A stretch of DNA of 64,000 bases from Homalodisca vitripennis (taxonomy: Eukaryota > Arthropoda > Insecta > Hemiptera > Cicadellidae): NCBI RefSeq assembly GCF_021130785.1, contig NC_060213.1, positions 119,479,001-119,543,000 on the forward strand. The letters run 5' to 3'. The notes beneath the pieces were generated by a model, which made no database searches, had not been told where the DNA came from, and saw only the letters and a program-made list of their open reading frames with translations. Position numbers and translations under genes: made by a program. Shown one piece after another: positions 1 through 64,000 of this stretch. How positions within the stretch are numbered: the stretch's first letter is position 1; every line of letters begins with the position of its first letter.

Positions 1-49
1 ATCAGAGGATCCTTGTTAGAATACTTAAAAACATTCACTGGTAGTAAAC

Positions 50-310
50 CTTGCCGTAAATAAATTCCCTGCGAAAAGGGATCAAAGTAGATCCACCCGA
101 TACTTTTATACTACCGCTTGACTGGCTTCTCAAATATTAAACAGCTATATGATACCATTAACTGATCCACAAGCCAGAGAAAACTTCGCCATAACCACAT
201 TTACTGCGAAAGGGGATCTTCTTCGCTCCAAACAATACTTTTTATTGCCTCATCTGTCTTCCCCTCAGATATTAAACAGCTACAAGATAGTCTGACTTTA
301 TTATGGCACT
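50..310. repeat. Two diverged tandem units of about 134 bp
   Basis: Two consecutive stretches share landmarks at a spacing of about 133-135 bases. CTGCGAAAAGGGAT near 69 recurs as CTGCGAAAGGGGAT near 204, and TATTAAACAGCTA near 135 recurs near 268. The units are clearly diverged. I see no gene or mobile-element hallmark in them. Confidence 0.5.
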
Positions 311-330
311 TTGTATTACAAACCAAATAA

Positions 331-1788
331 TGGTCTAAAGGGTTAGGACTATTGGCTTCATCATGATACCATTTGTATTGTATGGCAGATCAATAATAGA
401 AACTTAAATCGTAAACTCACTTGCCATTTGTTTTTAATTAATTTTATGTTATTTAATATATATGTGTATATTAGTTACTACACCCATATATTACGTTCTG
501 TTTATAATGAATCTTTCAACGGATTGTGTAACCCAGAACTTACGATTGATTCCTTGGGTGTTTTATCCCGTATAGCCCTACTAGTGCTTGCGTTATTGTG
601 CAACATTTACAATGCATTTAAACACGCTGAATGGCAAACTAAAAGTGTTCTTTGCTCCATGCCAGTTTTTCTTGTCCTCAACACCTCAAAATACATTCTA
701 AGATCAGGGGTCGATACAATGCCACCTGTAAGTTCTTGGTTATTGTAACGACGATGGACATAGTAGATTGCTGCGTATTGAAATTGAAATTAAAAAAGAA
801 TAAATATTTTAAAGAAATATTGAAAAATAACTATGATAATTCTTTATTACTATGTCTATTTTACGTCCTTCATATTACGATTGGCAGTAATAATTTACAA
901 AAAAGGTTGATAAACAACGGTTTATACAGATTGATTTATACACTCACTAGCATTACACATAAATGCATTTTTCACTAATAAATTTGATATATCCGAGGGT
1001 CTTCTATTTCTTGTTAAATAACCTTTTTTACTTATCTTCTCCTACTACTTACTATTGCCACATACAGTTGAGAAATAACAGGTTTTAGCAGACCTTTAAT
1101 TTATTTAAGTTTTGAGTTAAATTGTTATGCTTCATATCGCTATTTGAAGCCCTAGAAGTAGTGCGATATAAAATTATACTCGTAAATTAAAAATAAAATA
1201 AAAGTCATGATGGTTACATTATTTGGAAACTAATATACATTAGTTACGGGATGTTTTTGTATAAGTTTCTTTGCATTAATAATGTGATTATATGAGTCAT
1301 TCTCACATTAAGAGAGAATTAAATTCCCTCAGTTTGAAAAAATATATAATAATATAGTTGTTATTAACTATGTAATATTTGAATAATAGTGTTGTAATTT
1401 GCTATTGCTACTTTGATTTTTTGTTAAATACATATTTAACAAATTATTAATACACTAGAAGTCAATTCTATCACTATTTTCAACTTTAGATTATCACATA
1501 TTATAGTATATTTAAAATATTCTAATTGAAGTTGTTCATTAACCTATGATCATAGTTAATTGCATAAAAATTAAAAACCTTTATTACATTTAAATACCTT
1601 TGTATTGGCAAAATTAGGTTTACCTCAAGTGTTCACTTGTATGAGAGTGAGAGTTTTTAAAACCCATGGTAAAACCTCAGCCAAAATCTGGAAGTGCAAC
1701 GGCAGATTACTCGCAATGAAGCAGCCACTACCAACACTATCTATGTGGCTGTGAACATTAACGAAGACTAGCAGGAAGTCTTTACAAT
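331..1788. other. AT-rich stretch without a recognisable gene
   Basis: Open frames at 428-748 and 652-978 (+) have AT-driven composition (Ile, Tyr, Leu, Asn), no domain I recognise, and overlap each other in different frames. Base composition rises towards GC only after about 1650, just ahead of the candidate exon at 1789. Confidence 0.5.
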
Positions 1789-1873
1789 ATGAAAATTAGT
1801 TCCTCGGCCGCCAACGTTACAAGTAGAAACTGGAGAATTTACATTATTGTTGTTTTATCACTTAAGCAAATCG
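1789..1873 (+). CDS. Candidate first coding exon with signal-peptide-like N-terminus
   Basis: An ATG at 1789 opens 28 codons plus one base before a strong splice donor (G|GTAAGT at 1873/1874). An in-frame TAA lies upstream at 1759-1761, so this is a natural start. The peptide has basic residues followed by a hydrophobic run (IYIIVVLSL), as in a signal peptide. The exon ends in phase 1. The receptor exon at 22979 can begin in the matching phase after a CAG acceptor, so the two could be joined across an intron of about 21 kb. That link is inference only. The exon sits in a locally GC-richer patch inside AT-rich DNA. It could equally be a chance ORF beside a chance donor. Confidence 0.28.
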
Positions 1874-4800
1874 GTAAGTACTCAATGTGTAACCTGTAAC
1901 AGTGAACTTCGATTTACTTTACGATACTACAAGGTGAGGTTATAAAACTAGACACCGCATAAATGATACCACAGCAAGCGGTAAGAGGTCCCCACAGTCC
2001 ACACGGTACAGTGCAGGATTATCTGCGGAGTTATCTTAACTGCAAACCGGCTCTGTGACCCCAATTCTGTTTCTTTTGAGCGATCGTAGATTATAAGACG
2101 CAAGCTTTTTTTAATTTCCAATCATCTTTTAGTAAGTTTCTGCATCGATTAAACATAGATAAGCGTAAAATTTAATCCATTTAACTTGCTGTATTGTAAT
2201 ATAGTTATGTTCATCAAGCTAAAGCAAATTTGTTTTGTAAAATATAATTCCACTCATTACTAATTCAATTCGCAACCAAACTAATGTAACTGACAATCAA
2301 ATTAACTTATTAAAATACATGCAAATAAGGCTGTGTTTGCTTTTATTTGTGTATGCTAATTGTATGCAATACATTTTATATAATACGTATTTCTATTGAT
2401 TTTTATAAAAGAATACAAACACAATTAAAGTACATCTATTAATAGCGTATAATATTACTTCTATACCTGTTATTTAACATTCCCTACCTCAGATTCATAA
2501 ATCAAAAACATAGTGGATTATAAATACATCAGATACATATAATTTTTTAATAACCTTGTTCTTCACGTCAAATAAAGGTTTTTCATACTCGTACTGCAAG
2601 CGAGTGTTGTATGGTTGCAACAGAGTGGTAGATTAAAATATTAAATAATCAATTTTACAGAATTTAATTTTAAGGGTTCGACTAACCTAAAATCTACTTT
2701 TACACGCGTGAATAATAGTTATATCACAAATAGTAATAATGGTAACGGCGACGTTTCACCATATTAAATATGATGATAATCATGTTGACTGATGCTGATC
2801 TTCCAGTTTCTTGTATCTTTGTCTAACAGTTTTTTTATCTTGGTAAACATAGAAATATGTATGGTGAAACATAATTGTACTCGATATATTCCATCCTTTT
2901 CAAAAATTAATATTTCAATTCATGCCAAAACCAATGTAACTGATGACCGAATTACTTTATTAAAATGTGTAAAATTTATGCTTTATTTGCTTATTTATGT
3001 ATGCTATTAATTTCGTATAAATTCGAGTAATTGTTTTCTTTACTTTACCTGCAAACCTAACCACGTTTTATAATCACCCGAACAATTGGGTGATTCCGAT
3101 CAGTCAAATTACCGAAGCGTCATTTTCGTTGACATCACGTCAATTCTATGATATTGCTCTTAATTTGCTTTCAACTACCTATATTAATTCGTGACACATA
3201 CTACAGTGTAAATCTGATTTGTACAAACTATCAATCATTTTCATTATTTTTTACGTTAGTATATGAATAATGGTGATTTTTAGATAACGGAATTCGAAGT
3301 AATTATACGGAGAGTTACAACTTATCATTTTCTCTATTGATACATTGCAATATAGTTGTTAACGATATCTAAAATTTGCGTGGATAGTAATTATAATGTT
3401 TTTTAGCGTTACGCAACTGACAATTATTTTGTCCTAATGACAAAAATTAAAAAAGTATATCATTAATAGTGGTTTACCTATGCTTGTTTTGAAAATTCAA
3501 CTCTTGAAAATATATAGCATTAAAAGGTCACGAGTTTTTTAACTGTCGTTAGAAATCATCCCTTTATTTATACTAAATGTTTATTTTCAGCCATTAAATG
3601 TGTATTCCTCATGCACATAAAGTACAGAATACTAGCGTCAAAAAGAGTTAAACAAAGTCATCCAAGAGAGAGAAAGAACAAGATTATGATCTTGCCTATC
3701 AAATCTTATCTATTTATCAAAAAATACTAAGCTTACTTATAAAAGCGCCTCTCCAAGTTTTGTAAAAATAAATCATATTATAAAATCATACTAAGCGATG
3801 TTCAGTCTCTTTATAGATTGTAGAGTTACGGAAATACAAAATTCAATACGTATTTTAATATTTGACTTTGCCTTGAAGATCTCAGAACTTTTGAAGTTAA
3901 ATATATTGAAAAAGTTAAATGTACTGACATTAAACTAAAGTTTTGTTAAATTCTATGCAAAGTTGGCGCTTTGTGGCTAGGTATCAAAATAAGTGTATGA
4001 AAAAATGAGTTGTGTGATGGAAGATTCCACAAATATCGATTTTACTTTACAGAATCTGACCTGATACTAGAACAAGTATATTACAATGCAATTTTATTTG
4101 TACGTTGAACCTTGTTACACAGTTCATCACAGTTGTTCTCTCCTACTTTACCTTCCAGTCCGTAGCAATGAAGTATATGTACTTATAAATACCGGTACAG
4201 GGGGCAATACAATTCTATTACACAAACCTTAGCATGTTACTCCATGTACCAATAGGAGCTAAAAAGTAAATTAAACCTGTCGCTTATAGCTTATATGTCT
4301 ATTACACTGGCCGATTTCTTATCTATGTGTTAAAATTTTTATAAATAAATTTAATAATTTTTGTTATCATGTAAAAAGTGTGAAAATCGTATTACATTTT
4401 ACGAAATCAAACATTATAAACTTCACCTGCTCATGTTGAAACGTGATATAATACAAAATATTAATTTAATATAAGACTGCAATAAATATAAATGTACAAA
4501 ATTTGAGTTATACATCAAATTTTGATTTGTGTCTATTTAAAAAATAAACACATACAGACATACATCCGGCAAAAAAGAGAAAGAACATTGATTACATTCA
4601 GTTTTAGATCCTATTGATCCATAAAACAATATCCTAAAGTTTTTTTAGAAATTTTTGTTAAAAACTCTATAGATATTCGCTGTTGAAAATATTTAATAAC
4701 ATCGTTTAGGGCCAAACATAATAAACCCTCTAGTTTAGTAAATATGAAATGCAACCATAGTCGACAAAACACTAGCGGGGAGTAAAGCTAATTAAACTCA

Positions 4801-6084
4801 TATTTATTAGCTTATTATTATTATATTTACTATTCATCAAATCCTGTCCAATTAATTTGTACATGAATCTTTTGTGAATGTTGAGTTTAGCGTCCGGATT
4901 CTCACGCTGTCACAGATAACTCCTGAAATCTCGAGTCATCTGAGATACATTAGTGATACTGTGTCGTTTTAATAAGATTAAAAAATGCTGTGACTAACTC
5001 GTTATATCTTTTCAACGACATCTAGACTACATGTGTTTGTAATCTGAGTGAAGAGGCATTCTCACTGTCTCTTCATGTGCACAACTGAGTACTCTAGGAC
5101 GTTTCTGACACAATCTTTAAGAACAGTGGAGCAACCGAGTTTACTACTGTGATTAGAGCTTAACTCAACATTTACATTGATGCATGAAGTATTAAATAGG
5201 AAATAAAATAATGTAAGGTCTAATAAAATGTAAATAAAGTCCAAAAAACGTATGTAAGAAAACAATATTTGATGACAACAAATCAAATCACATTTATTTA
5301 CACAAATTACTAAAAATATACATATTGTACATATTGTATAATAAAATAGAAAACAAATATACCATTTTGATATAAAATGGTAATACAATAATTTAAAATA
5401 GTTTATATTAAATAATTTATTACTAAATAATATACAAAACTTTATATCATAAAAGAAATAAATCCAAATATCGAAATAAATAGACATTATTTTTTTTATC
5501 TATTCAAACATCATTTATGATTAAAATTAATGTTATATCTAATTTCGGTGAAGTTATAAAAATAAACATGGGAAAAGTGTCTACATGGGCCTCGATGGCT
5601 TGTGCGTAGATTCGAGTTTAAAAAATTGTAGGATTAGGATTTTTATCTAGAGCAGTAAGGAAATGAATTTTAAAATAGAATACATTATGGATATTATCTC
5701 TAAATTCTGATAATTGGCAATATTGTTGATAAAATAAACAAACAAATTACAAATAATAAGTGAATAAAAATAGCAAAATTACTAGTGAAACGCTTTTTTT
5801 TAGTTTGGAGAGGAGGACGGACAATCCCATCAGTCAGTTGTCAGTTAGTATATATCCGTGGGTAGTGAACAGAGATAAGTGACTCAGCCTCCTCACTGCT
5901 AATAAGAATCAAGAAACCCTTGACTTTGTTCTTAAAAAAACTCAAGAGAGGGTGAACCAAACAGCTCTATATTTCGTAAGAAATTGGAATTCTCAACACA
6001 ATATTATAATTCACTTACGTTCGTAGGATCCTCATACGTCTGGCACATACGTAACGGCTAGTACACACCAAGCTTGGATTTTGG
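1874..6084. other. AT-rich non-coding DNA
   Basis: Apart from the diverged repeat pair listed separately, I see nothing in these 4 kb. The minus-strand frame 5062-5487 is a run of Phe, Tyr, Ile and Cys codons typical of AT-rich DNA and has no domain. I looked between 5200 and 6084 for a left LTR of Gypsy element 1, meaning a start like TGTAACGG and an end like CCGTCACA, and did not find one. Confidence 0.5.
2255..3009. repeat. Diverged direct repeat pair (2255-2372 and 2895-3009)
   Basis: The two segments share an order of blocks: ATTCAATTC, CCAA then TAATGTAACTGA, TTACTTATTAAAAT-like, and TTTGCTT then TTATTT then TGTATGCTA. They lie about 640 bases apart in the same orientation. Many substitutions separate them, so the duplication is old. 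No ORF is conserved between the copies. Confidence 0.45.
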
Positions 6085-8002
6085 TTATGCGATAATACCA
6101 GATCCTCCTGGCACACACTCTCGTTCTGGTTGGTTACTCTCTCTAACGGTCTGCTCATCTGGGACAATCGACTTCCCAAGGTCTCTGAGTTCCGCATCGG
6201 TCCGGGTAGCTTCGGGGTGCCGTCGGCTACCTCTCAGGCTGGCACGGAGCAGATTGGCAACTCGTACTCGATATCTCAAACAGATAAAACAACAATTAAT
6301 AACACAGTAATCGTAGATCCACTCAATATGACCTGCTTAACTATACCATGCTTAAAACGATTGACTCTGAGGTGCTGGAAAGTACTCTCTAAAGAATACT
6401 CCTTTACGCTTAGAGTGCCAAGTTGGTCATCCAATACTTGGAGGACCTTCAAAGTATCATTCACGTCCTGATTCAACAGTTCGGTTTCTTCTTTACTATA
6501 TATCCCATCTACTTCAGGAAAAGTTATCTTTCCAAAATCGCTCGAGTGCCAGGAGCTGCCGAAGAATCGGGCAGGCATCCTGCACCCGTCTGCAATTAGG
6601 TCACATCGATCCCGATTCGGAATTTCACCCATCCCTTTCAGAATGGTTGTAATAACGTTTAGACCAGCATCCGGTCTAAAGCAATTCAATACTACTTTGG
6701 CTTCACCCGAGGTAGTATAGATCCATCGGGTTGGAGTTTTAATTAGGACTGGGGATTTCAGGCCGGATATCAACTTTCTAGTGCACAACGTAATTTTCTC
6801 TTTCAGCAAAAGTTCAATTGGACAATTTGGTCGTTGGTGTACATTAAATAATACTTCCGACAGAGGACACACTGTTAAAGGGCCGAAACTACACTCACTT
6901 CGGTAATGGTCAGATGAATAAACGGTATAGGTTTGTCTGTCTTTGCTAACTATTAATTTTTGGTCGTCTACTTCCCACTTCACCCATCTTATTAGAGAAG
7001 GGTCAAAAACAGGATACGTTATTACGTTGAAAACTTCATACACTTGGTTATAATTTTTCAAGGGGAGCTTAATGAGCACTCTAAGCTGTGTTTCCGTAGC
7101 ATAGGATTTGATTATTGCAAATTTATAGAAGCTATGGAGGTTTTCTAACTTAACGTCTAAGAATAATTTTGCAGGTGGTGGTATAACCTGTTTTATAGAT
7201 CTCAGGACTTCTAGGAACTGATGAGGGGGTAATAGGTTGCTGGTCATCCTATTAGCAGCCAAGTCCTCTACAGCTTGGTGGAGTTGAGTCATTCTTTGTA
7301 CAGCAAGGTTAATGGCATCTTTAATTTCTGACAAGGCACAACTTAATTTTAAGTATTGGAAAAGAGTATTAAACAAACTTGAGAAAACGGATTCTGTTCT
7401 GGAGTTTGAGCCATGTTGTCATGCATTACTTGGTGATACGCTTTCAAGATGTAAATCATTTTATTTATTACCTTTGAATGGTTTAAAATTTCTGAGTGCA
7501 TGTTATCTAAGACAGTTAATTGATCTTTCGTGTCGTGATACATTTCGTCATTCGTTATATTGGCCTCATCTATCTTACTATTCATAACTTCCAAATCGCT
7601 ATCGATTACAGTTCCAAACAAGAATTTTAGTACATGACCACCGGCATCAAACAGACCGCGCTTCTTTTGGGTACGCGGCAGCAGAGTGACCAAATAACTC
7701 GTTTTGCCAACGTAGTCGGTCACCATCTGTTGTAGCCCATAATATTCGTATCTGAAACTGGTTTCAAGGTCATGCACTATGGTATGTAAGCTGTTGTTTT
7801 GCGAGAGAAGATTTTGGAAAAACTCATCATACTGACCTCTTACCTTTACCAAGATTATACTTAGATTTCTGTTTTCCTCTTCCACTCCTGTCAGGTTGTA
7901 CTGGAGCACCACAGTCCAGTAGCTGTCTGTAAGTAAAACGTCCCCTTCTTTCTCGAATATGACACCCTGGTGGAAGCAGAGAACGCCTTCCAGGATCAAC
8001 AA
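6085..8002 (-). pseudogene. env, baculovirus F-like envelope glycoprotein, frameshifted
   Basis: Two long overlapping frames, 8002-7349 and 7376-6276, make up the ectodomain, and a third frame, 6279-6085, carries a basic cytoplasmic-tail-like segment. The first frame contains a furin-type site (RTQKKR) directly followed by a glycine-rich fusion-peptide-like segment (GLFDAGGHVLKFLFG). This is the hallmark shared by baculovirus F proteins and insect errantivirus Env. A hydrophobic membrane anchor sits at the end of the second frame. Frame changes lie near 7350-7376 and near 6276-6290. The first frame opens on TTG at 8002 with hydrophobic codons upstream, and I see no in-frame ATG, so the true start (perhaps reached by splicing) is lost. 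The arrangement matches env of element 2. As it stands it cannot give one intact protein. Confidence 0.85.
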
Positions 8003-8093
8003 AACGCCTAAAAGGCCTACAACAGAACATCTATGATTTCATGTGGCACGATCAAATTTGATATCCACCTTTTCCCAGGCTATGTAGCGAGCA

Positions 8094-9560
8094 CTATTCC
8101 CCAACTATTCCAAAGCTCTTCAAAAGTCTAACAAAGTCACCCCATCTCGCGGGTTCTTTCTTACTCCGTTTTGGGCGTCCGATACTTGCAGGCCCGGCTA
8201 CTGCTACCGGGGCTTGGGTTTCATCGTCACCCTTTACACCTCCGTTTAAGTTCTGTAGACCACTATCATCTACCTCTTCGTCACTGGAACTATTCTCGTT
8301 TTGCTTTTCTTTCTGCGCGGTCGAAGGACGCGGACGTTCCTTATAAGGTTTGATACGGTTCACGTGCACGACGACCTCTCGCTTTCGTATTCGAAGAACA
8401 ACATTTAGAGGTGATACCACTCTAACTATGGGATATGGTTCTTTCCATAGTTTTTATAATTTCTTTACACGATGACGTCCTATACTGGGTACATGCAATA
8501 ATACAAACTGCCCTTCACGGAATTCGGTTGATTTAGCTTTCTTATTATACTGACTTTCATTACGGCCTCGGGCTCTGGCTTTAAGCACTGCAGTTTCCTT
8601 GTAAGCTTCCTGTAGTTTCTCCCGGAGGGCTTCGATATGATTGTCATATATATCTGTCTCATCCGTAATCTTCAGATCCGCTTCTATAGGAACCTCCATT
8701 TTCCGACCAAAGATTAACTCATACGGAGAATACCCAGTACTCTCATGAGATTGGGAGTTATAGGCCATGGTGACATAAGGAAAGTATTCATCCCAATTGG
8801 CCTGGTTCCGGTTAACAAAATGACTCAACATTCTCATCACAGTGGAATGGACCCGCTCCAGTCTGCCATTACTCTGAGGATGAAAACCAGTAGTTTGGAT
8901 TTTTCGAACGTGCAGAAATTTGCATAAGTCTTTAATTAAGCCGGATGTAAAGTTAGCTCCTTGATCGGTAACTAAGGCCTTTGGCACGCCAAACTTGGTT
9001 ATCACCCTCTGCACTAGTGCTCGAGCAGCATTTACGGTGGTCTGTTCTGGCAGTGGAACAAACTCACAGTATCTGGAGAAGTGATCCATAACACTGAGAA
9101 TATAAACGTTGCGGGATTCGCTAATGGGCAGAGGACCAACTATATCTGCCGCTATCACTTCGAAGGGCTCCTGGGGTTCGTTGAAGACGTCACCCAGGGG
9201 CGCTTTCGCTTTACTGTAATTCGTTCGTTGGCTACAGCTACGACATGTCCTGACGTAATTCATAACGTCTCTTTCCATAGCTCTCCACCAGAACTTCTGT
9301 TTCACCCGGTCTAGTGTTTTTGCCACTCCGGCGTGTCCGGCTGTGGGCAAATCATGATTGATCCTAATTATCTCCTGAACTAAGGAAGTTGGTACTACAA
9401 TTTTCTTTTCACCCGAGCTCAAACGGTACAGGACCTTCTCCGGGCTCATCCGGAAGTTCTTGGCTTGTCTCAAACCTTGAACTACGGGATCTTCGCGTTG
9501 ACGTGTTCTAAGTAACTCAAGGTCAACGACAGGGAACACTTCCTGTTTAACCGCTCGCAC
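8094..9560 (-). pseudogene. Integrase part of pol, interrupted by one stop
   Basis: A single frame runs from 9560 to 8094 with one in-frame TAA at 8454-8456. It shows the HHCC zinc-binding module (HDLPTAGH with a later CRSC), then the catalytic DDE triad: Asp in AADIVGPL, Asp in VTDQGANF, and Glu in NGRLERVH. A chromodomain-less C-terminal region follows with a GPY/F-like segment (LWKEPYPIV) just beyond the stop. The stretch after the stop aligns with the same part of element 2, so the TAA is a nonsense mutation and not the natural end. RNase H lies in a different frame upstream, separated by a shift near 9570-9595. The protein would insert the DNA copy into the host chromosome. Confidence 0.9.
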
Positions 9561-9568
9561 TGCGCGAC

Positions 9569-10857
9569 TTAGCCCATCCGCGTTAGTGTGTTTTTTCCGG
9601 CTTTATATTCTACCGTGAAATCAAACTCAGCTTGTCGCAGCGACCATCTCATCAGCCTACTGCTAGGGTCCTTAAGCGACATCATCCACTTTAGAGCGGA
9701 GTGATCGGTGATTACTTTGAAAGGACGCCCCAACAAGTAGCATCTGAAATATTTTGTACTCCAGACTAGACTAAGTAATTCGCGCTCGGTTGTCGAGTAG
9801 TTCTTCTCGGCTGGGAATAATGTTCTAGAACAGTACGCTACGGAGTGTTCCCGGCCATCTATCTCCTGTGAGAGGACTGCTCCTAAGGCAACAGTACTCG
9901 CGTCTGTCGCTAATATGAACGGCTTGGTAAAGTCAGGGTATATCAACACAGGGGCAGATATAAGTTTTGTCTTTAAGAGCTCAAAAGCCTCCTGACATTC
10001 TGGTGTCCACCCAAATTCGCTATCCTGTTTGGTCAACTCGAATAGTGGACGTCCAATGGTGGCAAAGCCGTCAATGAAGCGGCGATAATAGCCAGCCAAG
10101 CCTAGGAAAGAGCGCACGTCCTTCACCGTAGTGGGCACAGGGAAGTCCCTTACAGCCGATACCTTTCCAGGATCTGGTTCAACACCTTTCTTAGTGATTA
10201 CGTGACCAAGATAGCTGATTTCATTGACCACAAAATTACATTTACTAAGTTGTACTGTCAGATTCACATTTTGTAATTTCGAAAGCACTTCACGAAGGGC
10301 TTCTAGGTGTGAAGGCAAGTCCCTGGAAAACAAAATTATGTCATCCAAGTAGACAAGGCATTTCTCACCTTTCAAGCCCATTAAAACTGAGTCCATTAGC
10401 CTTTGGAAAGTTGCCGGAGCCGTGTTTAGTCCAAATGGCATACGCTGATACTCATAATGTCCACCGGGGACATTGAATGCTGTTTTGGTCGGCTATCTTC
10501 GTCAACTCGAATCTGGTGATACGCAGACTGGAGATCTAACGTCGTGAACATCTGGCACCCGCCAAGTAAATCCAGTGTTTCTGTGATGTTCGGGAGGGGG
10601 TACACGTCAGGGGTGGTCACCGCATTAAGTCCTCTGTAGTCGACACAAAACCTTAATTTAGGGGTACCGTCGGGAGATTTCTTAGGCACAAGTACTACAG
10701 GCGATGCCCACACGCTCTGACTAGGAACAATGATACCTTTGTTTAGTTGGTCTTTAACCAATTCGTTAAGTGTGGCCTTCTGATGGTATGGTACGCGATA
10801 AGCTTTTTTGTAAATAGGAGCTGCATTCCCGATTCGTATGACATGTGTCACTGCCTA
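9569..10857 (-). pseudogene. Reverse transcriptase and RNase H part of pol, frameshifted
   Basis: Frame 10851-10426 holds the RT N-terminal half (KGIIVPSQSVWASPVVLVPKK, LRFCVDYRGLN, FTTLDLQSAYHQI). Frame 10441-9569 continues with MPFGLNTAPATFQRLMD and the catalytic YLDD, then RNase H (Asp in LATDAS, Glu in TTERELL, Asp in ITDHSALKW). A shift near 10430-10500 removes the junction residues. An in-frame TAG at 10855-10857 lies just upstream of the first frame; the sequence beyond it aligns with element 2, so it is a nonsense mutation. A second shift near 9570-9595 breaks the link to integrase. RT and RNase H would copy genomic RNA to DNA. Confidence 0.9.
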
Positions 10858-11057
10858 AGTACAACCCAAAGGTTGGTCTTCACTGTGAGTAAGAACATTT
10901 TTGAATTCCATGAGAGTGGACTTCACAAGGTTCTGCTCGTGACTTGGCAGATGCCTAAGCTTCTCGTCCAAGCACGCCTCTAAGTCGGATTCGTCAGAAC
11001 GACTCACCATGCCTACTCTTGCCTGTGGCCTTTTGTAGCTATGAAGTGCTATGTCGC
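10858..11057 (-). pseudogene. RT-proximal linker of pol, element 1
   Basis: Read in a third frame, this segment has an acidic and basic linker with ESDLEAC and KLRHLP followed by a hydrophobic LMEFKNVL motif and GCT just before the TAG at 10855. It corresponds in order and spacing to the element 2 linker containing IEHLRPEEKAKIRNVL and NLGCT. It marks the point where the two elements become colinear again downstream of the SGNH-like insertion. Confidence 0.7.
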
Positions 11058-11580
11058 GCTCAACAGTGATATACCAATTTCACTTTTCCCTGTTGGTTCA
11101 GATGCAACCCGTGCTTTGTGTACATGTTATGGCTTAATTTTCATTTAAGGTCTAGAAATTCAATCCTACCCTGTTGAATTTTATTTCTATTTTTAGCTAA
11201 ATTTTGAATGATGGATTTAAGAACTCCGTTAGCATCTCCAAGTTCGGATTTGAGGTCTTGATCATAGCGGTCAAATATCGACAGAACAGTTACTCTCGCT
11301 TTCCACTTCACCGGAAAATTTTCAAATGCTTGTTTCAGGGTTAACGGATAAGGCGCACACTAAGGTCAACATCGTTTGTTCCCTCTATCAAGATCACCGT
11401 GTCGTTCTCGGTCAATGTATCAATAGTACTACCAAATTTCGAGGTTACTTGTTTTAGTATTCCGTTGGGCACGAAAAAGACTTCTACATCAAAATTTCTA
11501 GGTAGTCTTTCGGATAGTATTTCCTGGAGTCCACGACTATGACTGTCTGCTAAAACTAGTAGTTTTTGTCGCACAGGATT
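11058..11580 (-). pseudogene. SGNH-hydrolase-like domain fused inside Gypsy pol
   Basis: Frame 11760-11341 runs without a break from the post-protease linker (LGTLDRDF) into LLVLADSHSRGL, a block I motif with the nucleophile Ser in ADS. It continues to a block II-like PNGILKQV and then block III, ILIEGTNDVD. A 1-nt shift at about 11341 moves the rest into the next frame, where WKARVTVLSIFDRYD and then a block V-like KHGLHLNQQGK (general-base His) appear near 11096-11120. An in-frame TGA lies between them. Spacing between blocks fits the SGNH/GDSL-like domains common in insect genomes. This family includes esterases and acyl hydrolases; a function here is unknown. Element 2 has only a short linker of about 20 residues at the same place. 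This copy is degraded, so it is evidence of an ancestral fusion rather than an active enzyme. Confidence 0.75.
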
Positions 11581-12102
11581 TCCTCCCTCCACTGGGTCGA
11601 AATCTCTGTCGAGCGTTCCTAACTTCAAGTTCTTGGGTAGAGTTAACTCCTCAGCACTTGCGTTTACGGTCTTGACCCAACAGCGGTTTCCTTTTACCTT
11701 TGTCAGGGTTTGAGCAAGATAAACACCGTGCATGATAAAGTCAGGGGGTTCAATCACCACGTCCTTTCCCTCTAAGTCGTCGGAACCGGTTCACATCGGT
11801 TAGTCTTCACTTGGATAATCTTTTCACACCGGGGCGGAATTTTCACATCGCTACAGCAGTACACATAGCGTTGCTGTTTTGGAGGTGCACAGCTAGCTGA
11901 GGGACGGTCAGGATCCGGCACGGCCTCCCCTTTCTTTATCCGATTTAACCAAATGTCTCCACCATACAACCGAAGTAGACCATGTTCAATTCTCCGTTTC
12001 CTTTGCCCAAAATATCGCAACCAAGTACGGCTAGGTATCCCTTAGGGAGGTTCCCAACCACAAAATTTCCTACCACTTCAACGCCCGGTTTCATTTGTAA
12101 AG
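11581..12102 (-). pseudogene. Post-protease linker of pol, element 1
   Basis: Frames 12020-11772 and the first part of 11760-11341 align with the element 2 segment after the protease. Shared landmarks are a hydrophobic protease-end motif, IPPRCEKIIQVK versus IPARSEMLVQLK, and HGVYLAQTLTKVKGNRCW versus HGIYVARSLTTVRNGTCW, followed by a Leu-rich closing motif. These conserved blocks are typical of the region between protease and RT in insect Gypsy pol. A frame change lies near 11760-11775. Confidence 0.75.
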
Positions 12103-12363
12103 TCAATTCTTGTCGCCCGTACTTTTCAATGTCCTACCAGAAATACCTTTCAAAATTACGTCTGGTTTGGTGAGCTCAGCGGATGAGGCTCCTCTTTTTA
12201 CGAGGGAAACCTGCGCTCCAGTGTCAATTAGGACCTTGCCCTCTGCATCTTCTATCTTACCGATGGCTACAAGTTCATCTACCACATCTCGAATCTCGGG
12301 GACAGTCCTGACCTGCTTCTCAGTAGTGCAGTTTTTACGAGTCGTACACATCTTTAGGTTCAC
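12103..12363 (-). pseudogene. Retropepsin-like aspartic protease of element 1
   Basis: The active-site motif is visible as VLIDTGAQVSLV, in the frame -1 relative to gag as expected for gag-pol frameshifting. A conserved downstream KGISGRTLKS stretch aligns with the protease of element 2 before the frame closes at 12103. The flap and C-terminal half continue in another frame, so a shift has broken the gene. The enzyme would mature Gag and Pol. Confidence 0.8.
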
Positions 12364-12392
12364 CTTAGTAGGTAGCTGCGAAACAGCTTCCT

Positions 12393-13859
12393 TTAATTCC
12401 GGGGCTTCGTGTCGGTGGATCCACTTACCCCGCTCCCGTTTCCAGAATGAGGTCTTTTAGAGTCTAGTCGAACTCTACAATCTTTCTGTATGTGGCCTGC
12501 CTTGTTGCAACGCCAGCACGTTATTCGATTAGAGCGGTCCTCTCTTTTATTCCTGCAGTCCCGAGAGATGTGGCCTTTCATATGGCAATTACAACATGTA
12601 ATATCTGAGGTATTGGCTGCCTGGAACACCTTGCGTTCAGGCGTGGGACGGGCATTGCCCAGAGTCGGCCCGCGAGGAGGAGGAGGATATGCTAAGTCTG
12701 GTTCGAGTACACCCACGTTAGATGTTACCGCACGCGTGATGACGGACCTCAAGCGTCCCGCTTCTGCCTTCCTACCCATCACTCTCAATTGTTCAAGAAG
12801 TAACATCAAAAGAGCAAGCCGGTCTTGCAGCTGGGGATGTAAGTTATGCAATATTTGCCTAAGCTTTACTTCTTCTACTACGGGTGTTGACAAGCGACTG
12901 TACAACCCCTCCATCGCAGCGATAAATAAGTCAATGGGTTCCGTTTCGGCTTGAACTCGATTGAATATCTCTTGCTGTAGGTATATGTCATGGTCAGGAT
13001 GTTGGAAGACCATTTCCATATCCCTACACAGCTGTTCCCAGTTCCTGAGACGGCCTATCGTGGATCGATACCACGTTAGGGCAGGTCCCGTGAAAAAATC
13101 CACTGCCTAATCAAACAGTTCAGTTGTGGTGACCCCTCGAGCCCTGCGCAGTTCTTCTGCTCTCTGCAGAAACACCCCTACGCTCTGTGATTGGCCGTCA
13201 AATTGTAATCCCCATTTATACACAGGCACTTCTCTATGTGCGGATGACGATAAATTAGAATTTTGTTGCGGTGTGATCGCGATGGTTGAATCTATTTGTC
13301 GAGCAAGTGCACCGACGGTGATGTGGCTTGTTGGCTCTGGAGGCGAGTGCACATCCGCATTTTTGGGCCGCGGGGTCTGCTCGGCTGTTGAATTTTCAGC
13401 TTCGGCGCTTGCCGTGCCTTTCTTGGCTTCGGCCTCGTCACACAGTTCTTTGGTCTTATCCATTAACACCTTATGACGTTTTGCGATAATTTTGTCACCT
13501 AATGCGCCTATTGGTATACGTCCCGCCCTTAAATAGTTATGGCACATCCTGGCTTGAAGACGCTGACCTTCAGTGTCTGTATAGTCCCCCTCATAATCAT
13601 TCGCGGAGGCAGCCAATGACTTATATTTATCTTCACAGGCCTCCAGTTCCTCATCTACATTTAAGGAAGATAAGACAGCCTGATCAATAGGCGTACCTGC
13701 CTTAACACACTTTGTCAGCCGTCTTCTTAAGTCTTCAGCCGTACCGGAAGTAGGCTGTCCGCGGATTTTCAATTCGTATTGATTCTCTTCCTTTTTCAAG
13801 AGATACGCGTTCATAGTGTATGCCAATACTAAATTCCAAAGGGGAAATGAAAATTCCAT
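12393..13859 (-). pseudogene. gag of element 1, one internal amber stop
   Basis: One reading frame of about 488 codons runs from the ATG at 13859 to 12393, broken once by TAG at 13107-13109. The N-terminal part is charged and rich in Lys, Glu and Ala. The part after the stop has a capsid-like segment (TWYRSTIGRLRNWEQLC, YLQQEIFNRVQ) typical of the retrotransposon Gag family. Two CCHC zinc knuckles follow (CCNCHMKGHISRDC and CWRCNKAGHIQKDC) and would bind genomic RNA. The stop falls between matrix-like and capsid-like parts, not at a gag-pol border, so it looks like a disabling mutation; readthrough cannot be excluded. Confidence 0.85.
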
Positions 13860-15043
13860 ACACTAACTCAACTCTTCAAATAATTTTAAAAATTGTCACG
13901 TTCAATTAATCAATTTTTTTTTTTAATTACTCGTCATTAAATCATACCCTCACGCAATATCTCTTCAAATGTCTAACTAATCATCACAGTTATACGCCTA
14001 AGTCCCCGAAGGGTTTAATATTTTAAATTTAAAATTCGATAAATTTATTTTCCGATTTTTGAATAAACTTTTAAGTCAATAACAAGTTTTAATATTGAAT
14101 TAGTCACTAAGCTACTCCTCACACCGCCATAGGCACCCTACAATAATCAGTAAAGTTCAAAAATTTCGACTAAGTCCTTAGATCAAAATATCGAATTAAA
14201 TTCCGAAATTATCATAGAATAGCTAGTTATCACTTATTGAATCGGTAACCGTTCAATTCTAATTTTCTTTGTGATTCTACTACTTATGTTGTAAGTTCAT
14301 ACTATCGCAATCAGTAATAAATAATAAACAATCAATAATTAATTAATTTCTATAGTATGTCAAATGCGCTGGCGTCTTTTGACCTGACATGGAAAATTAG
14401 CCACAATGCGACTCTATATTTTTCAGAGTCGATATCTCAAGTTATTATTATTCTATTTATTTTAATTTGACATTAAATTCAATCAATAAATTATAATTAA
14501 TTATCAGCCATTTTCAATGACGCCCAGACGGCTTCCAACGCACTTTAACACACTAAGTATGGTTATTCTAATATTAGTTTATACTAATACTAGGTTAGTT
14601 TAAAAGCTTCTATTGTATGTTAAACAAGTTAGGGTTATAGTTAAAATAAGAATAAGTAGCAGTTAACGTGGACTGTGAGGCTTCACTGCCTTTATGATAG
14701 TCTGAGCTGATGCCTAAATCAATGCATCACTGTCAAATTTAAATACGTTTTCCAAATATGCTTTAATTTAAATTGATAATATATTACCAGATTATGTTGA
14801 AATTTCAACTAATTGATTAATATCTGTGCCCTTCCTCTAAAAATATACAAAATAAATTTTGAATAGAAAAACTATTAATTAATCTGCTAGCTGATTATTA
14901 TTGCTAGCTTAGGTTAAGCGTAATAGATTATTTTTACTTACTGGAATCGCTGATGATCCGTAGTCCCATCTCCACAGGGTTTCTCAGCTCCGTAGGACTC
15001 GCAGAAACGTGGAAACAATTTAATCACGGACTTTTGAACCGCA
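13860..15043 (-). other. 5' leader of element 1
   Basis: About 1.2 kb of AT-rich untranslated leader lies between the primer-binding site and the gag ATG. It has no ORF of note. Element 2 has a leader of similar length (1.27 kb) in the same position. Confidence 0.6.
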
Positions 15044-15061
15044 CCTTCACACCTGGCACCA
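15044..15061 (-). promoter_or_regulatory. Primer-binding site, element 1
   Basis: Two bases inside the 5' LTR, the minus strand reads TGGTGCCAGGTGTGAAGG. The leading TGG matches a tRNA CCA end. I could not assign the tRNA with confidence; it is loosely like a leucine tRNA 3' end. Its position next to TGTAACGG on the other side defines the LTR border. Confidence 0.6.
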
Positions 15062-15063
15062 CT

Positions 15064-15791
15064 TGTAACGGACGAGACGGGACTTGGGAATTAGATAATC
15101 AGAAAACTAGTTGGCCGCAAAAATCTGATTTTAATTTAATCTTTCACATTAATAATTATTACAATACTATTCACATTCCCTCAACTGTAATTTTAAAATA
15201 TATTAATCACTCATCAGCGAAACAGTAGGTTAAAATTTAAGATTTTAGAGGGAAGGGCAAACACGGAGCGACGCGTTAGGTTCGAGTACCGGCGATCAAC
15301 TCACTCCACGCACATACTTTTTCGCTACAAATTTTTGTTAAAATGGCGGACTAGACTCCGTACGGTGCTGCTCCCAAACGATTTACTTGGGCGTAACAGA
15401 GTCTAGAAACAACACAACTTGGCCAGACACAGGCTGGAGTCAGCAGAATCAGCAAATTCCTCAGCCAGCTGCAGCTAAAGCTGCCACGGGTATCGGGCTA
15501 CTTCCGCTTAACAACTCAGTTGAGATCAACTAGAATATTCCGAGCAACTATTACTTGGACTTATATCATACTAATTAAATATATAATAATCACTGTTCCT
15601 TATTTCCTTTTAATAATTTAGGTGACGGTAGATATTTTGTAAGTAATAGTACTTACATTTTACTGTTAGGAACAATGAAGAATCGTTGGTTGGTAATACT
15701 ACAATATAAATACTGTAGTACTTCACTGGTCAATAATAATATTGACCTCACAGTGTCAAATGGTCAGGGGCTTTCTTAATGGGCCGTCACA
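15064..15791 (-). repeat. 5' LTR of element 1 (728 bp)
   Basis: The plus strand starts TGTAACGG and ends CCGTCACA, a nearly perfect short inverted repeat. It abuts the primer site at 15061. The terminal TGTAACG is shared with the LTR of element 2 although the internal sequence differs. The outer border rests on the terminal motif only, because no second copy was found. Confidence 0.6.
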
Positions 15792-17356
15792 AAATGTCTT
15801 TACTGTTTCCATTTAGTTAAAATTACCAATATTGTTTTGTAGACAACACATACATTTACTACATATTACATCATACATTCTGAAACAATACACTCAAGAA
15901 AGCATTCGAAAGCAAAGGAATTCTATATTTCATTTTTAAATGTAACGTACACAGTTTTTGACCAGTTTACCCATGATTCATCGTTATTTTAGCTTACTAC
16001 TTTCATTAAGTGAATTCTTTATATTTGTTTATAACTGGAAGGTAAAAGTTAAATGAAACCTTTGTTTTAAATTAACTTTTCATATTGAATAATCCATTAA
16101 ATGTTATTATACATCGTCATTGAATAAGCTTTAAATCAGTGTTACAATCTCTCATGATTTATAATATAATAGAGATTATAATAGAGGTCAGAATTGTGAT
16201 TTTTCGACTAACATCTTGGAAATATTAATTGTGTTAAGATTAATCTTTTAAAAATTATAATCTGGTAAACTCATTTTAAACGCTCCTCTCCTTGAATTAC
16301 TCCAAACAAAAATGTTTCAAATATAAATTGAATAAAATACCAATGAGAAAAAGAACAAACCAGTAGCAAGATATTATATTTGCACCATCTATTCTTTCAA
16401 CAGGCCAAAAACCACTTAATTGTAAGATGAAAGAGTTTTACTTGCAAGGAATTAGGTACGTTATATCTTAGGCAACAAAGGTAACATATCATATTTCTAC
16501 GTAGACTAGTGAAATTTCTGATTGTGCATAGCTAAACCACCCATTACATTTAAATGTAATGATATTCTTCTGTGCATTTAGTAAAATCAGACTATTTACT
16601 AAGGATAACGTAAAGATATGTAATTGAAAATTAAAGTAATTCCCTTTTACCAACCTATACACTGTGGATGCTGTAATATCCGCTTTAAGTATTAAACCAA
16701 AATCTAGAAATCAGACGTTCGAGTGTACTCATTTTTAAACACGAAGCTGGAAGATGACAATCATAAAGTTTACTAAAACAATCTTTGGACATAAATAAAC
16801 CAGTGATTCATTAACAGAAGAAATCATATAACCTCCTCATGTTTTGACGTAGCTTAAAAAAGCGTAAAACTTCTAATTATAAAAATAAATTAAAACCCAA
16901 ATAATTGTAAATACTATCGAAGCAGCTTTTATTTTATTTCAATTAATGCACAACAAATAAAAGACCTTTTGTTTTCCCGGCCCACAAAATCAAGGTAAAT
17001 GTCTGTCGTATTCCATAAGGGACCTGATCTTTTGACTCTCTCGGGAACTCAATTACTTACCTCTGAAAGCCTGTAGACTCTTTGTGTACTCCAGCTTCAG
17101 GCAATCTACATACCTCAGCGTAAGCGGTCTACCAGTTAACTGCCTACACATCTGCTTCCTTCTAAAGATTCAAGCGTTTGGGACACTGGTAAGTCTCTCG
17201 ACCTCTGAAAGCTTTTGGGGTCAAGCAGCTTATAGATTTAAACGAACTTAAGAAACCATAGACCTTCTAATTACAGGTCACCCACCTGTTCTTGGAAAGT
17301 AATTATCTCTTGTGATAAAAAAGTGCCGGCATCTGAATCCAAAGCATTTAAATTAT
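15792..17356. other. AT-rich non-coding DNA
   Basis: No ORF, repeat family or RNA gene recognised. The last 350 bases are somewhat less AT-rich and contain a reused phrase (CCTCTGAAAGC) at about 17061 and 17201, without clear coding signal. Confidence 0.45.
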
Positions 17357-17495
17357 TGGAAAAGACATATTTTGTATACTTCCACATAAAATTTATTAAA
17401 ATAGCGCTTTCGCCGGTTAAGGCATCATCAGTTAACCGGCGAAAGCGCTATTTTAATAAATTTTATGTGGAAGTATACAAAATATGTCTTTTCCA
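17357..17495. repeat. Perfect 64-bp inverted repeat with an 11-nt loop
   Basis: Bases 17357-17420 and 17432-17495 are exact reverse complements over 64 positions, separated by GGCATCATCAG. Pairing stops cleanly at both ends. On the minus strand the loop reads CTGATGA then TGCC, followed in the arm by GGC then GAAA then GCGC then TA. That is the conserved-core order of a minimal hammerhead ribozyme of the kind found in Penelope-like elements. The perfect arms suggest a recent event or selection. The hammerhead reading is inference. Confidence 0.85.
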
Positions 17496-18008
17496 TTAAC
17501 ACCAACTTACTTCCACCAAGGATACAAAGCAGAAAACATTTAAATTATATCCAACGTATTCTGTTATGTGTCATTTAGCTTTGATTATATTAATTACACA
17601 ATAAATACATTCAATATGACAAAGTGTCCTGAATTCCAGGGAATTATCCAGTTTGTTTGTATGTCGAAATCAAAGGCTGCGCAAAGTAAATTTGATTGTA
17701 ATCTTTCAAATACTGACTACCTGTGTCCACACTCTATAGAGGGCAGTCCGAACGATCATTCGTTAATCTAGAGATAATCATATTGTTATCTCCGTGGCAC
17801 CATGAGGTAATTCTATGGAGTAAACCAAATATTGTGTTTTGTTTAGTAAGTCAATCAGACACTGGCTTAAGGTTTTATCCCAAATATTCATATTTCTCAT
17901 GCGAAAAAACATCTTTTGCTTCCTAAATGTAATATATTTTCTCTATACTCACACCTAATGGAATATATACATCCCCTTCACGGGTATATTTTCTCCCTCC
18001 TAGCAATA
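17496..18008. other. Non-coding; two small unsupported ORFs
   Basis: Frames at 17568-17771 and 17723-17926 (+) overlap in different phases and show no domain. Nothing else is seen here. Confidence 0.4.
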
Positions 18009-18190
18009 GTCTGTGTGTGTTCAAAGAGTGTTAACACAACGCCAAGTTTGCTCTGGACATGTGTGTGTTCACGAAGTGGTTAGCAGAACGCCAAGTTTGT
18101 TCTGGGCAATAGTGAGTTGACACAGTGGTTATTACAATGCCAAGTTGGTTCTAGGAAAGAGTGAACAAACTTGGCGTTGTGCTACCTATG
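18009..18190. repeat. Short minisatellite of about 49 bp units with an inverted final copy
   Basis: GCCAAGTTTG-type cores occur at about 18041, 18089 and 18139, preceded each time by a CACNNAGTGGTTA-like segment. The unit at 18165-18183 reads AACTTGGCGTTGTG, the reverse complement of the core, so the last copy faces the others. Confidence 0.6.
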
Positions 18191-20811
18191 CTTTGAACTA
18201 AGTTTAAATTGCGTTTTATTATAAAGTCTTATTTGAAATTTAATATACGAATTCCTTTTAAAATTAAGATAATTTATATATGTAAATATAATAGGATATT
18301 CAGTATTTTTTTAAGTGATTCCGTCCACTGAAAACCAGACTATAAGTCTTTCTTCACATGAACAATGAGTTTACTCCTGATTTAATAAAGATAATTTTGA
18401 ATATTGTTTTATCAATTCCAGACAAATACCTTTATTTTCTCAAGAATAGGCAAATAATATGATGTTCTTCAATAAATTTGTTATGATCTGAGATATAGTT
18501 CTCTAACCTGCAGAACTCTTTCAAGTGAACATATCACAATATCTTATTTGATGTCAGTTTAATGTTACTATATCTGCATAGATTATTATATTTTTAAAGA
18601 TAATTATGATATTATCTTCTATGCGTTAATAAAACAAACATTTGTTTTCATAACGTTAAATTTATTATCACTTTCTAAATTAATAAAAGAAGATTTGATT
18701 TTTTTACAAATCTATCCAAACTATAAATTTTATTCCTTTACCCCCTTTGATAATTTTACTAAATATGTAATGAGCATTGTACCAAATAAGAAATAAATTT
18801 TAATCTTACACTAACTGTAAAATAATTCTTATAGATGGATGTAAAATAATCAGACTCTCACAAGAAATGAATTACATCTTCAAGTTCTTCCATTAAAAGT
18901 TAATTGTCTCTCTTTGTTGGCTACATGCAAATATTCCCAGCCGCGTTTCGCAGAAAGAATGAAACTTAGATGTGATTGCGACAGTCGAGAGAGTTGTGCT
19001 GGAAACTTTTTTCCTACCGTGGTTGTGTGATTTTACCCAGAGGTGGTCAGTTACTTTTATTCATAATTGGGTTAGTGACACACATTTCTTCAATAAATTA
19101 TTTAATCTAATCTAATAATATAGCTTTATATTCTCCTATTGAATAATGAATAATTCTCTTATCTATGAGAATTAAACCATATAAATAGAGGTGATATATT
19201 TTTTTAATTAGTCAGCTCTCTAATGGGCTCAATAGTTGCCTATCTGAGTAATTAAATCAAATTCATCCATGTAAGAACATACTATTAAAATTTGTAAAAT
19301 AAACAACAATGCCATAATAATGAATACATATTAAATCAGGCATGCAATAACATCTTAACATAGGAAAACCAATCGAACACAATAAATAATACTTGTTATA
19401 ATGATATCACGTATATTGTACATTGTTCGCTGCAAACTGCACACTTTTGTGGTCACTATTAAATTCAAACTTAAGGCATAGATAAGATATAATTATGATT
19501 TCATCCAAATCAAATTATATTAAAACCTGTTAATAGGCACGAAACGGTGACGTTGTGCAAATAACAAACTACAAAACTAATACAATTATTTATCAAACAT
19601 ATAGACTGTATCATCGCGTTCCCAAACTTAATTTTACCTGAGCCATCAAGATTTGCACTAAGAAGAGTGATTACACCATATAAAGAATGAAGAATAGACA
19701 CAAAATTATAGTCTTTATACAATAGAAAACCGAAACGTTTTCTGTTACTTCTTCTTCTGAAAGGTTTTATGTAAGACCCTGTTTTAGTAATTAAGTAATT
19801 AATCTTAAAATTCTTTTCATCTTTTTCTATGACTTTCTACACCTTGCTAGTCTTTTAGTTTAGTATGTAAAATTGTTTTAAATATTCTCAAGTGGCATTC
19901 TCTCTAAATGTTTCCATTTTCCTCTGTAGTTTTTGTTGTTGTATATTTCTCTATATCATCGATACCATTTTCATTACTTATTTATTCATTGCGTAATGTA
20001 TTGAATCTTTAATTATTAGGAACTGTTATATATAAAACAAAACATATTTCCGAAGCAATATTTCAGAAGCTTTTACTTCCGTAAGTCCAGAATGACCCAA
20101 CATCTATCCGTAAGTATGAATTTTGATTCGATTTAAACCGATATTTTACTACCCTGTAAAGTAACGTACCCTTGAAGATCTTTTATTTGCTTGATTGAGA
20201 TAGATAAAAGTTGTGACGTCGTCCTTATGGCGAACACGTTTTTATAAATAGTAATTTGTATCATTAAATGGCTAATACCGTCGCGAATTTGTTTTAGGCG
20301 AGTTAACGTGTCCCACGTGTCTCACGGCTCACAGGGCACATATTATTTGAGTAGATGTCTACCAGTTTCATAAATTCTACTCATCTTCTAGTAACCACCG
20401 ACTAGACATAACCCTTCTTAGACTACAGCGCCATTGTCTCGTGCCAAGACGCCGACACCCGGGTTGTGAGTCTACACATTGCAAAGGGAAGTAAAATCTT
20501 AATGTTTTATAAAGTAGAACATCGTAGGTATAATTCCAGAGAACATTGGACATATTAGGCCCACCTGAAAGATATACATTTTTAGTTCTTATATTCTAAT
20601 TGGCAGCAACGTGGCATTACATACTTTTCCTTTACCTTCTAAAAAGTGGTGATTGTACGTTTTCGTAATTAAACTGAACTTCTAAGTAAACTTTGCATTT
20701 CTAGTATTTATTACTACGACCTCAGAAGTCACCACCCCCATGTGTTATCGTCCAACGGTACAACGTTCTAATTATTTTATTTCTAAATTAAGCAGAGTAA
20801 CCGCTGATACA
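18191..20811. other. AT-rich non-coding DNA
   Basis: The minus-strand frame 19510-19722 has no recognisable domain. A GC-richer patch around 20290-20480 is not coding in any frame I checked. Nothing else is seen. Confidence 0.45.
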
Positions 20812-20990
20812 AGTGTCATGGATCGCAGGCATTTATCTGAGTTTCACTACAGCCTTTGATACTGTCAAACATAAAGTTTTATTGTCAGTAATAGAGTCGT
20901 ATAATTTTACCTGAGGCAGTTACATCCTTTATTGCCTCCCTGAGTGCTAAGTATCAGAGGGTAAGAATGTCTGATTGTAAATGTAATTGT
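20812..20990 (+). pseudogene. LINE reverse-transcriptase scrap
   Basis: Two short adjoining plus-strand frames resemble the RT core of a non-LTR element. One reads FTTAFDTVKHKVLLS, matching the catalytic-Asp motif usually seen as LDF..AFDTV.H..LL. The next, one base out of frame, reads LPEAVTSFIASLS then YQRVRM. The expected first Asp is changed. It is a dead remnant too short to classify. Confidence 0.55.
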
Positions 20991-22829
20991 AGTTTTTATC
21001 ACCTGATTATACTTGTTTTACATTTGTACGTACATACCTTACATTCGTGACTTTAAATATAAACAACGTGTTTTTCTATTTATGTTAAAAAAATGAGAAA
21101 TTTAATAACGGTCTAGGAGTCTATAGATAATTTGCATTGTATAAGCACACAACATAGCTTTTCGTGAAATCAATGGATGAATTTGCTTATAATAAAAGAA
21201 AATTTGCTTACCTTAAATTAGCTGCATACATTTTATGAACATGTATATTTAGATTAGACAGACCCTTGATGAGATTATTTTTCACATTTAAGGCACAATT
21301 ACCCAATAATACTTAAACATATTGTAAGTTTGCTTAATTATTAATTTAAAAAATCCGTAAAATATTTACTGTTACAGGGAGTGCTACTCAAGTAGTTAGC
21401 AAAGGATTAGTATAAGTAGCTCTGCTTCCTTACAGTTAACAGTTACAGTGAATGGGAAGACGTTAAGGCCTCAATTACTCCTTTATCGCTAATTATTTTA
21501 CTTCTCTAAGAACGTTATAAATTAGTCGAATTAAAACGTTTTACCTCTATAATGAACATCTTTCATTCCTTTTTCAATATGTTTTGTATAAAGTACTTCG
21601 AGGTACCCAGTTATTAGTACATCAAATCCGGAAACAGTTTGCTTTGTCATTTAAATTTAATATTTTATTTCAAATGCATAAATACTTAAAGATTCATTAC
21701 GATTAATGGATGAATAAGTATTAAACAAACTTGAGTTTCTCAGTGAATAGGAGACCGCAATGAGTAACAACGCGCCTACTATTATTTAACGTCCAATAAA
21801 TTCAAAAATGTTTCAACAACAGTTAAACATTCATCGATCAATTACCTCTTTGGTGAAGTAATTCTCTTCCGTTATTGCAGAAGATTTTTCTGTAAGTAAT
21901 CATTCTAATAACAGTGAATCAGACTCAGTTTATTGTTTGTAATGTCCAAAATGTAACAACAGCCTCCTTCATCCGAGATAATTTCATTGTTGTGGAGTTG
22001 ACAAGATGCTCTGTCTTACTCACCACGGAGTATTCTTTTTTAAGTTTTCTTTCATAGTTGAAAGCTCGTAGTTCGTAAACTTACAGGAGAGATTTTTATA
22101 TTTTTGAACTTTATTTTTCCTTCAGCTTTAAAATGTGCTCATCTCAAAACTTTGTAGGATAACTGATTTTATAAACTGCTACATGTAGTTGATTAATGCT
22201 CAAGGTCTGATAGAATAACTGTTCCTTTTCTCCAGGATTTCAAGATCTTGTTTACAAATTTAGGAATATTTGAAACCGTTAGACCTCTGGCAAAGCCAAA
22301 TGTTCTAAGTTACGTGTTTACGAAGTTGGCTCCTGCCTTGGCGTTATTGCACCACTCTTCATGACACATCATTCTTATTGTGTTGTGACAGTCAGCTTTT
22401 ATCTGTGGTAGGTCTCGCTCCAGTTACAGAGTTGGACGTAGAATTCTCCCAACGATGAGCACTAGAGAACTACGTGGATTCATACCGTCAAACCCAGCTG
22501 ATAACTTTATCTTTTTCTTAAAGCTTTTAAATCAGTGAATATTACCTCTATGAGAAATAATGCACATGACAATAAAGAAGTGTTACAGACACCTGTGTCT
22601 CTTTTCCCCAACTCGATTATTTTCTTAAATTGAAGTACCTTACTAATTGAGTTACAGACATTATTGCACATTCTCTGGAATTAAGAGATGAAAATAAATT
22701 AGGACCAGTGCAGATGATCGTGTTTTAGCAATGTTGAAGGAGACTTAAAATTAATCCTGAAAAATTTAGGGAAATACTTTAAACGACGTCGTGGAAAGTT
22801 TATGAATTCATTGACAGACTCTAATCACC
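20991..22829. other. AT-rich non-coding DNA
   Basis: No ORF, domain or repeat structure recognised. It lies just upstream of the point where similarity to the second duplication copy begins. Confidence 0.4.
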
Positions 22830-22942
22830 TGTATTAAATACATGATGTTATAATAAAGATATAACACAAAAAGAACTCCACTAAATTGTGAAATGTAAAA
22901 CAAATAAATTATCTTATTCTTTCATCAACTTGTGAGATCTGA

Positions 22943-22966
22943 TCTATATAGATATATATATATATC
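22943..22966. repeat. Short TA microsatellite
   Basis: A run of GATATATATATATAT lies just ahead of receptor exon A, where a polypyrimidine tract would be expected. The tract upstream of the exon is therefore weak. Confidence 0.7.
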
Positions 22967-22978
22967 GGACCTTGTCAG

Positions 22979-23227
22979 GGAAGTTCGCAGCGGAAATACC
23001 AGATGATCTGATACTCGGAGGACTAATGATGGTTCACGAACGAGAAGCCTCAGTCACCAGCGGTCCCATCATGCCTCAGGGTGGTATCCAGGTCTTGAAG
23101 ACCATGCTGTACACCTTGGACGTTGCCAACAACATGCCTGATGCTGCCTTCACCCTGGGGGCTCACATACTGGATGACTGTGACAAGGATACTTACAGGC
23201 TCGAAATGGCAGTAGACTTCATCAAGG
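22979..23227 (+). CDS. Class C GPCR (mGluR family) ligand-binding-domain exon, copy A
   Basis: The translation shows the start of the receptor family ligand-binding region: DLILGGLMMVHERE, GPIMPQGGIQ, MLYTLDVANNMP, FTLGAHILDDCDKDTY and AVDFIKG. This order (LGGL..VH, GIQ...ML..LD..N, TLGA.ILD.C..DTY) is characteristic of metabotropic glutamate receptors, which bind an amino-acid ligand outside the cell. The exon is bounded by a CAG acceptor at 22978 and a G|GTGAGT donor after 23227, giving 249 nt and phase 1 at both ends. The conserved Cys before GPI, which pairs with the Cys of ILDDC in the family, is Ser here, and Gly in DTYGLE is Arg. Exon A may therefore be a decaying copy or an alternative exon. 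Confidence 0.6.
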
Positions 23228-26200
23228 GTGAGTCAGAATATTCTTACATTACATTAAATATTCATTAATCCTAGGAATTTAAGTAAGAAGTTTCGTTTTC
23301 ATATCAAATTTTGCAGTTTGCACGTTTTGTAGGCATTTGTGCTGAGTTATTTAAGGAATTACTCTATGTATATCACATTAAAATGTAAAACAATTTATCT
23401 GGTAAATTTTAAGGCGTAAGATGGGGTTGTTATATGCGGATTTTGAGTTTATCTCTATTCATCCTTCCGCTAAATATACCGCCTGAAATTTCAGAAGACA
23501 GTTAGTGTCAGATATCAGGTGCATTCCTCACAGCATACCTTGTGCACTTGAAATGGAGCTAAACTTAACATTCTTACGGAAGTCATAATACATGAAGGGA
23601 ATAGGATCCTCCGTAAAAAGTTTTTATTAAGCGTAATTTATTTAACTACAGTGTAAACATTCATCTCTCAAAACTGCTATATTAAAACCAGCTTTAAACA
23701 TAATTCTATATTATTAAAACCTTATTTTTTCGTAACTGAACCAAATTTGAACACGACATTAAAAGAATGTTGGACACAGACACCTTCGGGAACTATTATA
23801 CAGTATGTTTAGTATGCTATTTATTGGCGTATTTTGTTTTTCTATGAATTATAACAGTCAAATTGATTGTGAAGTAGGTCCGACTGATGTGAGAAGTATC
23901 ACTTCCTACAAAGGCGACTCTATCAAGCATAACTATCAACATACTCTACCATGCCTACTAAGTGCTCCTTACTCTTTACCTATTTATTTAAAACTTAAAT
24001 AATAATACATTTCAATAAATATAATATAAGAAAATTACATGATTTTCGTGTTGTTTATAAAATATTATATGTAAACAAGTCAATCCCTGATGCTATAACC
24101 CATGTACATACTGTAAGATAAGATTACAAACACAACAAGTATTGCGATTGCAAACACAAACAATAATACTGTTATTATGATTATAAACCCAATTACTACA
24201 AGTGTTATGATTTCAGTACACGCTTAATGTTTAGTATTGCGATAAAACCATCGCTATGAAGGCTTCTTAATTTTGGCTAAGTTGATTACTCACTTCTGGT
24301 ACAAGAGCGGTTTTCCGTTCGAATAAATTGGTATATCTCAGCCACGATGCAAAATTCCACAAGTACTATAATTAATTGTTGATTTTGAATATAATTCTTT
24401 TAAATATTAATATTGACGTAAGTTTTAAAACTAATTCATTTCGAACTTTTTTGTTTTCAATGACTAAAACCAGCAATGAAGTTGTACGTGCTTAACCCTT
24501 CTGTTGAACCCTTCAGGTATTTTATTTGTTAATACCACGGTTAAAACAAATTAGTTTCGGGTTGTTTTAGGGATCGTGTTAATCATACTTAACTCGCAGC
24601 AATAAGTGGTCAAAATTTCGTGGTCGCCAAGGTTTGTGGTAACAGTCCTTATTTTTTTAATGTTGGGTTCAGCTTTACTTTATTGCTGGTCCTAAACTCA
24701 AAAATCAGATTGAAACAACCCTTCCTATCACGGCTTCATATCTACATATTTTTATGTGTAGAATTAATTTTATGCTCGCGTTGACGGAAAGGAATTGGCA
24801 GTAGGACCTAGGTTTTCAAAAGGCTACATATATTCAAAAAGTCAGTCAGTGGTATTTTTTCCAAACAACATGTCAGTGTCTTACATTCTGATGCTATTTC
24901 ATTAAATACTTCGTAAATTTGGGGCAAGTGGGACATAGCCTTGAGGGCTTTCCAAAAAAATAATACACCTGTATTTATACCAGGGACTCCAAGAATGTGT
25001 AATTTCAACTTTCAGTACAACCAGTTCAGAACTTTACAAGTGAAGGCGTAGCTAACAAATAAAGGTACTTCCTCATTTATAATATTATTAAGATCAGGAT
25101 TAGTATTAGGATGTATACACGACGCATGAAGTTTCACACTGTAGGGCTAAAGTTTGATATAATTATACGGCATATATCTGTAGGTGTGCAGTAAGGTGGA
25201 ACGTTATGAATGTCGACTGAACGGCTCTTACATACCGGAGGCTAAATATTTTAGGAATTTGTGTTGACAATATTTTGATGCACAAACAATACGCAGAGGA
25301 TAATCTCTTACGATAATCGGTGGTTGGTCATCTTACGTAAGCGTGCAATGAATAAATTGTGTACAAAAATAAAAATTAAAACTAATCTACAATTTTTTAA
25401 TACTATTGTTGTGTAAAGGTCTTTACCTAGACACGGGAAATATTAGCTATTCTGAACGTACTTCACTGCAGGCCGCTCGCGCTCAAGTGAAGAGGGAGAA
25501 GATGGATGGAGACCACAACGTAAGCGATTGATGGATTCACTAATCTGCTGAGGTCAGCACTATCGATTATTGGACGTCATTGCCATCAGATTGACTTTTT
25601 ACATCCGTCCAACTGAAACTTTATGTTGAAGCCAATTCGCTTTGGAGATACCGGGTTGTTTATGTTTTTGTACTCAACATTAAAAAATCAAAAAGTTTCA
25701 CTACAAACGAACAATCACTTTTTCACTAAAATAATTTTAAACCATCAACACAATAGTCACAAACGATTTTCATCGAAATAAACTATAACAAGAGTTATAT
25801 CGAAGTATCTGACAGAACGCATCGAAAGAGGCACAAACAGAGAACCCACGGACAGTCTGCTTTTTTACTTTTTGACCCTAAACTCAATAGAGCCATTTCC
25901 TTGGACCGAGAGGAGTGAAAGTTTTCAACTTCATAGGACCTTCTTACAAATTTTTAAATACTGTATTTACGATAGAGAACATATTCTATAAAAGAGTGCA
26001 TTAAAGCCAGCTCGTAAACGAGAAGAAGCTCGTGTGCAGTTGAGAATGCAGACGAAGGTTTTTATAACAGGTGTCGGTAGTGTTTTTAGTACAACATTCT
26101 TAAAATTGTTTACAAAAATTAGGCTTTTGCGAGGTCCAACAGAGAACACAGATACTCATCGATAAACGTAAAATTCCTGTCATTCTGGGACTATTCCCGA

Positions 26201-27260
26201 ACACTGACACTTTAACGTGCATTCCTTACCTTGTTCCTGTAATAATCAAAGCATTTAACACACCGCATTTACTCTTTTTAATTTTAGAACTGAGTCTAAT
26301 CAAGAGTTTATCTGTGTGGAATATATTATGTTACACGTGTTCGGTCCTACTAGTGTGAAGAAAGAAGTCAATGAATGTAGTAATTTGAGCCTCATATGTG
26401 AAATTGGTAACACAAGTCCTGACCATCGATAAAAACATTTTAAGGGATTATGGCAAGAAATTAAACATAGCGTACATGTGTTACAGCATTTCGTTACATG
26501 AGCCATTAGTGATATTATGAATCGTATTTCTGAGCACAAATAAATATATATGATATACAAATTTTATGTTTTAACGAGTAAATAATAAAAGTACTTAAAT
26601 TTTAACGAAATTCAGAGTATTTCGTTACAGAAAGCAAAGTTGGAAGGTCGGTACAATAAAACTGTGTTAGCGCCGCATAAAAACATCGTAAAGTATGAAC
26701 CTGTGTGTCTGGTGACAACACATTCTTCTCTCAACCCCCAAACCCACTTCCTAAAACGTATTCATTCAGTTAACCTATTAATTAGCTTGACACCAACTTG
26801 AGAAATTATACTCGTACATAAAAATATCAAAAGCCGAAAATGTCAACACATGAAATATCGTTTTTTTCAACTACATTAAAAACTTAATAAACAATAATAT
26901 GGTAAATCGTTTTGTGGTTCTAAATTATTGATAAACGTAATATATAGTTTTCTGGACAGGTAAAAAGCAAAGTTTTTAAGCAGCTCAGCACTGACTGGCC
27001 GATGTGAATAAAATGATGTTTACGTGTTTGTATGGCAGACAGTAATGACTACACCCCAACTAACCTCCAGTATTTATATTGTGACTGTTTTAAAGTTATA
27101 AAGTACTCAATACACTGAGTACTTGTAAAACACAAGTTACTTGTAAAATATTTCACGTACCAATTACATACTTAGGTGGTATATAAAAGTTTGATTGTTG
27201 TTTTCATCGTATTTCAGTTACAAACATTAAATCAAATGGAAATACAATTAAATTATAATA

Positions 27261-28339
27261 AGTAAATTGTATTAAAATTGCGATTTAAGCATTAAAATCG
27301 TATTGACCCAACAATTAGGGTAAGTAAGAAATCGGAATCAGAACAAACAAAAATCAAACCGATAAAAAATACAGTTGTTCCGTAAATTCAAATTTTTTTT
27401 ACGAAAAACTGCCACCATTTTGATACGGATTGAGATAAGTTCTGTTTTCTTTTATGAGTTCCTTTTAATAAAACTTTTAAAATAATACATGATTTGCCCT
27501 ATGCTCATATTTACAAGTATTTATATTCGAACACTCTACTATTAACTTTGGAACAATTGTATATATATTTTGATAAATATATTTTAAATGTGTGCACTTT
27601 TCCCGCACGCGTTTGTTTTGCAAACAATGAATTTACAAATATGATTAGACCAAACGAAATAAACAAGTTCGAAGGTTTTTAAATAAGTGTACATATATGA
27701 AATTTAACACAAATAGGCTATTGCAGTTTTTGTCATTTATTGTTAAGTTAAGTCAACATATTATTTAGACAATTGTAATATACATGTTTTGTTACAGTGC
27801 TGGATTTGTTAATTTTTGTAAAAGAATTGCTCAGAAATATAAAATCTGAATTTGGAATAAATTATGTGAGTTGGCAGATATTAAAACACAACTTCTTTAA
27901 TATAAATAGCTGGAATATTCAGATTTAATTTTTTCATGGTAAAAGAAGTTAAACATAGTGGACACAAAAACAAACTAATTATCAATTATATAAGACCATC
28001 TTGGTTGTCTCGTGTGTATGAATTCTTGTTCTTTTTGCTGGTATGTTTTGTGTCTGATTGTCTGGGTGCTCTGTGTAAATGTTTCCGTTTAATTTATTCA
28101 TATTGGTTATTTTTCTCGATTATCTCTTATTGGCCATGTTTTATTGATTGTTTGACACGATTTTTTGTTATCTTATAAATTAGACCCCTACCTTAGTTCT
28201 AAATTTATAAGCCAACATGAAATGAGAAAACTTATTAACTAGCAGGTAATTAATGGACTGTTGATAGGGGATAGTGTATTGTCACTGACAAGCAGTTAAC
28301 CATTGAAATAAGAATAACGTTGAATCTTACCTCAATGCC
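27261..28339. other. AT-rich DNA between duplication copy A and the LINE
   Basis: Frames at 27494-27682 and 27936-28178 (+) are rich in Phe, Tyr, Ile and Leu with no domain and are not supported. The 5' untranslated part of the LINE may begin within the last few hundred bases, but I cannot place its border. Confidence 0.4.
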
Positions 28340-29082
28340 ATGTCTCAAAAAACAAAAGTTTACTCTAGTGTTGAATCATGTAATGCCGACTTTAATCCAC
28401 CACAATATTATTATTTGTACTTCATCAGAACATTAGAAGTGTAAGAAAGAACTTTGATTTGTTTGCGGCGGTCGCCAATGGGTTTACTGTCCAGCCTGAT
28501 ATCATTATATTGACTGAAGCATGGCTATCCACTGAGAATGACGCCTCAGTGTTTTCACTTGATGGATGTAATATGATAGCTGTTGGCAGTACAAACAGAT
28601 GTAGCGGAATAATAGTTTATTATAAATCTAACATAAGATTTCAGCGCCGAGAAGTCAGTTTGCGAGGAGCTGATTCGTTGTTGGCGTGTTTTACCCTTAG
28701 TTTTACCCTGTAATAATTATACGTTTTTTTTATTTTAACAATCTATAGGTGGCATGAAATTTCAATATGTGATTTTTTAGAACATTTTAAGATATGTTTG
28801 GATGCAATAAGCGGAAGTAAACTTTTTTGTCTTGGAGATATGAACATTAATACTAAGCTTGATAACAATCATATTGATAACTATACAGAGATTACAAGTA
28901 GTTTCGGGTTTGAGCAGTTAATTGACGTCGATACTAGGGTTACTGATACTACCACTAGCTGTATAGATCACGTCCTGTTTAGAACTCAGCGCCCTACCGT
29001 GGCTATTCCAGCTGTCATAAACTCGTTAATTACGGATCATCGCACTATCTGCCTGTCCGTATGTGTAGACAAGGCTGAATAA
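28340..29082 (+). pseudogene. LINE ORF2 N-terminus: apurinic-type endonuclease domain
   Basis: A likely ATG at 28340 leads into a short frame. A 1-nt shift near 28420 opens HQNIRSVRKNFDLF, the usual start of the endonuclease, then DIIILTEAWLS with the catalytic Glu. A break near 28710-28800 is followed by LGDMNINT (catalytic Asp region), TSCIDHVLF and LITDHRTICLSV with the terminal catalytic DH pair. The domain nicks target DNA to prime reverse transcription. It lacks part of its middle and cannot be active. Confidence 0.8.
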
Positions 29083-29088
29083 AATAAT

Positions 29089-30147
29089 TTGCTTAGTAAG
29101 CGTAGATATTCCAGTGACTTAAAACTGATAAACAATCTGTTAGAGCTTGAATCTTTGGATAGTGTATTTATGAGCAGTGATGTAAAGAGCTCGTGTAATA
29201 AGTTTATTTATATTATAAACGAGGTGATCGCCCTCTCTAAAATTGAGATAAAAATTAAATTCAACGTAAATAAATCTAAAAAATTGAAACCATGGATGAC
29301 AAATGGCCTTCTTAAAACTATGGCGATTAAAAATTAAATTTGAAATTTTTAGAACAAAAATTGAAAAGTGGATTAAAGACGCTTAAAAGCGTTATTACAA
29401 GAGGTTGTTTGATAAATGTTCGAATAACCTACGTCAGCGGTGGAATGTAATTAACACATTGAGTGGGCTAGTCCCAACGATGAAATATGTTGACAAAACA
29501 TTAACTCTAGAGACAGGCAGTGAACTGACAAGAAATCATCAACTAATTGTGGACGAATTGTTTTTTATTATTGGAGCTACTGATCTAGCTGCCTCACTTA
29601 AAATAACCAAATGAGCACCAAAGACTTGACTATCAGAGGGTGTTCAGGACTTAGTCGCCTCCTCATTCCATTTTTTGGCTTCCTATAGCAGGAAATAAAT
29701 TAGTAAAATTGTTAAACTCCATGTCTGAAAATAAGGCACCTGGTGCTGATTCTATCTCTAGTTTCATAGTAAAAAATATCTCATCACACATAATTCCAGT
29801 TCTAACACATAATTTTAATAAGAGTTTGAGTGAGGGGTTTGAGTGATGTTTCCTTTGAAAATAAAAATTGCCAAAATTGTGCCTGTGTTTAAGAAAGGAC
29901 AAAGTACGTCCGACGAAAACTATAGGCCAATATCAGTAATTTCAGTTTTGTCAAATTTAATATAAAAAACCGTTAAATCAAGACGTGTGCCATTTTTAGA
30001 CCATTATAACTTTATAGCTTCAATAAAATGTGGTTTTAGAGAAGGAATGAACACGGAAATGGATCTAAAAAATTTTATATCACGAATTCAATTAAATTGA
30101 AATAATCCAAAAAGCTCCAAAGCATCAGGTTTGTTTTTGGATATAAG
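29089..30147 (+). pseudogene. LINE ORF2 linker and RT N-terminal half
   Basis: Frames 29089-29337 (KLKPWMTNGLLKTM, a typical endonuclease-to-RT linker motif) and 29405-29614 are followed, in other frames, by IVPVFKKGQSTSDENYRPIS (about 29876-29940). Next come CGFREGMNTEMDL (about 30025) and FLDI ending at 30147. These are RT motifs 0 to A. Several shifts and a stop or two break the frame. Confidence 0.75.
30144..30147. other. Target-site duplication TAAG, left copy
   Basis: TAAG directly precedes the left LTR and directly follows the right LTR (39972-39975). Four-base duplications are usual for Gypsy-group integrases. Confidence 0.85.
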
Positions 30148-30612
30148 TGTAACGCGACCGATTTGGGGATTAATTGGTATCCGCTGCCACCACCGGATGA
30201 TTCCGGAAATAGAAATAAAGTTTGTGCAACAACGTTTGAATTTTAAAAACACTGTTTATTAATGGTTAATCTATAAAAATTACACAATTTAGATTGGTTA
30301 AAAAGGGGAGAGCACTTCTGAATGATATAAAGTATTGAATTACATTATTGAAAGAATTTAGAAAAGTTTTAAAATAGGGCGACAGACAGTTACATGTCTA
30401 CGAGTCTGAGGCCTGAACTAGACTAGCTTCCCAGCACACGCAGGTGCTGACTCTGCATTGTCAGCAGTCTTACTGCTGACCTCCTCAACAGTGCTGTACA
30501 CTTTACAATTATTATGTCTTTAGTTAAATTTTAACAATGAACGAAATTTTTATAAAACCAAATAAAGCATAATTTCTTGAATTATTGTTAATATTGGGTT
30601 CGGGTCGTTACA
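30148..30612 (-). repeat. 3' LTR of element 2
   Basis: Starts TGTAACGCGACC and ends GGGTCGTTACA on the plus strand. It is the same length as the right LTR and differs from it only around positions 30217, 30254-30262 and 30397. Confidence 0.95.
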
Positions 30613-30628
30613 TCACCCTCTCCTCTGG
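30613..30628 (-). promoter_or_regulatory. Polypurine tract of element 2
   Basis: Immediately inside the 3' LTR the minus strand reads CCAGAGGAGAGGGTGA. This is the expected purine-rich primer for plus-strand DNA synthesis. Confidence 0.85.
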
Positions 30629-30907
30629 AAAAGATGTGTCATAGGATTAAAGTGATGGCACATCTTGAATCTATTACATTCGTATGTTAATGACTTATTT
30701 GTAATTTTAAAAATGTTTTTATTTTCTTTGAAGTGATCCCCACATTATTAATACATATTACTAATCTAAGTTTACATAATCATGATACTATTAAGATTTA
30801 GAATTATTACTAATATACAATATTTCTTTTCAGAGTCACAAGCCGGTCAGAGTCTTTTGATTTGTCACTTTAAAGATTTTAAAAATTTTCACGTTTTTTT
30901 TCACTAC
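30629..30907. other. Untranslated region between env and polypurine tract
   Basis: AT-rich, without a supported frame. The plus-strand frame 30782-30964 lies antisense to the env end and is not supported. Confidence 0.5.
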
Positions 30908-32829
30908 TTAATCATGAGGGGGGGTCATCCGAACAAAGGAGGCTTCGTGGATGATCTCTGCTAATGGAGTTCCTTCCTCCACCCTCACCGTCAGTTGGCT
31001 CTGGTCTGGGCCGCTTGTGCTCTGAGTTTGTCTTTGCTGCCGACTGGTCGTGCAAAGGCGTCTTATTCTCCTATGACATATAAAAACTACGAGCAGTACA
31101 CAATTTAAACTTACAACTACATACATGACAATAAAATTATAATTCTTATTTACATCAATGACGACAGGTCGGTTTATATTAGATCCTTGCAATAATGAAT
31201 TTAGTCCTATTTCTATATGATCATCAATTAGATTCTTTTTTATATCTTTTAGCGTTTCAAAAGTTAATTTATTGTTTAATAATATAAGAGCGGTTTCATT
31301 CGGCTGCAATATGTTTATTTTCGCTATATGAAGGTGCGTAACATTTCTTTTATAAACTATATTGCCTCTAATCCTCGAAAATATCTTACCACTTTTTCCA
31401 AAAATATCACACCTTGATATCTGTTTTATGATACCTGAGGTGTTAACAACAACTTCTAAATAATCTTTTACAATGTCTGTTTTAATTACAGATGTATCAT
31501 CTTCAATATTTCTAAAACAATTTAATATTACTTTGTAGGGTTCTGCAACACTATAAATCCAATCATTACAATTTTGTAACCAAAACGGTGAATTTACATT
31601 CTCAGTTAGAACTCTGTTACACTTTTTAGTTACAGAACTTAATCCCATAAACAGTGAATAGATGCAACCATCGACTGTATGGTGTAGTACACTTATTGAA
31701 TTTGGACAAATTTTAACATAACTGTGCCTACATTGAACATATTCATCTGAGGTGAGAGGTACATAGTACTGCCTATCTTTAAATATCAGCAAGTAATCGT
31801 GTTCAATTTTCCAAACTAACCAATGTCTTAACCTAGGTTGATAAAGTGGTATCACTTCTATTTTATAGGTTTCAAATTGTCTATCAATTGAGCTTAATGG
31901 TACTGTAACAATCAATCTTATGCTAGCTGGATTAGCTAATGCTTGTGCTGTACAAAGATCATAATACAAAAATATATCTTCTCATTTACAGGAACAATTA
32001 GTTTCAAATGAGATGGTATACTCTTCTCAATTTTATTCAAAACTTTTGTAAAATCATGTGGATTTAGTAATTTACTGCTTATCTTACCAGAGTATATAAG
32101 TTCTAATGCTTGCCTAAACTCTACTACTCTTAGCTTAGCTTCATCAACAGTTTGACCTAAATGTCTTAACATTGTTGTAATCGCCATATGTTTTGCTAAG
32201 GACTGATGCATCATTATATTCTGTTCATTGAAGTTTGTTAATGATGTTATTAACCTGTCGTTGGCTGTAGATAACTTAATCATTATCTCATGAATAGCTT
32301 TAGTGTTACTTACAATTCAAGAATTAATATCTTTCATCAAAGTTATTTGTGTATGACTCGAACTAACAACTGTACCACTTACTAACTTTAGTTCGTCTAC
32401 CTTGGTATTTACATGTTCTAAATCTTCACTAGTCGGTACACCAAATAACCACTTTAATGCATAACCTCCTGCATTTATGAGTCCACGCTTATTTCTGGAA
32501 TTTCCAGCAGGTGGCAAAAGTTTTAACAAGTCGGTTATATCACTCTCATACTGTTAGATTCCTTCCTTCACTCTTATATATTCAAACTCGAAGTCTTCAT
32601 CCCAGACGTTTACACTGATATTTTTAAACTTTTCTAATTCTGCACATCTTTCTTTTAATGGTACCAGTTCATCAAGGATTTCTACTAGATCAAAGTCTAA
32701 AACGATTCTCCATTCATCTCCGGATATCACAGAGTCTTCTAGCTTCCTAAACACAACTCCTTGGCTCATTTCAGCTGCTTTGACCATCGTAATAATCATT
32801 AGTACTGTAACAAAGGTTATACTTGACAT
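30908..32829 (-). pseudogene. env of element 2, baculovirus F-like glycoprotein with two stops and one shift
   Basis: The frame from the ATG at 32829 starts with a hydrophobic signal-peptide-like segment and continues through in-frame stops at 32554-32556 (TAA) and 32317-32319 (TGA). A shift at about 31936-31969 moves the rest to frame 31969-30908. A furin-type site (RNKR) is followed by the conserved fusion-peptide-like GLINAGGYALKWLFG. Near the C-terminus lies a membrane anchor, then a basic cytoplasmic tail ending at 30908. The protein family mediates membrane fusion in baculoviruses and infectious insect errantiviruses. This copy cannot make a full product as assembled. Confidence 0.88.
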
Positions 32830-33273
32830 CTATAATCTAACCTTTAATTTATGTTATGCATATTCAATGTTGTTTAACTAACTTCTCCTTATTATAATAT
32901 AACACAATTAATCTTCTTAAAGTAACTCGATTTGTCCTTTCACTTCTTACAACTTTTTTTCTTCTGGCCTTCTGTATTAGTACTCTCAGTAATCTCATGT
33001 GCTTGTGTGGATATACTCAGACAATTTTTAATCTTCAGGGTAGGCCTACCTTTTTTTTTTGTTTTCTCTCACACAACATTCAAACTCATTCAGCAACATT
33101 CGTTTCACATTTTCTCTTCTGTCAAACTGATCATTTTCACTTCATTCGCTACTGAGTTGTAATCCTACAAGATGAAATTTCGAGAATACACAACAACTTC
33201 GGCTTTTTCTTACTTCTCTCATGATATAACACTTTACTTCTACATTATTATAGTACAACTTGTATGCTTCTAT
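32830..33273. other. Spacer between pol and env of element 2
   Basis: The plus-strand frames here (32932-33162 and 33172-33363) are antisense to the element and not supported. A splice acceptor for subgenomic env RNA would be expected in this spacer, but I could not single one out. Confidence 0.45.
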
Positions 33274-36200
33274 TTACAACTCAACTTCATAGTCTTCCAG
33301 TCTGGATGGCTTCCTCCTTTCCCTGACTGGTCTTTCATTGTTTCCTTCTTGGGCAGGTTGTAATCCACTCGGTCCGGCTTGCTCTGCTGCTTGGCTTGGT
33401 ACTGTTGGATCTTCAACCTCCTCTTCTGCATCACTTGCTTCTTCTTCGAGGCTTACTCCTCTTCTTGCTTCCTTGCTAGGAACTTCTAGTGCTTCTTCAT
33501 TTTCATTCCCATGGAATTCTTCTACGCTGTCTTCGCTTTCTTCTTCTTTGTTTTTCAGTTCAACTACTGGCTTGATTCTATTCACGTGCACTTTGACGTT
33601 TTTCCCTCTTATTCTTAAAGCTACATTTAACTCAGATACGATTTCTACTATTTTGTATGGACCTTTCCATAACTGTGAGAGTTTTTTAACTCTGCCCTTT
33701 TTTATGTGTGGTACATGCAGGTACACTAACTGTCCGACATAATACTCACTTTCTTTCGACTTCTTGTCGTAATGCTTCTTTTGAGCTTTCCTTGCCTTTT
33801 CCTGGCAGTGTTTCGATATTTCTTGAATCTCTTTTAATCTGGTTCGTAGATCTTCCACGTAATCTGACTAGACATCTGTGTCCTCAGTTATAGTGAGATC
33901 TGCTTCTAAGGGTGTTTCCATCTTCTTTCCGTACACCATTTCAAAAGGGGTGTACCCTGTACACTCGTGTTCTTGGCTGTTGTATGCCATGTTGATCATA
34001 GGTAACAGTTCGTCCCAGTCTGACTGGTTTTTGTTGACAAAGTGGCTCAGCATTTTAGGGATGGTTCGGTGTACTCTCTCTGTCCGTCCGTTACTCATAG
34101 GGTGGTAAGCAGTCGTCTGTAATTTTTTTATTTTCAGTAGTTTGCAAACATTCTGAATCAGTTCTGATGTAAAATTCTTCCCTTGGTCTGTAATTAATTC
34201 TTTTGGTACTCCGATTGACGTTATAAGTTTCTGAACAAATGCTCGTGCTATGGTTTCAGCTGTTTGATCTGGTAATGCTATAAATATTCCGAATCTTGTA
34301 AAATGGTCGATAACAGTTAATATGTACTTGTTATTTGATCTAGTTAACGGTAAGGGACCTACTATGTCGCATGCTAATCTATAACCAAATTCACTCACTT
34401 CTTGAAACTTCCCTAATGGTGCTTTTGATTTTCCATAGTCTGTTCGTCTGTTGCATGAGTCACATGATCGTACGAATGCTAGTACATCTGCTCTCATTTT
34501 TGGCCAGTAGAATTTATCTTGAATTCTTAATATGGTCTTCTTCATTCCTCCATGTCCACTCGTTGGTAAATCATGATGTAGTCGTATTACTTTCTCTCTC
34601 AATTCTCTTGGTATTACAATTAATTTTTCATCTTCTTTCTTGAAGTACACTACTCCTTGGGGACTTGTTTTGAAATGTTCATGCATTTTCAGTTTTTGAC
34701 ATTCTTTACCTTCCTTTTGAGCTGCTTTAATCGCGTCTATATCTAATAAAGGTAACTTTACACACTCATTTTTGTATACTACTCTACTTAGACAATCTGC
34801 ATTTTTGTTTTTCACACCGGGTTTGTGGTAAACTTTGTAATCATACTCAGCTAATTTCAAAGCCCATCTTGTTAATCTACTTTAAGGATCTTTTAATGAT
34901 AGTAACCATTTGATTGCACTGTGATCCGTGTAAAGAGAAAAAGATCTTCCATAAAGATAACATCTGAAGTACTTAACTGCCCAAACTACAGCTAATAACT
35001 CTCTTTCGGTTACACTGTAGTTCTGTTCTGCGGAATTCAACTGTCTTGATGCATACGCTATAGGATGTTCTACACCGTTTATTTCCTGTCCTAGCACTGC
35101 ACCAATCGCTACGTTGCTGGCATCTGTGCTAAGAATGAAAGATTTTGAAAAGTCTGGGTAGATTAACAAGGGTTCAGTGGTTAGTTTTTCTTTTAGTTTT
35201 TTGAAAGCTGTCTCACAATCTGGTGTCCAATTAAATTTTTCATTCTTTTTGATCAATTTAGTTAATGGTTTGGCTATGTCCGCAAAGTTTGGAACATGCC
35301 TTCTGTAGTAACTGCATAATCCAATGAATCCTCTGATTTCTTTCTCATTCTTTGGCTGAGGGAACTCCTTTACAGCTTCAATCTTTTTCGGACAAGGCTT
35401 TACTCCTTGATTCGTGATTATATGTCCTAAGAAATTAATTTCGGGTTTTGCAATTTGGCATTTCTTTAGCTGCACACTTAAGTTTACCTCTTTAAACCTC
35501 TCTAGCACGTCACTCAAATCTTGTGCATGCTGTTCTATTGTCGGGCTGTAGACTAAGATGTCATCCATGTATGGTAAACAAGACTTTCCTTTCAGTCCTG
35601 ATAAAGTGGTATCAATCAACCTCTGGAAAACTGCAGGGGAGTTTATAAGACCCATGGGCATTCTGGTATATTCATAATGTCCTGTTGGAGTACTGAAAGC
35701 TGTTTTCTCTTGGCTGTCAGGATGCATTTTAATTTGGAAGAATCCCGAATTCATATCTAACGCAGTAAAGAATTTACTTCCACCAAGCATGTCAAGTGTT
35801 TCGTGGATATCTGGTAAAGGATAAACTTCTGGTACTGTGCATGAGTTCAGATCTCTGTAGTCGATGCACATTCTGTGAGTTACAACACCATCTGGACCAG
35901 GTTTCTTTGGCACTATGACCACTGGTGCTGACCATGGTGATACACTCGGTATTATGATTCCTTTATCTAGTTGTTCCTCTATCAGATCTTGTATCACTTG
36001 TTTCTGTGCATGAGGCACTCTGTATGGCCTTTTGTTAATGGGAGGGTGGTCTCCTGTGTTAATTTTGTGGCTTACTTTTGCTGTACATCCTAAATTTTCA
36101 ATTCCTCCAAGGCTAAACAAATTTCCAAATCGATGAAGTACGTTTCTAATCTTTGCTTTTTCTTCTGGTCTCAAATGCTCTATCTTTTCTTCTAATTTTC

Positions 36201-37113
36201 TTCTGAATTCGTCGCTTTTTTTAGATACTGTGTTGACCCTTTTTGGTTCTGTCGAATTCTTTGGTTTTAAATGAGGTTCTTCTAATTTACAGATCAGAGT
36301 GTTCTTGTACATTGTTAAATCTTCTGGGCTTGTATTAACTACTTTCGTCCAACAAGTTCCATTTCTTACTGTAGTTAGACTTCTGGCTACATAAATTCCA
36401 TGAATTTTTACGAGTGCTGGTTCTGTAATTACAACTTTGTTCTCAATTTCTTGCTTTCGTTGTTTCACATTTTTCCCCAATTTTAGTTGTACTAACATTT
36501 CTGAACGGGCAGGTATGTTGAGGTTAGTTCTGCAGTATGCTGGAAGATTTTCAGGCAAGTTTTCGTTTTCGTTAGGCTTCACTTGCGCGTTGATTGAGCG
36601 ATCGGGTTCTACTTGGAAGGTTTGAGTTCGCTTGGTGGCTATACCAAGTCCACTCACACAATCATTTGTAGTTTCTTTGTCTCGTTCGTATAGGTTGACT
36701 GCGTCACAACCTTCAATACTTAAGACATATCGTTCTAAATCAATGACAGCTCTTTTCCACCTAAGCACATCGTACCCTATAACTGCAATATAATCGTCAG
36801 GCAAGTCTGCTATTATGAACGTACACGTCATTTCTGTGTCTCCTAGCTTTATAGTCTGTTTTACTTGACCGTAGGTGTGCATTATGGCTCCTGTGATGCC
36901 ATGTACACGAACATCAGTCGGTGAGATAGGTCCTTGGGTGACCGTTTTTCTCTATCATCGAGATTTGTGCCCCAGTATCAATTATTACTGGCCCATTGAC
37001 ACTCCCAATGGTTCCATGAGCTAGTAGTTCATAGTTGTTTTCCTGCTCAGTGATGTATGCAATTTTAGGTTTTTTCTTCGCCTGTCCAAACCTTATCTTG
37101 TGTAGGTTCAGAT
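33274..37113 (-). pseudogene. pol of element 2: protease, RT, RNase H, integrase
   Basis: Protease appears upstream of 36882 as VIIDTGAQISMI, in the -1 frame relative to gag, with a 1-nt shift near 36945-36960. One frame then runs from 36882 to 33274 with in-frame stops at 34882-34884 (TAA) and 33868-33870 (TAG). RT shows RMCIDYRDLN, ALDMNSGFFQI, MPMGLINSPAVFQ and the catalytic YMDD. RNase H shows LSTDASN, TERELLAV and YTDHSAIKW. Integrase shows the HHCC module (HHDLPTSGH, CDSC), DIVGPL, ITDQGKNF and NGRTERVH. A GPY/F motif (LWKGPYKIVEIV) and an acidic tail ending at 33274 follow. Sequence beyond each stop keeps aligning with element 1, so the stops are nonsense mutations. Confidence 0.93.
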
Positions 37114-38214
37114 TTACTTCCTCACGGGGTTGCCAGCGGCGCTTCTGGGTTCCCCGCTGTAGTTTAACGGTAGAGCGTTTCTTGAACTATAACCGCTTCC
37201 TGAAGGTTGACCTCTTTCGCTACCCGTGTTCTTTGTTCTGGCCCAGCAATTATCAGCTGTATGACCTTGCTTCTTGCAGAAGCTGCAGTGAGGACGTGTG
37301 GAGTTTGCCTTTGATTTACATTCTGATTCTCTGTGCCCTTTTCTACGGCAATATCCACATTCCTTCATCTGCCTGTCTGTAGAGCTTCTACATCTACAGT
37401 CTTTTGCTACGTGTCCTATCTTTCCACAATTGTAGCATTTACTTGTTAAATTGTTTCCAAAAACTTTCCTTGGTTTTTCTTCAAATGGATTTGGCCTTTT
37501 TTCTAAGTTATTTATTGCTATTGCGGTAGTCACTGCTTCTCTAAAATTCTTTGGAAACTTAATCCTTGTTTGTCTGCCAATTTCTCCGTAGAATCCTCTG
37601 ACAAAGGCTTCCATTGTTCTTCGGTCAGCTTCTTCTCTTAATACTCTATTTACTTCTTCGTTATTGGTGGTTCTCAGTGTTTTGTCACTGACCCTCTTGA
37701 CTCTGTCAGAAAATTGTTCGATGGTCTCTCCTTTATTTTGTCTGATGTTAGCTAATTGTTCAAAATAATAGTGATCTGGTAGGCTATCTCCAAACCTTTC
37801 TGTTAGAGCAGACTTAATTTCTTTAAGTGTTGTGGCGTTTTTGCATTTTTCATCTGATTTTGAAAACTGTAGTGCACTACCAATTAACTTTAATTTCAAT
37901 ACTTGTAATGTTTGTGTTTCGTTCCAATTGCTCAGTTCTCCTATGCCTTGAATGCTGTCGAAGAATGGCATGAGTAGATCGGCTCTCTCTCCGTCGTAGG
38001 GAGTAATGCTAGACACTAGCTCAAATGATGGTCTGCTTGCTGCTCCGATTGTCATATCCATAGCGGATGGTGACATCTCTGTTCTATTCAGCACAGAATT
38101 TCCCGCGATGGTTTCGTCTATGCAGTCTTGAAGAGACCTGACTTTGGTTGAAATTGCATCAAAAGCCTCTTGAAATTTAATGGTTTTTCCTTCAAACGTT
38201 ACTGTAGAACTCAT
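37114..38214 (-). CDS. gag of element 2
   Basis: An intact frame of 366 codons runs from the ATG at 38214. It has a capsid-like region (ITPYDGERADLLMPFFDSI, LKLKLIGSALQF, ALTERFGD, YYFEQLANIRQ) of the retrotransposon Gag type. Three CCHC knuckles follow (CYNCGKIGHVAKDC, CGYCRRKGHRESEC, CSFCKKQGHTADNC), one more than in element 1. Gag packages element RNA into particles. The -1 frame opens into protease just before the gag stop. This is the only intact gene of the element. Confidence 0.92.
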   Translation of the reverse strand: MSSTVTFEGKTIKFQEAFDAISTKVRSLQDCIDETIAGNSVLNRTEMSPSAMDMTIGAASRPSFELVSSITPYDGERADLLMPFFDSIQGIGELSNWNETQTLQVLKLKLIGSALQFSKSDEKCKNATTLKEIKSALTERFGDSLPDHYYFEQLANIRQNKGETIEQFSDRVKRVSDKTLRTTNNEEVNRVLREEADRRTMEAFVRGFYGEIGRQTRIKFPKNFREAVTTAIAINNLEKRPNPFEEKPRKVFGNNLTSKCYNCGKIGHVAKDCRCRSSTDRQMKECGYCRRKGHRESECKSKANSTRPHCSFCKKQGHTADNCWARTKNTGSERGQPSGSGYSSRNALPLNYSGEPRSAAGNPVRK

Positions 38215-39484
38215 GATTGTTGATTTGTTATAATGATCTTAATAATCTAACATTTAATTTAGGAAACTCTACAAAATTTTACGAAGTTCGATTTAAAATA
38301 TACGACTGAATTTATGACTAATAATACTATTTTTTTCTTCAAAATCCCAAAAGTTTTCTATCAAAATAAATTTTCCAATAACCAATCAATGATTGATAGC
38401 CTATCTATACCCAATCCTATCAATCAATCATCATCAATTGATGTTAGTGATAATAATCCATATACATCATATAAAACTAATTAGTAGATTAGCAATGCCT
38501 AACCAATTAACAACATCGATTTACACAGTACAAGTATACTAATGTGACGTATAGATTTTGAATAACGCACTGGAATAGCGTCTAACTTCAAATTCAAATT
38601 AATTTTAAAAAATAAATATTTCTCAATAACAATTATTTAAACTCAAAATATTAATTTTATCAAAACTATGACACTTGTTTTAAAGAGTGCTTCTACATTA
38701 CAAAGATTTAATAATTAATTTTTTTATCTAGAAACATTGGCAATTCCTGAATATTATTTAACAAGTATTCTTATCTTAATTTTAAAATGAGAAATAGGTG
38801 CCCTGGAAGTGACGACCTGACATTGAAGTACACATTGTTACTCCATGTTAGAGTAATTCAATTTAATTTACTTATTACTTAATAATCAATCACAAAATTT
38901 GCCAAAAAAATGTGTTCATTCAATGCTGCATTCACTATTATACCACAGCACCTTTATTCTCTCTTATTTCTATGTCTTATTTTATTATATAATTAACGTA
39001 GAATATTTGGTAAAATTAGTTTTAAAAGTATAGCCAATGTTTCTTTATTATATTTATTTAATTTCTGAACGTGAACAAAGGCTCACCAAATATCGCCGCC
39101 ATTGTGACTGCCATGGTTGCTAGAGGCTGTGGACAGATGATGTTGGTTGTTGTCAGCGTCACCCACGATGTTGGTTGGTTGCTCCGCTTCCGTCTCCTAG
39201 GCTGGTGACGTGATGAAGATGGCAAGATGGCGTCGTCTCTTGGCGTCCTTTCTCGGTTTGGCGTCTTCACGTGTAGATTCCTTTATCCAATTCCATCGTC
39301 TTCCTGTTGCACTTTTTACTCCAAAATTTTGAAAAATCCAACTTGGAAACACTTTTCCTAACTGTTAAAACTATACTTGACACTGGATTACACTGTTTAA
39401 GTAATTTTGATGTTCACGTGGTCACTTCGGCGTCGGGAAAACAATCAACTGTACAGTTAAATTGTCCCAAAGTTACGCGATCAT
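38215..39484 (-). other. 5' leader of element 2
   Basis: A leader of about 1.27 kb separates the primer site from the gag ATG. It is mostly AT-rich with a GC-richer, ATG-containing patch near 39058-39300. The small frame 39270-39058 (-) in that patch is basic and without a domain; I do not support it as a gene. Confidence 0.6.
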
Positions 39485-39502
39485 CCCACCGCACTGCCAC
39501 CA
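39485..39502 (-). promoter_or_regulatory. Primer-binding site of element 2, tRNA-Leu-like
   Basis: The minus strand reads TGGTGGCAGTGCGGTGGG. Its complement closely resembles the 3' end of animal leucine tRNAs of the ...CCCACCGCTGCCA type plus CCA, with one or two extra bases. It lies four bases inside the LTR. Confidence 0.7.
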
Positions 39503-39506
39503 AATC

Positions 39507-39971
39507 TGTAACGCGACCGATTTGGGGATTAATTGGTATCCGCTGCCACCACCGGATGATTCCGGAAATAGAAATATAGTTTGTGCAACAACGTTTGAAT
39601 TTTAAAAACACTATTTTTAATTGGTTAATCTATAAAAATTACACAATTTAGATTGGTTAAAAAGGGGAGAGCACTTCTGAATGATATAAAGTATTGAATT
39701 ACATTATTGAAAGAATTTAGAAAAGTTTTAAAATAGGGCGACAGAGAGTTACATGTCTACGAGTCTGAGGCCTGAACTAGACTAGCTTCCCAGCACACGC
39801 AGGTGCTGACTCTGCATTGTCAGCAGTCTTACTGCTGACCTCCTCAACAGTGCTGTACACTTTACAATTATTATGTCTTTAGTTAAATTTTAACAATGAA
39901 CGAAATTTTTATAAAACCAAATAAAGCATAATTTCTTGAATTATTGTTAATATTGGGTTCGGGTCGTTACA
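39507..39971 (-). repeat. 5' LTR of element 2
   Basis: Same ends and length as the left LTR. It contains the promoter and polyadenylation signals in principle; an AATAAAG-like signal (AAATAAAGC) lies in both copies near the outer end on the plus strand, but the element is transcribed from the other strand. Confidence 0.95.
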
Positions 39972-39975
39972 TAAG
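39972..39975. other. Target-site duplication TAAG, right copy
   Basis: Pairs with 30144-30147. Removing the element and one copy brings the LINE motif FLDISKAFDTV into one frame across the insertion point. Confidence 0.85.
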
Positions 39976-41060
39976 CAAGGCCTTTGACACAGTCACCCAC
40001 GAGCTGTTACTGAAAAAGCTGGATAGGGCGGGAGTGCGTGGTGTAGCTCATGAGTGGCTCAGATCATACCTCCGTGAGCGAAAACAGTTTGTGTGTATTG
40101 GTGGCTATGAAAGCTCGATTAGCACAATTATGTCTAGGATCTGTTTTGGGTCCCATATTATTTTTAATTTTTATCAATGATCTTTATAGAGGCCCCTTTT
40201 ATGGTAAACTGACTGGGTTCGCTGATGATACAGCTTTATCTTATAGTGCCCCAACTAAACGACTTCTGTGGAATTATATACAACAGGATTTATAATATCT
40301 TCGATTGTGGTTTAGTAACAATGGACTTGCATTAAATGTTCAGAAATCACTATATATAAATTTTTCATTAACTCAAACTTTCAATTATGATGAACCTTTG
40401 AAGTACTATAATTTGAGTTGTCAACAGAATCAATGTGATTGTGTCACCCTTATTCAGGGCAACACTGTGAAGTACTTGGGACTCCACATTGATGAAAACC
40501 TTCTTTGGAAAGTACATGTAAAACATTTTATTAGAACATTTTATTTTATTACACAACTTAGTCATGACGATGTATTAATAAAAATGTATTATGCATTTGT
40601 TCTTTCTAAATTCAACTATGGTGTGCCATGCTGAGGCAGTGTATTTAAATCACGTTAAAAAAAGTATTCAAAAATCATTCATCAGAATTTTTTTTCGGAA
40701 AAAAAAGACGTGCACATGCTTTTTCATTGTTTTTTAAGCTAAAAATACTTCCACTGCGGCATCTATATGTTTTTAAAGTGCTATGGTTATTTTTTCCAAA
40801 TTAGTGGTAATCCAGGAATCACTGTAGATCTGCAAACAACACATGGAGGATATATTACCAGGCAGATCGGCATGATCAGCCCACCGAGAGTAAATAGCTC
40901 TTTGCTGCAGTCTTTTATAGTCTTTTATATACCTCGGACCCAAGTTTTACAATAGTTTCCCTGTTTGCATGAGAAAATCACCCACAATGATAACCTTAAA
41001 ACCCGTGTCAAGGATTGGCTCTTGAATCATGATACTAATCAATTGGAACAATTGTTTGCT
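39976..41060 (+). pseudogene. LINE reverse transcriptase, C-terminal half
   Basis: Catalytic Asp residues are visible in FLDIS (completed across the Gypsy insertion) and FADD. Frames used are 39944-40180 (from the insertion point), 40050-40295, 40305-40634, then a frame past the TGA to about 40790, then the C-terminal piece near 40980-41070. The enzyme would copy LINE RNA at the nicked target. Multiple breaks make it inactive. Confidence 0.8.
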
Positions 41061-41145
41061 GTATTAAACTATTTACTAATAAAAGTTTTCTTAAACAATA
41101 ATAAAAATAACCAAACAAGTAAGATAATATGTTTTTGTAAATAAT
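39976..41145 (+). mobile_element. LINE, 3' part, resumed after Gypsy element 2
   Basis: The RT continues with KAFDTVTHELLLKKLD, GVAHEWLRSYLRERKQFV, then in another frame GSVLGPILFLIFINDLY and the catalytic FADDTALSY. WFSNNGLALNVQKS, VKYLGLHID, the thumb-like LKILPLRHLYVFKVLW and a C-terminal LKTRVKDWLLNH follow. A frame change lies near 40125 and a TGA at 40632-40634. The 3' border is uncertain; coding similarity fades near 41145. Confidence 0.85.
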
Positions 41146-43189
41146 AAGTACAAAATCTATAAAAAAGTAAGGTTATAAACACATTTACTGTAGCGTAAAT
41201 AATGTTTACCTCAAAAGTAGTTGCCTAAAGAAAGATGCGATCGATTAGATACGGTAATGATATTACATGTGATAGCATATGTTTTCGTATTGGATGTGTG
41301 GATATGTGTCGTGTGTGTGTGTGTGTGTTTTTGTGTTTTTGTGCGTGCGTGTTTGTCTAGGTTAACAGGAGACAACAGTAAAATTCCAAATTGAAGTATA
41401 AAATACTGGTGACTCCAACGCAAAAACAGAAGAATGTATCTTCTGTTGCGTGTGTATATATTCTCTCACAGTTCTGCAGCAGCTTATATTTCTGTTTCGT
41501 TTAATAATTCCTATTATAACATTGTTTTCAACAATAGTAAAACACATCCTAATTAGTTAACACTTTATTTGATCAAATACTAGGTACAGAAGTATAATGT
41601 TGTTGTTGTTTTGTTACAATTAATTGATTTTGAAGAGAAAATAAATGTTTCATTTCATTTCAGTTGTTACACTAACCAACTTCAAATTAAGACTCTTTTA
41701 CGTTTCTAAATGTTAACGTAAAACCAATCGAAGCCACGTTAGAGAATAATCTCGACTGCTAAGATTGAAGTGGGGTCGGATGTAACGTCGAATGTATCGC
41801 TTCAAACAGCGGCTTTCAGTGTAGTATACAGTGCAGCGACAGGATTGGTGGCCTGATGGATTGTTCGGTGGCCGCAGCCAATCACGTGGGGGATTAGTGG
41901 CGACTACACGTCTGTCTGTCTGTCTATCTGTACTCAGTTTATATCCCCGGATTTACTAACAGAGATAGACGTGGCGAATGGTTTATTCTTTATATCATTT
42001 GTCAACTCTAACAATAGTCAGGATAGGAATGAAAACAATTATGTATAATGTCAAAAATTGTTAATACTGAATCTGACTGAAAACTGAACGTAAACATTAC
42101 TTTACGAACATCTATAAACTATTTAATTTTAATATTCTGCAAATCTAAAACTGCTTGTTTAAAAATTATTATTAGTAGTCTGTTCGGATTACGTTTACAA
42201 TTAATTAACTATCCATACTTCTGGAACATGTAGCAGTTACACACGGCTTCTCACATAATTGGCACTAAATAACATAGACATCATAGACATATACTTTTTA
42301 AATGGCAGATCAAACACTCTTAAGTGATGGTTACTGGAAGGTACTCCTGTGATCTGATTCATCTAAGAATAGATTTAGTTTGAATATCAACGTTGTCGGG
42401 GTCCTGAACTCGGAGAGGAAAAGATATTTTATGACCACGAAGAGTAAAAGTCAGATTCCTATGTAACATTGCATAATATTTAATTAAACAGCTCAAACGA
42501 TATCAGTAACAAATACCAGCGGTGAGGAGTACTACTCGGTGTTCATACTGAAAGCATTTATTATATAAAATGCTTGAGCTCCATGATAATTCTGAAACGA
42601 AAAGAGGCACTTTTGAGTAACATATTATTACATTTGAGTATTTGTGAAAAATTTCACCACAATCGTACATAACAGTTTTATGTGATCGCATAAATAATAT
42701 CCATGATTGACTTTAATACTTAAAAGGACACGCCGGTTATTCGACGCTGTCCCACCTCAAGAAGCGGATACATTTCAATTCTCGTAACGTTGTGTTGAAT
42801 ATTTTAGAACATATAACGATGTAAAACCATATTATCCTTTCAGTCTTGTATAATTTTATATGCTCGTGATAGAAGACAATATTATCATACACTTTTGACA
42901 ACAAATGTTAGCCTAGAGATACATGTAAGTCAATTAATTACCTCTTGTGTGCCTTATATTCCCTTATAGCAAAGATGTATGATATGTTTGTTTAGTTTTA
43001 TGTGTAAGTGATATTAGGCAATATAACTATACACTACATACTGAAGATCAGCCTGGACAGGCACAAAAACCCATTATCTTTTTTTCCTTCATATTCCCCT
43101 TGCAGCAAAGATGTATGATGTATTTGGTCTCGGTCTTTTATGTTGTGCGTGTAAGTGATATAAGACCTAAGATTATTAAATTAATCAAC
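41146..43189. other. Non-coding DNA with a GT run and a GC-richer patch
   Basis: A GT microsatellite lies near 41311-41345. A GC-richer stretch at about 41760-41960 has CCAATCACGTG (CCAAT box joined to an E-box) and a CTGT repeat; it looks promoter-like but I see no transcript start. Around 42955-43170 an approximately 75-base phrase (AGCAAAGATGTATGAT...GTGTAAGTGATAT) occurs twice in direct orientation about 136 bases apart. Confidence 0.45.
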
Positions 43190-43363
43190 TGTCTTAAATA
43201 CATGAGGTTATAGAAAATATATCGCAAAACGTCTGTTTGTATTTGTCTAGAAGAACACAACCACATTGTATGATGTCAAAGAAAACAAATATCTTCTTCT
43301 TTCGTCAACGTATGAGATAGTCTGCTTTATACATTTTTGTATATATCGGACCCTTGGTCGATG

Positions 43364-43610
43364 AAGCTCGCGGCGGAAACACCAGGTGATCTGATACTCG
43401 GAGGACTCATGATGGTTCACGAACGAGAAGACTCGGTCACCTGCGGCCCCATCATGCCTCAGGGTGGTATCCAGGCCTTGGAGACCATGCTGTACACCTT
43501 GGACGTTGTCAACAACATGCCTGATGCTCCCTTCACCCTGGGGGCCCACATACTGGATGACTGTGACAAGGATACTTACGGGCTCGAAATGGCAGTATAT
43601 TTCATCAAGG
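43364..43610 (+). CDS. Class C GPCR (mGluR family) ligand-binding-domain exon, copy B
   Basis: Same receptor segment as exon A and nearly identical: GDLILGGLMMVHERED, CGPIMPQGGIQALETML, FTLGAHILDDCDKDTYGLE. Both Cys residues expected to form the family disulphide are present, and DTYGLE is kept, so the protein looks more conserved than copy A. A donor G|GTGAGC follows 43610. The CAG acceptor of exon A is absent: GTCAGGG in A reads GTCGATG here. If B is used, its acceptor must lie elsewhere (ATGAAG at 43361-43366 would change the phase), or B is a 5' exon or pseudo-exon. Flanking intron sequence is duplicated with the exon. Confidence 0.6.
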
Positions 43611-44784
43611 GTGAGCCAGTGTCTTCTAACATTACTTTGATTATGCATTTGTTTTACGAAATTATGTGAGGATGTTCATATTCAATTTTTTCGTTTGAAT
43701 ATTGTGTAAGAATTTTTGCTTAGTTATTGAAGAAATTGTATCACTTTGTAAATTTCACGTCAACAAACAGTTAATAATTTTATGATGCAATGTAAATCAT
43801 TTTATCAAGTAAATATAACGGCGTAGCCATAGTGAGAAGGGCTAATTATATGTAAATGTTGAGTGTAACTGTATATCACCTTTCACTTAGTAAAGCGTCT
43901 GGAACTCCAGGAGGCGTAACAGTGTCAGATTGCAGATGATGTACGAGTAGCCTACATTGTGCACGTAAAATGGAGCTAAACTCCACATTCACACTGAATT
44001 TATAAGATAAGATTATAAAGACATAAAAATATAGGCTACTTATTACAATTACAAACTAATATTAAAAGTATTGCGATTACAAACACAACAGGTATTACGA
44101 TTACAAACACAAGTATTGAATATAACATAACTGTGTTTCTGGATTCTGACAGTATATTATGCAATGTTTGGTATTGCGATAAAATCATCGCTATGAACAC
44201 ATCTTATTTTTACGGAGCTAAGTTGAATATACACTTCATGTACAAGTGCGATGATTCCGTTAGCATAAATTGGCATTACTTAGCCTCGATGCAAAATTCC
44301 GCAAGGTCTGTCCCAAATTTTTATTCTTTTGTATAATTCTGTTAATGTTAACATTAACGGAAGTTATAAAAGTAATTCGGTTCTGATTTTTTTATTATTA
44401 ATGATGAAGATGTACGTGCCCTTCTGTTGAACAAGGTTTTATTTTATTTATTAATACCTCTGTTTACCGCTAATTAGTTCCGGATTGTTTTAGGTAAGTT
44501 TGCGGTAATCATCCCTAATTCGTTGCAATAAGTGGTCAATATTTTATAGTCGCCAAGCTCGTAGTAACTATCCTTATTTTTTAATGCAGTGTTTATCTCC
44601 AATTCAGCTTCCTTTTACTACAGGCGCTAAACTCAACATATAAACTGAATCAACCCTTACTACCACGGCTCATCCGTACTCATTAGCTATAGGTACTTAG
44701 CACCCTATATATTCAAAAGACTACGTAAATTAAAAAAGTCAGTCAGTGGTATTTTTCCCAAACAAGAGACTGACATTTTGTCAC

Positions 44785-46140
44785 TCAGGTGTAATAATAA
44801 ATCAGTATTTGCAGCACTAAAATAGATAGTCTTCCAGAAATGTCGTCGTAAAATTAGTCATACAGCCATATTTCTATGAAATGTGCCTAAAATTTACAGT
44901 AGGAAACTATGCATTTTATTATTTATTTAATGTCGGACGATAAACAAAATGTCGTTCCTATTTACTGCCTTGCCAAGAAGCAATAAGGCATTAATTAATA
45001 TCGTATTTAACTTCAACGCTACTTTCAACATAAAACATAATTTCAGAAACTAAACATCACAATTACTGTGGATTTCATTAAAAATAGTTTAGAATTGAGG
45101 TTAGTGGTAGGAAACAGACTTGTTTCGATAAAAACTAGCAGTCCCCTTTATTACGTAAATTGCAGTTAAAACGTCGTGTAAACAACACCGTTGCCCCAGA
45201 AACCCTTGTTCTCGTGACACACTTGATTACTTGTTATGACTCTGCTGCTGCTCCACTGAGATGTGAGCTTATTTCCACTCATTATAAAATATTTGTAGAA
45301 CATCGCTTTATTTAGAGGCAGTACTGACATCACCCGCGATTCCATTGCATCTAACATTCCATGTATTTAGTTGAATAGCCCCAACGATTTAATTAACACT
45401 GGAACTATTTTAGAGCAACGTGGATACACTCCAAGGACAACGCTTTTTGTCTTCTTAGTGAAAACATGTGATATAATACGATGGAGTGGGAAATGTACTT
45501 CGACGATTTAATGTAATTAAAAATTATATTTAGAGTCTGGAGTATTACTTTAGGTTCCCAATAGCAGTTTAACGCGATTTTCAACGAAATTTCTAAGGAT
45601 TTAGACGTGTACGAGCAATTGTGTTTTAATTGGATTATATTTCTGACGCCAATGTTGACTTTGCTTTGTTACCACAATCAAGAAAATCTGTCAAAAAGTG
45701 TATATTTATGGCATTGCAATTTACTCCGCTCTTAGTAATTTTTTATTCAAAGTTGATTTTGCCTATTTCCCGATCATAAAAATACGTATACATACACAGA
45801 TATGAGAAGCCAACTTCTGACAAAAGACAACTAATATAGGTTTTATAACAGCCATTAAATCTGTAGTAAAAGTTTTATAGTAGCTTCTTGTTTTGTATCT
45901 AATACTTAATAATTGCTAAAATTGTTCTGTTAAAAGTATGTACTATATAAAACATTATCTTTGTCTTACCTTGTGTCCAAGAGCGGTTTGATAAAAGGTA
46001 GAAATAATAAGGTTCAAACTATCAAGCTTACTTTTTGCTTTCACAATATAAATGCAATCAAATTGAAAATAGTGGTTCCATTAATTATATATATGATTGT
46101 GCTGTGACAAAACAATGTTTACACGGAACACTTCATTACA
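44785..46140. other. Insertion specific to duplication copy B
   Basis: Copy A is continuous across this point (near 24865-24890) while B has about 1.35 kb of unrelated AT-rich DNA. I see no terminal repeats or coding motif in it. The minus-strand frame 45166-45357 is not supported. Confidence 0.5.
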
Positions 46141-46539
46141 TTATACAGGCTCTTTCATTAAATATTTCACAAATTTTGAGGCCATTGGGACGTAGCCTGG
46201 AGGGCTTTTCAAAAAATCAATACACCTGTATTCATACCAGGGACCCTCAGAATGTGCATTTAAAATTTCAGTGGAACCGGTTGTGAACTTTACAAGTGAA
46301 GGCGTAACTAACAAATAAAGGTACTTCCTCATTTATAATATTATTAAGATCAGGATTAGCATTAGGATGTATACACGACGCGTGAAGTTTCACGCTGTAG
46401 AGCTAAAGTTTAATATAATTATACGGCATACAGCTGAAGGTGTGCAGTAAGGTGGAACGTGATGAATGTCGACTGAACATGGCTCTTACATACTGGAGGC
46501 AAAATATTTCAGGAATTTGTGTTGACAATAATTTTATGC

Positions 46540-47740
46540 AGTGTGAACCAAAAAACGTAGGTAATCCTCGACTTTAAATCTGGTTATCTGAAATGTAAAT
46601 ATTATTTTTTTTCTACTTTATGTCAACTTTCCGACAGAAAACCTGTATGAAATACTTCATAAAACGTATTTACATCGTAATAATTAACTATTGCATCTTG
46701 TGCTGATTTCTACTATTTTAGTCACGTTTTAGACAAAAGTTGCTTTACCATGAAAATGTATTATATCAAATCATTTGAAGATTTCTTATATAATGGAAAT
46801 GAATTACATCGAAAACAACACAAGCAATCGGCAACACTTAATCTCAGGAAATACTGGGCCAATTTAACTAGTTTTTTATATTCGTTTGTCCGAGGAAATG
46901 TTTTTAAAGAGACATATCGGAAAGTTCCAGGAATACGTTTTTAATTTTGGAAAACAATGATGAAATTTATTGAATCTAATCCAAATTCAAGCGACTCTAA
47001 ACAGCTGTTAACTCTTTCAGCTGAAGTTTATGAAAAAGGATGGAACATTAAATTTAATAAAATATTATGTAAAAATTCCTCCTCTTCCTTTTATACATGA
47101 AGTAGATTGCAAGTGAAGTAAGTAGACATTTTTTGACAGAAGCATTTTTACTAGACCTAGATCTAAACATATAAAATCCATATACCATTGACTGATTGAC
47201 TGTTCACATTTCCTCTAAAACTATAAGACATGAAACTTGGCAGAAATGTGTTTTATAGGCTCTATAAATAACATATGCTTCATGCCCTAAACAGACAAAT
47301 AAAAGGTTTTACATGCAGGCCAACTACGCATACAGCCTGAATTAAGGTTGCATTTCCTAGAAGAACTATAATTTTTCAACATGGCTTCCTTGGCAGGCAA
47401 GCTCTAAACAGACTTGCGGCACTCAGATAACTTAGACCGGAAACGGATTACAATGGCCGGAAGTGGTCGCTCTTTAACGGAAGAAGTACAATGTAAACAT
47501 CCAATTACATACCGAATTCGGATTTCTTACGTTCATCTACAAGTTTGTACATTAAACTTGGCACAAAGGAGAAGGAAAAGAAACAAAGGATAAACTGTTG
47601 TGATCATCTTGATATGCGTTGCAATACTGTCCAAAATAAATTGCATAAAATACAAACCTGAAAACTTACGATTATTGTTTCTTCGTCATATGTAGAATGG
47701 TATTGTTGTAAAAAAACCTTTTTTACTTATACACGGTAAA
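46540..47740. other. Second insertion specific to duplication copy B
   Basis: About 1.1 kb with no counterpart in A, where the match is interrupted by only about 150 bases. Inside, CTGATTGACTG followed about 20 bases later by AACTATAAGACATGAAACTTGG (47191-47240) resembles a repeat phrase common in insect genomes. The frame 46750-46944 (+) has no domain. Confidence 0.45.
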
Positions 47741-48279
47741 AAGTATTAAAACTATTCTGAACGTACTTCACTGCAGTCCGCTTGCGATCAAGTGAAGAGG
47801 GAGAAGATGGATGGAGCCCACAACGTAAGCGATTGATGGATTCACTAATCTGCTGAGATCACCGCTATCGATTGTTGGACGTCATTGCTATTAGATTGAG
47901 TATTTTTAGATCTATCCACCTGAAATTTTTTGTTTGCAGCCAATTCGCTTTGGAGACATCAGGTACTTTATGGTTTTGTACTGAACATAAAAAATCAAAG
48001 ATTTTTACCAAACAAACAGTCACTGTTTCACTACAGTAAGTTTAAACCAGTTTAAACCATCAAAACAATAGTCTCAAACGACTTTCATCTAAATAAAGCG
48101 AAAAAATAGGATATCAAAGTACCTGACATAACAAAACGAAAGCGGCACAAACAGGCCCCACGGACGGGCTGCCCTTTTACTTTTTGACTCTAAGCTCAGT
48201 ATAGTCCTTTCCTTGGACCGAGAGGAGTGTAAGGTTTCAACTCTATAGAAACTTTTTACAAAATACTCTATAAAAGAGT

Positions 48280-49700
48280 GGTCAGGTCGTGAACGAGAAG
48301 AAGATCATGTGCAGTTGAGGATGTAGACAAAAGCTTATTATAACACGTATTGGTAGTATTTTATGTATAAAATTCCTACAACTATTTCTAAACATGACGC
48401 TATAGAGAGGTCCAAGAGACAGCTCATCGATAAACCAGTGTGAACGTAACATTCCTGTCATTCCACGACTATTGCCGAACACTGACACTTAAACGTGCAT
48501 TCCTTACATTGCTCCTGTGATAGTCATAGGATTTTAACTCACAGCTGCAGGTGATTGTTCCCATTGGCTGATTAACATCGTCTGAGGTCACGTGATCGGA
48601 TAGCGTCGTAAACTTTCCGACCAGAGCAGTGGGTCCGAGAATTCCAAAATGTATTGACGTTCTCTTTCGCTAGAAGTAGCCTACCGGGAGAGTATCTCTC
48701 ATCAATGTTTGGGGCATTTTTAAAACCTCCTTACCCCCTTTAGATGTCGTAAAACTCGTTAGACTTATGGTGTAATTCTCTTTTGGTCCGAGTTTTGGTA
48801 ACGTCCTGTGTACTATATGACCTCCCTCGACACACACAAAACACCACACACAAACACACACATACGTAATTTTTTGGAGTGATAACGGTGTCGCCAACAG
48901 CCCATCCAAACTGTGACACTGAATCAACTCCATGGGAGATCCGACGGAGGATACATTGTATCAGCCGAGCGGTGCCGACTGTATGAGAGGAGAAAAGCCA
49001 CGTTGGTGAGTTCACATCAGTCCTTCAGTCCTTTCATGCCTCTTTACCCTTAGTTCATTTGTCTCTCTTTAATGTTTCAATTTTATCAGAGCCCGTGCTT
49101 ATTGTTTTTAATCTATTCACAATTTCCCAATTTTAGTCATTGCCCCCTGAGTACTGATGTAACTATTTTATTTTATTCCCTCAACTCTCTGACCGTCATT
49201 CAATCACATATATCAGACATAGGCGGACATCCGGCGTCCAGTAATGCCTCCTTTCTACCGATAGTCCACCAAGTCGTGGTGCATCACGACAAAATGGAGG
49301 CTAGACATTTGGCATGAATGAGGCCTCGGTGAACATTTTTCGGTGTTAATTTTTCACAATTATCAGCCAGTTAAAGAGAAGAGGCTCGTGTGCAGTTGAG
49401 GATGTAGGCAAAAGCTTGTTTTGACTATGTAATAGATGTTAGTCGGACCGTTAGTAGGTTATATATAATAATCCTGAAAATGAGTATAAAATAACACTAT
49501 AGTGTGGTCTAGCAGCGAGCGTAGATACTCATCGATAAACCAGTGAGAATGTAACAATCCTGTGATATGGCGACCATTCCAGCGTTCTAAAGGCTGGCAA
49601 CAGAGTGCATTCCTAACCTTGTTTCTGTGATAAACATGTAAACACACCGCATTTACTCTCTGTAATTTTAGAACTATAGTCAAATTTTTCTTTATCTGTG
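48280..49700. repeat. Local duplication inside copy B (48280-48540 and 49370-49700)
   Basis: The block starting AGAAGAAGCTCGTGTGCAGT in copy A (26020) is present twice in B, at about 48296 and 49378. Each continues through a GATGTAGRCAAAAGCTT phrase, a CATCGATAAACCAGTG phrase and a TGCATTCCTTAC-like phrase. About 0.8 kb of extra DNA separates them, including a CA/GT-type microsatellite near 48828-48866. Confidence 0.65.
48828..48866. repeat. CA microsatellite
   Basis: Imperfect run of ACACACA units. The minus-strand Cys/Val-rich frames across it (48670-48933, 48740-49015) are translations of this repeat, not genes. Confidence 0.8.
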
Positions 49701-50539
49701 TGGCATATATTTTGTTACACGTGTTCGGTCCTACTAGCTTGGATAAAGAAGTCCATGTATGTAGTAAGTTGAGCCTAATAAGTGACATTACTGAGGTAAG
49801 TCATGACCATCGATAACAAATTGTTAAGAGGTTAGAGCAAGAACCGACACTATAGCATAGCCTACATGTGTCATAGCACTACTTTACACGAGCCGTTGGT
49901 GATATTATGAATATTATTTCTGAGCATAAAAATATATCTCATCAAAAGTTTTACTTTTTAACGAGTAAACAATAAAACTACTTTAATTTAAACGAAATTC
50001 ACAGTATTTCGTTACAGAAAGACAAAATAAAGTTGAAAGGTCGGTACAAAAAAACTTTCTTGGTGCCGCATAAAAACATCGTAAAGTATGAACCTGTGTG
50101 TCTGGTGACAACACATTCTCCCCCCTCCACAGCACTTCCACCACCGTCCTCGCCTTTTAGCTCCTCCTTACTTTTCCAGATTTGCCACATCCTTTCTTTT
50201 CAGAACTGACAGGAAATAGATAACTGCCTCCACTTGCACTAGGAATAGCAGTCACAGTACTTACTAATTTTCTTCGCTCTACAAAATACTAATATTAACT
50301 ATATTATAATTTGGTAAATCTTCTGATTATTCCAATTTATTGATACACGTAATACGTTATTTTATACACAGGTAAAAAGCAAAGCTTTTAAGCAACTGAG
50401 CACTGACTGTATGGCCGATATGATGAAAATGCTGTTTACATGTTCGTCTTACAATCCAGATAGTAATAACTACACCTCAGATAACCTCCAGTACTTACAT
50501 TGTGACTGTTTTAAAGTTATGAAGTGCTCAACACACTGA

Positions 50540-52330
50540 TAATAACAAAATAAATACATTTTTGTTCAAATATTTTAATTATTGGGTAAAGAAACCATTA
50601 TTATTCCAAACGTTGTTATATTTAAAACTAAAATATGTATAATAAGGTTGATGTTATAACGTGTTGCGGCAAAAACGAGAAGTGTTTCGTTTGGTAAGAA
50701 ATTCAACAATACGCTAACAACAGACATATTTAAAGTTGAGATGCAAGGATTAAAGAAGATTTATTGCACCTAGTGAGCCATTTGCAACTTTGTACATTAC
50801 ATCCGCAGTTGCTCATTACGTTGCAGGGTACAATGTGCGCTGAGTACTACTACTTACTGTGTACCACTGCGTTGTCAATCACAACATTATATTATCAATC
50901 CGAGCATCATTTAAACCCGTGATATATGTCACGATATATATATATGAGTGATTGCCTACAGATATTGGGTTAAAGTGTTCCTTCCGTTAATTATAATATC
51001 TCAAGAATAAGAATAAATCCACTATCGGATTTTTTCTAAGAGAGTCAACCAATTTATTCTGAGTCTCTTGGTAGCCTCTATTCACACAACTCACGTGCAA
51101 AACTGTCACGTTTTATCACATGATACTTCAAAGTAACCTGAAATCGTGGGTATAAATTTAACCATACCCAGTGTGTAAACCATCATTGTTTGTGATAAAG
51201 GTTACTCTGGAAACCAACATTTGTTTATGTAAATTGGTAACGGAAATCCAATAATGCATGTATTTGAATAATTAACACCGTTTAATTCTCATTTCACTGT
51301 ATAATCTGTAGGCCTGGAAAGAGAGATAAAACAATACTTGTTTTATAAATATCGAGAGTTTAAGAGTCACTCGTTTTTCACTAAGTACCAATACCACCTA
51401 GATAGATGTCCCTATTTTATATTTGAAGTAAGCAATGAAATCGAATTTGTTTTGTATTTGTTTAAAATATAAATTTTCATAAAAATATGATCTAATAAAA
51501 TTAAAATGTGTTTTAAATGTGTTAATTATAATTTACAATTGTTGTTAGCACACTTATCAGGGAATAAATCAGTGTTTTCACTAAATTCTCATAGTTATGG
51601 TTATTTTTACAACATCCCTGCAAAATTTATGTTAATATCACCAATATAAATGGTACATTTGTTATATCCCCAATATACCTAACCTGTAATAGAACATAAC
51701 CTATTTCCGAAGTTTACTGTTGTTCTTCAAATCGGTGCAGACTGTTCATACAAAACAGGTTAAAACAACTACAATATAGAAATCCTCATACCTAATATCA
51801 AGGAATGCGGTGTGCAAAACATTATAATATCAAATGTATGATACTGAACTTCAAAGTGTAATTGACGTGTTTTGTAAACGAAACCCTATGGTTATAAGAG
51901 CCAGTATATAAAACATCCCGCTCGGGTCGAGAGCTTTGATCGACACGGTTGCTGCCGTGTATTGGCTCCTGGATATAGTGAGTGGGTGTGTGGATGGGAG
52001 GGGATGGAGAGGTTTCAAGAGGGATGGTAGCAAATTTTTTTGTTATTGCGGCGCGCTCAATTAAATGTGTAATTAAAACCTGAGATGGAGTCGCGATTTC
52101 GTTCCTTTCTAAAACCAATATAAATGTGTTGTAGCTGTTACGGTCTGGTTTTACACTCTACATACGGAGTGTCTCTCTACATAAATTTATATTTCAAGCA
52201 TTTAAATCAATCATTAGTTTGTATGTTATTCCTTTATTTGGTCAGTTTCAGTAATGTATTTCATTTGCTATCCGAGTATTTTTATTGACACCATTATTTT
52301 AGTTTTATTGGTTGGTCTTAAACAAATGTC
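50540..52330. other. Largest insertion in duplication copy B
   Basis: Copy A passes directly from its CACTGAGTACTT stretch to TATTTCACGTACC (27115-27155), while B carries about 1.8 kb here. It is AT-rich with no recognised domain. The minus-strand frames near 51822-52118 are low-complexity and unsupported. Confidence 0.5.
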
Positions 52331-52470
52331 GTACAGTGCAACTCAAGTAACGTGTAAAATATTTCACATACCAATTACATACTTGTGTGGTATACAAAAT
52401 GTTAAGTTTCTATTATCACATTTCCGTCGCTAAAATTAAATCTAATGGAAAAAGAATTCAATTTTAATAC

Positions 52471-53449
52471 TTTAATAGGGGACAATAGCAAAATACTCTT
52501 TAGTGGTAATGTGGCATATCAAAACTTGTATGCATATAAAATTTTGATGGATTATTAAAACAGGACTTTTTCGAACATTTTTATTAATGACCAGTGATAA
52601 AACAATCAGTAACACTACGTTTCGAGATATGTAATCTGACCTCTTCTTCAGGTGGATTACAGATATAACACGTAACTTTATAGTACGTCACAACTCAACT
52701 CATAACCCATTGTTTTTGTTTAAATATACAAAAAACCTAGATTTTAATTATGTTTTGGATTAGTTATCCATCCACGGAAAAGATCGAGTTGATAATCTTG
52801 AAAAGTAGTGATACTGATTTTTCGTATCACTAAACGATGGCAAATTTCAGAACATTTTGGTTTTTTAACAGTTATTATCCTATTTTACAAATTAACTTGG
52901 ACCTTATTAAAGATCTGTAATTCCGGATAAATGAACTTATTGTCTTTCTGAGGTCTACGGTCAGAGAAAATATTTCGCAAGGAATACAATATAGCTTCAA
53001 AGACCGAAAGTACATGCAAACCTCCATATGTGGAGATAAAAGTACCTATTTTAAGAGAAAAGATTTTTTAAGTGAGGTTTCAAAATGTTTCCCGAATATA
53101 TTTATTTTTTAAACCTAAAGTAGGTTCATCTATACTGTCTCAATAGGAAATAAAAAGAATAATTCACTAAAGAAGCTATTTAGTTTAAAGAAGCAGATAA
53201 CGGAGGAATTACCATAGTAAATAGTTGGCTGGAGAGGAGTCGGCAATTAGTGTTAGCGAAGCTAATTTAGATGTAGATCTCATTATCTTCATGCTTTCTG
53301 AGATTAACTTTATTGTTACAAACAGAATAAAAAGTAAGTAATAAATTTAAAAGAAAATGGTTTTAAATTAGTTAATTGTTATTTATTTTAACGGTCAAAA
53401 CTAATTTCAATTTTTAAGGGTTTGTTTAGACGATGGAAGATTTGAAAGT
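52471..53449. other. AT-rich DNA with parts of a dispersed repeat
   Basis: Holds two pieces of a repeat family also present at 54250 and 56400. One piece (52585-52660) is in minus orientation and one (about 52780-52860) in plus orientation. The rest shows no coding potential. Confidence 0.45.
52613..52655 (-). ncRNA. Hammerhead-like core, copy 1
   Basis: On the minus strand the order is CAC, CTGAAGA, an imperfect hairpin (GAGGT paired with ATCTC), GAAA, CG, TA, GTG. CTGANGA and GAAA are the conserved hammerhead core strands; CAC/GTG would form a short stem I, and the one-pair stem III (CG) would require a dimer, as described for ribozymes of Penelope-like elements. One unpaired base follows CTGAAGA, which departs from the consensus. 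Activity is unproven. Confidence 0.35.
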
Positions 53450-54540
53450 ATGATAGGTATATGTCGTTGTAACCTCTGAATTCGCTCCATATTCTATAAC
53501 ATTGCTTATAGTTTTATCGCAATGTTGTATATGTCGTAGTCACCTCTGAATTCGCTCCCTATTCTGTAAAATTTTTCTAGCTGACGGCAATGTTGTCTAT
53601 TTGAACTAACTTCCCAGTTTGTATCACAATTCCTCTCTGACTGGAATTATTTTGTATCACCTGTTGTGTTGAGTCACCTCTAAACTCGCTCCCCCCTCTG
53701 TAACACTGCTTATAGTTTTATCGCAATGTTGTATATGTCGTAGTCACCTCTGAATTCGCTCCCTATTCTGTAAAATTTTCCTAGCTGACGGCAATGTTGT
53801 CTATTTGAACTAACTTCCCAGTTTGTACCACAATTCCTCTCTGACTGGAATTATTTTGTATCACCTGTTGTGTTGAGTCACCTCTAAACTCGCTCCCCCC
53901 TCTGTAACACTGCTTATAGTTTGACCGCAATATTGTATATGTCGTAGTCACCTCTGAATTCGCTCCCTATTCTGTAACATTGTTCCTAGCTAACCGCAAT
54001 TTGGTTCTTTTTTTGAAGTTTATTTTTACAGTCATAAGTGGTTGGTAGACGAATGCAGACGTATTGCGACCTGTATTGTGTAGCTCAGTTTAAATAATTA
54101 GTGTTGTGTATAATTTTTTTTAGAGTATTTTTTAGTGTTAGTGAAGTTGACACACAACATGGTGGTTGTGATTCTTGACTCAGGCATGCCACAACGCTTT
54201 CGTAAGATTTGCTTATTTTAACCTAGTTTGTAATTATGTATTAGGTTAGTTGTTAACCTGAAGAAGAGATCAGATTCCAGATCTCGAAACGTAGTGTTAC
54301 TAATTTTTTTTTACTGAACGATGGCAAATGTCCGAAAAAATCCTGTTTCCTTCGCAATGTTGTGTTGGTCACGGTCACCTCTAAACTAGCTCCCCACTCT
54401 GTAACACTGATCCTCGCTAATCGTAACTTGGCGTATGTCACAGTCACCTCTGAACTCGCTTCCCATCCCACTCTATAACACTGTTACTAGCTGAATGCAA
54501 CGTTATGTGTGTCACAGTTTCCCTCACTGTTCCATATTCT
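53450..54540. repeat. Satellite with a 204-bp period built of about 68-bp monomers
   Basis: AATGTTGTATATGTCGTAGT occurs at 53521 and 53725, and nearly the same phrase at 53929, giving an exact 204-base period. Each period holds three related parts with cores like CACCTCTGAATTCGCTCCC followed by CTGTAACACTG and CGCAATGTT. More diverged monomers resume at about 54350-54540. The array is interrupted at about 54010-54350 by a dispersed repeat carrying a hammerhead-like core. Confidence 0.85.
54252..54300 (+). ncRNA. Hammerhead-like core, copy 2, inside the satellite
   Basis: The order is GTTAAC, CTGAAGA, a hairpin with six perfect pairs (GAGATC with GATCTC), GAAA, CG, TA, GTG. It is the same family as 52613-52655, and both are followed or preceded by a shared ACGATGGCAAATG phrase. 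The outer stem is weaker here. It marks a mobile repeat inserted in the satellite. The ribozyme call is inference. Confidence 0.35.
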
Positions 54541-54895
54541 CTATCAATCAATTTCAACCTGTCTAACTCACGGAACCTTAATATTAGTTACTGATTATAA
54601 TTAAACTCGGTGACTCTCATTTGTCTCGGACGCCATAACTTTGCTTTATTCTTTTTATTAAGTCACCTTGTAAACTGTGTAAAACTACTACAAAATGTAC
54701 GGTCATCTGACAGATATTTATTAATTATTTGTTTTCCAAACGATTTCTAAAATCTATTTAAACATTCACTAGTGTTAATTAGACATTCAAGTAACTCTAT
54801 GACATACGCGTTTTTTCCGTAGACCTCATTATAGAATGTCGACACATTCTAAATTAAATTATATCAAAGTTTTTCTAATCTTGATAAGGCCACTT
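54541..54895. other. Non-coding AT-rich DNA
   Basis: Nothing recognised beyond the diverged edge of the satellite. Confidence 0.4.
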
Positions 54896-55105
54896 CTAAA
54901 TATCTTTTAAATATCCTTCTACGCGAGTATCAAGAGTATGGATTTGGTATAAACGAACATCAGAATCTGTTGAAATGAGATAACTTTCACTTCTAACACT
55001 TTCTCTACTCAGTGAAGAAATCCCCTCTAAATAATCCTTCTTAGCCCTGCTCCACTCATTTTGCTCAAAGATAGGTGTATGTCTTTCTTCTATTATGGCC
55101 TCCAA
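54896..55105 (-). CDS. Unassigned short ORF, possible terminal exon
   Basis: A minus-strand frame of 69 codons opens on TTG at 55105 and ends at 54896. Composition is protein-like rather than AT-biased (many Glu, Ser, Arg, Asp; motifs EQNEWSRAKKDYLEG and DTRVEGYLKDI). A TGA closes the frame just upstream. A GGAG boundary (about 55101) after a T-rich run could serve as a splice acceptor. I do not recognise it. It may be a terminal exon, a transposon scrap or chance. Confidence 0.2.
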   Translation of the reverse strand: MEAIIEERHTPIFEQNEWSRAKKDYLEGISSLSRESVRSESYLISTDSDVRLYQIHTLDTRVEGYLKDI

Positions 55106-57448
55106 TAGTGATCATACTCCTCAGAAATTGGAAAAAAAAATTTATTCAAATAATGTTTGTGTTAAATTCAATGTAATTTCTTAACATAATAAAAACACAT
55201 ATTTATATTTCGTTGTGTTTTAAAACTATAAGATATAGAAGAATATCATTTTCAAATAAACTAAATAAAAAGATTAAAGCTTTTACTGGATTTACAACAA
55301 TAAATACACTGCTTTTCAGAATAAAGGAAAAGTACCAGTTATTCCATCTTGAGTTAGCAAGAAACTATACTTAATACCTAGTAATTAATAACTAAATAAT
55401 TAAGTATTTAATTGTAATTTCTAAACATCAGGTGTTAAACTACTTTGTAAAGGAGCGTGCCTCAAGAAATTATAACCTCTTTCCTTTTAGTACACACCAT
55501 TTATACAAGAATCAGTTGTCAAATTAACCAGTAAAAAAATATCTCATTCAGCCTCTCATGTACAAGAAATTGTAACAAAGCACTATGAGGCCACACTCCT
55601 AATATTACGAGATAATTTTAAGTCAAAAATCCATTAAGTGTAATTAATGTTTGCCTAATATTAAAACAGTAGTAACTATAAAATACAAACAAATTGTAAA
55701 ATTATTGTTTTGAGGTCGAAGAAAACTCAAACAATCAATTCCGAACAAACAATGACTTTGATATCGAAAACAAAAACTAAAGGCTGTTGCGGCTACCTTT
55801 CACCCCCTACCCCTCTCCTCACAAACCATCCTTATCCTGTTTTCTCTTATTTCAGCTGACGGACATGCCGCTACTACAGGAAGTGTCAGTATTGATTTTA
55901 CTTCAGCCTTCAACATCTCTGGTGGGTTCAAATGTATTCTGTGCACGTTTTCTGTGCAGTAACAGGATTATTACTTGTTATCACCCTCGAGGAATAATTC
56001 AGGTTTATGTCGTATACATTGTTCTGTTCTCAACCATTAAAGAAGAGAAGAGGTTTCATTCGATCCAAGGTTTGTTTGACACCTGAAGAAAATAATACAT
56101 TCAAAACTTATCTCAACAAATTTCCAAATATTTCAAAGGTGAACTGTTTATACACAAAATTCAATAAGCTTCTCGAAAACAACCAAAATAGACATTAAAC
56201 ATTTCTAAAATTGAAAATAAAAATAAAGCCCCAACACTTGAAACCAATATGTCTAAACAATTATATTTTTGTAAAGACAGCAGATTAAATACGGATCCAA
56301 ATTATACAATGCAATCAACCTATCTTCGAAATTCCTCAGTTAAGCGGAAATATTAGTTTTATGTGAGGGTTACACTCTTCTTCGTCATAAACTCGTACCT
56401 GATCCTGCATATCGTTGAACCTGTGGTAGAGATTAGATTATAGATCTTGATCTTAATAACGTTTTGTATCACAGGACAATGACAAAAGTCTGGAAAAGCC
56501 TGTTTCCCTCATAATCCTTCCTTCCAAAAACAAACTTCAAACAAAGGACAAAGAGTAGTACCAGCATCAATCAGTGGTAGACTTTAGCAGTTTCCTAGTT
56601 AGTATTTTTATAAGTGATAAAACTGAACGTGTATTTTTCCATACACCGGAATGATGATAAAATTCTTTTTTCGCATAACAAATAGTGTTTTTTGACATTG
56701 TAGAGACGTTCTTTTTACATAAAAAATGTTACTGGCAGGAAAAAATAAGCTTTACATTATCTTTAGATTTAGTCCACGTTCAAACCTGTATATACACCGC
56801 TATGAAAATGAGAATACATATATCTTTATTCAAGAAGGTTTTCCTTTAAAAAACGAGTTCATAGTTAGGAGTTGTTTCAAACCATATACAAACTAGTTTG
56901 CCCCAGATGCATGCTCGAATGTTGTGTTCCCGTAGAAAGGAGGTAGTTATGTTTATTTATCAATGAGATACAGACTTGGTGTTTGATGTTTCCTGGAAAC
57001 ACGTTTTTTTACAAAGACAGCGCGCGAGTAACAAAGTAGACTGGGAATTGCAGAGATACTCAACTCCCCTGAGGTATACGTATTTGCGCTGTCTTATAAC
57101 AATCTAAATTAAATTAATATTTCCTTACACAGTTATATTTGAGTAGTACATGTAGTGTATAGTATGTTTAACAAAATAGTTATAGCTCTCTTTATTCTGA
57201 TGCAGAAAACAGTATTATTACTAAACCTTTTGCCTCGTTCTGAGATACAAAAAATCAATAACACTACCGAGATCTGCAATTTGATATATTCTCCGCGTGA
57301 ATAACTAACTCAACGGGCAACTGCAATCTATATTTAAATAAATAAGTCACACAGGAACATAAATGAGTTATGTGTCAATCCCATGGAGACTACATCTAAA
57401 ACATGATCCTCATTGTAACAAAGCACTAATTTGCAACATCAAAATAAT

Positions 57449-57455
<7 letters not shown>
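55106..57455. other. AT-rich non-coding DNA with a degenerate third copy of the dispersed repeat
   Basis: At about 56420-56530 the phrases GTAGAGATTAGATTATAGATCTTGA-like and GACAATGACAAAAGTCTGG then AAAGCCTGTTTCC match the family at 54250 loosely, with the core strands decayed. A TTATTTCAG near 55848 resembles a splice acceptor, but the frame after it (to 56084) has no domain. Nothing else is supported. Confidence 0.4.

Positions 57456-57481
<26 letters not shown>
57456..57481. repeat. TA microsatellite, left flank of tRNA-like array
   Basis: Thirteen or so TA units directly abut the first array unit. Confidence 0.9.
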
Positions 57482-57486
<5 letters not shown>

Positions 57487-57514
57487 CAATAAACACTGAA
57501 TCGCAAAAAGTACT

Positions 57515-57584
57515 TGCTCCGCCGGGAGTCGAACCCGGATCTCTCACTTGCCGGGTGAATGTGCTACCATTACACCACAGAGCG
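57515..57584 (-). tRNA. tRNA-like unit 1
   Basis: The minus strand has a D-arm with Pol III A box (TGGTGTAATGG), an anticodon-type stem TTCAC/GTGAG with loop CCGGCAA (position 34-36 reading GGC, but C instead of the usual T at 33), and a T-arm with a perfect B box (GGTTCGACTCC). Acceptor strands GCTCTG and CGGAGC pair with one wobble. A TTTTT terminator follows about ten bases later. The odd position 33 argues for a tRNA-derived element rather than a working alanine tRNA. Confidence 0.55.
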
Positions 57585-57774
57585 CTTACTTTTTCCGATT
57601 CAATTATTTTGTATTTGGCCGTATCTGTCACATATGAGTTTAAATAAGCAAACTAACATATGATCGGAAGACCAAAATACCTGTCAAACGACTTTTATTT
57701 ACATTAAATTGTATAAATGGCAATACTAGCCTTATTTAATTTCAATATAAACACTGAATCGCAAAAAAAGTACT

Positions 57775-57845
57775 TGCTTCCGCCGGGAGTTCGAACCCGG
57801 ATCTCTCACTTGCCGGGTGAATGTGCTACCATTACACCACAGAGC
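57775..57845 (-). tRNA. tRNA-like unit 2
   Basis: As unit 1 with extra bases in the acceptor strand and T loop (GTTCGAACTC), which would disturb folding; these look like sequence errors or decay. Confidence 0.45.
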
Positions 57846-58031
57846 GCTTACTTTTTTCCGATTCAATTATTTTGTATTTGGCCGTATCTGTCACATATGA
57901 GTTTAAATAAGCAAACTAACATATGATCGGAAGACCAAATACCTGTCAAACGACTTTTATTTACATTAAATTGTATATAAATGGCAATAGCCTGATTTAA
58001 TTTCAATAAAACACTGAATCGCAAAAAGTAC

Positions 58032-58106
58032 TTGCTCTCCGCCGGGTAGTCGAACCCGGATTCCTCTCACTTGCCGGTTGAATGTGCTACCATTACACCA
58101 CAGAGC
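58032..58106 (-). tRNA. tRNA-like unit 3
   Basis: As unit 1 with four or five single-base insertions and one change in the anticodon stem. It is the most damaged copy. Confidence 0.4.
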
Positions 58107-58292
58107 GCTTACTTTTTCCGATTCAATTATTTTGTATTTGGCCCGTATCTGTCACATATGAGTTTAAATAAGCAAACTAACATATGATCGGAAGACCAAA
58201 TACCTGTCAAAACGACTTTTATTTACATTAAATTGTATAAAATGGCATAGCCTTATTTAATTTCAATAAAACACTGAATCGCAAAAAGTACT

Positions 58293-58363
58293 TGCTCCGC
58301 CGGGAGTCGAAACCCGGATCTCTCACTTGCCGGGTGAATGTGCTACCATTACACCACAGAGCG
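58293..58363 (-). tRNA. tRNA-like unit 4
   Basis: As unit 1 with one extra base in the T loop. Confidence 0.5.
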
Positions 58364-58547
58364 CTTACTTTTTCCGATTCAATTATTTTGTATTTGGCCG
58401 TATCTGTCACATATGAGTTTAAATAAGCAAACTAACATATGATCGGAAGACCAAATACCTGTCAAAACGACTTTTATTTACATTTAAATTGTATAAATGG
58501 CAATAGCCTTATTTAATTTCAATAAACACTGAATCGCAAAAAGTACT

Positions 58548-58618
58548 TGCTCCGCCGGGAGTCGAACCCGGATCTCTCACTTGCCGGGTGAATGTGCTAC
58601 CATTTACACCACAGAGCG
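58548..58618 (-). tRNA. tRNA-like unit 5
   Basis: As unit 1 with one extra T in the D-arm. Confidence 0.5.
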
Positions 58619-58801
58619 CTTACTTTTTCCGATTCAATTATTTTGTATTTGGCCGTATCTGTCACATATGAGTTTAAATAAGCAAACTAACATATGATCG
58701 GAAGACCAAATACCTGTCAAAACGACTTTTATTTACATTAAATTGTATAAATGGCAATAGCCTTATTTAATTTCAATAAACACTGAATCGCAAAAAGTAC
58801 T

Positions 58802-58871
58802 TGCTCCGCCGGGAGTCGAACCCGGATCTCTCACTTGCCGGGTGAATGTGCTACCATTACACCACAGAGCG
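58802..58871 (-). tRNA. tRNA-like unit 6
   Basis: Identical in structure to unit 1, with intact A and B boxes. Confidence 0.55.
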
Positions 58872-59062
58872 CTTACTTTTTCCGATTCAATTATTTTGTA
58901 TTTGGCCGTATCTGTCACATATGAGTTTAAATAAGCAAACTAACATATGATCGGAAGACCAAATACCTGTTCAAACGACTTTTATTTACATTAAATTGTA
59001 TAAATGGCAATAGCCTTATTTAATTTCAATAAACACTGAATCGCAAAAAAAAGTACTTGCTC

Positions 59063-59283
59063 TTCCGATCATATGTTAGTTTGCTTATTTAAACTCATAT
59101 GTGACAGATACGGCCAAATACAAAATAATTGAATCGGAAAAAGTAAGCGCTCTGTGGTGTGTAATGGTAGCACATTCACCCGGCAAGTGAGAGATCCGGG
59201 TTCGACTCCCGGCGGAGCAAGTACTTTTTGCGATTCAGTGTTTATTGAAATTAAAATAAGGCTATTGCCATTTATACAATTTA

Positions 59284-59285
<2 letters not shown>
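59063..59285 (+). repeat. Inverted terminal copy of the array unit
   Basis: After a truncated seventh unit the sequence switches strand: TTCCGATCATATGTTAG and onward is the reverse complement of the unit spacer, then the tRNA-like part, then the tail up to the TA run. The switch occurs at TTGCTC|TTCCGATC. Confidence 0.85.
59148..59219 (+). tRNA. tRNA-like unit 7, inverted
   Basis: Same sequence as unit 1 on the plus strand with an extra GT after TGGTGT in the D-arm. The downstream TACTTTTT terminator is kept. Confidence 0.45.

Positions 59286-59338
<53 letters not shown>
59286..59338. repeat. TA microsatellite, right flank of tRNA-like array
   Basis: About 26 uninterrupted TA units, directly abutting the inverted copy, mirroring the TA run at the other end of the array. 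Confidence 0.95.
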
Positions 59339-59340
<2 letters not shown>

Positions 59341-59553
59341 TAGATATGAATATGCCGATTCTGGCTCACTTTTGGGACAGTCAGAAAATCAATGTAAAAT
59401 ACTGTCCATTGAACCATAAACAAATCTAAGAAATCTAACAGGAAACCACGAATGGAAAATAACCGAATCTATAGCTGTTTTACTGTTCATTGTAGGCTTC
59501 TACATTTATAAGCTGTTTTAATGAAAAAATCCAGAAATCTTAATGAAAAATCT
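59339..59553. other. Spacer downstream of the small divergent gene
   Basis: AT-rich. It contains a phrase (GAATCTATAGCTGTTTTACT at 59465) that recurs upstream of polB at 60293 and 60402. Confidence 0.5.
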
Positions 59554-59859
59554 TTATTCTACAAAGTTAATTGTAACACAGTCTTTATCTTTAATAGTCT
59601 TCTTTCCAGTAACAACCAAGTGTAATTTTTCATTTTTATTCAATTCTTTAATCTTTTTTTCATCCAAAACAGTCAAAAATCTGTTCGGTAAGTGTACTTT
59701 ATAATCTTCCAACTCGGCAATTATTGTAAACCCGAATTTATCTTTCATTTTCTCCAGATTCAAAATTTTGTATTTCTTATTTTCTTCTAATTCTATTAAT
59801 CTCTTGTATTCTTTGAACTTTAAATCACCAACCTTATTCAACTCTTGTAACAGCGCCAT
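59554..59859 (-). CDS. Small Lys-rich protein divergent from polB, function unknown
   Basis: A frame of 101 codons starts at an ATG (59859) and ends with TAA at 59554. The protein is Lys/Glu/Leu-rich and has the pattern NKKYKILNLEKMKDKFG, then a short strand, then KVHLPNRF and a closing strand pair. I associate this pattern (YxIL...T/K-x-FG...VxLPxRF) with small beta-barrel-like proteins that occur near protein-primed polymerase genes in arthropod Maverick-type elements; an OB-like nucleic-acid-binding role is a guess. It is transcribed away from the polymerase with 696 bases between start codons, suggesting a shared control region. The frame is intact. Confidence 0.6.
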   Translation of the reverse strand: MALLQELNKVGDLKFKEYKRLIELEENKKYKILNLEKMKDKFGFTIIAELEDYKVHLPNRFLTVLDEKKIKELNKNEKLHLVVTGKKTIKDKDCVTINFVE

Positions 59860-60555
59860 TTACATAGAAAAAAATTAATACTTCTACACTTTTAAGGTGA
59901 AAAATCAAAACTATACTTCCAAAATACACAAAAAACCGGGGTTTTGACCCTAAAAACACGGTTTTTTAGGGTCAAAAACCACAGCTCTTAAGGTGCATAT
60001 ACTAGAGTTTTTTGAAAAATCCTGAAAATCTACTGAATTTCTCTAATTATTGCGAATTTTTAGCTTTAAAGTTGATAATGTGAACGATATTTCTCGAAAA
60101 ATTATGTTGTAAATATATTAAAATCTTAATGAAAAATCTTGGAAAAGTTAAAGAAAAAAATATTGAAAAAATAGTATTATAGAATTTAAATTACCCCCTA
60201 CAAATCAATATAGTACTATTTTGTCCTATAACTATACTATTTTTTCAATAATTTTAAGTCTTAGTTTACAGATTTTTCTATAATAAATAGAAGAATCTAC
60301 AGCTGTTTTACTACAATTTGTGCTGATTTGTGTAAAATTCTAGTAAAATTCTCCACTTTTCAAAGTGTTAGTTAAACAAATTTTTCTTCTTTAAATAGAA
60401 GAATCAAAGGCTGTTTAACCATAAATTGTGCTGATTTTTATCAAATTTTGATAAAAATCCTTAGAAATCTACTGAATTATTGCTATTTTTCAGCTTAATA
60501 AAAAGATATTTCACTAAATAGTAAAACTTGGCACATTCAAATTTTCCCTATTTAA
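59860..60555. promoter_or_regulatory. Divergent intergenic region with hairpin and direct repeats
   Basis: A near-perfect hairpin at 59940-59980 (GGTTTTGACCCTAAAAA against its complement) is flanked by direct repeats CTTTTAAGGTG (59889) and CTCTTAAGGTG (59986). Further direct repeats are the TAGAAGAATC...GCTGTTT...TTGTGCTGATTT block (60288-60330 and 60395-60440) and the AAATCTACTGAATT...TTTTTAGCTT block (60027-60068 and 60464-60495). Such repeats between two divergent genes suggest shared regulatory or replication sites; which one is not shown by the sequence. Confidence 0.5.
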
Positions 60556-63500
60556 ATGGAGAGGAAAAAGATATCCTGCCCGTACTGCAAAAAAGATGTT
60601 TTCGAACATCATTTTACCCGACATTATAAGTCAAAAAATCATCTAAAAAACAAAGAACTTTATGAGAAAGAACTAAATTATTTGAGGAATTGGGCTAAAG
60701 AAAATCAAATTGTCGATCATGAAAAGATGTACAATATAGAAAAATTGCGTGAACTAAAGAAAAATTTTAAGGAAATTAAAAAAGATCTCAATCTATTTAA
60801 AGATGAAAAAATTCAATCAATCGCTGAGAAATTGTCCATTGAAACAAACGATAAAACTAAGTCTGAAATGATCGAAGAAATTGACAAAACTCTTAATGAG
60901 AAACCCGAAAATATCATTGATGTAGAAGTTTTATCCTCAATACACGGTCTTTTCAAGCAATACATTTTAACAAACTTGAACGATAATTCCATGTCAATTT
61001 ACAAATATCTTTCTATTTTGCGCCCGGAAATTAAAAGTTTAATCGAAAAATTTCAAGAAAATGTTAAAAATAGTAAAGGATATCTCTCTTTGGAATGCGA
61101 ATACGAAAGAACTTTAGTGAACGGTGAAACACAAACGTGTCCAATGTACTTTACTATAAAAGCAGACGAGATCTTTGACATAAACGACTTTATTACTAAG
61201 CAATTTAATAAATTAACACATCGAGAACAAACGAATCATCCAAATAAAGGTTCTGGATGGACATTAAAACGCTGCAAACAACTAGTTTTGAGCCTTAACA
61301 AACACGAATTTATGAACGCAGGATCATATATCGATTTACCAAAGAAAATCAAAGATAAAAAAGCTTGTATAAATATAAAAAATAAAGATGATTATTGCTT
61401 TATTTATTCTATCCGATGTGCTATTGAAAAACCTGAAAAGAATGCTGATAGAGCAAAACAATACGAACAATTTGTAAATGACGAGATATTTTCAGGTTTC
61501 GAGTATCCAATGTCCTTAAAAGATATACAATCATTTGAAAAACGAAGTTACAATTCTAAGTACAAGTATCCGAAAATGTCAATAAATATCTACAGTTATG
61601 ATGAGAAATTTAACATTGTTCCGTTGCAAATTTCTGAAAAATATGATGCAGAATTAAATATTGATCTACTGTATGTAAAACAAGAAGACAAATCTCATTT
61701 TGTTTTGATAACCGATTTAAGTAGGTTAGTGAGTTCTCAAACATCCAAACATGGACATAAAAATTTTCTATGTAGGAGATGTTTAAGCCATTTCTACAAA
61801 TCTGTAGATTTAGCAGACCATTTAGAAATTTGTAAAAATCACGAAGTTTGTAAGCCAATTATGCCATTTCCAGGTCAAACAACTAAATTTACTAATTATC
61901 AAAAGAAGTTTAGCCATCCGTACGTTATTTATATGGATTTTGAAAGCATATTAGAGAAGATTCCCACATGCAAAAACAATCCGCAAAAATCGATCACAAC
62001 CAAGATTCAGAAGCACATTCCATATGGTTTTACTCTATACTTAGTGTCTAATGTGACCAATCGTATGTACAAGCCGATATGTTATCGAGCAAAAAATGAA
62101 GAAGATTTGCCAAATGTTCCTGCAAAATTGTTTGAAGAACTTAATAAATTATCGAAATACATAGCTAAAAAGTATAATTGTAAGAATAAAATACCTATGA
62201 AATTGACCGAAGAAGAAGAAATTGCATATCAAAATTCAAATCTTTGCCATATTTGTGAATGTGAGGGTTTTGATAATCAAACAAGAAAAAAAGTACGAGA
62301 TCATTGTCATTTAACAGGTAAATTTAGAGGTTCAGCTCATTTATCTTGTAACTTGAATCTCAAATTTCCTCAGAATATTCCAGTTTTCTGTCACAATATG
62401 TCAAGTTATGATACTCATTTGTACGTAAAAGAGTTGGCAAAACAGTATGGTAATGTTGATTTGATCGCAAACACCGATGAGAAATATATAAATTATTCAG
62501 TAAATTCAGGATATGGGTATGAGTTTGAAGATGATAAACCAAGAAAGTTCATCAAGTTTTCTTTCGTAGATACGTTCAGATTTATGGCATCGTCTATAGA
62601 AAAGTTAGCTAAAAACCTCAAAAAAGATGATTTCAAACATACAAATCATTTTATACAAGATGGTCTGAACGCAATTCTAGATAGACAACCAAATGACGAA
62701 GAAGAAATCTTTAAAATTCTATCTGGAAAAGGAATATTTCCCTATGAATTTATCGACAGTATTGAAAAACTTGATTACACAGAAGAATTGAGAATTCAAG
62801 ATTTCTATTCACTTTTGACAGATGAGAGCATATCTGAGAAAGATTTTCAACACTACTTAAATGTATGGAACAAATTAAAAGTAAAAAATCTAGGAAATTA
62901 CTCCGATCTCTATAACATTCAAGATGTTCTATTGCTCGCTGATATCTTTGAAAATTTTAGGAATATTTGTTTGAATTGCTATAAACTTGATCCAGCACAC
63001 TATCTAACAGCTCCCAGTCTTGCATGGGATGCTATGTTAAAATTAACGAATATAGAATTACAATTAATTAGTGATTATAATATGTATTTGATGATCGAAA
63101 AAGGTATTCGCGGAGGCATTTCTCAATGTATTAAACGATATGTGAAAGCAAATAACAAATATTTAAAAGATTTTGATAAGACAAAGCCCGAAAACTATTT
63201 GTTGTACGTCGATGCAAACAACCTTTATGGGTATGGACTTATGCAAAATTTACCATATAACGAAATCAAGTGGATGGATCCTAAAACGTATACAACAGCA
63301 GAATGGAAAGAAACAATTTTGGAACTCACTGGCGACGAAGATTATGGATATATTTTAGAAGTTGATCTTGAATATCCAACAAATTTGCATGAACATCACA
63401 AAGATTTACCTCTTGCTCCAGAACATTATAACAACAAACTTTGCACAACTCTTTTAAAACAAAACAGAATATGTTGTTCATTCTAGAAATTTGAAATTCT

Positions 63501-64000
63501 ATCTAGAACAAGGTATGATTTTAAAACATGTGAATAGGGTTATTGCGTTTGATCAGAAACCTTTCATGAAAGAATATATCGATTTTAATACTAGTATGAG
63601 AACCAAGGCTATAAGTGACTTTGAGAAGGACTTTTATAAGCTTATGAACAACTCGGTTTTTGGAAAATCGATGGAAAATGTAAGAAATAGATGTGATATT
63701 AAACTAGGAAACGAAGAATTTTCAATGAAACAAGCTAAGAAAACAAATTTCAAATGCTTTAACATCTTTGACGACAACTGTATAGCGAGTCACATGTACA
63801 AACAAAAGGTTAAATTTAACAAACCGATTTACATAGGATTTTCAGTTCTCGACCTCTCAAAATTGCTAATGTACGAGTTTTATTACAACAAATTAAAGAA
63901 GTTTGATCCAGATTTGAATCTGTGTTACATGGATACAGACAGTTATTTCCTAGAATTGAAACGAGATCCTTTTAAAATTATTAAAGAAAATATAGAGGAC
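60556..64000 (+). pseudogene. Protein-primed family B DNA polymerase (Maverick/adintovirus type), one frameshift, runs off the window
   Basis: The frame from the ATG at 60556 runs 976 codons to a TAG at 63484-63486. A +1 frame opens near 63470 and continues to the window end, so a 1-nt shift lies around 63450-63475, in an A-rich run. Order: N-terminal C2H2-like finger (CPYCKKDVFEHHFTRHYKSK, residues about 8-27), Lys/Glu helical region, a second Cys/His cluster (CRRCLSHF), and Exo I YVIYMDFESIL (about 456) with the Asp and Glu. Next come a Cys cluster CHICECEGF (about 563), an endonuclease VII-like VRDHCHLTGKFRGSAH (about 581), Exo II NMSSYDTH (about 614) and motif A YVDANNLYGYG (about 884). 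Past the shift come motif B NNSVFGKSMEN (near 63645) and motif C CYMDTDSYF (near 63923). All catalytic motifs are kept, so the break may be recent or an assembly error. Confidence 0.88.

What the first reader, a model, noticed from the sequence alone, without database searches (positions are those of the whole stretch)
11058..11580. A Gypsy/errantivirus pol polyprotein carrying an SGNH-hydrolase-like domain between protease and RT
One continuous frame (11760-11341) goes from the conserved post-protease linker of Gypsy pol straight into LLVLADSHSRGL and on to ILIEGTNDVD. The next frame supplies KHGLHLNQQGK. These are SGNH blocks I, III and V in order and at sensible spacing. Downstream, the linker shared with element 2 resumes before RT. 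Element 2 has only a short linker at that place, so about 170 residues were gained in one lineage. Esterase domains are known in ORF1 of CR1-type LINEs, but I know of no such domain in this position of an envelope-bearing Gypsy element. I infer a captured accessory enzyme, perhaps acting on lipids or glycans during particle entry or exit.
Basis: partly seen in the sequence, partly recalled or inferred. Interest (0 to 1): 0.82.

Follow-up and report, generated by a model that had tools for sequence, protein, structure and literature searches.

The report
Hydrolase domain inside retrovirus-like Pol
A family of envelope-bearing retrovirus-like elements carries an extra SGNH-type hydrolase built into the middle of its replication polyprotein, kept intact in many copies, which suggests that these elements use a captured lipid- or acyl-cleaving enzyme in their life cycle.

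The parts
11072..11571 (-). SGNH-hydrolase domain (about 170 residues), broken into three frames in this copy
   Evidence: profile matches in three ordered pieces; coordinates
11530..11550 (-). block I, ADSHSRG (relatives: ADSHGRG or ADSHGRA), catalytic Ser
11461..11469 (-). block II, PNG (oxyanion Gly)
11371..11382 (-). block III, GTND (oxyanion Asn); the Gly before it in the seven relatives is Glu here
11096..11110 (-). block V, GLHLN (catalytic His; the residue three before it, usually Asp, is His)
11575..11781 (-). post-protease linker, N-terminal half, shared with element 2
   Evidence: blastp of the frame, residues 4-97, to element 2 residues 167-262, E 8e-13
10858..11019 (-). linker, C-terminal half, resumes before RT
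   Evidence: aligns to element 2 residues 238-290
9569..10854 (-). reverse transcriptase and RNase H (two frames)
   Evidence: PF00078, PF17919, PF17917 for the frame 9569-10492; frame 10426-10854 aligns to element 2 pol
8094..9602 (-). integrase and C-terminal tail
   Evidence: PF17921, PF00665 for the frame 8454-9602; frame 8097-8453 aligns to element 2
11945..12456 (-). protease region, two frames (VLIDTGAQ motif)
   Evidence: aligns to element 2 and to the PR part of other copies; Pfam protease matches only at E 0.12
12393..13862 (-). gag (Retrotrans_gag, zinc knuckle), two frames
   Evidence: PF03732, PF00098 for the frame 12393-13106
6276..8038 (-). env, two frames, baculovirus F-like
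   Evidence: PF12259 E 9.6e-15 and 1.8e-5, the latter just under the cut-off
15064..15791 (-). 5' LTR of the element, TGTGAC...GTTACA
   Evidence: 98% identical to LTRs of three family A copies
5992..15791 (-). whole element as it stands; 3' end including 3' LTR not found
   Evidence: 97.4% identical to copy L010 over 7 kb; similarity to the flank of that copy stops at 5992

Best explanation
A lineage of envelope-bearing Ty3/gypsy elements gained, most simply once, an SGNH-hydrolase domain in the linker between protease and RT of Pol and has kept it under purifying selection. Shown: architecture, single clade, predicted SGNH fold, invariance of Ser/Gly/Asn/His, dN/dS well below 1, open-frame copies with young LTRs. 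Inferred: the domain is made as part of Gag-Pol by a -1 frameshift, packaged in the core at Pol's low dose, and cut free by the protease or left as an N-terminal arm of RT. It then works as a Ser-His dyad acyl or acetyl hydrolase of the TesA/PAF-acetylhydrolase sort on a lipid or acylated substrate met from the cytosolic or core side, most likely membrane phospholipid or an acylated protein during assembly, uncoating or passage of the core along membranes, much as proposed for the LINE ORF1 esterases. My odds: architecture about 0.97; true hydrolase about 0.75; lipid or acyl substrate about 0.5; that particular step about 0.3.
Against: No activity, cleavage site or packaging was measured. The usual triad Asp is replaced by His, Tyr, Asn or Phe. 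The domain evolves faster than RT or integrase (dN/dS about 0.2 against 0.053 in one RT-RNase H pair and 0.06-0.07 in two integrase pairs). The nine pairs are not independent, and three pairs of near-identical copies show ratios of 0.6, 1.1 and 2.2 on few changes. The 25 loci were chosen from matches to a query holding half the domain. Pfam support is below curated cut-offs. In one of four copies (L022) pol lies in another frame to gag.
Confidence: 0.6

Rival explanations
1. The domain is a non-catalytic binding module (for RNA, lipid or protein), like the OSK domain of Oskar, which keeps an SGNH fold without activity.
For: Triad Asp missing in 25 of 25 loci and 7 of 7 relatives; faster evolution than the enzymatic Pol domains; PMC3905857 (passages) names Oskar and insect PAF-AH homologues as SGNH proteins that lost activity.
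Against: Ser, Gly, Asn and His, the catalytic and oxyanion positions, are invariant in the same 32 sequences, while only 39 of 170 positions are invariant among the seven database domains.
Confidence: 0.2
2. The domain is a counter-defence or signalling enzyme, removing acetyl or acyl groups from a host protein, glycan or messenger rather than acting on membranes.
For: Its fold neighbours include sialate O-acetylesterase and carbohydrate esterases; SGNH enzymes act on many substrates (general knowledge).
Against: No direct evidence; a position inside Pol places it away from surface glycans (inference).
Confidence: 0.15
3. As to origin: the domain came from another retroelement (LINE ORF1 or a rotifer-type ORF3 esterase) by template switching, not from a host gene. 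This can hold together with any of the functions above.
For: SGNH esterases recur in several retroelement classes (PMC5408684; PMC3905857), and PMC5408684 argues for sharing of such ORFs between retroelements.
Against: The domain search found only Pol of the same clade (candidates limited to long proteins with shared 5-residue words); the ZfL2-1 esterase has the triad Asp (PMC3905857), this family does not; a Jockey-superfamily survey saw esterase ORF1 only in vertebrate groups (PMC4120745). The searches were too limited to decide.
Confidence: 0.3
4. The domain is a chance or decaying insertion in this copy only.
For: The window copy is broken.
Against: Open-frame copies, three subfamilies and seven relatives share it in the same place.
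Confidence: 0.01

Closest known systems
Envelope-bearing Ty3/gypsy elements (errantiviruses, insect endogenous retroviruses)
   Same: LTRs TG...CA, 4-bp duplication, gag, pol with PR-RT-RH-IN, F-like env
   Different: None of the 113 other listed relatives matches the domain profile (best E 0.06), and the 45 of them in which both linker profiles could be placed have a gap of 4-75 residues there; the other 68 could not be measured
Vesta1 LTR elements of bdelloid rotifers with GDSL esterase ORF3 (PMC5408684)
   Same: LTR element with an SGNH/GDSL esterase
   Different: There a separate ORF3, in clades most of whose members lack a bona fide env; here inside Pol with env also present
Esterase ORF1 of CR1, L2 and RTEX LINEs, e.g. 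ZfL2-1 (PMC3905857)
   Same: SGNH fold, catalytic Ser and His, oxyanion Gly and Asn
   Different: In ORF1 of non-LTR elements, with a Ser-Asp-His triad in ZfL2-1 (S143, D279, H282); here no Asp and in Pol
dUTPase built into pol (rotifer LTR families in PMC5408684; retroviruses, recalled)
   Same: Accessory enzyme built into the pol polyprotein; the PMC5408684 figure legend names it between PR and RT
   Different: Different enzyme and fold
TesA / PAF-acetylhydrolase / GDSL lipases
   Same: Fold over the whole domain
   Different: Identity about 12-21% in the rows listed; triad Asp missing here

Membership tests
SGNH hydrolase superfamily | Flavodoxin-like SGNH fold over the whole domain | tested here: met
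SGNH hydrolase superfamily | Invariant Ser, Gly, Asn, His in blocks I, II, III, V | tested here: met
   25 of 25 loci and 7 of 7 relatives; all four motifs also in the broken window copy
SGNH hydrolase superfamily | Pfam profile match at curated cut-off | tested here: inconclusive
   PF13472 7 of 7 and PF00657 6 of 7 at E up to 1, best E 5e-5 (24.3 bits against a cut-off of 32.9)
SGNH hydrolase superfamily | Hydrolytic activity | not testable with these tools
   needs expression and assay
Ser-Asp-His triad esterases (ZfL2-1 type) | Asp three residues before the block V His | tested here: not met
   His in 24 and Tyr in 1 of 25 loci; His 5, Asn 1, Phe 1 of 7 relatives
LINE ORF1 esterase | Located in ORF1 of a non-LTR element | tested here: not met
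   located in Pol of LTR elements
Bdelloid GDSL ORF3 | Separate ORF3 downstream of pol | tested here: not met
   in one open frame with PR, RT, RH, IN
Envelope-bearing Ty3/gypsy element | LTRs with TG/CA ends and 4-bp target-site duplication | tested here: met
   3 of 3 family A copies; LTR pairs found in 5 of 6 copies looked at, duplication not established for the two family B copies
Envelope-bearing Ty3/gypsy element | Pol order PR-RT-RNase H-IN | tested here: met
Envelope-bearing Ty3/gypsy element | F-like env downstream of pol | tested here: met
   PF12259 in the window copy; matches to the window env frames in 20 of 20 fetched 7-kb copies
Genus Errantivirus proper | RT grouping with reference errantiviruses | not tested
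   no named reference sequence was placed in the tree

The most novel reading that the evidence does not exclude
An infectious-type gypsy retrovirus lineage carries inside its particles a Pol-derived SGNH enzyme that edits lipids or acyl groups, a virion-borne esterase of a kind not described for retroviruses as far as my searches show, captured once and kept through the diversification of the lineage.
Probability: 0.35. Interest if true: 0.85.

Novelty: new variant of a known kind. Interest (0 to 1): 0.75.

Why it matters
Retroelement Pol has few accessory enzymes. SGNH esterases in LINEs and rotifer elements have been put down to membrane targeting or penetration without a test in the element's life cycle that I know of. 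Here the same fold sits, with env also present, in a multi-copy retrovirus-like element with young LTRs, at a place where the viral protease could release it. That makes the question why retroelements repeatedly take up esterases more directly testable, and adds a new piece to the modular history of LTR elements.

Tried and rejected
Rejected: single-copy insertion; chance motif match (next window match E 1.9; 7 of 120 relatives match at E below 1e-78, the next at 0.06, best shuffled protein 0.45). The window frame alone found nothing in the protein collection (by the tool's length rule only proteins of about 82-260 aa can be candidates), in viral contigs (with the RT frame, 41 with the domain alignment) or in PDB by sequence (only weak mitofusin matches). 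A scan of prokaryote contigs found one bacterial stretch at 27% identity, not followed. NCBIfam gave nothing useful, PHROGs weak matches, among them phage lipase families. The origin of the domain was not settled. No LTRs were found for the window element by comparing its own flanks; its 5' LTR was found only with LTRs of other copies. For the family C copy no LTRs were found in the flanks fetched, and the family B1 LTR alignment starts at the edge of the stretch. SGNH and RT trees of 11 rows are weakly supported and not identical; pairwise identities correlate (Spearman 0.92 over 55 non-independent pairs). The RT tree carries the tool's warning on long branches, which concern other rows. Listings were capped (25 of 215 papers, 15 of 545, 12 of 17), and most listed papers were seen only as listings (among those with the words SGNH, gypsy, retrotransposon and esterase, PMC11939994 and PMC10606437 were not opened). 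In what I saw, none describes an SGNH or GDSL domain inside a gypsy pol. PMC5408684 was seen as abstract, outline and passages; PMC3905857, PMC4120745, PMC6338049, PMC12992720, PMC6431247, PMC5718144, PMC9025612 and PMC3286476 as passages only. Subscription papers and most preprints are not held.

Full report
Observation. The frame 11341-11790 on the minus strand reads from a gypsy-type post-protease linker into LLVLADSHSRGL and ILIEGTNDVD. With a profile of the domain from seven relatives, the window holds three ordered pieces and no other match of note: 11344-11790, 11144-11359 and 11063-11140, covering profile positions 1-70, 72-137 and 140-162 of 170. The copy is dead in this region: frames break near 11341-11359 and a TGA ends the second piece. 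Gag, protease, pol and env of the same element are also spread over several frames.

Position. Frame-by-frame comparison with the second element of the window (30148 to about 39972, LTRs of about 465 bp) shows that the two halves of the linker, adjacent there, lie on both sides of the domain here. With linker profiles the distance between the halves is 195-200 residues in 7 of 7 carriers and 4-75, median 19, in the 45 non-carriers in which both halves could be placed (52 of the 120 listed proteins in all; in the other 68 the two profiles did not both match).

Relatives. A search with the RT/RNase H frame listed 120 of 5914 proteins. The seven with RT identity of 73-86%, predicted proteins of 1043-1520 aa, carry the domain; among the remaining 113 none matches its profile better than E 0.06, though some of those are fragments that may not reach the place. 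In an RT tree of 121 rows (one of the 120, P0096, dropped for a short match; both window elements added) the eight carriers form one side of a branch with support 100/100, requiring one change. The domain of P0002 as query found five proteins, itself included, among 701 candidates, all of this clade; this search misses relatives without shared 5-residue words, and indeed missed P0008 and P0010. All seven come from source lgn (one also jgi) with no organism shown, so their hosts are unknown.

Own genome. The genome search answered once: 150 matches scored of 1646 candidates in 2.30 Gb. Sixteen of the 150 lie in open frames of 1350 aa or more, up to 1455 (family A, about 95% identical to the window frame) and 1470 (family B, about 65%). 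Of 28 loci examined (L002-L029, L002 being the window), 25 hold the whole domain in one frame; they were picked from matches to a query that holds half the domain, so this does not measure how many clade members lack it. Of 20 copies fetched as 7-kb stretches, chosen for long frames and for different subfamilies, 13 have protease, domain, RT and integrase in one frame, three of these with a shorter protease match, and 20 of 20 have env matches downstream, some of them broken. Family C is more distant (linker and domain about 57%; RT pieces 81-87%; env pieces 37-49%) and still carries the domain (L023-L025). Family A LTR pairs are 99.86, 99.86 and 99.59% identical, with duplications TATA, ACTT and TACC; two family B pairs are 99.6 and 99.0% identical, without an established duplication. 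The window element matches copy L010 at 97.4% over 7 kb, keeps a 5' LTR at 15064-15791, and lacks its 3' end beyond 5992.

Selection. Between two subgroups of family B the domain has dN/dS 0.17-0.26 in nine pairs (L020, L028, L029 against L022, L026, L027; dS 0.33-0.42); these are not independent. RT-RNase H gives 0.053 in the one such pair available and integrase 0.06-0.07 in two. Between families A, B and C synonymous sites are saturated while pN is 0.20-0.30. Within the subgroups dS is below 0.1: four pairs give 0.15-0.39, and three pairs (L020-L028, L020-L029, L028-L029) give 0.6, 2.2 and 1.1 on few changes, as expected for decay after insertion; one integrase pair gives 2.1. So the domain is under purifying selection, weaker than that on the core enzymes.

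How it may work. Shown are architecture, ancestry, predicted fold, residue conservation and selection. The open gag and pol frames overlap by 61-73 nt with pol in the -1 frame in three of four copies measured, so Pol is probably made by frameshift and packaged. From there on it is inference: the domain is freed by the protease or stays on RT, sits in the core, and hydrolyses an acyl or acetyl ester from the inner side of membranes. The ZfL2-1 work found weak esterase activity, binding to negatively charged phospholipids, and argued for a role in membrane targeting (passages). The rotifer work suggests help with penetration through membranes or an auxiliary role, activity not shown (passages). 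Surface glycans, as for viral haemagglutinin-esterases (recalled), are less likely for a Pol-borne domain.

Known and new. Esterases occur in ORF1 of CR1, L2 and RTEX LINEs and as ORF3 in bdelloid LTR elements. Nine text searches of an open library of 5.39 million papers, with capped listings, showed me no report of an SGNH or GDSL domain inside a gypsy pol; a paper on accessory domains in retrotransposon polyproteins does not contain the words esterase, SGNH or GDSL, and a 2025 study of insect endogenous retroviruses does not contain esterase or hydrolase. I therefore call it a new variant of a known kind: retroelement-borne SGNH domains are known; this place, this element type with env, and the missing Asp are new as far as I could see.

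Limits. Two questions for the own genome (domain-less clade members; host or other SGNH genes as source) got no answer from the tool. The errantivirus label was not tested against a named reference.

Noticed in passing
30148-39972: Element 2: a second env-bearing gypsy element with LTRs of about 465 bp (98% identical over the 300 bp compared; ends), probable 4-bp duplication TAAG, pol in a few long frames, no SGNH domain.
   Followed up: partly
60556-63486: Open 976-aa frame with a recombination endonuclease VII match; by recall it looks like a protein-primed type B DNA polymerase of Polinton or adintovirus kind, not tested.
   Followed up: partly
22938-27200 and 43321-52400: Two stretches share many collinear repeats of about 73-92% identity some 20-25 kb apart, an old duplication or two copies of an unidentified element.
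   Followed up: no
57477-59292: Array of about six repeats spaced 253-263 bp, followed by inverted copies.
   Followed up: no
17353-17499: Inverted repeat, arms of 68 nt, 99% complementary, 11 nt apart.
   Followed up: no
28717-29082 and 39932-40180: Frames with weak endonuclease and reverse-transcriptase matches (E about 0.002, under the curated cut-offs), probably LINE remnants.
   Followed up: no
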